A stretch of DNA of 50,994 nt. It comes from Verrucomicrobiota bacterium (GTDB lineage: Bacteria > Verrucomicrobiota > Verrucomicrobiia > Opitutales > Opitutaceae). Below, piece after piece: positions 1 to 50,994 of the stretch. Under the pieces are notes generated by a model, which searched no databases, was not told the origin of the DNA, and saw nothing but the letters and a program-made list of their open reading frames with translations. The first letter of the stretch is position 1. Every line of letters starts with the position of its first letter. The translations under genes and the position numbers were made by a program. The DNA lies in the NCBI GenBank assembly GCA_016871775.1, contig VHCI01000010.1, positions 1 to 50,994 on the forward strand, read 5' to 3'.

Positions 1-3000
1 CCTCAGGGCCTCGCCCTCGACGCGGGCGCGAACAAGCTCTACGTCGCCGACACGTTTAATCACACCATCCGCGTGATCGACCTGACGCCGGCGACCCCGG
101 TGGTCACGACCCTCGCGGGCGGCGCGGACACGGCGGGCAGCACCAACGCCATCGGCACCGCGGCTCGGTTCAGCTACCCCTACGGCCTAGCCCTCTCCGG
201 TGGAAACCTCTACGTCGCCGACTCGAGCAACCAGTCGATCCGCAAGATCGTCGTCGCCTCGGGTGTCGTGACCACGCTCGCCGGTCCCGATGGCACCGGG
301 AGCAACACCCCGGGGACGCAGGGCTTCGTCGATTCAGCGACCCCGGCGTCCGCTCGGTTCTTCAATCCGATCGGGCTAGCTGCGGACAACGCGAACCTCT
401 ACGTCGCCGACAAGGGCAACAACCGCATCCGCAGGGTGGTGCTCGCGACTGGGGAGGTCTCGACCCTTGCTGGCGCCGCCACGGCGGGGGCCGCGGACGG
501 CACGGGCGGGTTGGCGACCTTCAACGGGCCCGAGGGGCTGGCGATCGACAGCAACGGTTCCGGCCCTGGCACGACGCTGCTGGTGGCGGACACCCTGAAC
601 CACACTCTGCGCCGTTTGGTGATCGCGACCGGCGCGGTCACGACCCTCGCGGGCACCGCGGGCTCTGGCAGTTTCGTCGATGGGCTCGGCTCCGCGGCGC
701 GGTTCACCCGCCCGACGGGCATCGCCCTCGACACCCTTGCAAAAGTCTACGTGGCGGACAACGCCAACCAGCTGATCCGCCGCGGCACGGTCGCGACGGC
801 CCCGGAGATCACCAGCGCGAACAGCGCCACTTTCGCTCTCGGTGGCGCCGACTCCTTCAGCTTCGCCGCCACCGGTTCCCCGGCGCCCGCGTTCTCGGTG
901 TCCGCCGGCACCCTGCCCTCGGGCCTCACCCTTTCCTCTGCGGGCGTCCTCTCGGGCGTGCCTGCTACCGCAGTGGGCTCGCCCTTCTCGTTCACCGTGC
1001 AGGCGAGCAACGGCGTGGCCCCGGCCGCGACGCAGGTTTTCACGCTGACCGTGAACCAGCCCCCGGTGATCACCAGCGCGGCGACCACGACCTTCGTGGT
1101 GGGCAACGCGGCGTCCTACCAGGTGGTGGCAACTGGTTCGCCTGTGCCGACCTTCAGCATTACGGCCGGCTCCCTGCCGGCCACCGTCGCATTTTTGAAC
1201 GCGGCGGGTCTCATCACCGCCGCCCCGCCCTCCACCACGGCCGGCTCGCCCTTCACCTTCACGATCACGGCGACCAACACCGGCGGCAGCACGACCCAAG
1301 TCTTCACGCTAAACGTCAGCTCGGGCCCGACGATTTCGACCCAGCCGGCGGCCGCCACGATCGCGGCCGGCGCGGGCGCGCAGTTCTCGGTGGTCGCCGC
1401 GGCCAACGGCGGCGGCACGCTGACCTACCAGTGGCAGCGCCAGGCGGCCGGCACGGTCGGCTTCGTCTCGCTGACCGAGGGCGGCAAGTACACCGGCACC
1501 ACCACCGCCACTCTCAGCGTCTCTCCGACGGCGCTCGCCGATTCCGGCGACAAGTTCCTGGTCGTGGTCAGCAGCGGCGTGGGCTCCCCCGCCACCTCGA
1601 ATGAGGCCCTGCTCACCATCACCACTGCGCCGGTCATCACCAGCCTCCCCACGGTGACCCTCGTCGAGAACCAGGCCGGCACCTTTACCGTCCTAGCCAC
1701 AGGTGCCCCTGCGACGATGACCTACACGGTCTCCAGCGGCACGCTCCCCTCGGGCCTCACCCTCAACGCCGGCACCGGCGTACTCTCGGGCGTCCCCGCG
1801 GTCGGTACCAGCGCAGCCTCTCCCTATAACCTCGTCCTCTCGGCGAGCAACGGCGTCGCCCCGGCTTCGCTCCAGTCCTTCACGCTGGTGATCTCGCCTG
1901 TGGCCCTCGCCCCGGTGATCACCACCCAGCCGGCCAACGTCGCGCTCACGCCCGGCCAGGTCGCCTCCTTCACCGTGGCCGCCACCGGTAACCCGACGCC
2001 CACGATCCAGTGGCAGCGTCTCGCCGCCGGTTCCTCCGCCTATTACGACCTCGCCAACGACACCACCTACAGCGGCGTCACCACCGGCACCCTCATGGTC
2101 CTCAACCCGACCTCAGGCATGAGCGGGGACGCGTTCCGAGCGGTCGCGACCAACACTTCGGGGTCCGCGCAGAGTCTCTCGGCCTCCCTTTCGATCGTCG
2201 TCGGCACCGCCGTCTCGACCTACGTGGGCAAGCCCGGCACTTCCGGCACGGCCGACGGCACCGGGGACGCGGCCCGCTTCAACGGTCCGGCCGGTACCGT
2301 GGTCGATGCCTTGGGTAACCTCTACGTGGCCGACCCCAGCAACCACGTCATTCGCAAGGTCGCCCCCGGCGGCGTCGTCACCACCCTCGCCGGCCAGCCC
2401 GGCGTGAGCGGCAGCGCGGACGGCCTGGGCTCGGCCGCCCGCTTCAACTCCCCGTCCGGCGTCGCGGTTTCCACCGTGGGCACCGTCTACGTGGCGGACA
2501 CTTACAACCATACCATCCGCGCGATTGCGCCGGACGGCACGGTCACGACGGTCGCCGGTCTGGCCGGCAATACCGGCAGCACGGACGGCACGGGCAGCGC
2601 AGCGCGCTTCCTGTACCCGTCCGGCGTCGCGGTGAACACCACCGGCACGATCTACGTGGCGGACACCTTCAACCACACCATCCGCCGCATCCAATCGGGG
2701 GCGATCGTGACCACCTACGCGGGCACGGCCACTCAGCGTGGCACGGCGGACGGCCTGGGCGCCAGTGCCCGGTTCGCCTTCCCGTTTGCGGTGGTGGTGG
2801 ACGCGGCCGGCACGCTCTTCGTGACCGACTCTTTCAACCACACCGTCCGCAAGATCGACTTCTCCTCGAACGTCTCGACCTTCGCCGGTCTAGCCGGGAC
2901 CTCGGGCGCCGCGGACGGCACCGGCACCGTGGCCCGCTTCAACCAGCCTTCCGCGATCGCGGTGGATTCGGGCGGCAATGTTTATGTGGGCGACACCAAC

Positions 3001-5910
3001 AGCCACACCTTGCGCCGCATCACGTCCACGGGCACCGTGGCCACCCTCGCGGGCACCGCCGGCTCCGCCGGTTCCGCGGACGGGCTCGGCAGCGAGGCCC
3101 GGTTCAACCAGCCTTTTGGCGTGGCCGTGGATGCCCAAGGCACGATCTACATCACCGACACCCGCAACCAAGTGATCAAGCGCACCGGTAACGTCAGCGC
3201 GCCCACGATCACGACCCAGCCGGTGGCGGCGGTCACCCCGGTGGGCGGCTCCGCGACCTTTACCGTGGCCGCGACTGGCACGCCGGCCCCCTCGGTCTTC
3301 ACTTGGTACCGACTGCGGGTCGGTAGCACCGGCTTCGTACCGCTGCTGACCAATGACGCGACTTACTCCGGCGTCGGCACGGCCACGCTGCGCATCACCA
3401 ATGCCGCGGCCACCATGACCGGGGATCAGTTCCAGGTGGTCGTCAGCAACTTGATCAGCCCGAACGCCACCTCGAACGCCGTCACCCTCACGGTTGGCAC
3501 CGCGCCCACCATCACGAGCGCCGCAGCGGCCGCCTTCCGCGTCGGGACGGCCGGGACATTCACCTTCACCGCCACCGGCGACCCGGTGCCGACCTTCGCC
3601 ATCGCCGGCCTGCCGGCGTGGGCCTCGCTCAACGCCACGACCGGCGTGCTCTCCGGTACCCCGCCGGACACGACCGGTTCGCCGCTCGCGCTCACCGTCT
3701 CCGCGACCAATCCGGCGGTCACGACCCAGTCCTTCACCCTCACGATCCTCCCGGCGGTCTCCGCCCCGGCGATCGCCGCCCAGCCGCAGGCGGCGGTGGT
3801 GGACCTCGGCGGCACCCTCGCGCTGAGCGTCAGTGCGACCGGGACCGAGCCGCTGGCCTATCAGTGGAGCCGCAACGGCGCGGCCCTCAGTGGTGCGGTC
3901 GGCGCGACCCTCACCTTGAGCGGCGTCCAAGCTTCGGCGGCCGGCAGTTATACGGTGCAGGTGACCAACTCGGTCGGCACCGTCACCTCGGTCTCGGCCA
4001 ACGTGGTCGTCACGACTGTGCCGGAACTGACCCAGCAGCCGCGGCCACAGGTCGCCCTCGGGGGCGCTTCGGCGACGTTTGCGGTTTCCGCGACGGGGGG
4101 GGCCTCCTTCAACTACCAGTGGCGCCGCAACGGACTGAACATTGGCGGCGCCACCGGCCCCGTCCTCACCGTCAACAACGTCTCCGCGGGGGACGCTGGC
4201 TTCTACGATGTGCTCGTGGCCAACGCCCGCGGCACGGCGACGAGCTCCGTCGCGACCCTGACGGTGGTCAGCGCCCCTCAAGCGCCGGTGATCTCGGCCC
4301 AGCCCGCCGCGCAGGTGGTGCCTGCGGGCGGTTCCGCTACCCTGACGGTGGGCGTCTCCGCCGCTCCGAGCCCGACCTTCCAGTGGCGGCGCAACGGCGC
4401 GGCCATCGCGGGCGCCACCGCCGCGGCCTACGTCGCGGGTGAGTCCGGTTCCTACGACGTCGTGATCACCAACAGCGCGGGCTCCGTCACCTCGCGGGCC
4501 GCCGCGGTGCGCGTCCTGATCCGCAGCTATGCCGGCACCTACTTCGGTGGCTTCGGCGGTGGCGCGGGCAGCTTCGCCCTCCTCGTGCGGCCCGACAATA
4601 CCGCGGTCTTTCTCGGTTACCCGGGCAGCGCGCCGCTGATGAACCTGAACTTCACCGTGAACGATTCCGGCGCTTTCGCTTTCAGCCAAAACTCCTTCGG
4701 CCTCCTGCAGGCCGTGGTCACCGTCTCCGGCACGATCGGCTCGGACGGCTCGGTCACGGGTGCGGCCGCGGGCGGATTCACCGGTACGGTCACCGGCACC
4801 CGCGCCGCGGACGTCGGGGCGACCCAAGGCGTGACCGGATACTACCTGTCCGGTGCCACGGCGGGCGCGGCGGTGGCCCACGTCATCGCGGGTCCCGCCG
4901 GCCAGGCCTTCGCGGTGATCCAGTCCGGGTCTGCCAGCGATGGCGGCGCCGGGACGGTCACGGGGGGCGGTCAGGTCAGCGCACTCACGACCCGGTCGGT
5001 CATTGCCGCGACGATCAACGCTGCGACGGGCCTGGTCACGGTCACCTCGACGGGAGTGATCACCGCTTCCTATGCCGGTGGCAGCGAGGCCGCGGTAGCG
5101 GCGCAGCGGTTGGTCAACATTTCGTCCCGCGCCCGGGTTTCTTCGGGCGAGGGGGTTGCGATCGCCGGGTTCGTGATCTCGGGTGATTCCGCCAAGCCGG
5201 TGCTGATCCGGGCCGTGGGGCCGACCCTCGGTTCCGCCTTCGGGCTGCCGGGCTCGCTGGCCTCCCCGCGCCTAGAGCTGGTGCGTAGCTCCGACCAGGC
5301 CTCGCTCGGCGTCAACGCCGGCATCGCCGCGGACCGGGCGGCGATCGATGCGGCGGGAGCTCGGGCCGGGGCCTTCGCCCTCGGCGCCTCCGGGGCGGAT
5401 GCGGCCCTGCTCACCTCCCTGGCTCCCGGCGCTTACACCGCCGTCGTGAGTGGTACCAACAATGCCGCCGGTATCGCCCTGATTGAGGTGTACGACCTCT
5501 CCGGGGTCAGCCCCGGCCAGAAGCTGCTGAACATCGCGACGCGCGCGACGGCGGGCGCGGGGGACAACACCCTCATCGCCGGCTTCGTCGTGCCGCCGGG
5601 TGCCGCCAAGCGGGTTCTGGTTCGCGGCGTCGGTCCGGGCCTGGCCCAGTTCGGCGTGGCCGGCGTGCTGGCGCAGCCGACCCTGCAGCTCCTAAGCGGG
5701 TCGACCACGGTGGCCCAGAACACCAACTGGACGACCTCCGCTGACCGCGACGCGATCGCGACGTCCTCGGCTTCGGTCGGTGCGTTCGGCCTGGCGACCA
5801 ACGATTCCGCGGTGATCCTGACCCTGGCTCCGGGCAACTACACCGCCCAGGTCACGGGTCCGGCGGCCGCGACGGGTGTCGCCCTGGTCGAGGTCTACGA
5901 GCTGCCGTAA
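1..5910 (+). CDS. Giant secreted NHL-repeat / Ig-like repeat protein (5' end outside window)
   Basis: The reading frame is open from base 1, so the gene starts upstream; about 1969 residues are visible. Domain order from the translation: NHL beta-propeller repeats (about bases 1-800, repeating a YVAD-x-x-NH-x-IRK-like motif), putative-Ig (He_PIG-like, PVITSA...G-x-LP-x-GL) and Ig-like modules (about 820-2200), a second NHL block of about six repeats (2215-3190), more Ig/He_PIG modules (3200-4520), a Gly/Ala-rich stretch, then two tandem copies of a roughly 130-residue C-terminal module (5107-5500 and 5521-5907), each running from N-I-[SA]-[ST]-RA to a final [IV]EVY-[DE]-L. Such multi-module proteins are normally exported and thought to act in surface adhesion or polymer binding; the exact role is unknown. 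No membrane anchor or sorting tail is seen at the C-terminus, which ends ELP. Convergent with the following receptor gene. Confidence 0.85.
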   Translation, partial: PQGLALDAGANKLYVADTFNHTIRVIDLTPATPVVTTLAGGADTAGSTNAIGTAARFSYPYGLALSGGNLYVADSSNQSIRKIVVASGVVTTLAGPDGTGSNTPGTQGFVDSATPASARFFNPIGLAADNANLYVADKGNNRIRRVVLATGEVSTLAGAATAGAADGTGGLATFNGPEGLAIDSNGSGPGTTLLVADTLNHTLRRLVIATGAVTTLAGTAGSGSFVDGLGSAARFTRPTGIALDTLAKVYVADNANQLIRRGTVATAPEITSANSATFALGGADSFSFAATGSPAPAFSVSAGTLPSGLTLSSAGVLSGVPATAVGSPFSFTVQASNGVAPAATQVFTLTVNQPPVITSAATTTFVVGNAASYQVVATGSPVPTFSITAGSLPATVAFLNAAGLITAAPPSTTAGSPFTFTITATNTGGSTTQVFTLNVSSGPTISTQPAAATIAAGAGAQFSVVAAANGGGTLTYQWQRQAAGTVGFVSLTEGGKYTGTTTATLSVSPTALADSGDKFLVVVSSGVGSPATSNEALLTITTAPVITSLPTVTLVENQAGTFTVLATGAPATMTYTVSSGTLPSGLTLNAGTGVLSGVPAVGTSAASPYNLVLSASNGVAPASLQSFTLVISPVALAPVITTQPANVALTPGQVASFTVAATGNPTPTIQWQRLAAGSSAYYDLANDTTYSGVTTGTLMVLNPTSGMSGDAFRAVATNTSGSAQSLSASLSIVVGTAVSTYVGKPGTSGTADGTGDAARFNGPAGTVVDALGNLYVADPSNHVIRKVAPGGVVTTLAGQPGVSGSADGLGSAARFNSPSGVAVSTVGTVYVADTYNHTIRAIAPDGTVTTVAGLAGNTGSTDGTGSAARFLYPSGVAVNTTGTIYVADTFNHTIRRIQSGAIVTTYAGTATQRGTADGLGASARFAFPFAVVVDAAGTLFVTDSFNHTVRKIDFSSNVSTFAGLAGTSGAADGTGTVARFNQPSAIAVDSGGNVYVGDTNSHTLRRITSTGTVATLAGTAGSAGSADGLGSEARFNQPFGVAVDAQGTIYITDTRNQVIKRTGNVSAPTITTQPVAAVTPVGGSATFTVAATGTPAPSVFTWYRLRVGSTGFVPLLTNDATYSGVGTATLRITNAAATMTGDQFQVVVSNLISPNATSNAVTLTVGTAPTITSAAAAAFRVGTAGTFTFTATGDPVPTFAIAGLPAWASLNATTGVLSGTPPDTTGSPLALTVSATNPAVTTQSFTLTILPAVSAPAIAAQPQAAVVDLGGTLALSVSATGTEPLAYQWSRNGAALSGAVGATLTLSGVQASAAGSYTVQVTNSVGTVTSVSANVVVTTVPELTQQPRPQVALGGASATFAVSATGGASFNYQWRRNGLNIGGATGPVLTVNNVSAGDAGFYDVLVANARGTATSSVATLTVVSAPQAPVISAQPAAQVVPAGGSATLTVGVSAAPSPTFQWRRNGAAIAGATAAAYVAGESGSYDVVITNSAGSVTSRAAAVRVLIRSYAGTYFGGFGGGAGSFALLVRPDNTAVFLGYPGSAPLMNLNFTVNDSGAFAFSQNSFGLLQAVVTVSGTIGSDGSVTGAAAGGFTGTVTGTRAADVGATQGVTGYYLSGATAGAAVAHVIAGPAGQAFAVIQSGSASDGGAGTVTGGGQVSALTTRSVIAATINAATGLVTVTSTGVITASYAGGSEAAVAAQRLVNISSRARVSSGEGVAIAGFVISGDSAKPVLIRAVGPTLGSAFGLPGSLASPRLELVRSSDQASLGVNAGIAADRAAIDAAGARAGAFALGASGADAALLTSLAPGAYTAVVSGTNNAAGIALIEVYDLSGVSPGQKLLNIATRATAGAGDNTLIAGFVVPPGAAKRVLVRGVGPGLAQFGVAGVLAQPTLQLLSGSTTVAQNTNWTTSADRDAIATSSASVGAFGLATNDSAVILTLAPGNYTAQVTGPAAATGVALVEVYELP
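2215..3190 (+). repeat. Tandem NHL repeats, about 55 codons each
   Basis: Six consecutive in-frame units inside the giant protein gene. Each carries an A-D-G-[TL]-G-x-x-ARF-x-x-P motif, then a YV-[AG]-D-T-x-[NS]-H-T-[IL]-R motif and a V-T-T-x-AG turn. The first block at about 1-800 holds more divergent copies. In the protein they would form blades of a six-bladed beta-propeller. The near-repeats at DNA level could recombine or collapse during assembly. Confidence 0.8.
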
Positions 5911-5916
5911 GGCGCC

Positions 5917-5938
5917 GCCCGGGACGCAAGTCCCGGGC
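5917..5938. terminator. GC-rich hairpin between convergent genes
   Basis: Perfect 9-bp stem GCCCGGGAC / GTCCCGGGC closed by a GCAA (GNRA-type) tetraloop, 6 bp after the TAA of the giant protein gene and 48 bp before the stop of the convergent receptor gene. Only a weak T tract (CCCTCTT) follows, so intrinsic termination is likely but not certain; position and symmetry suit a bidirectional terminator. Confidence 0.6.
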
Positions 5939-5985
5939 CCTCTTGGGGGTCCCGTCCGCCGCCGCGGTCCGGCGTGACGGCCCGC

Positions 5986-8900
5986 CTAAAACGACCCCTT
6001 GATGCCGGCGGTCCAGAGTGAGCCACCGTAGTCGTCGCGCTGGCGGAAACGGGCGTGGAGGGGGGTGTTGGGCCCGTAGATCTTAGTGTCCTCGGTTGCG
6101 CCGCCGAGGTTGCGCATTGCGAAGAAAAACGCGGTGCCGCGACGGAAGTAATACTCGCCGGTCACATCGATATACAGCCGTTTCGGCCGGTAATTGTAGG
6201 TGCCGGGCTCGATACTGTTGGTCGCGGTGCTGGCCACGGCGCCGCGCCGCTGGATGCCGCGGTAGTTCTCGTTGATGCGGAGGTTGAACTTCGGCCGGGT
6301 GAAGCTGAGGCCCCAGTTCGCGGTGAACGGGTTCATATCCTGCAGATTATCGGTTTTCTTGGCTCGCTGGGAGCTGATGTTGGCGAAGAACTGGAAGCCG
6401 CGCGCCCAGTGGGGCAGGAAGGTCAGCGACTGCTTGTAGTCGATCTCGAAGCCGTGCTGCCGGATGCGCTGCTGCTCGTTGAATTGGGTGACCGTGAGAA
6501 TGTTGCCATACTCCTCGGGATCGAGGCCGTAGGTCTCGAGGAACGAGTCGCTGACGTACTCGGTCACGTTGCGGAAGAAGTTGTCGTAATCGCGGATGAA
6601 GGCCGCGACCGAGAAGCTGCCGACGTTCCCGAAATAATACTCGATCCGCGCCATATAGGTCTCGGCCTGCCAGGCCTTGATGGAGGCGTTGTTGACCGTG
6701 ATGCGGGAGTTTGGGTTTAGGTTCTCGATATCGGGCAGGGTGACGCCGCCGGCGTACTGATTGAAATCGGGCCGGCCGACTGACTGGGAGTAGGCGAGGC
6801 GGCCGATGAGGGACTCGGTGATATTGTAGCTGGCGTTCACGCTCGGGAACAGGCGCAGGTATTCCTTGCTGGCGCGGGTGCCGCGCTCGATGCGGGTAAG
6901 CTGGGAATAGGGAAGGCCGGCGTTGGTGGGCACTTGCAGGAGCGGGGCGCCGTTGGGGCCGCGGAGGATGTTGCCGGCGCCGTCGCGCTGGAAGGCGAGG
7001 GTCGGGTCCTGGAGGGGGCCCTCGGCGTCGATGTTGGTCTGCTCGGCGCGGAGGCCGCCGGTGAGGCGAAGGCGGTTGCCGAGCAGGCCGAGGTCGGCGC
7101 GGCCGAAGAGCGAGGAAATAACCTCCTTGGCGCGGCGCGAGAAGCTGGTGACGGCGATGAAGTCGTTGTTGGCGTTGCGCGTCCAGTGGGTCGGGTTACG
7201 CAGCCAGTCCTGCCAGAGCTTGCCGTTGTCGACGTGCTGCCGCTTGGGGAGGCCAAAGTCGGGGATGCGCTCGGAGTAGACCTCGTCGAGGAAGCGCAGG
7301 GGGCTGTCGTCGTTGGCGAGGCCGGCCTGGGTGAATGGGGTGGTGCTGGCGCGGCCGTCGGCGCCGACGTAGGTGTAAGTCTCGAGGTTACCGCCGGGGC
7401 CGCGGAGGTCGCGGATCTTGCTGCGCACATCGGCACCGAGTTTGACCGTGAGGAGCGCCCCGCGGACGTCGAAGTCGCGCCGCACGTTCGCGTAGGCCTG
7501 CCGAGTGGTGTCGTAGGTGCGCTGGCGGTTGCTGTTGGCGGAGACGAGCGAGTAGGAGTCGAGGCGCGAGGGGTCGACCCGGCGGCCGTCGGGATCGAGG
7601 ACGGTGATTCGGCCGGGGCGCAGGTAGAAAATGTCGTCGAACAGAATTTGGACGTTGTTCCGCTGAATGGTCATTCCGTTGAAGAACCCGTTGTCGATGT
7701 CTTGGTAGTCGATGCGCGAGTTGCCGTAGGCGACGCCGGCGTCCGACTTCCAGACCGGGCCGTCGTGGAGCCAGCGGAAGGACGGGGTGACGGTGCGGCC
7801 AGGGCGGATGCGGCCGTTGTTGGCGACTGTGATCTGGCCGGCGTTCACGGCGGTGCCGGTGGTGGGGAAGAGGCTGACCTGGCCCCAGCTGTGGGTGGGG
7901 CTCCAGTTGCCGGGCAGAATGCGGTTGATGGTGAACGTTTGGGTGCGGGTGGCGAAGTGCTCGCGGAGCATCCCGTAGGAGAACCCGAACGTGAGGCGGT
8001 CGTGCGGGGCGGGCTTCCAGTCGATCGTAGTGGAGAAATTCTCTCGGGAGGTGTTCTTGCCGCTGTCGCGCCAAGAGAAGACGCCGAGGTAGGGGTTGTC
8101 CGGCGTGGTGGCGGGCAGGCCGGTGGTGGCGGTGGCGGCGACGTTGGTGCCGACCTGCGCGCCGCGCCACTGCATCGCGACGTTGGACTGCGGCGTGTAC
8201 TGCAGGGAGTAGCCGGCGGAGACAGTGTAGCCGAAGGTCTTCGAGACGGGGACGATCGCGGACACGTCCACGCCGGGGTGGATCTTGTAGGTCATCTGGC
8301 CCCAGCCCGGGCCGGGGGTGCGGCGGCCGAACGCGCGCTCGGCGTCTTTCATCAGCCACGAGACGCTGTAGTTGTAGACCGGCTTGTTGCGCTCGAACGC
8401 GCTGCGGGGCACGAAGTTCACCGAGCCGGCGAGCGCGGAGCCTGGGGTGTCGGGGGTGGGAGAGCGGTTGATCTCGATGCGGGAGATATTGTTGATCGAG
8501 ACTTGGTCCAGTTCCACGGCGCGGCGCGTGCCGCCGCCCGCGGCGCTGGCGAGATCGAAGCCCCCCAGCGAGATCGGCACGTTGTCGGCGGGAGCGCCGT
8601 TGATCGAGAAGCGGCGGGCATCGCCCCCGGTGTAGTCGCTGGTGATGCCCGGCAGGAACTTCATGAATTCGCCGATGCTCCCGTCCGCGATCGTGCCGAA
8701 CTCATCGGCGGACACGACGTTGACGATGTTCCGGGCGAAGCGCTGCTCGTTGATCGCGATGGCGGCGCCCTCCATCTCCTTCGAGGAGGCGACTACGAAC
8801 TGGTCGAGGCGGACGACGTCGCTCCCCGGCCGGCGTGCCCCGGCGGCGGGGAAGGTGAGCTCGAGCGTGGTGGTCTGCCCGGCGGTGACCGTCACGGTGG

Positions 8901-9198
8901 CCGTCTGGAGGGGCAGGCCGGTGAAGAATGCCTTCACCCGCACGGTGCCCGTGGGGACGTTGGCGAGCCGATACTGACCGGTCTCGCCGGAGAGGACCTC
9001 CAGCCGGGTGCCTTCGACGGAGATCAGTGCCTTCTCAAGGTACTCCCCGCGGCCGGCGTCGAACACCCGCCCCTCGATCGTCCCGGTGCCGGCGTTCTGG
9101 GCCGGGAGGAGGGCGGGGAGCAGGATCCAGAGCAGCGGGAGCAGGGTGCGGCAGGCGTACGCGCGTAGCGGCAGGCGGTGTGGGGGGTTGGTCAACAT
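5986..9198 (-). CDS. TonB-dependent outer-membrane receptor (carboxypeptidase-regulatory-like N-terminus)
   Basis: A 1070-residue protein starting MLTNPPHRLP, with a hydrophobic signal segment (about residues 15-33). A carboxypeptidase-D-regulatory-like beta-sandwich follows (about 38-115: GTIEGRVFDAGRGEYLEKA, then G-Q-Y-R-L-ANVPTG), then a plug domain (about 150-270, containing GSIGEFMKFLPGI and the conserved PGSALAGSVNFV) and a long barrel ending GSLWTAGIKGSF with a terminal aromatic residue, as expected of outer-membrane barrels. It should import a large substrate using TonB energy. The plug and barrel closely resemble the receptor at 12064-15177, so the two look like paralogs flanking recA and the broken sulfatase. 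Substrate unknown; sulfated glycan fragments are a guess from the neighbourhood. Confidence 0.9.
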   Translation of the reverse strand: MLTNPPHRLPLRAYACRTLLPLLWILLPALLPAQNAGTGTIEGRVFDAGRGEYLEKALISVEGTRLEVLSGETGQYRLANVPTGTVRVKAFFTGLPLQTATVTVTAGQTTTLELTFPAAGARRPGSDVVRLDQFVVASSKEMEGAAIAINEQRFARNIVNVVSADEFGTIADGSIGEFMKFLPGITSDYTGGDARRFSINGAPADNVPISLGGFDLASAAGGGTRRAVELDQVSINNISRIEINRSPTPDTPGSALAGSVNFVPRSAFERNKPVYNYSVSWLMKDAERAFGRRTPGPGWGQMTYKIHPGVDVSAIVPVSKTFGYTVSAGYSLQYTPQSNVAMQWRGAQVGTNVAATATTGLPATTPDNPYLGVFSWRDSGKNTSRENFSTTIDWKPAPHDRLTFGFSYGMLREHFATRTQTFTINRILPGNWSPTHSWGQVSLFPTTGTAVNAGQITVANNGRIRPGRTVTPSFRWLHDGPVWKSDAGVAYGNSRIDYQDIDNGFFNGMTIQRNNVQILFDDIFYLRPGRITVLDPDGRRVDPSRLDSYSLVSANSNRQRTYDTTRQAYANVRRDFDVRGALLTVKLGADVRSKIRDLRGPGGNLETYTYVGADGRASTTPFTQAGLANDDSPLRFLDEVYSERIPDFGLPKRQHVDNGKLWQDWLRNPTHWTRNANNDFIAVTSFSRRAKEVISSLFGRADLGLLGNRLRLTGGLRAEQTNIDAEGPLQDPTLAFQRDGAGNILRGPNGAPLLQVPTNAGLPYSQLTRIERGTRASKEYLRLFPSVNASYNITESLIGRLAYSQSVGRPDFNQYAGGVTLPDIENLNPNSRITVNNASIKAWQAETYMARIEYYFGNVGSFSVAAFIRDYDNFFRNVTEYVSDSFLETYGLDPEEYGNILTVTQFNEQQRIRQHGFEIDYKQSLTFLPHWARGFQFFANISSQRAKKTDNLQDMNPFTANWGLSFTRPKFNLRINENYRGIQRRGAVASTATNSIEPGTYNYRPKRLYIDVTGEYYFRRGTAFFFAMRNLGGATEDTKIYGPNTPLHARFRQRDDYGGSLWTAGIKGSF

Positions 9199-9309
9199 AA
9201 TCGGTAGGGATTGACTTTAGGCTGCGGGGCGAGGCGGCACGAGGCAATCCCGCGCGGGGCACGGCGGAGCAAACACGGTCGCGGAAGGGAGCGGGGATCG
9301 CTTCGGGGC

Positions 9310-9339
9310 TTGACGTGTTCAAATGAACACGTGCAGTCT
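9310..9339 (+). promoter_or_regulatory. Probable recA promoter with embedded SOS operator
   Basis: A TTGACG -35-like hexamer (9310-9315) is followed by a weak -10 candidate (CAGTCT, 9334-9339, spacer 18). The spacer is filled almost exactly by the LexA-type palindrome, so repressor binding would block RNA polymerase. The -10 is poor, so the promoter call is weaker than the operator call. Confidence 0.45.
9313..9332. promoter_or_regulatory. LexA-type SOS box upstream of recA
   Basis: ACGTGTTCAAATGAACACGT is a perfect palindrome with 8-bp arms and a 4-base centre; its core TGTTC-N4-GAACA (9316-9329) matches the motif I recall for LexA of Verrucomicrobia/Opitutaceae. It lies about 125 bp before the recA ATG. 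Such placement is expected for DNA-damage-inducible recA. It also argues against any recA start upstream of 9457 although the frame stays open there. Confidence 0.85.
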
Positions 9340-9456
9340 CCACCGCGTCTGCCGGTTCACCGTCCACCCCGTTTCCGGGTGAAGGCGGGCTTGAACCGCC
9401 GCGGGCAACCGCTCACCTCTTCGCCGCCCGCCGTTTCTCCCCGCCCATTTTTCCTT

Positions 9457-10545
<1,089 letters not shown>

Positions 10546-10565
10546 GGTGACCGGCTGAGTCCCCT

Positions 10566-10583
10566 ACCGGCGCGCGTGCCGGT
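10566..10583 (+). terminator. Short hairpin after recA
   Basis: Perfect 6-bp stem ACCGGC / GCCGGT with a 6-base loop, 20 bp after the recA stop. There is no real T tract, so its role as a terminator is tentative. Confidence 0.3.
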
Positions 10584-10624
10584 TCGAGGCTGGGCTCCCC
10601 GCGCTGGGCGCGCAGGGTGGGGCG

Positions 10625-12002
10625 ATGCAGGCGCGCCCCTCCTCCCTCCCCGCCCGCTGGCTCGGGCTTTTGCTTTCCCTCGGCCCGTTCGTCGCCGCGG
10701 CCGAGCGCCCGGTCCCGCCCAGTTTCCTGCTCATCCTCTCCGATGACCAGAGCTGGGTCGGCACCTCGCTGGCGATGATCCCGGGCCGGCCGGACACCGC
10801 CAGCGACCACCACCGCACCCCCAACCTCGAGCGGCTCGCCGCGCAGGGGATGCGTTTCACCGACGGTTACGCACCCGCCCCCTACTGCTGCCCGACCCGC
10901 CGCAGCCTGCAGATCGGCCAATCGCCCGCCCGCCTCGAGTATCAGCGCGACCGCACGGACTGGCCCGCGGTCTATCGCCGTCAGCTCAACGTCCCTCGCC
11001 TGCTCAAGGCTGCCGATCCCCGCTATCGCACGGCCCAACTCGGCAAGTGGGACCACTGCTACGACGGCATCAGCCCCGCCGACCAGGGGTTCGATGTCAG
11101 CGACGGCGTGACCAGCAACGCCGCGGGCGGCGGCCGGGACGCCGGGGGGTCAACCCGAGCGGGATGATCCCAAGCTGATCCACTCCCTCACCGACCGCGC
11201 GGCCGCCTTTCTGGCGGAACAGGCCCCGGCCGGGACGCCGTTCTTCCTGCAGGTTTCGCACTATGCGGTGCATTTGGAGATCCAATATTCCCCCGCATCC
11301 CACGCGCGGGCGGAGACGTGGCCGCCCGGCCGCAAACACCAGGTCGTTTCCTTCGCCGCAATGACCCATGACCTCGACGCCGGCGTGGGCCGGCTCCGCG
11401 AGGAACTCAACCGCCTTGGCCTGAGCGAGCGGACTTACGTCATCTTTATGTCCGACAATGGCGGACGACCGACCCTGCCCGGCGCGAGCACAGCCGGTCT
11501 CGGCCTCAATCACCCCTTCCGCGGCGGCAAGGGCACGCTGTGCGAGGGCGGCATCCGGGTTCCTTTCATCGTGGCGGGTCCCGGGGTGCAGCCGGGGAGC
11601 GTCAGCCGCGTGCCCGTGACCGGCCTCGACCTGCTCCCGACCCTGGCGGATTTCGCGGGCTACCGCGGAACCCTTCCGCCTGAAGTGGACGGGGGGAGCT
11701 TGCGCCAGCTGTGGTTGGGCGGCGGGGTGGGGGAGGTTCGCCGTCCCCGGCCGCACCTGATCTTCCATCAGGCGATCGATCGCCGCGCCCAGACGGCGCT
11801 ACGCCAGAGTGACCTGAAGCTCGTCAAGCACTGGACCAGCGGTCAGGTGGAACTCTTCGACCTCGCGCGCGACCTGGGCGAGGAGCGCAATCTCGCCGCC
11901 GAGCGACCGGCCGAGACCGCGGCCCTGCTACGCCTGGCCGAGGCCTATGTGGCCGAAGTCGGCGCCGAGACCCGCCAGCTGGGCAAGGCCAAGGACGACT
12001 GA
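10625..12002 (+). pseudogene. S1-family sulfatase, frameshifted at a G-run
   Basis: Two frames together encode one sulfatase of about 459 residues. The first (10625 to the stop near 11167) has a signal peptide (MQARPSSLPARWLGLLLSLG...), the metal-binding start LILSDDQSW and the sulfatase signature Cys-Cys-Pro-Thr-Arg (residues 88-92; Cys88 would be the formylglycine). The second continues with QPERDDPKLIHSLTDRAAAF, then the typical FFLQVSHYAVH, a later MSDNGGR and a C-terminal ELFDLARDLGEERNLA. The switch falls in a run of six G (11144-11149); with five G the frame is continuous. So the gene carries a 1-base insertion, or the run was miscalled. The family hydrolyses sulfate esters, probably in the periplasm. 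It precedes a TonB receptor by 61 bp, as in a polysaccharide locus. Confidence 0.85.
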
Positions 12003-12063
12003 CGCGGAGTCCGATCGATGCCGGCTTGACCGGTGAACGCGGCTGTGTTTCGAGACTTGGGAG

Positions 12064-15000
12064 TTGATCTCTATACCCCTCCGTTACTTCCCCTCGCTGC
12101 TGCGTGCCCTCATTTTCCTGTCGCTCGCGTTTGGCTCCGCCGCGGCGTCGAGGGCCGCGACCGGCACCGTCGAGGGCCGCGTCTCCAACCCGGTGTCCGG
12201 GCTTTTCCTCGAGCGCGTGCGGGTCACGCTCGGCGGTGACGCGAATGAGGTCTTCACGGATCCGTCTGGATTCTACCGGCTGACGGGTGTGCCCGCGGGT
12301 TCCGCGCGGGTCCGGGTGTTCCACACCGGCTTCGCCCCGCAAGAGCTGGCCGTGGTGGTGCCGGCAGGCGGCGTGGTGGTGCAGGATTTCCAGCTGGTGT
12401 CCGCGACGGCGCGCCCCGGCGAGACGGTGCGTTTGTCCGAGTTCGTGGTCGCGACGGCCCGCGAGATGGAGGCGGCGGCGATCGCGATCAACGAGCAACG
12501 GTACGCGCCGGATATGCGCAGTGTGGTCTCGACCGACGAGTTCGGGGCCGTGGCCGAGGGCAGCGTCGGCGAATTCCTAAAATTCGTGCCGGGCGTGAGC
12601 ATCGAGTACGAGGCCGGAGCGTTGGCGCGTGGCATCTCCATCCACGGCGTTCCTTCGGCGAACGTGCCGGTGCAGGTCAACGGCTTCAACCTCGCGAGCG
12701 CCGGCGGCAACACCGTCACCTCCCGCTCCGCCCAGATGGATATGACCTCGATCACCGCGACGTCGCGGATCGAGGTGCAGTACTCGCCGACCCCCGACGC
12801 GCCGGGTTCTGCGCTTGCGGGGCTGGTGAATATGGTGCCGCGCAGCGCGTTCGAGCGGGCCAAGCCCCAGCTCTCGCTGAACACTTTCGTGATGATGCGG
12901 GACAACGTCCGCGAGCTGCGCCGTACCCCGGGCTACTTCGAAAAGGACACCTGGAAGATCCTGCCCGGCTTCGACTTCTCTTACGTGCGGCCCGTGACGC
13001 GCAACTTCGGCTTCACCCTCTCCGGCGGCTTTTCGGAGAACGGGACCAAAGAGGACTTCATCCAGAACCGCTGGCACGGCCTCAACACCGCCACGAATGG
13101 CGGGGCCTTCCCGCACACCACCGCCGACCGGCCCTACCTCACTCAGACCCTGATGCGCGACGGCACGAAGAACGCGGCCCGCACCTCCTTCGGTGCCACC
13201 GCCGATTGGCGCTTCTCCCCGCGCGACCGCCTGACCTTCTCCTACCAACACTACTTCATCGATTTCCTCGTCCTCAACCGGGGGATCACCTTCTCGGTCG
13301 ACCGCGTGAATCCCGGCGACTTCACCCCGTTCGAAACCCGGGGGGCCGCGGGCCAAGGCCAGTTGCGGCTTTCCAACACGTTCCGCGACCGCACCAATTC
13401 CACCATCTCGCCCTCCCTCGTCTGGCGGCATGACGGTCCGGTGTGGAAGAGCGAGGCGGGGCTTGGCGTCTCGATCGGGCGCAACACCTTCCGCGATATC
13501 GACAAGGGGTACTTCGTCGGCTCGGTGGCGCAGCGCACGGGCCTCACGATCGGCTTCGCCGACATCTTCTATTTGCGGCCGCGGGTCATCACCGTGACCG
13601 ACGCCGCCGGCGCCCCGGTCAACCCGTATTCGATCAGCACGTACGCCGTCTCCCAAACCAGCGCGAACCCGCTCACGAACCACGACCTGCAGCAGGGGGC
13701 CTACGCGAACGTCGGGCGCACCTTCCTGTTCCGCCTTCCGGTGACGCTCAAGGCCGGCCTCGACGTGCGGCGGAACAGCCGCGAGGCGCGGCGCGGTGAC
13801 TACACCTGGGCTTTCGTGGGCGCGGACGGCCGCGGCTCGACGGTCCCGGCGGGCGGAGACGACGTCGCGACGCCGTTCTTCGCGCCCGGCTACTCCCAGC
13901 GGCAGATGCCGTTCGGGTTCCCACGGGTGCAGTGGCTGGACAACGAGCGGCTCTGGTCCCACTATCGGGCCAATCCCGGCCACCTCGTCCTCAACGAGAA
14001 TGCCGCCTACCGCTCTGATGTCCTGCGTTCGCGTGCGGCCATCGAGGTCGTGTCGGCCGCCTTCCTGCGGGGCGACGTCAGCGCCCTGGACCGCCGGCTG
14101 CGTCTCGTCGGCGGGCTCCGGACCGAGCAGACCAACACCGTCGCCTTCGGCCCGCTGAGCGATCCCAGCCTCAACTACCGGCGCGACGCCGCAGGCAACG
14201 TCATCCTCGCCGGCGGCCGGCCCGTCCCGATCGTCGCCAACACCAACTCGCTGGAGTACTCGCGGCTCACCTACATCGACCGGGGCGCCCGGGCGGAGAA
14301 GGAGTACCTGCGGTGGTTCCCCAGCCTTAACGCCAGCTACGACGTGCGCGAGAACCTCGTCGCCCGCGCGGCCTACTATCACTCGATCGGCCGGCCCAGC
14401 TTCGAGCAGTATGCGGGCGGCCTCAACCTGCCGGACGAGACAGCGCCCCCGGGGCCCGCGAACCGCATCTCGGTCAATAACGCCGCGATCAAGCCGTGGA
14501 CGGCCCGCTCGTTCAGCGCCCGGCTGGAGTACTACTTCGCCGGGGTGGGCCAGGTCTCCCTTGGCGGCTTCGTCCGGCAGTTCCGGAACTTCTTTGGCGA
14601 GACGACGTTTCCCGCTACGCCCGCGTTCCTCTCCCTCTACGCCCTCGACCCCGCGACCTTCGGGGCCTTCGACGTCTTCACGCAGCACAACATCCAGAGC
14701 ACGGTGCGGATGACGGGCTTCGATTTCAGCTACAAGCAGGCGCTGACCTTCCTGCCGTCCTGGGCGCGGGGCGTGCAGGTGTTTGCCAACTACTCGTCGC
14801 AGCGGCCCACGGGCGAGGCCACGGCCAACTTCCAAAGTTACGTCCCGCTGAAGGCCAGCTGGGGCGCCTCCCTCGTGCGCGAGAAGTTCAGCCTCCGCGC
14901 CAATTGGGCCTACCAAGGCCGCAGCCGCAACGGCCCCGTCACCGGCGCCAGCATCCCCGCCGGCACGTATAACTACACGGTCCGCCGCGTCTTCCTCGAC

Positions 15001-15177
15001 CTGATCGGCGAGTACAACCTGAGCCCCCGCGTCTCCTTCTATTTCACCCTCCGTAACGTCCTCGATATGCCCGAGCAGCAAGAGGTCGACGGCCCTGGCG
15101 TCCCACCGCATGCCACCTTCCGCAGCGCGGAGTTTGCTGGCTCGCTCTGGACCTTCGGCCTCAAGGGCACCTTCTGA
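12064..15177 (+). CDS. TonB-dependent outer-membrane receptor (paralog of the receptor at 5986-9198)
   Basis: 1037 residues from a TTG start (MISIPLRYFPSL...); no ATG is available before the signal peptide and an in-frame stop lies at 12034. Signal segment about residues 10-31, then a carboxypeptidase-regulatory-like domain (GTVEGRVSNPVSGLFLERVR), plug (AINEQRYAPDMRSVVSTDEF, PGSALAGLVNMV) and a barrel ending GSLWTFGLKGTF. Shared blocks with the receptor across recA include AINEQR, GSVGEFLKF/GSIGEFMKF, YSQSVGRP/YHSIGRP and SFSARLEYYF/YMARIEYYF. Imports an unknown, probably oligosaccharide, ligand. It follows the broken sulfatase and precedes the PQQ-type protein on the same strand. A TTGACC hexamer at 12026-12031 could be a -35 but no convincing -10 is visible. 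Confidence 0.88.
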   Translation: MISIPLRYFPSLLRALIFLSLAFGSAAASRAATGTVEGRVSNPVSGLFLERVRVTLGGDANEVFTDPSGFYRLTGVPAGSARVRVFHTGFAPQELAVVVPAGGVVVQDFQLVSATARPGETVRLSEFVVATAREMEAAAIAINEQRYAPDMRSVVSTDEFGAVAEGSVGEFLKFVPGVSIEYEAGALARGISIHGVPSANVPVQVNGFNLASAGGNTVTSRSAQMDMTSITATSRIEVQYSPTPDAPGSALAGLVNMVPRSAFERAKPQLSLNTFVMMRDNVRELRRTPGYFEKDTWKILPGFDFSYVRPVTRNFGFTLSGGFSENGTKEDFIQNRWHGLNTATNGGAFPHTTADRPYLTQTLMRDGTKNAARTSFGATADWRFSPRDRLTFSYQHYFIDFLVLNRGITFSVDRVNPGDFTPFETRGAAGQGQLRLSNTFRDRTNSTISPSLVWRHDGPVWKSEAGLGVSIGRNTFRDIDKGYFVGSVAQRTGLTIGFADIFYLRPRVITVTDAAGAPVNPYSISTYAVSQTSANPLTNHDLQQGAYANVGRTFLFRLPVTLKAGLDVRRNSREARRGDYTWAFVGADGRGSTVPAGGDDVATPFFAPGYSQRQMPFGFPRVQWLDNERLWSHYRANPGHLVLNENAAYRSDVLRSRAAIEVVSAAFLRGDVSALDRRLRLVGGLRTEQTNTVAFGPLSDPSLNYRRDAAGNVILAGGRPVPIVANTNSLEYSRLTYIDRGARAEKEYLRWFPSLNASYDVRENLVARAAYYHSIGRPSFEQYAGGLNLPDETAPPGPANRISVNNAAIKPWTARSFSARLEYYFAGVGQVSLGGFVRQFRNFFGETTFPATPAFLSLYALDPATFGAFDVFTQHNIQSTVRMTGFDFSYKQALTFLPSWARGVQVFANYSSQRPTGEATANFQSYVPLKASWGASLVREKFSLRANWAYQGRSRNGPVTGASIPAGTYNYTVRRVFLDLIGEYNLSPRVSFYFTLRNVLDMPEQQEVDGPGVPPHATFRSAEFAGSLWTFGLKGTF

Positions 15178-15255
15178 GCCGGCGGCCGCGCCCTCGGCCC
15201 GCGTCGCTTGACCGGGCGCGGTTACCGGATTCCGGATGAATTTTTCGTTTTACCG

Positions 15256-16599
15256 ATGCCCCTCCTCTTTCTGCCCCTCCTCCTCGCGCTGCTCCCGTTC
15301 CCGCTCGCCGCCGGCGATTGGGATAACTGGCGCGGCCCCGCCCACAACGGCTCGAGCCCGGAGACCGGGCTGCCGGACACGTTCAGCCGCACGGACAACG
15401 TGAAGTGGTCGGTCGCGCTGCCCGGCCCCTCCGCCGGGACGCCGGTCATCCATGGCGACCGCGTCTTCGTTACCGCGGCCGATCCCGCCTCGCGCCAGCA
15501 GGCTGCGCTCAGCCTTGACCGCCGCACCGGCGCCGTCCTCTGGCGCGCCGACATCTCCGCGTTCGCGACCGACGGCCAGTACAGCAACTCCTGCTCCCCC
15601 TCGCCAGTCACCGACGGCCGCACGGTGGTGTTCTTCTTCGGCACCGGGGAACTCGTCGCCTTTACCGTCGAGGGCCGCAAGCTCTGGGAGCGCAACCTCG
15701 GCCCCTTCGCCTTCCAGTGGACCTTTGCCACCAGCCCGCTGCTCCACGACGGGCGCCTGGTGATCCAGGTTCTGCAGCGCGACGTCGCCGTGCGCGGCCG
15801 CGGTAAGCCCACGGGCAACGAGTCGTTCCTGCTCGCCCTCGAGCCCGCGACCGGCCGTGAGCTCTGGCGGGTCCTCCGGCCCTCGGAGGCCGTGGCCGAG
15901 TCCCGCGAGGCCTTCAGCACGCCCCTGCCGTTCGAGCACCTGGGCCGCCGCGAACTGGTGGTGATCGGCGGCGACAGCCTGACGGGTCACGACCCGGCGA
16001 CCGGCCGTGAGCGGTGGCGCTGGGAGACTTGGAATACGACCCGTATCGGCCACTGGCGCCTCGTGCCCTCGCCCACGGCCGGCGGCGGGGTCCTGCTCGC
16101 CTGCGCCCCCAAGAACGCGCCCGTCTATGCGGTGAAGGCCGGCGGCCAGGGCACGCTCTCGTTCCGCGACCTGGCGTGGCAGAGCCACGTACAGCAGACG
16201 GAGGTCGCGGCCGACGTCGCCCCCTCCCGCAACGAGCGCGACCTCACGTCCGACGTGCCCTCACCGCTTTATTTCGGCGGCCGCTTCTACATCCTCAACG
16301 GCGTGAAGCGGAAGCTCTACTGCGTGAATCCGGCCGATGGCGCAGTGATCTGGAGCGGCGACCTCGGCGGACGGTCCGTCCTCCAGGCCTCGCCCACGGC
16401 CGCGGACGGACGGATCTACGTGATGAACTTCGATGCCGACGTGTTCGTAATCCAGGCGGGCGGCGATGTGTTCCGCCTGCTGCACACGGCGAACTTCCGC
16501 GACGAGGGCGACGACACCCGCCACCGCTCGAGCGTCGCGATCGCCCACGCCAACCTGTTCGTCCGCACCGGCACGCGGCTGTTCGCCCTCGGCCGCTGA
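15256..16599 (+). CDS. PQQ-like beta-propeller repeat protein, exported
   Basis: About 447 residues. I chose the ATG at 15256, which begins a clear signal peptide (MPLLFLPLLLALLPFPLAAG), over the in-frame TTG at 15208. The mature start DWDNWRGPAHNG is typical of PQQ-like outer-membrane propellers common in Verrucomicrobia and Planctomycetes. Propeller blades are visible as repeated A-x-D-x-x-TG-x-x-LWR motifs (LSLDRRTGAVLWRADI, LALEPATGRELWRVLR, DPATGRERWRWET). No catalytic residues of a quinoprotein dehydrogenase are evident, so a binding or scaffold role is likelier than an enzyme. In these phyla such proteins often accompany sulfatases and DUF1501/DUF1553 proteins. Confidence 0.85.
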   Translation: MPLLFLPLLLALLPFPLAAGDWDNWRGPAHNGSSPETGLPDTFSRTDNVKWSVALPGPSAGTPVIHGDRVFVTAADPASRQQAALSLDRRTGAVLWRADISAFATDGQYSNSCSPSPVTDGRTVVFFFGTGELVAFTVEGRKLWERNLGPFAFQWTFATSPLLHDGRLVIQVLQRDVAVRGRGKPTGNESFLLALEPATGRELWRVLRPSEAVAESREAFSTPLPFEHLGRRELVVIGGDSLTGHDPATGRERWRWETWNTTRIGHWRLVPSPTAGGGVLLACAPKNAPVYAVKAGGQGTLSFRDLAWQSHVQQTEVAADVAPSRNERDLTSDVPSPLYFGGRFYILNGVKRKLYCVNPADGAVIWSGDLGGRSVLQASPTAADGRIYVMNFDADVFVIQAGGDVFRLLHTANFRDEGDDTRHRSSVAIAHANLFVRTGTRLFALGR

Positions 16600-16604
16600 C
16601 CGGG

Positions 16605-16958
16605 TCAAGGTCCCGCGGGTTTGATGCCCACGGCAAAATAGACCGCGCCGAGGATCAGCAGGAAGCTGACCGCGTAGTTTCAGGTCAGCCGCTCCCCCAG
16701 CACCAGCCAGGCGAAGCCGACGAACACGCCGAGCGTGATCATCTCCTGCATCACCTTCAGCTGGTACCCGGTCATTCCGTTGGCGTAGCCGATCCGGTTA
16801 GCGGGCACCATCAGCAGGTATTCAAAGAAGGCGATGCCCCACGAGACGAGGATGATGAAGCCCAGCGAGCGGCCCTCGAAGAACTTGAGCTTCAGCTGGC
16901 CGTACCAGGCGAAGGTCATAAAGATGATCGAGGCGAGCAGCAGCAGGAAGGTTGTCAT
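16605..16958 (-). pseudogene. DUF486 / DMT-family small membrane protein with in-frame TGA
   Basis: The ATG at 16958 opens a 92-residue frame (MTTFLLLLASIIFMTFAWYG..., WGIAFFEYLLMVPANRIGYANG) that stops at TGA (16680-16682) after GERLT. Translating past this TGA gives NYAVSFLLILGAVYFAVGIKPAGP and a second TGA at 16605-16607. Together these form a normal-length (117-position) DUF486 protein with four membrane segments, and the stop sits where this family usually has Trp (L-x-W-NY). TGG to TGA is one base. So the last helix is lost, or the stop is read through, or the base is wrong. Function of the family is unknown (membrane protein, drug/metabolite-transporter-like). The epimerase gene lies 11 bp upstream on the same strand. 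Confidence 0.85.
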
Positions 16959-16969
16959 CAGGGGGCGGG

Positions 16970-17953
16970 TCAGCCGGCGTCCGGCGGGTAGTAGCTCTGG
17001 AACCAGTCCACGAAGCGGCGCAGGCCCTCCTCAAGCGGTACGCGCGGGTTGAAGCCCACCTCCGCCTGAATGCGCGTTAGATCCGCACCGGTCTCGAGCA
17101 TCTCGCCCGGCTGTGGCGGGAGCAGCTGGACCTCCGCCTTCCGCCCCAGCAGTTCCTCGAGCATCCGGACAAACAGGAGCGTCTCGACCGGCCGGTTGTG
17201 GCCGAGGTTGTACAGGCGCAGCGAGGGCCGGGGCGGGACCGCCGGCGGGTAGAGCAGCACCTTCACCACCCCGTCGGCGATGTCGTCCACGTAGGTGAAG
17301 TCCCGGCGGTTGCGGCCGGCGTTGTAGAGTGGGAGCGGGCGGCCCGCGCGGATGGCGTGCGCAAAGAGCGTGGGCGCCATATCCGGCCGGCCCCAGGGCC
17401 CGTAGACGGAAAAGAACCGCAGGCCCGTGAGGTTGAGGCCGTGGTTCAGTGCGTAGCTATGCGCCATCAGCTCGTTGGCCTTCTTGGTGGCGCCGTAGTA
17501 CGAGATCGGCTGGTCGGTGACGGCCTCCTCGCGGAACGGCGCCACCGCGCCCGCGCCGTAGACGCTGCTGCTGGAGGCGAACACGAGGTGGCGCGGCGGC
17601 GTGCGGCGGCAGGCCTCAAGCACGGTGGCGAACCCCTCAAGGTTGCTCCGCGTGTAGGCCGGCGCGTGGGTCAGGCTGTGCCGCACCCCGGGTTGCGCCG
17701 CGAGGTGCACGACGTAATCCGGCCGCCAATGCGCGACCAGCGCGGGGAAGTTTTCCGCGTCCGCGCAGTCCGCCTGCACAAACCGGAAGTCCTCGAGGCC
17801 AGCGAGCTGGTCCAGCCGTGCCCGCTTCAGCGCCGGATCGTAGTAGGCGTCGAGCGAGTCGACCCCGAGCACCTCGCACCGGCCCGTCCCCGCCAAGCGG
17901 CGGGCGACGTGGTGGCCGATGAATCCGGCGGCGCCGGTGACGAGGACCTTCAT
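16970..17953 (-). CDS. NAD-dependent epimerase, UDP-glucuronate 4-epimerase-like
   Basis: 327-residue extended short-chain dehydrogenase. Rossmann motif G-x-x-G-x-x-G at residues 7-13 (VTGAAGFIGHH), VDSLDAYYDP, the HLAAQPGVR segment, a Ser-rich SSSSVYG (127-133) and catalytic Tyr153-x3-Lys157 (YYGATKK). The stretch VYGPWGRPDMAPTLFAHAI and RDFTYVDDIADGVV is characteristic of the GAE/LpsL/CapI group, which interconverts UDP-glucuronate and UDP-galacturonate for capsule, LPS or exopolysaccharide synthesis in the cytoplasm. A related UDP-sugar epimerase is the alternative. First gene of a minus-strand pair with the DUF486 gene 11 bp downstream. Confidence 0.88.
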   Translation of the reverse strand: MKVLVTGAAGFIGHHVARRLAGTGRCEVLGVDSLDAYYDPALKRARLDQLAGLEDFRFVQADCADAENFPALVAHWRPDYVVHLAAQPGVRHSLTHAPAYTRSNLEGFATVLEACRRTPPRHLVFASSSSVYGAGAVAPFREEAVTDQPISYYGATKKANELMAHSYALNHGLNLTGLRFFSVYGPWGRPDMAPTLFAHAIRAGRPLPLYNAGRNRRDFTYVDDIADGVVKVLLYPPAVPPRPSLRLYNLGHNRPVETLLFVRMLEELLGRKAEVQLLPPQPGEMLETGADLTRIQAEVGFNPRVPLEEGLRRFVDWFQSYYPPDAG

Positions 17954-18045
17954 CGCGCGGGTGATAGGCGCCGCCGTGCAAAACGCCAGCCGGGTTTTGG
18001 CGGTGGCCGACGGCGCGCGATGGGGAAATTTTTCGAAAAGGGCGC

Positions 18046-18073
18046 TTGCCCGCCGGGAGAGGGGGCGTTTACT
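18046..18073 (+). promoter_or_regulatory. Possible promoter of the glutaredoxin gene
   Basis: TTGCCC (18046-18051) and TTTACT (18068-18073) with a 16-bp spacer, 34 bp before the start codon. Moderate matches only; it is the best candidate in the 154-bp divergent gap between the epimerase and glutaredoxin genes. Confidence 0.3.
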
Positions 18074-18107
18074 GCGGGGCGTTTTTGTTTTTCCAACCGT
18101 TCAGCGC

Positions 18108-18443
18108 ATGACGATCAAAGCCTACCTAAAGCCTCACTGTGGCTGGTCCAACGGGGTCCGCGCGATCCTGCGGAAGCACGGCCTGCCGTTCGAGGACATC
18201 GACATTATCAACCACCGCGAGAACTACGCCGAGATGGTGCGCAAGTCCGGCCAGCCGCTTTCCCCCTGCGTGGAGATTGACGGCGTGATGCTCGCGGACG
18301 TCTCCGGCGAGGAGGTCGAGAACTACCTGCTCAGCAACGATCTCGTGAAACCGACGGATGTCTCCACGGACGTCCCGACGAATGCGGGTTGCTCCGATGC
18401 GGAGCACGCCAAAATGGCCACCAAAACGATCCGCTTCTTCTAA
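18108..18443 (+). CDS. Glutaredoxin-family protein (C-G-W-S active site)
   Basis: 111 residues from ATG 18108 (MTIKAYLKPHCGWSNGVRAIL). The thioredoxin-fold glutaredoxin core is visible: active site Cys11-Gly-Trp-Ser, then FEDIDI, and the cis-proline region QPLSPCVEIDGVMLADVSGEEVENYL. Glutaredoxins reduce disulfides or glutathionylated proteins in the cytoplasm. Here the active site keeps only the N-terminal Cys, as in monothiol forms, although the classical CGFS sequence of Fe-S carrier glutaredoxins is not matched. A C-terminal tail (TDVPTNAGCSDAEHAK) holds another Cys. It directly precedes gltBD, whose products carry Fe-S clusters, but a strong terminator separates them. Confidence 0.85.
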   Translation: MTIKAYLKPHCGWSNGVRAILRKHGLPFEDIDIINHRENYAEMVRKSGQPLSPCVEIDGVMLADVSGEEVENYLLSNDLVKPTDVSTDVPTNAGCSDAEHAKMATKTIRFF

Positions 18444-18480
18444 ATCTTCTGCGAGAGCTCTGCGCAATTAATACTTCCCC

Positions 18481-18518
18481 GGGCCGCTCTCGCCGATGTC
18501 GAGACCGGCCCTTTTTTT
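18481..18518 (+). terminator. Strong intrinsic terminator after the glutaredoxin gene
   Basis: GGGCCG (18481-18486) pairs with CGGCCC (18506-18511), and TCTCG (18488-18492) with CGAGA (18500-18504), with one C-C mismatch between them and a 7-base loop; seven T follow (18512-18518). It lies 37 bp after the glutaredoxin stop. An in-frame ATG for gltB at 18496 sits in its loop, so that start is unlikely. Confidence 0.9.
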
Positions 18519-18564
18519 GCTTCAGATGCGTTCGTCCCGCCTGTCCACCTCCATCTCCGCCGCG

Positions 18565-21500
18565 ATGAATCCCGCTCCCGCCACGCCTCCGCTCGCCCCT
18601 GCCAGCGCCACCCCGCGCCCCGCCCCCGGCCTGCCGGCGAAACAGGGCCTCTACGATCCCGCCTTTGAGCACGACGCCTGCGGCGTGGGCTTCATCGCCG
18701 ACCTCCACGGCCGCAAGTCCCACAAGATGGTGGCCGACGGGCTCCAGATTCTCCGCAACCTCGATCACCGGGGCGCCAGCGGTGCCGAGATCAACACCGG
18801 CGACGGCGCGGGCATTCTCATCCAGATGCCCCACCGCTTCCTCGTGGAGGCCTGCGAGGCCGCGCGCATCACGCTCCCCGCCCCCGGCCACTACGGCACC
18901 GGCCTCTTCTTTCTCCCCCGCAACGCTGCGATGCGCCGCAAGATCGAGGAGCGCTTTGAGCAGGTCGTCCGCGCCGAGGGCCTCGAGTTCCTCGGCTGGC
19001 GCACGGTCAAGACCGACAACTCGATGCTCGGCGACACCGCCAAGTCCGTCGAACCCTTCATGCGCCAGGCCTTCATTGGCCGCGGCCCCGACACCCGTGA
19101 CGAGGCCCACTTCGAGCGCAAACTTTACGTTGTCCGCAAGCGAGGCTACGCCGAGATCCGCACCTCCACGCTCCCCGGCGCCGAGTATTGGTACGTCGCC
19201 AGCCTCTCCCACAAGACCCTCGTCTATAAGGGGATGCTCACGACCGACCAGGTCGACCAGTACTTCCCCGAGCTGAAGGACCCGCGGATGGAGTCCGCCC
19301 TCGCACTCGTCCATTCCCGCTTCTCCACCAACACGTTTCCCAGCTGGGAACGCGCGCACCCTTATCGGTACCTCGCCCACAATGGTGAGATCAACACGCT
19401 GCGCGGCAATATGAACTGGATGCACGCCCGCCAGGCGCTCTTCGCCAGCGAGCTCTTCGGCGAGGACATCCGGAAGATCCTCCCCATCATCAACCCGAAC
19501 GGGTCCGACTCGGCCATGTTCGACAACACGCTCGAACTGCTCGTCCTCGCCGGCCGCCCCCTCGCGCACGCCATGATGATGATGATCCCCGAGCCGTGGT
19601 CCTACCACGAGTCGATGGACGACGAGCGCCGCGCCTTCTACCAGTTCCACTCCTGCCTGATGGAGCCCTGGGACGGCCCCGCCTCGGTCGCCTTCACCGA
19701 TGGCCGCCAGATTGGCGCCATCCTTGACCGCAACGGCCTCCGCCCTTCCCGCTTCTACGTCACCAAAGACGGCCTCGTCATCATGGCCTCCGAGGCCGGC
19801 GTCCTCGACATCCCGGCCGACCAAGTTGTCCGCAAGGGCCGCCTCCAGCCCGGCCGGATGTTCCTCGTCGACACCGCCGAAGGTCGGATCATCGAGGACG
19901 AGGAGATCAAGCGCGAAATCTGCCGCGCCCATCCCTACCGCGAGTGGCTCAACCAGCACCTCGTCCACCTCAGCGACCTGCCCGCCGCCCCCAAGATCGA
20001 GCCACCGGACCACGACACGCTGCTGCAGCGCCAGATCGCGTTCGGCTACACCTTCGAGGACGAGCGCATCCTCCTCCTGCCGATGGCCAAGGATGGTGTG
20101 GAAGCGATCGGCTCGATGGGTAACGACGCCGCTCTCGCGGTGCTCTCGAACAAGCCGCGGCTGCTCTACGACTACTTCAAGCAGCTGTTTGCCCAAGTCA
20201 CCAACCCGCCGATCGACTCGATTCGCGAGGAGATTGTCACCTCTGCCGAGACCCGCCTCGGCTCCGAGGGCAACCTGCTCCAGCCCGAGCCGAGCGCCTG
20301 CCGCCGCGTCGAGCTGAAGTGGCCCGTGCTTACCAACGAGGAGTTCGGCAAGATCCGCCGCACTCACCTCCCCGGCCTCAAGACCGGCGTCCTGCCGATC
20401 CTCTTCCGCGTCTCCCGCGGGGAGAAGGGCCTCGCCAAGTCGATGGAGGAACTCTCCATCATGGCTCGCCGGATGATCGAGGAGGAGGAGGTCAACGTGC
20501 TCATCCTCAGCGACCGCGGGGTGACGAAGGACTTCGCGCCCATCCCCGCGCTGCTCGCGGTGGCCGGTCTCCACCATTACCTCATCCGCGAGGGTCTACG
20601 TACCCGCGTGTCGCTGGTGCTCGAGACGGGTGAGGCGCGCGAGGTGCACCACTTCGCCCTGCTCATCGGCTACGGCTGCAGCGCCGTGAACCCGTACGTC
20701 GCCTTCGAGACGATCGCAGACATGATCCGCGAGAGCCACCTCTCCGGCATCGACCACGCCAAGGCCTGCGCGAACTTCGTCAAGGCCGCTTCCAAGGGGG
20801 TGGTGAAGGTGATGTCCAAGATGGGCATCTCCGCGATTCAGAGCTACCGCGGCGCCCAGGTGTTCGAGGCGCTGGGCCTCCGCCAGGACGTCATCGACCA
20901 CTACTTCACCTGGACGCCCTCCCGCGTGGGCGGGATCGGGCTCGATGTGATCGCCCAAGAGGTGCTCCTGCGCCACCGCGCGGCATATCCCGAGCGGGCG
21001 GTCGACGTCCGCGCGCTCTCCGCCGGCGGGCTCTACCAGTGGCGCGCCACCGGCGAGGCCCACCTGTTCACGCCGGAGTCCGTCCACGCCCTGCAAAAGG
21101 CAGTGCGGACCAACAACCTTCCGGCCTACCAAACCTATGCTCGGCTGATCAACGACCAGGGTCGCGCCCACTGCACCCTGCGCAGCCTGCTTGAGTTCAA
21201 GGACGCGCCCGCTGCCATCCCGCTCGAGGAGGTCGAGTCCGCCGAGAGCATCATGCGCCGCTTCAAGACCGGCGCGATGTCCTACGGCTCCATCTCCCAG
21301 GAAGCCCACGAGACGCTCGCGATCGCGATGAACCGGATCGGCGGCAAGTCGAACACCGGCGAAGGCGGCGAGGATCCCGCCCGCTTCACTTGGACCAACG
21401 AGCAGGGCGACTCGAAGAACTCCGCCATCAAGCAGGTCGCCTCCGGCCGCTTCGGCGTGACCAGCGAGTACCTCGTGAACGCGCGCGAGATCCAGATCAA

Positions 21501-23220
21501 GATGGCCCAGGGCGCAAAGCCCGGCGAAGGCGGCCAGCTGCCCGGCACCAAGGTCTACCCGTGGGTCGCCAAGACCCGTGGCACCACTGCGGGCGTCGGC
21601 CTCATCTCCCCCCCGCCCCATCACGACATCTACTCGATCGAGGACCTCGCCGAGCTGATCCACGACCTGAAGAACGCCAACAAAGAGGCCCGCATCAGCG
21701 TGAAGCTCGTCTCCGAGATCGGCGTCGGCACGGTCGCGGCCGGCGTCGCCAAGGCCCACGCCGACGTGGTGCTCATCTCCGGTTACGACGGCGGCACGGG
21801 CGCTTCGCCCCAGACTTCCCTCCAGCACGCGGGCCTGCCGTGGGAACTTGGCCTTGCCGAGGCCCACCAGACCCTCGTGCTGAACAACCTGCGCTCCCGC
21901 ATCGCCGTCGAGACCGACGGCCAGCTGAAGACGGGCCGCGACGTCGCCATCGCCGCCTTGCTTGGCGCTGAGGAGTTCGGCTTCGCCACGGCCCCCCTCG
22001 TCGCCACGGGCTGCATCATGATGCGTGTCTGCCACCTCAACACCTGCCCGGCCGGCGTCGCCACGCAGGACCCCCAGCTCCGCGTCCGCTTCACCGGCAA
22101 GCCGGAGCACGTGGTTAACTTCATGCGCTTCATCGCCGAGGATCTTCGCGCCATCATGGCCCACCTCGGCTTCCGCACGATCGAGGAGATGGTCGGCCGC
22201 ACCGACCGCCTCGAGCCCCGCAAGGCCCTCGACCACTGGAAGGCCCGCGGGCTCGATTTCTCCAACATCCTCTACCAGCCCGACGCCGGCCCCGAGGTCG
22301 GCCGCTTCTGCCAGCAGAAGCAGGACCACGGCATCGACCGCTCGCTCGATATGACCCGCCTCCTCGAGCTCTGCCGCCCCGCCATCGAGCGCGGCGAGAA
22401 GGTCATCGCCGAGCTGCCCATCCGCAACGTCAACCGCGTCGTCGGCACCATCACCAGCGGCGAGATCACCCGCCGCCACGGCGCCGCCGGCCTCCCGGAG
22501 GACACGATTCGCCTCAAGTTCACCGGCTCCGCCGGCCAGAGCTTCGGCGCTTTCGTCACCCGCGGGATGACCCTGGCCATCGAGGGCGACGCGAACGACT
22601 ACTTCGGCAAGGGCCTCTCCGGCGGGAAGCTGATCATCTACCCGCCCGCTGCGGCCCCCTTCCGCGCCGAGGAGAATATGATTATCGGCAACGTCGCCTT
22701 CTACGGCGCCAGCGCCGGCGAGGCCTACATCCGCGGCCTCGCGGGCGAGCGCTTCGCGGTCCGCAATTCCGGCGTCACCGTCGTGGTCGAGGGCGTCGGC
22801 GACAATGGCTGCGAGTATATGACCGGCGGCAATGTCGTCGTGCTCGGCCACGCCGGACGCAACTTTGGCGCCGGGATGTCCGGCGGCATCGCCTACGTCC
22901 TCGACGAGGCGGGCGACTTCCCCAGGCGCGTGAACCCGCAGATGGTCGGGATCGAGCGCCTCGAGGATCCCCGCGAGATCGCCGCCCTGCGCGCGATGAT
23001 CCAGAAGCACCTCGACTACACCCGCTCCGAGCGCGCTCGCGCCGTGCTCGCGGACTGGGCCGCGCACGTCCCGCGCTTCGTCAAGGTGATGCCCAAGGAC
23101 TACAAGCGGATGCTGGCCTGCCTGGACCGCGCCCGCGCCCAAGGCCTCACCGGCGACGAGGCCGTGATGGCCGCCTTCGAGGAAAACGCCCGCGACCTCT
23201 CCCGCGTCGGCGGCAACTGA
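18565..23220 (+). CDS. gltB: Glutamate synthase (NADPH) large subunit
   Basis: 1551 residues from ATG 18565; in-frame ATGs at 18526 and 18496 exist, but 18496 lies in the terminator loop. The glutaminase nucleophile is Cys39 (HDACGVGF), exposed after removal of a 38-residue propeptide, close to the propeptide length known in the family. Order: class II amidotransferase domain (about 39-430), central domain, FMN-binding synthase domain ([38 protein letters not shown]), 3Fe-4S ligands Cys1150, Cys1156 and Cys1161 ([12 protein letters not shown]), and the GXGXG helix domain near the end ([31 protein letters not shown]). It moves the glutamine amide to 2-oxoglutarate, giving two glutamates. gltD follows after 31 bp as partner. 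Confidence 0.97.
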
Positions 23221-23251
23221 ACCACTGCTCCCACCCCCGATCCCTCCTCCC

Positions 23252-24736
23252 ATGGGTAAGCCCACCGGATTCATCGAATACCTTCGCGAACTCCCCGTCG
23301 ACCGCGCCCCGGCCGAGCGCGTGAGGGACTGGAACGAGTTCCACCTTCACCTCGACGAGAAGAAGCTCCGCCAGCAGGGCGCGCGCTGCATGGACTGCGG
23401 CATCCCGTTCTGCCATTCGGGCAAGCTGATCAGCGGGATGGCCAGCGGCTGCCCGGTCAACAACCTCATTCCCGAGTGGAATGACCTGATCTACCGGGGG
23501 CTGTGGCGCGAGGCACTCGACCGCCTGCACAAGACGAACAACTTCCCCGAGTTCACGGGCCGTGTCTGCCCCGCCCCCTGCGAGGGGTCCTGCACGCTCG
23601 GGATCAACGCCCCGCCGGTCACGATCAAGAACATCGAGGTCTCGGTCATCGATAAGGGCTGGGACGAGGGCTGGGTCCTCCCGCAGGCCCCCCGCACCCG
23701 CACTGGCAAGAAGGTCGCGGTGATCGGCGCCGGCCCTGCCGGCCTTTCCGCCGCCGCCCAGCTCAACCAGGCCGGCCACACCGTCTCCGTCTTCGAGCGC
23801 GCCGACCGCCCGGGGGGGCTCCTGATGTACGGGATCCCCAACATGAAGCTCGACAAGCGCGAGGTGGTCCTGCGCCGCATCCGCCTGATGGAGCAGGAGG
23901 GGGTGAAGTTCATCTGCAACGCGAATGTGGGCGACAACGTCGAGCCGCAGATCTTCCTCAAGGAGTACGACGCCACCGTCATCTGCACTGGCGCCACCCA
24001 GCCGCGCGACCTCCCCATCGAGGGGCGCCAGCTGCAGGGCGTCCACTTCGCGATGGAGTTCCTCACCGCGAACACCAAGGCGCTCCTCAATGGCGGCACC
24101 GACCACTCGCCCATCCACGCCCGCGGCAAGGACGTCATCGTCATCGGCGGCGGCGACACCGGCACGGACTGCGTCGGCACCTCCCTCCGCCACGGCTGCC
24201 GCAGCATCACGCAGATCGAAATCCTCCCGCGGCCGCCGCTCGAGCGCCAGCCGGACAACCCCTGGCCCGAATGGCCCAAGACCCTCAAGGTCGACTACGG
24301 CCAGGAGGAGGCCGCCGCCCGCTTCGGCGCCGACCCCCGCACCTACCTTACGACGGTGAAGAAGTTCGTCGGCGATGCCGAGGGCCGGGTCAAGGAGCTG
24401 GTCACGGTCGACGTGAAGTGGGCGAAGAACGACAAGGGCCAGTTCGTGCCGCAGGAGGTCCCGGGCACCGAGCGCACCCGTCCCGCCCAGCTGGTGCTGC
24501 TCGCGATGGGCTTCCTCGGGCCCGAGCAGGCGATCCTCAAGGAGCTCGGCCTCGAGACCGACGCCCGTTCCAACCTCAAGGCGGAGCACGAGAAGTACAC
24601 GACCAACCTCAAGGGCGTGTTCGCCGCCGGCGACTGCCGCCGCGGCCAGAGCCTCGTGGTGTGGGCCATCAACGAGGGTCGCGGCGCCGCGCGCGAGTGC
24701 GACCGCTACCTGATGGGCCAGACCGACCTGCCCTGA
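23252..24736 (+). CDS. gltD: Glutamate synthase (NADPH) small subunit
   Basis: 494 residues. The N-terminal Fe-S region has Cys46, Cys49 and Cys54 ([11 protein letters not shown]), then [18 protein letters not shown]. The FAD Rossmann motif is [14 protein letters not shown] (about 155-168) with [12 protein letters not shown], and the NADPH motif is [17 protein letters not shown] (about 294). The C-terminal FAD loop [19 protein letters not shown] is present. It takes electrons from NADPH and passes them to the FMN of GltB. Length is normal for bacterial GltD. The ATG at 23252 is preceded by a pyrimidine-rich stretch rather than a Shine-Dalgarno. Co-transcribed with gltB. Confidence 0.97.
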
Positions 24737-24778
24737 GCCGCCGCCCGGCCCCCGCGGCCCGGGCGCGCCCCGCCGCCG

Positions 24779-25240
24779 ATGCCCTCGCAACCGATCCCCG
24801 GCTCCAGCGGCGAGATCCTCCGCGAGCTGCCCTCGCCCTACGTGCCGCATCCCGGCACCGGGCTGCTCCACCTGCCGCGCTTCCTCGCCAAGTGCCGGAT
24901 CGTGCGGCGCGACGGACGTTTGCCGGCCAGTTACGCCAAGAACTACAAGCGGGGCTGCGATCGCTTCCTCTGCCAGCACCTCGGCCTCGATCCCGCCGAC
25001 GTCGAGCAGGCCGTGTTCGCCGCCACCAGTGACGCCGACCTCGAGGAACGCCTCCGCCGGATGCTGCCCGCCGACGTCCGCGCCGCCGCATGGAACCGCC
25101 TTTACGTCCAGATGGGGATGACCGACGCCGGCCGCGACTTCCTCCGCGAGGCGCTCACCGCGATGGGCTGCCCCGACCGTGTCGCCGACATCCGCAGCGT
25201 TCCTGACCTGATGGACTTCGACGAGCGGCGGATCGAGTAG
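24779..25240 (+). CDS. DUF5069 domain protein
   Basis: 153 residues starting MPSQPIPGSSGEILRELPSP. The opening SPYVPHPGTGLLHLPRFLAKCR and the middle YKRGCDRFLCQHLGLDPADVEQAV match my recollection of DUF5069, a small soluble family frequent in Verrucomicrobia and of unknown function. No signal peptide or membrane segment; two Cys lie around RGCDRFLC. It is 42 bp after gltD on the same strand, with no hairpin that looks like a terminator, so it may be the third gene of the glt operon. Assignment rests on motif memory. Confidence 0.75.
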   Translation: MPSQPIPGSSGEILRELPSPYVPHPGTGLLHLPRFLAKCRIVRRDGRLPASYAKNYKRGCDRFLCQHLGLDPADVEQAVFAATSDADLEERLRRMLPADVRAAAWNRLYVQMGMTDAGRDFLREALTAMGCPDRVADIRSVPDLMDFDERRIE

Positions 25241-25249
25241 CCCCGCCGC

Positions 25250-26332
25250 TCACTCGGGCAGCAGCTCCGGCACCGGGGGCCGGCCGATGGTCCGCCGGAT
25301 CGACTCGAGGTTCTCGCGGATCAGGGCCCCCATCGATTCGCAGCGCAGGTACTCGCCCCGCTGGTAATGCTCCGCGAGCGCGGCGCGCAGCCGCTCCACC
25401 TTGTCCGGCGGGGAGATCGGGTCCTCCGCCATCCCGTGGAGCAGGCGGCCCAGCCGCTCCGAGGCCAACGCGGCCCGCTGCAGCATCAGCGTGTGCTCCT
25501 CGCGCCGGTACTGGCTCGCCGTTTCCAGCCGCAGGTGCCGCGTGCAGAACTGCACCAGCTGCAGGTTGTCTTTGAAGAATTGCGGCAGGTAGAAGTTCTT
25601 CCGGCCGTCGTAGCTCTGCTGATCGAAGTCCATCGCCCTGATCCGCAGCTGCGCCGCCTCGAAGTCGGGCGTCACCACGAACACGAAATTGTACGAGCGC
25701 ATATCCCCGAGCAGGCGGACGAAGCAGCGCTCGTTGAACTTCACCAGCTCCTTGGCCACCCGGATTGGCTTCAGCTCGCGCCGCCGCCCCAGCCAGTCGC
25801 GGATGTAGATGTCGCCGGGGATTCCCGCCACGTGCTCCTCCACCAGCGTGTCCCCGTGAGTGAGGAAACTGAGGCGGTTCGGCGACAGGAGGTGCTCCAG
25901 CTCGAGGCCGTAGACCCGCGAGGCGTCCGCCCGCTTCACGTAAAAGTAGTCCTGGTTGTCGTTATAGGCGTTGACGATCCGGATACGGAAGGGCGTCGAA
26001 TTACCGAAGGTGCAGAAGTCCACCCGGTCCACGTACAGGTGGCGCACCACGGACAGGTCGCCGTCCACCTTCAGGGCGGCGTACACCTCCTTGAGCCCCT
26101 CGTTGAGGGCGGCCATCTCGCCCGGGTCGTAGATCACGGTGTCCCAGAGCGTGGGCTGGCCCTGGTCGTCGACGAGGGGGATGACCTCGTGGAACGCGCG
26201 GAGCCGCTCGTAGGTGACGGGCATCTCACGTTCGCGGCGGTACCGTCGGAGGTAGTCGCGCAGCTCGGCCCGGATGGGGAAGCTGGGCTTCCTCCGGGTG
26301 GGCTGGGGGGCGACGGGCGCGGCCTCGGGCAT
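25250..26332 (-). CDS. Unrecognised protein with kinase-like motifs
   Basis: 360 residues from ATG 26332; a TTG further upstream is possible. I do not recognise a named family, but the motif order is that of a protein-kinase/aminoglycoside-phosphotransferase fold. A Lys in a beta-strand (YFYVKRA, Lys133) is followed by acidic residues in a helix (VYGLELEHLL), a hinge-like LVEEHVAGIPG (163-173), a catalytic-loop-like LLGDMRSYNFVF (Asp210, Asn215) and a metal-site-like MDFD (Asp235, Asp237). No signal peptide or membrane segment. The C-terminal third is helical and charged. It is convergent with DUF5069 (9-bp gap) and divergent from the ATPase gene with shared palindromic operators in between. 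The kinase reading is inference. Confidence 0.6.
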   Translation of the reverse strand: MPEAAPVAPQPTRRKPSFPIRAELRDYLRRYRREREMPVTYERLRAFHEVIPLVDDQGQPTLWDTVIYDPGEMAALNEGLKEVYAALKVDGDLSVVRHLYVDRVDFCTFGNSTPFRIRIVNAYNDNQDYFYVKRADASRVYGLELEHLLSPNRLSFLTHGDTLVEEHVAGIPGDIYIRDWLGRRRELKPIRVAKELVKFNERCFVRLLGDMRSYNFVFVVTPDFEAAQLRIRAMDFDQQSYDGRKNFYLPQFFKDNLQLVQFCTRHLRLETASQYRREEHTLMLQRAALASERLGRLLHGMAEDPISPPDKVERLRAALAEHYQRGEYLRCESMGALIRENLESIRRTIGRPPVPELLPE

Positions 26333-26412
26333 TCCTGGAGCGTGGACCGCCCGCGGCGCGGACGCACGCCGGAAGCGGCCGGGCCGCCGAGCGGCGGGCA
26401 CGGAAACCAAAT

Positions 26413-26450
26413 ACTCAGTCGTTGAGTGAAATTACTCAACCATTGAGTAA
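26413..26450. promoter_or_regulatory. Tandem palindromic operators in the divergent intergenic region
   Basis: ACTCAGTCGTTGAGT (26413-26427) and TTACTCAACCATTGAGTAA (26432-26450) share ACTCA-N5-TGAGT; the second has perfect 8-bp arms around CCA. Equivalent positions are 21 bp apart, about two helical turns, so two dimers would bind the same DNA face. They sit in the 155-bp A/T-richer gap between the kinase-like and ATPase genes and could control both. The rest of the gap shows nothing else. Confidence 0.7.
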
Positions 26451-26487
26451 ACTTGACCCCGACTGCCGGTGCGGCTCTGCTGCCCTT

Positions 26488-27675
26488 ATGGCCTTCGAAC
26501 GCGCGGTGGTGGCGGAACTGGTGGCGGGCTGCCGCCGCCGGGATCCGCTCGTGCAGGTCCTGGTGGGCCCGCGTCAGGTCGGCAAGACCACAGCCGCGCA
26601 GCAGCTCGTGGCCCGGCTGGGCTGGCCGCACGTCTGGGCCGCCGCGGACGCGCCCCTCCCGCCCGGCCCGGAATGGATCGAGTCCCACTGGAGCCTGGCG
26701 CGCCAGCGGTCCGCCCCCGGGGGGCGGCGGGTGCTGCTCGTGCTCGATGAGGTCCAGAAGGTCTCCGGCTGGAGCGAGGTGGTGAAACGCCTCTGGGACG
26801 AGGAGCGGCGCACCGGGGGTATGGTGTTGCCGGTCCTGCTGGGCTCCTCCGCGCTCCTGGTGCAGCGCGGCGTCGCGGAGAGCCTCGCGGGGAGGTTCTT
26901 CCTCCATCGCTGCCCGCATTGGTCGTGGCCGGAATGCGCGGCCGCGTTCGGCTGGTCGCTGCCGGACTGGATCTATTTCGGCGGGTATCCGGGGGCGGCC
27001 CAGTTCACCGGCGAGGAGCCCGCGTGGCAGCGTTACGTGGTGGACTCGCTGATCGAGACCGTGCTGGCCCGTGACGTCCTGCAGTTGCAGGTGATCACCA
27101 AGCCGGTGCTCCTGCGGCACCTGTTCGCCCTGGCGGCCGCCTACCCGGCCCAGATCCTGTCGTACAACAAGATGCTTGGCCAGCTCCACGATGCCGGCAA
27201 CACGACCACGCTGGCGGGCTATCTCCGGTTGCTGGAAATGGCCTATCTCGTCTCCGGCCTCGAGGTCTTCTCGCGCGGGCAGCCGCGCAAGCGGGGCAGC
27301 AGCCCGAAGCTCATCCTCTGGAACAACGCGTTGATCAGCGCGCAGGGGCTGCGGTCCCGCGCGGCGGCGGTGGCGGATGGCGCGTGGTGGGGCCGCCTGG
27401 TGGAGAACGCCGTCGGTGCCAACCTGCTCAACGGGCTCTCCGGCCCGGCGTGGAGCGTGACCTACTGGCGCGAGGGCGACCAGGAGGTCGACTTTGTGGT
27501 CGCCCACGGGTCCGCGGTCTGGGCCGTCGAGGTGAAGAGCGGTCGTCCGGGCCGGCTCAGCGGGCTGGCCGCGTTCCGGGCCCGTTACCCGAAGGCCAAG
27601 GCCCTCGTGCTCGGCGGGGAGGGGGTCCCCTTGGAGGAGTTCTTCCAGCGGCCGCCGCCCGACTGGTTCCGTTGA
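26488..27675 (+). CDS. AAA-type ATPase with DUF4143 domain
   Basis: 395 residues; the ATG at 26488 was preferred to an in-frame TTG at 26422 that lies in the first operator. Walker A GPRQVGKTT (27-35), Walker B LLVLDEVQK (Asp87, Glu88), a sensor-like LLGSSALL, then a winged-helix-like segment (AAAYPAQILSYNKMLGQLHDAG...TLAGYLRLLEMAYLV). A C-terminal DUF4143/restriction-fold region follows with EVDFVV...VWAVEVKSG, a PD-(D/E)xK-like motif. Members of this family are widespread in bacteria and archaea, often patchily distributed; function is largely unknown. Soluble. The internal winged helix makes autoregulation at the upstream palindromes plausible. The ECF sigma box starts 24 bp after its stop. 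Confidence 0.88.
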   Translation: MAFERAVVAELVAGCRRRDPLVQVLVGPRQVGKTTAAQQLVARLGWPHVWAAADAPLPPGPEWIESHWSLARQRSAPGGRRVLLVLDEVQKVSGWSEVVKRLWDEERRTGGMVLPVLLGSSALLVQRGVAESLAGRFFLHRCPHWSWPECAAAFGWSLPDWIYFGGYPGAAQFTGEEPAWQRYVVDSLIETVLARDVLQLQVITKPVLLRHLFALAAAYPAQILSYNKMLGQLHDAGNTTTLAGYLRLLEMAYLVSGLEVFSRGQPRKRGSSPKLILWNNALISAQGLRSRAAAVADGAWWGRLVENAVGANLLNGLSGPAWSVTYWREGDQEVDFVVAHGSAVWAVEVKSGRPGRLSGLAAFRARYPKAKALVLGGEGVPLEEFFQRPPPDWFR

Positions 27676-27698
27676 CCGGGCGGCGCCCGCAAATTTCC

Positions 27699-27728
27699 CT
27701 AGCGGAAACCGCCGCGCCGTCCGTTGAT
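27699..27728 (+). promoter_or_regulatory. ECF-type promoter box before the sigma factor gene
   Basis: CTAGCGGAAACC (27699-27710) carries a GGAA -35-like core; CGTTGA (27722-27727) is the -10-like element, 14 bases after GGAA. The same arrangement, 23 of 30 positions identical without gaps, recurs at 29311-29340 before the receptor operon. GGAA...CGTT is the general form of many ECF promoters. Transcription from here would begin only about 6 bases before the sigma ATG, so the mRNA would be nearly leaderless. Confidence 0.7.
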
Positions 27729-27738
27729 AGGCCGGCAG

Positions 27739-28272
27739 ATGACCCCGCCGCCCGATGACTCCCGCTGGTTCGCCGAGCAGGTGCAGCCGCACGACGCGGC
27801 TCTGCGGGCCTGGCTCCGCGCCCGCTTCCCCGCGCTCGGGGACGTCGACGACCTCGTCCACGAATCCTACGCCCGGCTGCTCCGCCTGCGCGCGCGCGAT
27901 CCGTTGCGGGCACACTCGGTGAAGCCCCTGCTCTTCACCACGGCGCGCCACCTTGCCCTCGACGAGCTCCGCCGGCGCCGGATCGTCCCGCTGCAGCCGC
28001 TGCCTGGGGAGGAAGAGGGGATCCTGCCCGCGGATGACGCGCCGGGCGTGGATGAGACCGTGAGCCGCCGCCAGGAACTCGCGTTGCTGGCCGAGGCGAT
28101 CCAGGCGCTGCCGCCGCGTTGCCGGCAGATCCTCACGCTGCGCAAGATCTACGGGCTCCCGCAGCGGGAGATCGCCCGCCAGCTGAGCATCTCCGAGCAC
28201 ACCGTCGAGGCGCAGGTGGGGATCGGGATGCACCGCTGCGCCGACTACCTCAGCCGGCTCGGGCTGCCCTGA
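27739..28272 (+). CDS. ECF-family RNA polymerase sigma factor (FecI-like)
   Basis: 177 residues from ATG 27739; an upstream in-frame TTG falls inside the -10 element of the promoter. Region 2 spans about residues 16-75 (LRARFPALGDVDDLVHESYARLL...LLFTTARHLALDELRRRR) and region 4 about 118-170 (ALPPRCRQILTLRKIYGLPQREIARQLSISEHTVEAQVGI). That pattern, together with the fecR-like gene 6 bp downstream and a STN-domain receptor after it, defines a FecI-type cell-surface signalling sigma factor. It would direct RNA polymerase to the GGAA-N14-CGTT boxes, including the one before itself (positive autoregulation). Confidence 0.93.
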   Translation: MTPPPDDSRWFAEQVQPHDAALRAWLRARFPALGDVDDLVHESYARLLRLRARDPLRAHSVKPLLFTTARHLALDELRRRRIVPLQPLPGEEEGILPADDAPGVDETVSRRQELALLAEAIQALPPRCRQILTLRKIYGLPQREIARQLSISEHTVEAQVGIGMHRCADYLSRLGLP

Positions 28273-28278
28273 AGCAGG

Positions 28279-29301
28279 ATGAGCGCCCCCGCCGCACCCT
28301 CCCCGTCCGATCCCGTGGGCGCCGCGGCCGCCGAGTGGTTGGCGCGCCGCGACCGCGGGTTCACGCCGGCCGAGCAGGACGAATTCCTCGTCTGGCTCGC
28401 GGCCGACCCGCGCCACCGCGCCGCGATCGCGCGGATGGAGCGCGCTTGGAACGTGCTCGATCGCCTCGCGGTTTGGGAGCCGTCCGACGGTACGGCGCCG
28501 AATCCCGATCTGCTGGCTCCGCCGCCCGCGCGGCGCGTTCCGCGGTGGCGCCGGCTGCTCGGGCTGGCCGGCACCGCTGCGGTCACCGCGGTGGCGCTCA
28601 CGGTTTGGCTGGCCCCGCCGGGTCCGGTCCCGCCCGTGGCGGCCCCCGCCCCGGTCGCCGGCCTGCGGGTGATCCCGCGCCCGGAACCGGTGGCCCTGGA
28701 GGACGGCTCGCTCGCGCAGGTGAACCACGGCGGGCGGCTGGAACTGGCCTTCGCCGCGGAGGAACGGCGCGTGCGGCTGACGGAGGGCGAGGCCCATTTC
28801 ACGGTGCGGCGGGATCCGGGCCGGCCGTTCGTGGTCGAGGCTGGCCACGTCACCGTGCGCGCCATCGGCACGGCCTTCAGCGTCCACCGGAGGCCGGGGG
28901 GCGTTGATGTGCTGGTCACGGAGGGGCGCGTCGAGGTGGCGGCGTCCGCCGGCGCCCCGGTGCCGGTGGCGGTCGGCGAGCGCGCGCGGGTGGGGGTGGA
29001 CCTGAGGCCGGCGGTGGGGGCGGCCAAGCCCGAGCTGATCGAGCGCGCCCTGGCCTGGCGCGCGGTGCGCCTCGAGTTCGATGGCCTGCCGCTCGCGGCG
29101 GTGGTGACGGAGTTCAACTTGCGCAACGCGCTCCAGTTGGAGATCGGCGACGCCCCCGCGGGGCGCCTGCGGGTGGCGGGCACGTTCCAGGCGGACAAGC
29201 CCGAGGCCTTCGCGCGCCTGCTGGAGGCGGGTTTCGGCATCGCGGTGGAGCGCCGGACCGGCGGGGCCTGGGTGCTGCGCACCGCGGGGAAAGAAAAGTG
29301 A
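28279..29301 (+). CDS. FecR-family anti-sigma / sigma regulator
   Basis: 340 residues with the classical three-part layout. The cytoplasmic N-terminal DUF4880 domain (AAEWLARRDRGFTPAEQDEFLVWLAADPRHRAAIARMERAW) binds the sigma factor, one membrane helix follows (about 93-112, LLGLAGTAAVTAVALTVW), then a periplasmic FecR domain (VALEDGSLAQVNHGGRLELAF, RRDPGRPFVVEAGHVTVRAIGTAFSV in two blocks) and a C-terminal DUF4974/STN-like domain (AWRAVRLEFDGLPLAAVVTEFN...). The periplasmic part should contact the receptor's STN domain and relay ligand binding to the sigma factor. Six bp after the sigma gene, so co-transcribed. Confidence 0.93.
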   Translation: MSAPAAPSPSDPVGAAAAEWLARRDRGFTPAEQDEFLVWLAADPRHRAAIARMERAWNVLDRLAVWEPSDGTAPNPDLLAPPPARRVPRWRRLLGLAGTAAVTAVALTVWLAPPGPVPPVAAPAPVAGLRVIPRPEPVALEDGSLAQVNHGGRLELAFAAEERRVRLTEGEAHFTVRRDPGRPFVVEAGHVTVRAIGTAFSVHRRPGGVDVLVTEGRVEVAASAGAPVPVAVGERARVGVDLRPAVGAAKPELIERALAWRAVRLEFDGLPLAAVVTEFNLRNALQLEIGDAPAGRLRVAGTFQADKPEAFARLLEAGFGIAVERRTGGAWVLRTAGKEK

Positions 29302-29310
29302 TGGGAGCCG

Positions 29311-29340
29311 CTAACGGAACCCCCCGGGCTGTTCGTTGAG
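29311..29340 (+). promoter_or_regulatory. ECF-type promoter box before the receptor-sulfatase operon
   Basis: CTAACGGAACC (29311-29321) and CGTTGA (29334-29339) reproduce the box before the sigma gene with the same spacing. It lies in the 89-bp gap between the fecR-like gene and the receptor gene, so the expected transcript starts near 29345 with a leader of about 45 bases. This is the best evidence that the operon is a target of the adjacent sigma factor. Confidence 0.75.
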
Positions 29341-29390
29341 AAGGGTGGCACGCGCGCGACCCCGCCGCGCGGTCCCCCGATGAAAACCGT

Positions 29391-32300
29391 ATGACCCGCC
29401 CCTGCCCCGCCCCGCGATCCCCGTGGCTCGTCGCGGCGGTGGCGTGCCTCCTGTTCCTTGCCCCCCGCCTGCCCGGGGCCGAACCCCCCCGGGCCCGGTT
29501 CTCTCTCGCCGCCGGCGACGCCGCCGACACCCTGCGGCAGCTAGCCCGCCAAGCGCCGGAGTCGGTCGTGTTCCCGCCGGATCTGATCCGCGGCGTGCCG
29601 ACGCCCGCGCTGCAGGGTGAGTTCACCACCCGCGAGGCGGCCGAGCGCCTGATCGCCGGCACGTCGCTGTACGTTTCGCAGGATCCCCAGAGCGGCGCCC
29701 TGCTGATCGGCCGGCGCGCCGGCAGCCCAGACCCCACCTCCGTTTCCCTTCCCGCCCCAATGATGCCTCCCTCCAAGCCCTTCGCCGGCCTGGCCGCCCT
29801 CTTCGCGCTGGTCACCGGTCCCTCCGTCCTCGCCCAAGGCTCGCCCTCCTCCCCGGCCACCGTTAGCCCCGGATCCGACGAGGTTTTCCTGCTCACGCCC
29901 TTCGCCGTGGAAGGGGCCCGGGATCGCGGCTACACCGCGACCTCCACCCTAGCCGGGACCCGCATCAAGACCGAGCTCAAGGACCTCGGGGCGGCCATCT
30001 CGGTGGTCACCGCGGAGTTTCTGGCCGACACGGCCGCAACCGACGCGGGCACGTTGCTCTCCTATCTCACCAGTTCGGAGGTGGGCGGGCCGCAGGGCAA
30101 TTTCTCCGGCGCCGAAAGCGGCGACGCCAACCGCTATCTCCAGACCGACGCGCGCACGAACCCCCAGTTCAACCAGCGGATCCGGGGCATCGGCGAGGCG
30201 GCCCTCACCCGCGGTTATTTCCGCACCGACATCCCCTTTGACTCTTACAATACCGATAGCGTCACCGTCAGCCGGGGGCCCAATTCCCTGCTGTTCGGGA
30301 TCGGCAGCCCCGGTGGCATCATCAACAATGGCCTGAAGGTCCCGGTGTTCGGCCGCGATCATCTGGAGGTCACTGGCCGGTATGGCTCGCATGGTAGTTC
30401 GCGAATCGAGACCGACCTCAACCGCGAGCTGATCCGGGGCCGCGTCGCGCTTCGTCTCGCGACCCTCTTCGATGATGAGCATTACCAGCAGAAGCCGGCC
30501 TTCGAGCGAGACAAGCGGCTCTACGGCGCGATCGAGGTGGTGCTGGCGCGGAACGCCCGCAGTCCGGTGCTGGGCCCCACGCTGCTCAAGGCGAACGTCG
30601 AGACGGGGCGCGTCAACGGGTCCCCGGTAGAGATCATTCCGCCGTCCCGGGCGTACGACAATTGGTTCGCGCCGTTCCCGGCCGGAATCGCGCGGCTCAC
30701 CGGGACCCCGCCGCCCACCACGGTCGTCTCTCCAGCCGAGGGCGGCTCGTGGCGGTTCCAGGCGACCTTCAATCCGTTCGTCAGCAATCTGGAATCCGAC
30801 ATCAACACCAACGTCCATCCCGCCTACTTCCGGCGCATCCCGGTCATTTATAACAGCGCGACGGCAAGCCAGCCCACGCTCGGCCTGGCGGGACCCGATC
30901 CCCACGGCCAGGTGCCGGACCTACGGGTGATCGCGGGGATGCTCGGGGCCGCGAATTGGAACCCCACGCGTGACTTCGTCGCGACGGCCGGACTGACCGG
31001 GCTGCCCGGGGTCCAGCCGCTCGTGGCGGCGGCCGGGGGCAATCCGGCCACCGCCCGGCTCGGCACGCATCAGCTGTACCACGCCAACAGTCCCTATGGG
31101 GAGGGCTACACCCCCGGCTTTGCCACGCCGACGCTCCAGAACCGGAAGGTCTTCGACTACCACAACCTCGTCTACTCAGGCGGCGTCGACCGGGTGGAGA
31201 AGGTCTTCGGGGCGAGGAGCGTTGCGCTCGAGCAGACCTTCCTCCGCAACCGGCTAGGCGTCGAGCTGGCCTACGACCGGCAGAATTACCAGTGGACCCA
31301 GGATTTCCTCTTCAGCGGCGGCGGGGGCACGAGCTCCGCCGGTCCCTACGACGTCTACATCGACATCAACGAGTACCTGCTCAACGGCCTACCGAATCCC
31401 AATCTCGGCCGTGCCTACACCCGCGTCTCGGGCAACGTGATCCGCCGCGTCCGGTGGGACCGAGAAACCGCCCGCGCGACCGTGTTCGGCGAGTACAACT
31501 TCCGGGAAAAGAAGGGCGGCTGGTGGCGCCATCTGGGCAAACACCGGGTGGTGGGCCTGTTCTCCCGCGACGTCTTCGACGACTTCCGCGAGGGCTTGGT
31601 GGACACGTGGACCAGCAACACCGAAAACATCGCCGGCATCGCCAACGACAACCTGCTCACCGGCATCCGGCGCCGGCTCAACGTCGGCGTGTACACCTCG
31701 TCTTCCCTTCTCGGAGTGAGGTCGCCGGACGATATTCGGCTGGAGCAGATCCGCATCCGGAGGCCGCAGCCGGGCGACACCTTCGAGATCCTTTACGCGG
31801 ACGTCGGGGCTGCCACCGCCGCTGGCCGTCGAGTGCAGAGCGGGCCGATGACCCTCGCGCGCGTGCTGTCGGAGCAGCGCGTCCTCCAGCAGCGGCTGAG
31901 CTCGCAGGCGGTCAGCTGGCAAAGCTACCTGTGGGATGAACATCTCGTGGGCCTGCTGGGCACGCGGCGAGACCAGACCCGCTCCTACGATAACCAGAAT
32001 GCGCAGCAGCTCGGCTTCAGCACCACGCTTCCGGACGGCACCTGGAACACCGCGGCCACGCGGCTCACCACCGCCCCGGTGTTCGCCGAGTCCGGCACCA
32101 CGGTCACCTCGAGCCTGATCGCGCGGTTTCCCGAGCGGTATCTCTTCCCCCTTCCGCTGGGTGCGGACCTCCAGTTCCACTACGCAAAGTCGGAAAACTT
32201 CAACCCGATCGGGTTGCGCAACGACACGCTGGGGTCGCCGATCGCGCAGCCCACCGGCAAGACGCGGGAGTACGGTTTCCTCGTGGAACTCCTGGATCGC

Positions 32301-33305
32301 CGAATCAGCCTCCGGTTCAACCGGTTCGAGACCGCCCTGCGGAACGTCGACGCGGGGGCCTTCGCCGACGTGGGCGGGTTCTTCGTCGCGAACATGAACA
32401 AGTATCTGCAGGCGCGCCGCGACGGGTTCCCCTTCGCTCAGCACCGGGTGCTGGTCGGGATCGAGCCCTGGCCCAGCACCATCACGACCTACGACCAGTT
32501 CTTCGCCGCGTTCACGGAGACCGTGCCCGCCCAGCTCCGGGGCGCCCTGAATCCCGTCTACCGCGACAACAACGGCGATGGGGTGGCCGACCAGCTCGTG
32601 GTCAACTCCATCACCAACCAAGGTGACACCTCGGACCGGGTGGCGCGGGGCCTCGAGGTGGAGCTGACCGCGAATCTCACACGCAACTGGCGCGCGCTGC
32701 TGAATGTGGGGCGGCAGGAGACCGTGCAGAGCAACACCGCCCCGCTGAACTGGCCAATCGCGGAGGCCTTCCTGAAAGGCATGCAGGAAAAGGGCATCCT
32801 CCCGCTCGTGCTGGATCCCGGCGGCGCCGGCGGGGGTGTGGTCCGCAGCATCGGCTCCCAGTGGCTGCAGACCAGCATGGGCAGCATCCGGGCGGCCCGC
32901 TCCCGGGACGGCGTGCGCGCCAACGAGCAGCGCGAGTGGCGCCTCAACGCGGTCTCAAAGTACACCTTCGGGGAGGGCTCGCTGAAGGGGATCGGGATCG
33001 GTGGCGCTGCGCGCTGGGAGAGCAAGGCCGCGACCGGCTATCAGACCTACCTCATCGACGGGAATGTCCCGGTGCCCGACGTGCGGCGCCCGTTCTTCGA
33101 CGACGGCCTGTTCAGCGCGGACGCGTTCGCCAGCTACGAGCGGCGCCTCTTCGGGAGGTACCAGTGGCGGATCCAGTTCAACGTGCGGAACCTTGTGGCG
33201 GAGACCAGTGACATCCCGGTCAAGACCAACCCCGATGGCCAGGTCGCGGTGATCCGCATCCCCAACCCCCGCGTCTGGTACCTCACCAGCTCCATCCGCT
33301 ACTGA
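29391..33305 (+). CDS. TonB-dependent receptor/transducer with N-terminal STN domain
   Basis: 1304 residues. Signal peptide about 1-26, then an STN (secretin/TonB short N-terminal) domain, about 30-115 (ARFSLAAGDAADTLRQLARQ, FTTREAAERLIAGTSLYV), the part that signals to FecR proteins. A second hydrophobic stretch follows at about 124-149 (MMPPSKPFAGLAALFALVTG) and ends in LAQG like a signal-peptidase site; ATG codons at 29760 and 29763 begin it. The plug (VEGARDRGYTATSTLAGTRI, TVSRGPNSLLFGIGSPGGII) and a long barrel ending WYLTSSIRY follow. It should import a ligand and report it to the FecR/sigma pair. First gene of the operon; the next gene starts 5 bp after its stop. Confidence 0.92.
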   Translation: MTRPCPAPRSPWLVAAVACLLFLAPRLPGAEPPRARFSLAAGDAADTLRQLARQAPESVVFPPDLIRGVPTPALQGEFTTREAAERLIAGTSLYVSQDPQSGALLIGRRAGSPDPTSVSLPAPMMPPSKPFAGLAALFALVTGPSVLAQGSPSSPATVSPGSDEVFLLTPFAVEGARDRGYTATSTLAGTRIKTELKDLGAAISVVTAEFLADTAATDAGTLLSYLTSSEVGGPQGNFSGAESGDANRYLQTDARTNPQFNQRIRGIGEAALTRGYFRTDIPFDSYNTDSVTVSRGPNSLLFGIGSPGGIINNGLKVPVFGRDHLEVTGRYGSHGSSRIETDLNRELIRGRVALRLATLFDDEHYQQKPAFERDKRLYGAIEVVLARNARSPVLGPTLLKANVETGRVNGSPVEIIPPSRAYDNWFAPFPAGIARLTGTPPPTTVVSPAEGGSWRFQATFNPFVSNLESDINTNVHPAYFRRIPVIYNSATASQPTLGLAGPDPHGQVPDLRVIAGMLGAANWNPTRDFVATAGLTGLPGVQPLVAAAGGNPATARLGTHQLYHANSPYGEGYTPGFATPTLQNRKVFDYHNLVYSGGVDRVEKVFGARSVALEQTFLRNRLGVELAYDRQNYQWTQDFLFSGGGGTSSAGPYDVYIDINEYLLNGLPNPNLGRAYTRVSGNVIRRVRWDRETARATVFGEYNFREKKGGWWRHLGKHRVVGLFSRDVFDDFREGLVDTWTSNTENIAGIANDNLLTGIRRRLNVGVYTSSSLLGVRSPDDIRLEQIRIRRPQPGDTFEILYADVGAATAAGRRVQSGPMTLARVLSEQRVLQQRLSSQAVSWQSYLWDEHLVGLLGTRRDQTRSYDNQNAQQLGFSTTLPDGTWNTAATRLTTAPVFAESGTTVTSSLIARFPERYLFPLPLGADLQFHYAKSENFNPIGLRNDTLGSPIAQPTGKTREYGFLVELLDRRISLRFNRFETALRNVDAGAFADVGGFFVANMNKYLQARRDGFPFAQHRVLVGIEPWPSTITTYDQFFAAFTETVPAQLRGALNPVYRDNNGDGVADQLVVNSITNQGDTSDRVARGLEVELTANLTRNWRALLNVGRQETVQSNTAPLNWPIAEAFLKGMQEKGILPLVLDPGGAGGGVVRSIGSQWLQTSMGSIRAARSRDGVRANEQREWRLNAVSKYTFGEGSLKGIGIGGAARWESKAATGYQTYLIDGNVPVPDVRRPFFDDGLFSADAFASYERRLFGRYQWRIQFNVRNLVAETSDIPVKTNPDGQVAVIRIPNPRVWYLTSSIRY

Positions 33306-33310
33306 GTCCC

Positions 33311-34684
33311 GTGCACGCCCCCTCCGCCCGTTCCGCCCGACGCTCGCTCTGGCGCGGCTACATCCTTGTCCCCCTCCTGCTCGCGGCTGGTGCCGCGGCG
33401 GGGGCCGCCGCGCAGCCCCCGCCCAACTTTGTCATCATCCTCGCCGATGATCTCGGCTACGGGGACCTCGCGTGCTACGGGCATCCGCGGCACCGCACGC
33501 CCCACCTCGACCGGCTTGCCGCCGAGGGCCTGCGCTTCACCGACTTCCACAGCAACGGCGCGATGTGCTCACCGACCCGTGCGGCGCTGCTGACCGGGCT
33601 CTACCCGAGCCGATTCGGGCGAAAGTTCGAGTCCGCCCTCAGCGGGCGCGCGGACCGCGGCGGGGGCCTCCCGCTCGCGGCCACCACGTTGGCGGAGGTG
33701 CTGCGGGACAGCGGCTACGCCACCGGGGCCTTCGGCAAGTGGCATCTCGGCTACGAGCCGCCGTTCGGGCCCACGCGGCAGGGGTTCACCGAGTTCCGCG
33801 GGCTCCTTTCCGGCGACGGGGACCATCACACGCACCGGGACCGGGAGGGTCGTCTCGACTGGTGGCACGGCGAGGAGAGGGTCGCGGAGGAGGGCTACAC
33901 GGCGGAACTGCTCACCCGGCACAGTGTCGCCTTCATCGAACGCCACCGCGACCGGCCTTTCCTGCTCTACGTGCCCCATCTGGCCATCCACTTCCCGTGG
34001 CAGGGGCCTGGCGATCCGCCGCACCGCACCGCGGCCCGCGACTACGAAGACGAAAAATGGGGCCGAATTCCCGATCCCGGCAACGTCGCCCCCCACGTGC
34101 AGGCGATGGTCGAATCGCTGGACGCGGGCGTGGGCGCCATCGTAGCCGCGCTGCGTCGCCTCGCGATCGCGGAGCGGACGCTGGTGTTCTTCACGTCCGA
34201 CAACGGCGGCTACATCACCTATGGGGCGAAATTCCGGAACATTTCTAGCAATGGCCCGCTGCGTGGGCAGAAGACCGAGCTCTACGAGGGCGGGCACCGC
34301 GTGCCGGCGATCGCCTGGTGGCCCGGTCGTATCCGGCCCGGGGTCACGGCGGCAACGACCGCGACGTTCGATCTCTTCCCCACGGTGCTTGGCTTGGCCG
34401 GGCTCCGGCCGCCGCCCCACGACGGCGCGGACCTCGCCCCGCTCCTGCTCCGTGGCGTCGCGCCGGAGGGGCGCACGCTGTTCTGGCGCGCCGGGGCGCG
34501 GGCGGCGGTGCGGCGTGGGCCGTGGAAGCTGGTCCGGCCCGCGGAGGGCGCACCGTCGTTGTATCACCTCGGTGAGGACATCGGGGAGACGCGCGACCTT
34601 GCCGGGCGCGAGGCGGGAACCGTGGCCGCGCTGCAGGCGGCCCTCGGAAACTGGGAGACCGAGGTCGACCGCGGTGGCCGCTGA
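33311..34684 (+). CDS. S1-family sulfatase (arylsulfatase type)
   Basis: 457 residues from a GTG start 5 bp after the receptor stop; no ATG precedes the signal peptide (SLWRGYILVPLLLAAGAAAG). Metal ligands in IILADDLGYGDLACYG, catalytic signature Cys86-Ser-Pro-Thr-Arg with LLTG, GKWHLGYEP, HLAIHFPWQGPG and FFTSDNGGYI are all present, so it looks active. Cys86 must be converted to formylglycine by an enzyme not seen in this window. Expected to remove sulfate esters from a glycan in the periplasm or outside. No subfamily can be assigned by eye. Confidence 0.93.
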   Translation: MHAPSARSARRSLWRGYILVPLLLAAGAAAGAAAQPPPNFVIILADDLGYGDLACYGHPRHRTPHLDRLAAEGLRFTDFHSNGAMCSPTRAALLTGLYPSRFGRKFESALSGRADRGGGLPLAATTLAEVLRDSGYATGAFGKWHLGYEPPFGPTRQGFTEFRGLLSGDGDHHTHRDREGRLDWWHGEERVAEEGYTAELLTRHSVAFIERHRDRPFLLYVPHLAIHFPWQGPGDPPHRTAARDYEDEKWGRIPDPGNVAPHVQAMVESLDAGVGAIVAALRRLAIAERTLVFFTSDNGGYITYGAKFRNISSNGPLRGQKTELYEGGHRVPAIAWWPGRIRPGVTAATTATFDLFPTVLGLAGLRPPPHDGADLAPLLLRGVAPEGRTLFWRAGARAAVRRGPWKLVRPAEGAPSLYHLGEDIGETRDLAGREAGTVAALQAALGNWETEVDRGGR

Positions 34685-34688
34685 CGCG

Positions 34689-36089
34689 ATGCGCTCTCCC
34701 CGCCACTTCGCCGCGGTCCTCGCGCTGGCGCTGGCCGCCGGCGCCGCCTCCAGTTTGGTCCAGGCGGCCCCCCGTCCCAACGTGATCCTCGTCCTTGCCG
34801 ACGACCTCGGCTGGGGTGACCTCGGCGCCTACGGGCAGCGGGAGATCCGGACGCCCCACCTCGACCGGCTCGCCGCGGAGGGGATGCGGTTCACGCAGTT
34901 CTACGCCGGATCATCCGTCTGCGCGCCCTCTCGTTCCTGCCTGATGACCGGCCGCCACAACGGCCGCGGCCGTGTGCGCGACAACGTGCCCCACGGGGTC
35001 CATCTGCTGGCGGGGGATCTCATCCTCCCGGAGGTGCTGCGCGGCGCCGGCTACCGCACCGGCGGTTTCGGCAAGTGGAGCCTCGGCGACCACGGCGAGG
35101 CGGGAGCCCCCTGGCGGAAGGGTTTCGACGAGTACTACGGCTACCCGAACCAGGACCACGCCCACTTCTACTACCCGCATTTCCTCTGGGACACCGATCG
35201 GGTCGTCCTGCTGCCCGGCAACCGTCCGGGCCTGCCGGCGGCGAGGCGCGAGTACACCCCCGACCTCCTGCTGGCCCGCGCCCTGCGGTTCCTCGAGCGG
35301 CAGCGCGAGGACCGCCGTCCGTTCCTCCTCTATTTTCCCACCATCCTGCCGCACTGGTCGGAGTTTCCTAAGGACACCCCAGAGTCCCATGCGATCCCGA
35401 GTGATGCCCCCTACACGGGGCGCGACTGGCCGCCGGTGGAGCGGAATTACGCCGCGATGGTCACCCGGCTCGATCGCGACGTCGGCGCGCTGCTCGCCAA
35501 GCTCGGGGAACTGGGGCTGGAGCGCGATACGCTAGTCCTTTTCACGAGCGACAACGGGCCCTCGGGCGAAACGATCCATCGTCCCGATTTCTTCCGGAGC
35601 GCCGGCCCTTTCCGCGGCAGCAAGCGCCAGCTCTACGAGGGGGGCATCCGCGTGCCCCTGCTGGCGCGCTGGCCGGGGGTGATCCCTCCCGGCCAGGTGA
35701 GCGATGCGCTGAGCGCCAACTGGGACCTCCTGCCCACGCTGGCGGAACTCGCAGGCGCCCCGCCGCCGGCCGGCCTCGACGGGATCTCGCTCGCGCCCGT
35801 CCTCCGGGGCCAACCCCGGGACCGCGAACCCGAGTTCCTGTACTGGGATTACGGCCACACGCGCGAGGCGTTCCTACAGGCGGTCCGGGCCGGCGACTGG
35901 AAGGCCGTGCGGCCGGCGCTGGACCGGCCGACGGAACTTTATGATCTCGCGGCCGACCCAGGGGAAAGCCGCGACCTCGCCCGGGCGCGCCCCGATATCG
36001 TCGCCCGGTTGGAGGGAATGATGCGCCGCGCCTATGAGCCCTCGCCGGATTATCCGATCCGGAGCGCCCCGGCCGCCCCCCGCCCCTGA
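34689..36089 (+). CDS. S1-family sulfatase
   Basis: 466 residues from ATG 34689, 4 bp after the previous stop. Signal peptide MRSPRHFAAVLALALAAGAA, then VILVLADDLGWGDLGAYG, signature Cys78-Ala-Pro-Ser-Arg-Ser-CLMTG, FGKWSLGDHGEAGAPW, LFTSDNGPSGE and a C-terminal ELYDLAADPGESRDLA. All expected metal and sulfate-binding positions seem intact. The DHGEAGAPWRKGFDEYYGY stretch differs from the preceding sulfatase, so they probably attack different linkages. Periplasmic or secreted. Confidence 0.93.
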   Translation: MRSPRHFAAVLALALAAGAASSLVQAAPRPNVILVLADDLGWGDLGAYGQREIRTPHLDRLAAEGMRFTQFYAGSSVCAPSRSCLMTGRHNGRGRVRDNVPHGVHLLAGDLILPEVLRGAGYRTGGFGKWSLGDHGEAGAPWRKGFDEYYGYPNQDHAHFYYPHFLWDTDRVVLLPGNRPGLPAARREYTPDLLLARALRFLERQREDRRPFLLYFPTILPHWSEFPKDTPESHAIPSDAPYTGRDWPPVERNYAAMVTRLDRDVGALLAKLGELGLERDTLVLFTSDNGPSGETIHRPDFFRSAGPFRGSKRQLYEGGIRVPLLARWPGVIPPGQVSDALSANWDLLPTLAELAGAPPPAGLDGISLAPVLRGQPRDREPEFLYWDYGHTREAFLQAVRAGDWKAVRPALDRPTELYDLAADPGESRDLARARPDIVARLEGMMRRAYEPSPDYPIRSAPAAPRP

Positions 36090-36110
36090 GCCCCCGATTC
36101 GTTCCCCGCC

Positions 36111-39057
36111 ATGATCCCAACCTTGCCCCATCGTTGGCGTCTCCCCTCGTTGCTGCGCCGGGGTCTCCCGCTCGTGCCGCTGCTCGGCGGCCTACTCCTC
36201 GCCCCGGCCCGGGCGCAGGAGCCCGGAGGCGCCTTGGGTGGATTCGTCAGCAACCGTGCCACCGGCCAGCTGCTGCAGGGCGCACGCGTCGAGTTGCCCG
36301 CCCTCGGCCGCGGGACCCTGACCGACGGCACCGGCCGCTACGCCTTTACCGGCCTGCCGGCAGGTGACCAAGCTGTTGTCGTGACCTACGCTGGCCTCGA
36401 TCCGCGGCGCGAGACGGTGGGGATTCCCGCCGCGGGGGTCGTGGGGCGCGATTTTGCCCTCGAGTCGGAGACTTACCGGATGGAGGCCTTCACCGTCACC
36501 GGGGAGCGCGAGGGCAACGCCGTGTCCATCACGCGGCAGCGCAACGCCGACAACGTCATCCACGTCGTCTCGACGGACACCTTCGGCAACGTGGCCGATG
36601 GCAACCTGGGTAATTTCCTGCAACGGCTGCCGGGCGTCGGGGCGATCATCGAGAACGGGGACATTATCGGGTTCGGGGTGCGCGGTACGCCCTCCGAGCT
36701 GAACTCCGTGAGTGTCGATGGGGTTCGCTCCTCCAACGCCTACGGGGGGGGCCAACCCGCAGGGAGACCGGGCGGTCGTGGTGGACTCGATCCCGTCCGA
36801 TTTCATTAAGGAGATCGAGCTGGTGAAGGCGCTCACGCCCGACCTGCCCGCGGATTCGGTGGGCGGGGCCACGAATCTCGTCACCAAGTCCGCGCTCGAT
36901 TTCCGGGACCCGGTGCTGACCTTCCGTGCGGGGGCCAACCAGAACACGTACCGCCGGGACGACCGACCGTGGCGGCCGACTGGCGGCGTGAGCTACCTGA
37001 CCCAGCTCGGTCCGGCGAGGCGCATCGGGGTGGCTCTTTCCGCGAGCTACACGGAGACCACCAACAGCCGGGATCGAATCCAGATGGCGCGCAATTTCGC
37101 CGACGGCCGCAACACCACCGCGCGCACCCTCAACGATCAGGCGACCCGCACCCGGGCCGGTCTCGGAGCCAAGTTCAACTACCGGCCGGATGAGCGCACC
37201 GAGCTGCATTTCACCACCCAGTACACCTACTTCTCTTTTCAGCAGGCGCGTACGGACTGGAGCATCACCGCAGGCAGCACGGCGGTCGCCGACTACGGCG
37301 CGGTGAGCCGCGCGCAGATCGAGGCCGGCGCCGCGCCGCGAACGGCGACGAACGCTGCGGCGGGAGTGGCACCCGGTTTCTCCGACGCCTTCACCGAGAT
37401 CCTGAACGCGACGTTCGTCAATACGGCCGGGGGCACCGCGCGGCACGGCCGAACCTACCGGTATGACCTCGCGGGCAGCCGCAAGCTGCCGGGTGAACAG
37501 AAGCTCTCGTTCCAAGCCACGTGGAACCCTTCGGAATACGACTTTATCTTCCAATTCATGGAGAACCGCCGGACCGGCGGCTTCGGCGTCGCCGTCGACA
37601 CGCGGGAAAACCGCGACCGGCCGGTCTACCGGCAGACCTACGGCACCACGATTGGCGCGGGCGCCGACCTGCGTCCCTACACGGCCCTGCGGGCCGTGAA
37701 CCGGGAGCGGAGCGACGAGGGGATTGCCCAGGGCCGGATCGATTACGAGGGCAAACTCGCCGCGGCCGGCGCCGCCTTGGAGTTCAAGGCGGGACTCAAC
37801 TGGCGGCGCCAGGACCGGACGCTGACCGTGTACCAGCCGCGGTGGAACTACGTGGGGCCGGACGGCGTGGCCGGATCCGCCGACGACAACCTGGCGCAGT
37901 TCCGAAGGGCCGAACCGGGCTACGGCCTGTTCAACAACCAGTATCCCCGGCGCGACCAGTTTGATTACCCGAAGTTCCTGCAGGCCTTCGAGGCCAATCC
38001 TAGCTGGTTCCGCGAGTCCGGCACCACGGTGTCCACGGCCCCCGCCTTCAACGGCATCACCGAGGACGTCTCCGCCGGGTACGCGATGACCCGCGCGCGC
38101 TGGGGCGGATTCAGCGTCCTGGCCGGCGCCCGGGTCGAGGACACCGCCGTCTCCGCCACCGGCCGCATCACGGATCCCCGGAACGCCGGCCGGACCCTCG
38201 TGAGCCGCGACGGCGGTTACCGGGACCTCTTTCCGAGCGTGCACCTCCGCCACGAGCCGCTGGCCGGACTGCTGCTGCGCGCCAGCTACTCCACGGGCAG
38301 CGCGCGCCCGGCCTTCAGCGATGTCTACCCCGTGACCACCGTCTCCTACAACACCGCGACCGGCCTGGGCCAGGTGCGGCAATCGGATCCCGGGCTGCGG
38401 CCGCAGTACAGCCGCAACCTCGACGCCTCCGTTGAGTATTACCTGGCCCCGGTCGGGGTCGTCTCCCTGGCCCTGTTCCACAAGCGGCTGACCGACTTCA
38501 TCTCGAGCGAGACCCGGATCATCGAGACCGGGGCCGGCAACGGCTTCGGCGGCGAATATGCCGGCTTCGACTGGATCACGACCCGCAACTTCGGCTCCGC
38601 CACCATCAAGGGTTACGAGCTCAACTACAGCCAGCAGCTGCGGAGGTTGCCCGGCGTCCTGCGCGGCCTCGCCCTCTTCGCCAACTACACGCGGATCTCC
38701 ACCACCGGTACCTACGCGAACGGCACCGCGGAGCTGGTCCGGTTCATCCCGGAGACGGCCAACGCTGGCCTGTCCTGGCGCTGGCGCGGACTCTCCCTGC
38801 GCGCGGCCGGCAATTACAAGAGCGGCTACCTGATGACCTACAACGCCAACGATTACGCCCGGCAGCGCGTGACCGACGTCACGACGTGGGACTTCAACGT
38901 CCAGTACGGCTTCAGCCCGCGGGTCAACGTGTTCGTCGATGTGGTGAACGCCTTCAACCGCTGGGCCTCCTGGTACACTGGCGCGGATCCGGGCCGGGTC
39001 ATTATGAGCGAGGTCTACGGCACCCGCCTGAGCGCTGGGGTCAGCGGCCGCTTCTGA
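36111..39057 (+). pseudogene. TonB-dependent receptor, frameshifted at a run of eight G
   Basis: Two frames join into one receptor of about 981 residues. The first, from ATG 36111, has a signal peptide, a carboxypeptidase-regulatory-like domain (GGFVSNRATGQLLQGARVEL...GRYAFTGLPAGD) and the plug start (HVVSTDTFGNVADGNLGNFL, SVSVDGVRSSNAYGG). The second resumes at ANPQGDRAVVVDSIPSDFIK and runs through LPADSVGGATNLVT to the barrel end RLSAGVSGRF. The shift lies in G8 at 36744-36751; seven G restores the frame. As written, translation ends near 36809 within the plug. It is genuinely broken, phase-variable, or miscalled. The downstream part is well conserved, which argues for recent or artefactual damage. 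Gene four of the operon. Confidence 0.88.
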
Positions 39058-39071
39058 GCTCTCCGCCCCCG

Positions 39072-40511
39072 ATGCGTCTCCTCGCTTCCCTGTTCCTCGG
39101 CTCCGCGCTAACGGCTGCGGCGGCCTCGCCTGGTCGCCCGCCGAACGTCCTGTTCCTAGCCTCCGACGACCTGCGGGACAACCTCGGCTGCCTTGGCGAC
39201 CCGGTGGCGCGCACGCCCCACCTCGACGCCCTCGCGCGCCGCGGCGTCCTCTTCGAGCGCGCCTACTGCCAGCAGGCGCTCTGCAACCCGTCCCGCGCCT
39301 CCCTGCTCACCGGGCGGCGCCCGGACACGCTGCGGGTCTGGAACCTCCCCACCCACTTCCGCGAGACCCTGCCCGACGTCGTCACCCTGCCGCAGCACTT
39401 CCTGCGGCACGGCTACTTCACCCGGAACATCGGGAAAATCTTCCATAACTTCCGCACTCGGATCCAGGGGGACCCCGCCTCCTGGAGCGTACCCGCGGAG
39501 CTCCACTTCGCCTCGCACGCGGCCGATGTCGCGGTGCTCGACGGGGGTACGGCGCCGCCGAACCTCGCGCAGGCGAAGGGAGCGGAGGCCCGCGACGTCC
39601 CGGATGAGGCCTATTTTGACGGCCGGGTGGCGGCGCGCGCGGTCGAGGCCCTGCGCGCAGCCAGCCGTCGCCCCGAGCCCTTCTTCCTCGCGGTCGGTTT
39701 CTGGAAACCGCACACGCCCTTCAATCCGCCCAAGCGCTATTGGGACCTTTATCGCCGCGGCGAGATTCCGCCCATCCGGCATCCGGGACCGCCGCGCGAC
39801 ACGCCCGCCGTCGCGCTGAAGGGTGCGAACGAACTCAGCCCCGGCACTCGCGAGGCGATGGCGGAACTGCGGCACGGCTATTACGCCGCGACCAGCTACC
39901 TCGACGCGCAGGTCGGCAAGGTCCTCGCGGAGCTCGACCGCCTCGGGTTGGACGGCAACACCATCGTCGTGTTCTGGTCCGACCACGGCTTCCACCTCGG
40001 GGAACACGGCCTCTGGGGCAAGACCTCCAACCGGGAACTCGACGCCCGCGTCCCCCTCATCATCACCGCGCCGGGGGTCGCCCGCGCGGGCTCGCGGACC
40101 CGCTCCCTCGCGGAACTGCTCGACCTCTTCCCCACGCTCGTGGACCTCTGCGGCCTGCCGACGCCGGCCGGGCTCGAGGGCGCGAGCCTCCGCCCGGTCC
40201 TCGCCGACCCATCCGCCCGCGTCAAGGACGCCGCCTTCACCCAAACCCCACGGCCCGCCAACATCCAGGGCGGCCGCAGTGAGATCATGGGCTACTCCCT
40301 GCGGGATGACCGCCATCGTTACACCGAATGGCGCGCGTGGTCGACGGGCGATCTGGTCGAGGCCGAGCTTTATGATCTCGCCCAGGATCCCGGCGAAGAT
40401 GTCAACCTCGCCGTGGAGCCCGCCCGCGCGCCCGTCCTGGCCTCGCTCGCGGCGCGGCTGGCCCGCCAGTTCCCCCGCCGTCCTCTCCCCGCCGAACCCG
40501 CCCTTCCCTGA
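39072..40511 (+). CDS. Iduronate-2-sulfatase-like S1 sulfatase
   Basis: 479 residues from ATG 39072, 14 bp after the receptor stop. Signal peptide MRLLASLFLGSALTAAAASP. The pattern NVLFLASDDLRDNLGCLGDP, signature Cys71-Asn-Pro-Ser-Arg-ASLLTG, RVWNLPTHFRETLPDVVTLPQ-like and IGKIFHN, AVGFWKPHTPFNPPKRYWDLY and FWSDHGFHLGEHGLWGKTSN is that of the iduronate-2-sulfatase-like group. In bacteria members of this group act on several sulfated sugars, so the substrate is open. Key residues are intact. Confidence 0.93.
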   Translation: MRLLASLFLGSALTAAAASPGRPPNVLFLASDDLRDNLGCLGDPVARTPHLDALARRGVLFERAYCQQALCNPSRASLLTGRRPDTLRVWNLPTHFRETLPDVVTLPQHFLRHGYFTRNIGKIFHNFRTRIQGDPASWSVPAELHFASHAADVAVLDGGTAPPNLAQAKGAEARDVPDEAYFDGRVAARAVEALRAASRRPEPFFLAVGFWKPHTPFNPPKRYWDLYRRGEIPPIRHPGPPRDTPAVALKGANELSPGTREAMAELRHGYYAATSYLDAQVGKVLAELDRLGLDGNTIVVFWSDHGFHLGEHGLWGKTSNRELDARVPLIITAPGVARAGSRTRSLAELLDLFPTLVDLCGLPTPAGLEGASLRPVLADPSARVKDAAFTQTPRPANIQGGRSEIMGYSLRDDRHRYTEWRAWSTGDLVEAELYDLAQDPGEDVNLAVEPARAPVLASLAARLARQFPRRPLPAEPALP

Positions 40512-40523
40512 ACCCCGCTCCCG

Positions 40524-41612
40524 ATGAAGCCCATCCTCTGGTGTTCCCTGGCCCTTTGCTCCAGCCTGACAGCCAACCCGCCGCCAAGTGTGGTGCGGGC
40601 GGGGTTCATCTTCGAGCAGGCCCCGTTCGCCGAGTGCCACGCCTCGACCATCGTGGACTCGGGGAGGGGGCTGGTCGCCGCGTGGTTCGGCGGCACCCGC
40701 GAGCGCAGTCCGGACGTGGGCATCTGGGTTTCCCGCCAGGAATCCGGCGGCTGGACCGCCCCCGTGGAGGTCGCGAATGGCCTGCAGTTCACCTACACCG
40801 ACGGGACATCCTTACGCTACGCGTGCTGGAATCCGGTGCTCTTCCAGAATCCCGGCGGACCGCTGATACTCTTTTACAAGGTGGGTACGACGGCGCAGAA
40901 CTGGTGGGGGATGGTCGTGACGAGTCGCGACCAAGGAGTGACCTGGACCGAGCCGCGCCGGCTCCCGCCGGGTTTCTTCGGGCCGATAAAGAATAAACCC
41001 GTCTCCCTGCCGGGCGGCGTGCTCCTCGCCCCCTCCAGCGACGAGTCGCACGAGACGCCGAGCGCGTGGCGCGTGCATTTCGAGCGCAGCAGCGACGGCG
41101 GCCGCACCTGGACCCGTACCGGCCCGCTTAACGACGGGCGCACCCTCAGCGCCATCCAGCCGAGCATCCTCGTGCATCCCGGCGGCCGCTTGCAGGCGCT
41201 GGGGCGCACGCGGCAGGGCCGGCTCTTCGACACTTGGTCGTCCGACGGTGGACTCAACTGGGGCCCGCTGACCTTGAGCGAATTGCCGAACCCGAACTCC
41301 GGCACCGATGCGGTCACCCTGCGGGACGGCCGGCACCTGCTGGTTTACAACCACGCGGAGGCAGGCCGCTCGCCGCTGAATGTCGCCCTTTCGCGCGACG
41401 GCCGCGCCTGGGTGGGGGCGTTGGTCCTTGAATCAGAGCCGGGAGAGTTCAGCTACCCGGCGGTCATCCAAGCGGCCGACGGGCTCGTCCACCTCACCTA
41501 CACGTGGAAGCGGAAGAAAATCCGGCACGTGGTCCTCGATCCCGCGCGGCTGGAAGGATCGCCCATCACGGCGGGCCGCTGGCCATCCACGGTCGGCACG
41601 GCCGCGCCTTGA
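40524..41612 (+). CDS. Exported sialidase-superfamily (BNR repeat) protein
   Basis: 362 residues from ATG 40524, 12 bp after the sulfatase stop; last gene of the operon. Short signal peptide (MKPILWCSLALCSSLTA). Six-bladed sialidase-type propeller features are visible: FAECHASTIVDSGRGLVAAW with FGGTRE, repeated S-x-D-x-G-x-TW Asp-box motifs (TSRDQGVTW, ERSSDGGRTW, SSDGGLNW) and NPNSGTDAVTL...LLVYNH. It resembles bacterial exo-sialidase/BNR_2 proteins, many of which act on sugars other than sialic acid. In a sulfatase operon it may be the glycosidase or a carbohydrate-binding protein; catalytic residues cannot be confirmed by eye. Confidence 0.8.
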   Translation: MKPILWCSLALCSSLTANPPPSVVRAGFIFEQAPFAECHASTIVDSGRGLVAAWFGGTRERSPDVGIWVSRQESGGWTAPVEVANGLQFTYTDGTSLRYACWNPVLFQNPGGPLILFYKVGTTAQNWWGMVVTSRDQGVTWTEPRRLPPGFFGPIKNKPVSLPGGVLLAPSSDESHETPSAWRVHFERSSDGGRTWTRTGPLNDGRTLSAIQPSILVHPGGRLQALGRTRQGRLFDTWSSDGGLNWGPLTLSELPNPNSGTDAVTLRDGRHLLVYNHAEAGRSPLNVALSRDGRAWVGALVLESEPGEFSYPAVIQAADGLVHLTYTWKRKKIRHVVLDPARLEGSPITAGRWPSTVGTAAP

Positions 41613-41637
41613 GCGTGCCCTCGACCTAGCCTCTTCG

Positions 41638-41808
41638 CTAAGCCGGCACGATTCAATTGGAGGCGGAGCAGCGGGGTGAGATGGCGAGCACATTTCAGGG
41701 GCGAGAGACCGAGGCATACCCGGAGGGTATGGCGACGGGAGAGAGCCACTGAAAGGTGCCGGCAGGTCACCTCGATGCGACCCGATCAATTGAATTGTCC
41801 CGGCTAAG
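41638..41808. repeat. MITE-like element with 22-bp imperfect terminal inverted repeats
   Basis: The left end (41638-41659, CTAAGCCGGCACGATTCAATTG, read as two halves CTAAGCCGG and ACGATTCAATTG) and the right end (41787-41808) are inverted copies matching at 19 of 22 positions. The 171-bp unit has no credible gene. It lies in the 433-bp gap between the sialidase and PSCyt genes. No clear target-site duplication is visible. The remainder of the gap (41809-42045) holds no gene that I can support. Confidence 0.6.
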
Positions 41809-42045
41809 GTCGGGTGCGCGGTCCACCTCGGCTCATTTTTCCGGAAGAGGCCACGCAGTTCCGGTGGGGCGGCGACGGGATCCGAGCCGGGCTCGCCGCG
41901 CCCCGGGATGCGCGATGCGCCGGCCGGCACCACTTGGAAGTTTGACCGCGCCCCCACCAGCCAAACCCTTGATGCCCGGTTCCGCCGGGCGGGAAAGGGT
42001 TGCCTCCGCCGCGCGGCCGCGGACACGGTTCCGGCCGCGCCGCCC

Positions 42046-45000
42046 GTGTCGTCCCGAACCGCCCCCGTCACCCGTTCCTCCCCGCGCGGCCCGCGCTGGC
42101 TCGCCGCTGCGCTGGCAGGCGCGCTGACCGCGGTCGCGGCCCCGGATTTCGAACGCGAGGTCCAGCCGGTGCTCGCCGCGCATTGCCTCAAGTGCCACGG
42201 GCCGGAAAAGCAGAAGGGCGGCTACCGCGTCGACGTGAAGGCCATCGCGCTCACCGGCGGCGAGGGCTCCGCCCCGAATCTCCTCCCCGGCAACGCCACG
42301 GGCAGCCCCCTCTTCCGCTACGTGAGCGGCGCCGACCCCGACCTGCGGATGCCGCCCGCCGGCGAACCGCCGCTCGCCCCCGCCGAGGTGGCCCTCCTGC
42401 GCGCCTGGATCGACGCCGGCGCACCCTGGCCCGACCACGCCAGCGCGACTGTCGCCGATCCGCTCGACTGGTGGTCGCTCAAGCCCGTCGCGCGCGTCAC
42501 CCCGCCGCCCGGGGCCCCGCACCCGGTCGACGCGTTCATCCGCGCCCGCCTCGCCGCCGCCGGGCTACCGCCCTCGGCCCCGGCCGATCCCCGCACGCTG
42601 ATCCGCCGCCTCTCCTTCGACCTCACCGGCCTCCCTCCTTCCCCCGAGGAGATCGCCGCCTTCGTGGCGGATCCCGCCCCGGACGCCTACGCGCGCCTCG
42701 TGGATCGGTTGCTCGCGTCCCCGCGCCACGGCGAACGCTGGGCCCGCCACTGGCTCGACGTCGTGCACTACGGGGACACCCACGGCTACGATAAGGACAA
42801 GCCCCGGACCAACGCCTGGCCCTACCGCGACTACGTCATCCGCGCCTTCAACACGGACAAACCCTACGCGCGGTTCGTGCAGGAGCAGATCGCGGGGGAC
42901 GTGCTCTTCCCCGACTCGCCCGAGGCCGTTGAGGCGCTCGGCTTCATCGCCGCCGGCCCCTGGGATTTCATCGGGCACGCCGAGGTCCCGGAGACGAAGA
43001 TCGACGGCAAGCTGGCCCGCCACCTCGACCGCGACAATATGGTCGCCAACGCGATCGGCACCTTCGCGAGCGCCACGGTGCACTGCGCCCAGTGCCACCA
43101 GCACAAGTTCGACCCGATCCCCCAAGAGGATTACTACCGCCTCCAGGCCGTCTTCGCCGCGCTCGACCGCACCGACCGCCCCTACCATCGCGATCCCGCC
43201 CTCCACGCGCGCGCCCGCCGGCTGCAGGCCGATCAGGCGGCGAACGCGGCCGCCCTCGTCACCCTGGAGGCGCCTTGGCGTGCCGCCGCCGGCCCCGCCC
43301 TCGCGGAACTCGATCGCGCGCTCGCCGCCGCCGCCGCCGAACGCGGCCCGAACGTCCGCCGCGGCTACCACAGCGCCACCGCCGCTTCGCCCGACACCGT
43401 GAAGTGGGTGCAGGTCGACCTCGGCGCCACGGTCGAGATCGACCGCATCTGGCTGCTGCCGGCCAGCGACCCCTTCAACGGCCGCGGCGACGGCTTCGGC
43501 TTCCCGGTGCGCTTCAAGGTCGAGGTGAGCGATGACCCGGAGTTCCGCACCGGCGTGAAACTCGCGTGGATCCGCTACGACGCCACTTTTATGGCGGACT
43601 TTCCCAACCCCGGCCTCACGCCCTTCTCGACCGGCGGGGGCAAGGACGACGGCCTCGCCGGCCGCCACGTGCGCGTGACCGCCACGCGCCTCGCGCCCCG
43701 GAAGGACGACTACATCCTCGCCCTCGCCGAGCTGAAGGTGACCGACCGGGCCGGCCACAACGTGGCCCTCGGCAAACCGGTGACGGCGCTCGACTCAATC
43801 GAGTCCGGCGAGCGCTGGGCGCGCGCGAACCTCACGGACGGGCTCGCGCCCTCCGGCCCCGGCGCCGAGGAGAAGGCCGCGCTGGCGGCACGGCGCGAGG
43901 AGGTGCTGCTGGCCGCGGCCGACCCGGCGGGACGGGAACGGCGCGCGGCGCTCCGGCGCGAGGCGGAGCGGTTGGCGGCGGAGGTCGCCGCGTTGCCCAA
44001 GCCCGACCTCGTCTACGCCGGCGGCATCCACCACGGCACCGGCACCTTCACCGGCACGGGACCGGCGGGCGGCCGTCCGCGCCCGATCCACCTCCTCGCC
44101 CGCGGGCAGGTCACCCATCCCGGCCGATTGGTCGCCCCCGGCGCGCTCTCGGCGATCACCTTCGCCCCCGCCACGTTTGAGCTGCCGGACGACGCGCCCG
44201 AGGGTGCGCGCCGCGCGGCGCTTGCGCGCTGGCTGACCGACCCGCGCCATCCGCTCACCTGGCGGAGCATCGTGAACCGGGTCTGGCAGTATCATTTCGG
44301 GCGTGGCCTGGTGGAGACGCCGGACGACTTCGGCCGCAACGGCGGCCAGCCCTCGCACCCGGAGCTGTTGGACTGGCTCGCGGCGGAGTTCCGCGACGGC
44401 GGCGGCTCCCTGAAGGCGCTGCACCGCCTGATCGTGACCAGCGAGACCTACCGGCAGGCGTCTTCGGCGAACGCGGTGGGCGCGGCGAGCGACGCGGGCA
44501 ACACGCTCCTGTGGCGGCAGAACCGGCGCCGGCTGGAGGCCGAGGCGGTCCGCGACGCGGTGCTGGCGGCGAGCGGCCGCCTGGACCTCGCGATGGGCGG
44601 CCCGGGCTGGCGGGACTTCGTCGTGGAGCGGCCCGAGCACTCGCCGCACTACGTCTACGCCAAGGCGGACCCGGAGGACCCCGCCACCTTCCGCCGCTCG
44701 ATCTACCGGTTCATCGTGCGCTCGCAGACGCAGCCGTGGATGACCGCGCTCGACTGCGCGGATCCCTCGATGCGCGTGGACCGCCGCAGCGAGAGCCTCT
44801 CGCCGCTGCAGGCGCTGGCGCTGCTCAACCACGGCTTCATCCTCACGCAGGCGCGCCACTTCGCGGCGCGGGTTTCGGCGGAGGCGCCGGACCTCGCGGG
44901 CCAGGTCGCGCGCGCGCACGCCCTCGCGGTGGGCCGCGCGCCCTCGCCCGCGGAGGCGGCGCAACTCGGCGAGTTCGCCCGCGTCCACGGCCTGCCGGCG

Positions 45001-45048
45001 CTGTGCCGGCTGCTGCTGAACCTGAACGAGTTCCTCTTCATCGACTGA
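42046..45048 (+). CDS. PSCyt1 / DUF1549 / DUF1553 cytochrome-type protein with discoidin-like insert
   Basis: About 1000 residues from a GTG at 42046, which gives a signal-like N-terminus (SSRTAPVTRSSPRGPRWLAA...); the frame is open back to 41908, so the start is uncertain. The order is typical of Planctomycetes/Verrucomicrobia: PSCyt1 haem motif Cys47-Leu-Lys-Cys50-His51 (CLKCHGPEKQKGGYRVD), PSCyt2/DUF1549 (LIRRLSFDLTGLPPSPEEIA, HWLDVVHYGDTHGYDKD, CAQCHQHKFDPIPQEDYY), a discoidin-like domain at about 438-570 (VKWVQVDLGATVEIDRIWLL) and C-terminal DUF1553 (LTWRSIVNRVWQYHFGRGLV, ESLSPLQALALLNHGFI). Presumed periplasmic redox or carbohydrate-related; the true role is unknown. The DUF1501 gene follows after 10 bp. 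Confidence 0.88.
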   Translation: MSSRTAPVTRSSPRGPRWLAAALAGALTAVAAPDFEREVQPVLAAHCLKCHGPEKQKGGYRVDVKAIALTGGEGSAPNLLPGNATGSPLFRYVSGADPDLRMPPAGEPPLAPAEVALLRAWIDAGAPWPDHASATVADPLDWWSLKPVARVTPPPGAPHPVDAFIRARLAAAGLPPSAPADPRTLIRRLSFDLTGLPPSPEEIAAFVADPAPDAYARLVDRLLASPRHGERWARHWLDVVHYGDTHGYDKDKPRTNAWPYRDYVIRAFNTDKPYARFVQEQIAGDVLFPDSPEAVEALGFIAAGPWDFIGHAEVPETKIDGKLARHLDRDNMVANAIGTFASATVHCAQCHQHKFDPIPQEDYYRLQAVFAALDRTDRPYHRDPALHARARRLQADQAANAAALVTLEAPWRAAAGPALAELDRALAAAAAERGPNVRRGYHSATAASPDTVKWVQVDLGATVEIDRIWLLPASDPFNGRGDGFGFPVRFKVEVSDDPEFRTGVKLAWIRYDATFMADFPNPGLTPFSTGGGKDDGLAGRHVRVTATRLAPRKDDYILALAELKVTDRAGHNVALGKPVTALDSIESGERWARANLTDGLAPSGPGAEEKAALAARREEVLLAAADPAGRERRAALRREAERLAAEVAALPKPDLVYAGGIHHGTGTFTGTGPAGGRPRPIHLLARGQVTHPGRLVAPGALSAITFAPATFELPDDAPEGARRAALARWLTDPRHPLTWRSIVNRVWQYHFGRGLVETPDDFGRNGGQPSHPELLDWLAAEFRDGGGSLKALHRLIVTSETYRQASSANAVGAASDAGNTLLWRQNRRRLEAEAVRDAVLAASGRLDLAMGGPGWRDFVVERPEHSPHYVYAKADPEDPATFRRSIYRFIVRSQTQPWMTALDCADPSMRVDRRSESLSPLQALALLNHGFILTQARHFAARVSAEAPDLAGQVARAHALAVGRAPSPAEAAQLGEFARVHGLPALCRLLLNLNEFLFID

Positions 45049-45058
45049 GCGCGCGACG

Positions 45059-46546
45059 ATGACCAACGACTCCCCCTACCACCGGCAGCCGCCCCCGCGT
45101 CCGCCGACGCGCCGCGAGTTCCTCTGGAGTTCCGGCGGCGGCCTGGGCGGCCTCGCGCTCGCCGCGATGCTCGGCCGGGACCGCGCCCTCGCCGCGCCCG
45201 CCGCCGCGGGAGCGCCGGCCCCGCGGGCGAAACGCGTGGTGCAGTTCTTTATGGCGGGGGCGGCCAGCCACCTCGACCTCTTCGACTACAAGCCCGAGCT
45301 GGTGAAGCGCGACGGCCAGCCGAGCGATTTCGGCGAGCCGGTGGAGGCGTTCCAGAACGGCCTCGGGCCGTGGCTCCGCCCGCTCTGGGACTTCCGGCCC
45401 CACGGCGGCTGCGGCAAACTGCTCAGCGAGGTCGTCGCGCCGCTCGGCGCGGTCGTCGACGAGCTGGCGTTCGTCCACAATATGACCGGCAAGTCCGGCG
45501 TCCACAGCGCCGCCACGCTGCTGCAGGCGACGGGGTTCCAGCTCCCCGGTTTCCCGGGCGCGGGCTCGTGGGTCAGCTACGGCCTCGGCTCGCTCAACGA
45601 CAACCTCCCCACGTTCGTCGTCCTGCCCGACCACCGCGGCTTCCCCTCCAACGGGGTGAAGAACTGGGACGCCGCCTTCCTCCCCGCGCAGCACAGCGGC
45701 ACGCTGGTCTATCCCGACGCCGAGGCCCCGATCGCCGACCTGCACCCACACCGCGCCGGTGGGTACGTCACCCCGGCGGGAGAGGCGGACGCGCACCGGT
45801 TGCTGGCCGAGCTGAACCGCGGCCACGCCGCCACCCGTGAGGGGGACCAGCGCCTCGACGCCCGCATCCGCAGCTACGAGCTGGCGGCGCGGATGCAGCT
45901 GGCCGCCCCGGAGGCGCTCGACCTGAAGGCGGAGCCGGAGCACGTGCGGCGGCTCTACGGCCTCGAGCGGGGGCCGCAGGCTTGGCCGAAGGAGATCAAC
46001 GCGGAGGAGGAGACGTGGCACTTCGGCCGCAAGTGCCTCGCCGCGCGCCGGCTGCTCGAGCGCGGCGTGCGGTTCGTCCAGGTCTGGAGCGGCAACGACA
46101 ACAGCTTCCCGCGCCGCAACTGGGACTCCCACGAGGACGTCCGCCGCGACCACGGCCCGCTGGCCCTCGGGATGGCGCGCGGCGCCGCGGCCTTCATCCA
46201 GGACCTCCGCCAGCGCGGCCTGCTCGAGGACACGCTCATCCTCTGGACGACGGAGTTCGGGCGGATGCCGTCGACCCAGGGCGGCAAGGGGCGCGACCAC
46301 AACCCGTTCGTCTTCACCAACTGGCTCTGCGGCGGCGGCATCCGCGGCGGGATCACCCACGGCGAGAGCGACGCCTTCGGCTACAAGCCGCTCGACCGCG
46401 CCAATCCGACCACCGTGTACGACATCCACGCGACGCTCCTGCACCAGCTGGGCCTCGACCACACGCGGCTGACCTTCCGCCACAACGGCATCGACCGCCG
46501 CCTCACCGACGTCCACGGCCGCGTCCTGCGCGAGCTGCTCGCCTGA
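45059..46546 (+). CDS. DUF1501 protein with Tat signal
   Basis: 495 residues from ATG 45059. The N-terminus has a twin-arginine motif (TRREFLWSSGGGLGGLALAA, Arg18-Arg19), so it is probably exported folded by Tat. The body shows DUF1501 landmarks: RVVQFFMAGAASHLDLFDYKP, FVHNMTGKSGVHSAATLLQ, GSWVSYGLGS, LILWTTEFGRMPSTQGGKGRDHNP and a C-terminal GGITHGESDAFGYKPLDR. The fold is related to sulfatases/alkaline phosphatases, but no catalytic role is established. Nearly always paired with PSCyt/DUF1553 genes, as here. Confidence 0.92.
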   Translation: MTNDSPYHRQPPPRPPTRREFLWSSGGGLGGLALAAMLGRDRALAAPAAAGAPAPRAKRVVQFFMAGAASHLDLFDYKPELVKRDGQPSDFGEPVEAFQNGLGPWLRPLWDFRPHGGCGKLLSEVVAPLGAVVDELAFVHNMTGKSGVHSAATLLQATGFQLPGFPGAGSWVSYGLGSLNDNLPTFVVLPDHRGFPSNGVKNWDAAFLPAQHSGTLVYPDAEAPIADLHPHRAGGYVTPAGEADAHRLLAELNRGHAATREGDQRLDARIRSYELAARMQLAAPEALDLKAEPEHVRRLYGLERGPQAWPKEINAEEETWHFGRKCLAARRLLERGVRFVQVWSGNDNSFPRRNWDSHEDVRRDHGPLALGMARGAAAFIQDLRQRGLLEDTLILWTTEFGRMPSTQGGKGRDHNPFVFTNWLCGGGIRGGITHGESDAFGYKPLDRANPTTVYDIHATLLHQLGLDHTRLTFRHNGIDRRLTDVHGRVLRELLA

Positions 46547-46577
46547 GCGGGCGGAGCGCGGACCAGTGGAATCTACG

Positions 46578-46731
46578 TCAAACCGCGATCGTATTCCGCC
46601 ACTTCAAGCCGCGGAAACGCGAGATGCCCGCGTCCGTCGAGTGGAGCACGCAGTTGTGCTGAACCGCGGGCGCCACGTTTGGCCTTGGCGGCCACATCGG
46701 GATCAAGCGTCAAGGTGGTTTTCCTAAAAGC
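46578..46731 (-). pseudogene. Remnant of a vapBC toxin-antitoxin module (internal deletion)
   Basis: Reading the minus strand from about 46731, one frame begins KTTLTLDPDVAAKAKRGA, the N-terminal strand/helix of a VapB-type ribbon-helix-helix antitoxin. Within about 20 codons another frame carries HNCVLHSTDAGISRFRGLKW and then RNTIAV before a TGA at 46578-46580. That is the C-terminal signature of PIN-domain VapC toxins (HS-T-D-x-D-F-x-RF-x-GL-x-W-x-NP). The antitoxin middle and end and most of the toxin are missing between them. No start codon is left at the expected place. The 241-bp gap 46547-46787 contains nothing else recognisable. Confidence 0.75.
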
Positions 46732-46787
46732 ACGATGATGCTTGAATGCGTCCGGTGATGGTGTGGCCCGTCCGCGCGCGGCCGGCC

Positions 46788-47744
46788 TCAGGGCGCCTTG
46801 AGCGTGGCGATGAGGTAGGCGGTGGGGTCGGCGTGCTTCACCCCGGGGGCGCCGGGATAGACCAGCTCGCACGGCACGCCCGCGGCGGCGCAGCGCTCCT
46901 GCAGCTTCACGCCGAAGTTGGCGGTGTGCGTCGGATCCTTCTGCTCCTGCCCCAGCGCCGGCGGGGCGCCGTACGAGAGGTACACCGGCGGGTCATCGGC
47001 GCTCACCAGCGCGTAGGGCGAGAACTCGGCGATCCACGGCAGCAGCCGCGCGCGCGCGGCGAGGAAATCGGGAAACGCCCCCACCCCGAACGCGTGGCCG
47101 CCGTAGCGGCTGTTCGGCGTCCATTCCTGCATCTGCCGTGGGTCGAGGGTCGTCTGCGCGCCGATCACCGCCGCGCAGAACAGCCGGGTCGACTCGCGGG
47201 CCACCGGGTCGCCGCTGCGGGGATCCGCCAGATCGGGGCTGTAGGCGAGCCACAGGCTGGAGCAGGCCCCGGCCGAGCCGCCTGCCGCGCCGATGCGCAC
47301 GCGGTCGAGGTTCCACGCCGCCGCCTGGCTGCGCACGAACTGCAGGGCGCGCGCGGCGTCCTGCAGCGGGGCGCGGACGGGCGGAATCACGCCCTCGGCC
47401 TCGGCGTGGCGGATCAGACGGTAGTTGATCGAGACCACCGAGATGCCCGCCTTGAGCAGGGCCGGGACGTCGACGAACCGGTCGACGCGCTCCTTCTCCC
47501 CGCCCCGCCAGCCGCCGCCGTGGATCACGAAAGCGAGCGGCGTCGGCGTGGCGGACGGGGCGCGCCAGAAGTCGAGCACGTGGCGCTCGTGGGGCCCGTA
47601 GCGCACCCCGGCGAGCGTGGGCGGGGGCACCGTCGCGGCGTAGGCGGGCGCGGCGTCAGCGGCCTTGCCCTTCGGGGCGGCGGCGGGGGCCGTGGCGGGC
47701 AGGATGGCGAGCAGGGTGAGCGCGAGGAACCTCCGGAGGGGCAT
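46788..47744 (-). CDS. Exported alpha/beta hydrolase (carboxylesterase-like)
   Basis: 318 residues from ATG 47744. Signal peptide MPLRRFLALTLLAILPATAP. Oxyanion-hole motif His75-Gly-Gly-Gly-Trp, nucleophile Ser157 in GGSAGA, an Asp in SADDPPVYLSYG and His304 (VKHADP) as likely catalytic triad members. VVSINYRLI and ARALQFVRSQAAAWNLD are typical of the BD-FAE/hormone-sensitive-lipase-like esterases. Probably removes acyl groups (for example acetyl) from polysaccharides outside the cytoplasm; the substrate is unknown. It follows purC by 82 bp on the same strand. Confidence 0.85.
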   Translation of the reverse strand: MPLRRFLALTLLAILPATAPAAAPKGKAADAAPAYAATVPPPTLAGVRYGPHERHVLDFWRAPSATPTPLAFVIHGGGWRGGEKERVDRFVDVPALLKAGISVVSINYRLIRHAEAEGVIPPVRAPLQDAARALQFVRSQAAAWNLDRVRIGAAGGSAGACSSLWLAYSPDLADPRSGDPVARESTRLFCAAVIGAQTTLDPRQMQEWTPNSRYGGHAFGVGAFPDFLAARARLLPWIAEFSPYALVSADDPPVYLSYGAPPALGQEQKDPTHTANFGVKLQERCAAAGVPCELVYPGAPGVKHADPTAYLIATLKAP

Positions 47745-47826
47745 CCCGCGATCGAGCCGTTTCCGCGCGCGACAGGCAAGCCCCCGGCGGGTGGGGTGTG
47801 TCGCTTAGCCGGATACGTCCTCCGGC

Positions 47827-48744
47827 TCAGGCCGGGCCGAGGAGGTTGCGGAGGGCGGCGAGGTACTTGTCGCGCGTGCGGGCGATCACCTCGGGCGGGA
47901 GGCGTGGCCCCGGGGGGCGCTGGTCCCAGGCGATGGCGAGCAGGTGGTCGCGGACGAACTGCTTGTCGTAGCTCGGCGGCGAACCGCCGGGCGCATAGGC
48001 GTCGGCCGGCCAGTAGCGGGAGGAGTCGGGGGTGAGCACTTCGTCGATCAGGAACAGTTGCCCGGAGTCGTCGGTGCCGAACTCGAACTTCGTGTCGGCG
48101 AGGATCATTCCCGACTGGCGGGCGCGGTCGTGGCCGAAGCGGTAGAGCGCGAGGCTGAGGGCCTTCACGCGGGCGTAGAGTTCCGGGCCGACGATGGCGG
48201 CGCCGCGGGCGTCTTCGATGGGTTCGTCGTGCTGGCCCTTGGGGGCCTTGGTGGTGGGCGTGAAGAGCGGTTCGGGCAGGCGGTCGGCCTGGCGCAGCCC
48301 GGCGGGGAGGCGGTGGCCGCAGACCGCGCCGGATTCCCGGTAGGCGCTCCAGCCGGAGCCGATGAGGTAGCCGCGCGCGACGCACTCGATGGCGAGCGGC
48401 CGGAGCTTGCGGACGATCATACTACGCAGGCGGAGGTCGGGATCGTGGAGGCCGCAGCGGGTGAACTCGCCCTCCTGACCGGGCAGCAGGTGGTTGGAGA
48501 CGAGGTGGCCGGTCTGGGCGAACCACCAGTTGCTCATCTGCGTGAGGATGGCGCCCTTGCCTGGGATGCCGTCGGGCAGGACCACGTCGAAGGCGGAGAG
48601 CCGGTCGGTGGCGACGAGGAGGAGGGCGTCACCCAAGTCGAAGATCTCGCGCACCTTGCCCGAGCCGAGGCGGGGGAAGGGGAGCCCGGTGATGGTGGTG
48701 ACGGCGGTGGCGGGCAGGCGGGCGGCGAGGGCGGCGAAGGTCAT
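47827..48744 (-). CDS. purC: Phosphoribosylaminoimidazole-succinocarboxamide synthase
   Basis: 305 residues from ATG 48744. PurC signatures are clear: GSGKVREIFDLGDALLLVATDRLSAFDVV (ATP-binding start), IPGKGAILTQMSNWWF, CVARGYLIGSGWSAY, ILADTKFEFGTDD and LIDEVLTPDSSRYW. It joins aspartate to CAIR with ATP in de novo purine synthesis. The length corresponds to the longer form found in yeast and many bacteria rather than the short E. coli form. No other purine genes are nearby. Confidence 0.96.
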   Translation of the reverse strand: MTFAALAARLPATAVTTITGLPFPRLGSGKVREIFDLGDALLLVATDRLSAFDVVLPDGIPGKGAILTQMSNWWFAQTGHLVSNHLLPGQEGEFTRCGLHDPDLRLRSMIVRKLRPLAIECVARGYLIGSGWSAYRESGAVCGHRLPAGLRQADRLPEPLFTPTTKAPKGQHDEPIEDARGAAIVGPELYARVKALSLALYRFGHDRARQSGMILADTKFEFGTDDSGQLFLIDEVLTPDSSRYWPADAYAPGGSPPSYDKQFVRDHLLAIAWDQRPPGPRLPPEVIARTRDKYLAALRNLLGPA

Positions 48745-48827
48745 AACGGACGGCGGGGGGTTGTGCGGGGGAAGGCGGCGGGGCGGCGAGCAAAACCTCG
48801 CGGCGGGGGGCCGGGTGCAGAATTGGG

Positions 48828-48856
48828 TTGCGGGCGGGGGGGGGTGGACGTACCGT
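48828..48856 (+). promoter_or_regulatory. Probable promoter of tRNA-Glu
   Basis: TTGCGG (48828-48833) and TACCGT (48851-48856) are separated by exactly 17 bp, with the tRNA 5' end 18 bp after the -10. It lies within the otherwise empty 129-bp gap between purC and the tRNA. Confidence 0.5.
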
Positions 48857-48873
48857 CCTCGCTTCCGTGGTTG

Positions 48874-48951
48874 GTCCCCATCGTCTAGCCTGGCCTAGGA
48901 CACCACCCTTTCACGGTGAGAACCGGGGTTCGAATCCCCGTGGGGACGCCA
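48874..48951 (+). tRNA. tRNA-Glu (anticodon UUC)
   Basis: Acceptor arms GTCCCCA (48874-48880) and TGGGGAC, a T arm with GGTTCGAATCC, anticodon loop CTTTCAC with TTC at 48910-48912, and an encoded CCA end at 48949-48951. The bottom pair of the anticodon stem looks like C-A, so the stem is imperfect. The D arm CGTCTAGCCTGGCCTAGGAC is typical of bacterial tRNA-Glu. Confidence 0.96.
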
Positions 48952-48959
48952 GCCTTGAT

Positions 48960-48997
48960 AAGCGCCGCATTTCGAGAGAGATGCGGCGCTTCTCTTT
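48960..48997 (+). terminator. Intrinsic terminator after tRNA-Glu
   Basis: Perfect 11-bp stem AAGCGCCGCAT (48960-48970) / ATGCGGCGCTT (48981-48991) with a 10-base loop, followed by CTCTTT. It starts 9 bp after the tRNA CCA. Confidence 0.8.
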
Positions 48998-49311
48998 GGG
49001 AGCCGTCCTCGGTTCGGGCCGATTTGCTGACACTTTCGCACACAGCGCTGACAATGTGCAGGGATGTCCAAAGCGAGCGAGCGGAAACGCCTGCCCCGTC
49101 GCCATGGCACACGCCCGCCGAGTTTCGCCCAGACTTGGCTGCTAGTTTGGGCGGGGGTGACTAACTCTTTCGGAGTTGGTCAATCACTGCGCCCAGCGGT
49201 CGGGGCCATATGTACGGAATTCCGGTAGCTCTGGATTCCCGGTTGGTCAGACGCAGCAGGTCGGCTCCAGACTAGAAAAAGTCAGCTCCGTTCAGAAGAC
49301 ACGGCCAAGAC
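48998..49311. other. Non-coding, lower-GC stretch after the tRNA with one hairpin
   Basis: I see no gene here on either strand. Short frames exist but lack any recognisable motif, and minus-strand frames ending in VPTGIRTPV-like sequence are just the tRNA read backwards. The only structure is a 10-bp stem with one G-T wobble, TGACTAACTC / GAGTTGGTCA around TTTCG at 49158-49182. A tRNA-borne integrase might be expected here but is not visible. Confidence 0.6.
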
Positions 49312-49482
49312 CTATTTCCTGACCTTTTCTGCCACCATCAGCGCACTCTTGGTCAAAAACTCCGTGACGGTCAGGTGCAGTTTGCTGGCCGCGCCCACAA
49401 TCGCCCGGTGCTCAAGGTGTTTGAATTGAAAATGCCCCGTGCAAATGCCAACCAGCGAGCGTTTCCGTGGGTTCCAGCGCAT
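49312..49482 (-). CDS. Small protein with ribbon-helix-helix-like C-terminus
   Basis: 56 residues from ATG 49482 (MRWNPRKRSLVG); a longer in-frame start at 49509 is possible. The C-terminal half, HRAIVGAASKLHLTVTEFLT followed by KSALMVAEKVRK, resembles the helix pair of DUF1778/MobC-like ribbon-helix-helix proteins (A-A-x-x-x-x-x-T-V-[ST]-EF-[IL]-x-x-[SA]-AL). The N-terminal beta strand of such folds is not obvious, so it may be a fragment of an antitoxin or mobilisation protein. It lies in the lower-GC block and is divergent from the nucleotidyltransferase pair. Confidence 0.4.
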   Translation of the reverse strand: MRWNPRKRSLVGICTGHFQFKHLEHRAIVGAASKLHLTVTEFLTKSALMVAEKVRK

Positions 49483-49564
49483 GGAGTTGACGGGCGGTCT
49501 GCGGTCCAAGGGGACGGCAAATTATCCCCTTGAAGATAGATAGACGATTACGTAACGGTTTATT

Positions 49565-50113
49565 GTGCCATATGAATCGCTCAGCCGAAACCGAATCGTC
49601 CAAGCGCTCCGCCGCTTGGGGGCGCTGGCGCACGAACAAAAAGTAACGCTCGAAATCTCCCTCTATGGCGGTGCGGTATTCACGCTGGTTTATGGCTCAC
49701 GCGATGCGACCAAGGATGTAGATGCCCTTGTTCGACCGAGCGAAATCGGCAAAACGCTCGCCGCGAAAGTCGCGGCCGAACTCAGCCTGCCTGACGATTG
49801 GCTGAACGACGACGTGAAGCAATTTCTAGCCGAGAAAGAGGCCAAGCGCAGCCTCCCCGAAGGCGATTTCGGTGAAGGGATCCGAGTCGTCATCCCTACG
49901 GCGGCTTACCTACTCGCAATGAAGCTTCGCGCCTGTCGCCCGCCCTTGCCTGGTTACGCCGGCGATTACGGGGATATTCGTTTCTTGGTGCAAAAAATGG
50001 GAATCGGATCGGCCGAGGAGGCAGAAGCCATCCACAACAAGTTCTTTCCGCACGATGCGCTCACGGCCGAAGCCCGGGAGGTCGTCAAAGGTGCCGTTCA
50101 GGCCCGAACATGA
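49565..50113 (+). CDS. Nucleotidyltransferase-fold protein (DUF6036-like)
   Basis: 182 residues from a GTG at 49565; an ATG at 49572 is out of frame. The nucleotidyltransferase signature is present: ISLYGGAVFTLVYGSRDATK then Asp51-Val-Asp53, that is, a GG motif followed by D-x-D. The later VVIPTAAYLLAMKLRACR segment and the RFLVQKM...EEAEAIHNKFFP helices match the AbiEii/DUF6036-type nucleotidyltransferases often found as half of toxin-antitoxin-like or phage-defence pairs. Its stop overlaps the start of the next gene by 4 bp (ATGA), so the two are translationally coupled. Codon use is visibly less GC-biased than that of the core genes. Activity unproven. Confidence 0.7.
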   Translation: MPYESLSRNRIVQALRRLGALAHEQKVTLEISLYGGAVFTLVYGSRDATKDVDALVRPSEIGKTLAAKVAAELSLPDDWLNDDVKQFLAEKEAKRSLPEGDFGEGIRVVIPTAAYLLAMKLRACRPPLPGYAGDYGDIRFLVQKMGIGSAEEAEAIHNKFFPHDALTAEAREVVKGAVQART

Positions 50114-50658
50114 TCACGCGTCCCAAATCTTTGAAGGAAGTTGCCGAGCAGTCTGCCTCGCTCAGCGAGTTCGGCCTGAATCTGCGCGACTGGCTCCACG
50201 AGTTGCGACGTGCATCCTCGCGGTCACAAGCCGCGGCCACCATTGCCGATGAACCGCCCAAGCTTCGGGAGAAATTTCCGCAGGGCAGCGTTGCCGATGC
50301 TTGGCTGGGGGCCTACGCGGAGCACTTGGCGCAAAAAGTCCACCGCATTGCGCCAACGTGGGCTTTCGCGCCCGACCGCGTTGCGAAAGACCCGATATTC
50401 GACGCTGGCGCCGATAGTCCGACGCTGCGCGTCTTGGCTTTGGCGCACGCGCCCGCGGCCTTTAAGCGCCGAAACATCTTCACGCCCTCCGTGAATCTTC
50501 CGCTGCGTGTGCGCGCCGGAAGGCCCATGAAATCGCTCGAAGAGAAACGAAAAAACAATGCAGAGCGCCAGCGTCGGTTCCGGAAAGCTCGCCTCGAAGA
50601 GTTGGCCGCACTGCGAAAGTTGTTCGCGAGGAAACATCCTTTAGGCAAGAAACGCTGA
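50110..50658 (+). CDS. Partner protein of the nucleotidyltransferase, with basic C-terminal tail
   Basis: 182 residues from ATG 50110 overlapping the previous stop. I recall similar partners beside DUF6036 genes but no named function. The N-terminal part (SLSEFGLNLRDWLHELRRAS, ITDEP-like IADEPPKLREKFPQG) is helical, the middle holds DAWLGAYAEHLAQKVHRIAP and a late APAAFKRRNIFTPSVNLPLR. The C-terminal 35 residues are highly basic with many Asn, Arg and Gln (KRKNNAERQRRFRKARLEEL), a likely nucleic-acid-binding tail. Role as antitoxin or second effector is inference from the coupled arrangement. Confidence 0.6.
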   Translation: MITRPKSLKEVAEQSASLSEFGLNLRDWLHELRRASSRSQAAATIADEPPKLREKFPQGSVADAWLGAYAEHLAQKVHRIAPTWAFAPDRVAKDPIFDAGADSPTLRVLALAHAPAAFKRRNIFTPSVNLPLRVRAGRPMKSLEEKRKNNAERQRRFRKARLEELAALRKLFARKHPLGKKR

Positions 50659-50994
50659 CATCCGCCGCACTGCACCCGCGGTGAAATGCGAGGATGGAGC
50701 GCTTAGATTCGAGCAGGGCAAAAAAATTGCCACGGATTTGCCAGCCGCTCCGTTTCCACCCTGTTTTTCCTGCATCACTCCGCATCGGATCGCTTGTTCT
50801 AATTCACTCACAAACAACTCAAAGCGCGAATAACGAAGCTTTTCCGTTGTCAGGTTGCTATTGGTTCTGAGAGGGACGCCGGAACTGCTCCACCTTTGAT
50901 GTCAGTCTGAGGCGTTGGTTGATATGGTGGGGTTGGCGGTCGTTGGCAATCTCAGGCGGAGGGACGGACCGGCTTGGCGGTCCGGCCCGGAGCC
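50659..50994. other. Non-coding right end with a hairpin
   Basis: No gene that I can support in this stretch on either strand. A perfect 7-bp inverted repeat CGGACCG / CGGTCCG with a 6-base loop lies at 50965-50984 in a locally GC-rich end, and GC appears to rise again after about 50950, so this may be the edge of the low-GC block, part of a dispersed repeat, or a terminator for something beyond the window. Confidence 0.4.

Follow-up and report, generated by a model that had tools for sequence, protein, structure and literature searches.

A one-base frameshift at a G8 run in a TonB-dependent receptor gene of a Verrucomicrobiota metagenome bin: probably a recent loss of function

Introduction

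The described systems closest to the locus treated here are the meningococcal genes hmbR and hpuA, in which the lengths of poly-G tracts vary among isolates and in which ON states are common (PMC3786947). For example, hmbR tracts of length 9 are present in 51% of isolates (PMC3786947). The abstracts available on the subject describe poly-G switching in pathogens and mention nothing obvious of the kind in Verrucomicrobia. The other relevant group consists of genes that have simply lost their frame, such as the frameshift pseudogene clusters found with GeneTack (PMC3711429). Frameshift loss as a kind of event is already well known.

The window, by which we mean the whole stretch of 50,994 nucleotides that was analysed (contig VHCI01000010.1), contains a TonB-dependent receptor gene that is interrupted at a run of eight guanines. 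A preliminary description of this DNA had proposed that the run could be a phase-variable switch and had given a homopolymer error or a recent loss as the alternatives. We have compared the locus with its counterparts in related genomes (57 were searched) and with the other homopolymer runs of the same genome. The host is probably a freshwater Opitutaceae-like bacterium, and the receptor gene belongs to a sulfatase-rich operon.

The broken receptor gene

The G8 run lies exactly at positions 36744–36751 (plus strand) in the context TAC-GGGGGGGG-CCAACCCG and is the junction of two well-conserved frames of one receptor. The upstream frame (36111–36809, plus strand) starts with the ATG at 36111, encodes 232 amino acids and ends with the stop codon at 36807–36809, i.e., 58 bases past the run; its product has a signal-peptide-like start, continues with a CarboxypepD_reg domain and reaches into the plug (positions 2–75 of the 107 of the Plug profile). 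The downstream frame (36712–39057, plus strand), which opens mechanically at the GTG at 36712, is open across the G8 run and continues without any further lesion through the remaining plug and the beta-barrel to its end at 39057. In profile searches PF13620/PF13715 and PF07715 were found in the first part and PF00593 in the second, and the gene as a whole has the order of a CarboxypepD_reg-type TonB-dependent receptor: signal peptide (recognized by eye), regulatory-like domain, plug and barrel. In the relatives the protein is continuous at the break point, reading Y-G-G-A-N-P-Q-G-D-R (sequence SNAYGGANPQGDRA), and by this alignment the frame must therefore move by one base within the G8 run; a codon model also calls the frame switch at exactly this run. 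The frameshift that had been placed within the receptor plug is thus borne out, position, frames and the continuous reading in relatives all being in agreement. It should be noted that the run by itself is unremarkable, as 25 G or C runs with a length of exactly eight were counted in 1.19 Mb of the window genome; the coincidence of run and break inside a conserved gene is not chance.

The operon, which was said to be otherwise intact, indeed looks so in all its other genes, and the neighbours of the broken receptor are free of lesions. Its apparent first gene is a sigma-factor-like ORF (27724–28272; named from its sequence alone), which is followed on the same plus strand by genes assigned in profile searches: an intact FecR-like anti-sigma gene (FecR, DUF4880; 28279–29301), another, intact TonB receptor (Plug profile; 29391–33305), an intact sulfatase (PF00884; 33311–34684) and an ORF (34221–36089) of which residues 186–513 are a sulfatase (PF00884) and which probably starts in reality near base 34690. 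The broken receptor gene is followed by an intact sulfatase (PF00884; 39072–40511, plus strand) and an intact BNR-repeat, sialidase-like gene (40524–41612, plus strand), and then, still on this strand, a PSCyt/DUF1549/DUF1553 gene and a DUF1501 gene. The layout suggests that the operon serves to take up and degrade a sulfated polysaccharide.

A dispersed repeat is present at 41636–41815; it is about 170 bases long and has about 18 matches in the window genome and at least 12 in that of the sister bin described below (G009). The repeat folds as a single long hairpin (−96.8 kcal/mol, z −9), has the matching ends GCCGG-CACGATTCAATTG and CAATTGAATTGTCCCGGC, and was without match in an Rfam search; it looks like a MITE-type element.

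Orthologues in relatives

The closest intact receptors are those of two genomes of the same genus, G025 (77% identical in the downstream part; open frame of 1006 codons) and G003 (66%; 1014 codons). At the site of the G8 run G025 has the codons GGC GGC GCG and G003 the codons GGC GGA GCC, neither of which forms a G-run. As the two relatives use mixed glycine codons at this place, the run is not a conserved switch. A disabling lesion in the gene of the window is thus found next to intact orthologues in relatives, as in a pseudogene.

The two halves of the broken gene have not decayed. With G003 as outgroup, 30 amino-acid changes fall on the window branch and 28 on that of G025 in the upstream part, and 52 and 50, respectively, in the downstream part; dN/dS of the downstream part, calculated against G025, is about 0.11. 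From the lack of an excess of changes on the window branch and from the low dN/dS it follows that the inactivation is recent.

We also looked for related receptors that are broken at this same plug site, without success: where their open frames are short, the cause is a cut at a contig end, with the one exception of a receptor in G001, which has its lesion elsewhere, namely in the barrel.

The identical block in a sister bin

The sister bin G009 is a Verrucomicrobia MAG named K_Offshore_40m, and its contig C43 (L039, VHCY01000043.1) carries the same G8 and a downstream frame of which all 781 residues are identical to those of the window. Indeed, the DNA of the two is without a single difference over 16,774 bases (26337–43110, by sequence alignment). 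The right limit of this block is the end of the G009 contig, the block therefore being at least 16.8 kb long; left of 26336 the sequences change sharply to about 4% divergence (68 differences in 1.7 kb). Over the 372 kb that could be aligned, this contig included, the window genome and G009 are only 92.4% identical. A second version of the operon was not found in the G009 bin. Close to its left edge the block contains a gene for an AAA_14/DUF4143 ATPase (26422–27675), which adjoins the sigma-factor-like ORF.

Either the two species have recently exchanged this DNA, a sulfatase/TonB operon then having passed from one sister species to the other, or the contig is a chimera of two species. An identity of 16.8 kb between genomes with a divergence of about 8% elsewhere is arguably a more interesting lead than the G8 run itself. 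For the present question it matters that the run has the same length in the two records of this allele, no variant of the tract length having been found among these two, which are perhaps not two independent lineages.

Homopolymer runs and a second broken gene

In 438 long ORFs of the window genome 23 G7 runs were counted where 84 are expected from synonymous shuffles, and 7 G8 runs where 33 are expected. Long runs are, by this comparison, avoided in coding DNA, runs of seven or more being depleted, and an excess of tracts, as is characteristic of genomes with contingency loci, is not seen in these ORFs. In priA-, nusA- and RF3-like genes (named from sequence), runs of eight or nine leave the frame undisturbed. 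The genome contains both mutS and mutL, and mismatch repair, to which these genes belong, generally keeps short tracts stable. By far the longest run in the 1.19 Mb examined is one of 21 C (L111 7106–7126; G000:C8:7106–7126), which encodes an in-frame poly-glycine in an enolase-superfamily-like gene.

The window contig contains a second broken gene, a sulfatase in two frames (10625–12002, plus strand; by profile and comparison with the sister), of which the frame switches at a G6 run (11144–11149). Its halves match positions 2–105 and 201–301 of PF00884; the counterpart in G009 has a G5 and is intact, with the domain extending across the site. Six guanines are fewer than in classical phase-switch tracts.

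In both breaks (11144–11157 and 36744–36759) the G-run is followed by N-CAACCCG. There are only four copies of the sequence GGGGGNCAACCC in the genome. That this context breaks genes by itself was ruled out, because the two sites other than the breaks are in open frames. The shared context is a curiosity, the two cases having been picked after the fact.

Two further lines of evidence were set aside. The claim that the window genome is far richer in frameshifts than the sister (20 versus 0) was dropped because in every Pfam-matched gene except the sulfatase the Pfam domain lies outside the site, and also because the higher GC content of the sister (71.2% versus 69.5%) gives rise to spurious long ORFs there. 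Loose switches called by the codon model at other runs were left uncounted, because ordinary junctions between genes produce such a signal too and because the geometry of these calls was ambiguous.

Interpretation of the frame break

The best-supported reading is the recent loss that the preliminary description had given only as an alternative, with intact relatives, no excess of amino-acid change and depleted long runs on its side. We assign a probability of roughly 0.6 to a recent loss-of-function frameshift that arose by slippage in a chance run and that is shared via a common haplotype. A chance string of glycine and alanine codons would have yielded the G tract; slippage by one base in replication would then have shifted the plug out of frame; translation would stop shortly after the run, and the barrel would not be made; and the null allele would have spread or persisted on the haplotype common to the two MAGs. 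Slippage would thus be the cause, the receptor would be without function and the run without a regulatory role. The second frameshift in the same contig points in this direction, its G6 run being too short for classical switching. It should be noted, however, that preserved halves and intact neighbours would also be expected of a phase-OFF allele, and that the tract lengths of known poly-G switches span a range that includes eight. If the loss is as plain as it seems, the locus is one more broken uptake gene, relevant only to the annotation of the operon.

Next in rank, although unlikely, is that the gene is in frame in the cells and that the length of the run was misread through short-read error or in assembly. 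The window genome is a MAG of 274 contigs, and the context that the two breaks share (G-run, N and CAACCCG), together with the rarity of GGGGGNCAACCC, makes an error conceivable that is specific to a sequence context and recurs between samples. Against this, the same G8 is present in a second record. One de Bruijn assembly would not emit the same 16.8 kb twice, which implies two assemblies. The name of the sister MAG suggests that it belongs to a Lake Tanganyika survey in which Illumina HiSeq reads were assembled with metaSPAdes sample by sample (PMC8245535). Moreover, the other two GGGGGNCAACCC sites are in open frames and further runs of G8–G9 are in frame in housekeeping genes. The homopolymer error considered in the preliminary description is therefore improbable in its random form, as two records agree on the length of the run, and conceivable as an error tied to the context.

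Somewhat less probable again is phase variation, i.e., that reversible slippage in the G tract turns the receptor ON and OFF, the purpose being, e.g., to evade phages that use the receptor or to match the supply of substrate. A simple repeat within the ORF does sit at the frame switch, as in a contingency locus; the gene that contains this G8 codes for a surface receptor, its two halves and the operon are intact, and there is precedent in receptors of the TonB type (PMC3786947). The switch that had been proposed is nevertheless not supported: the tract has one length in two records and is missing from the orthologues, coding DNA is depleted in long runs and shows no sign of a maintained set of tracts, runs in housekeeping genes are in frame, mutS and mutL are present, and the break in the sulfatase of this contig lies at a run as short as six. 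If mixed tract lengths were nevertheless true, this would be a poly-G receptor switch in free-living Verrucomicrobiota. The extended version, in which the tract is a population-level switch of a polysaccharide receptor in free-living lake Verrucomicrobiota and the switchable allele was passed between species on the block of at least 16.8 kb, is quite improbable.

Least likely is recoding, in which ribosomal or transcriptional slippage would still yield some full-length receptor: a G run does let glycyl-tRNA re-pair one base on, or polymerase slip, and until recently purifying selection acted on both halves, but the orthologues are in frame without the run, so that no frame transition is conserved, and shuffled sequences give RNA as stable as that around the site (z 0.19).

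Comparison with known systems

The locus resembles hmbR and hpuA of Neisseria meningitidis in that the gene for an outer-membrane uptake system of the TonB type has a poly-G tract within its coding sequence and that a change by one base turns the product off (PMC3786947). It differs from them in that they exist in many lengths with ON states being common, whereas here a single length is found in two records and the tract is not conserved. A further difference is that hmbR and hpuA serve haemoglobin uptake, whereas the gene of the window is from a free-living lake bacterium, probably for the uptake of polysaccharide. With the frameshift pseudogene clusters of GeneTack (PMC3711429), the locus shares a one-base break in a conserved gene of which both sides are preserved and the orthologues intact. 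Unlike in those pseudogenes, the broken allele is present here in two MAGs on one shared haplotype.
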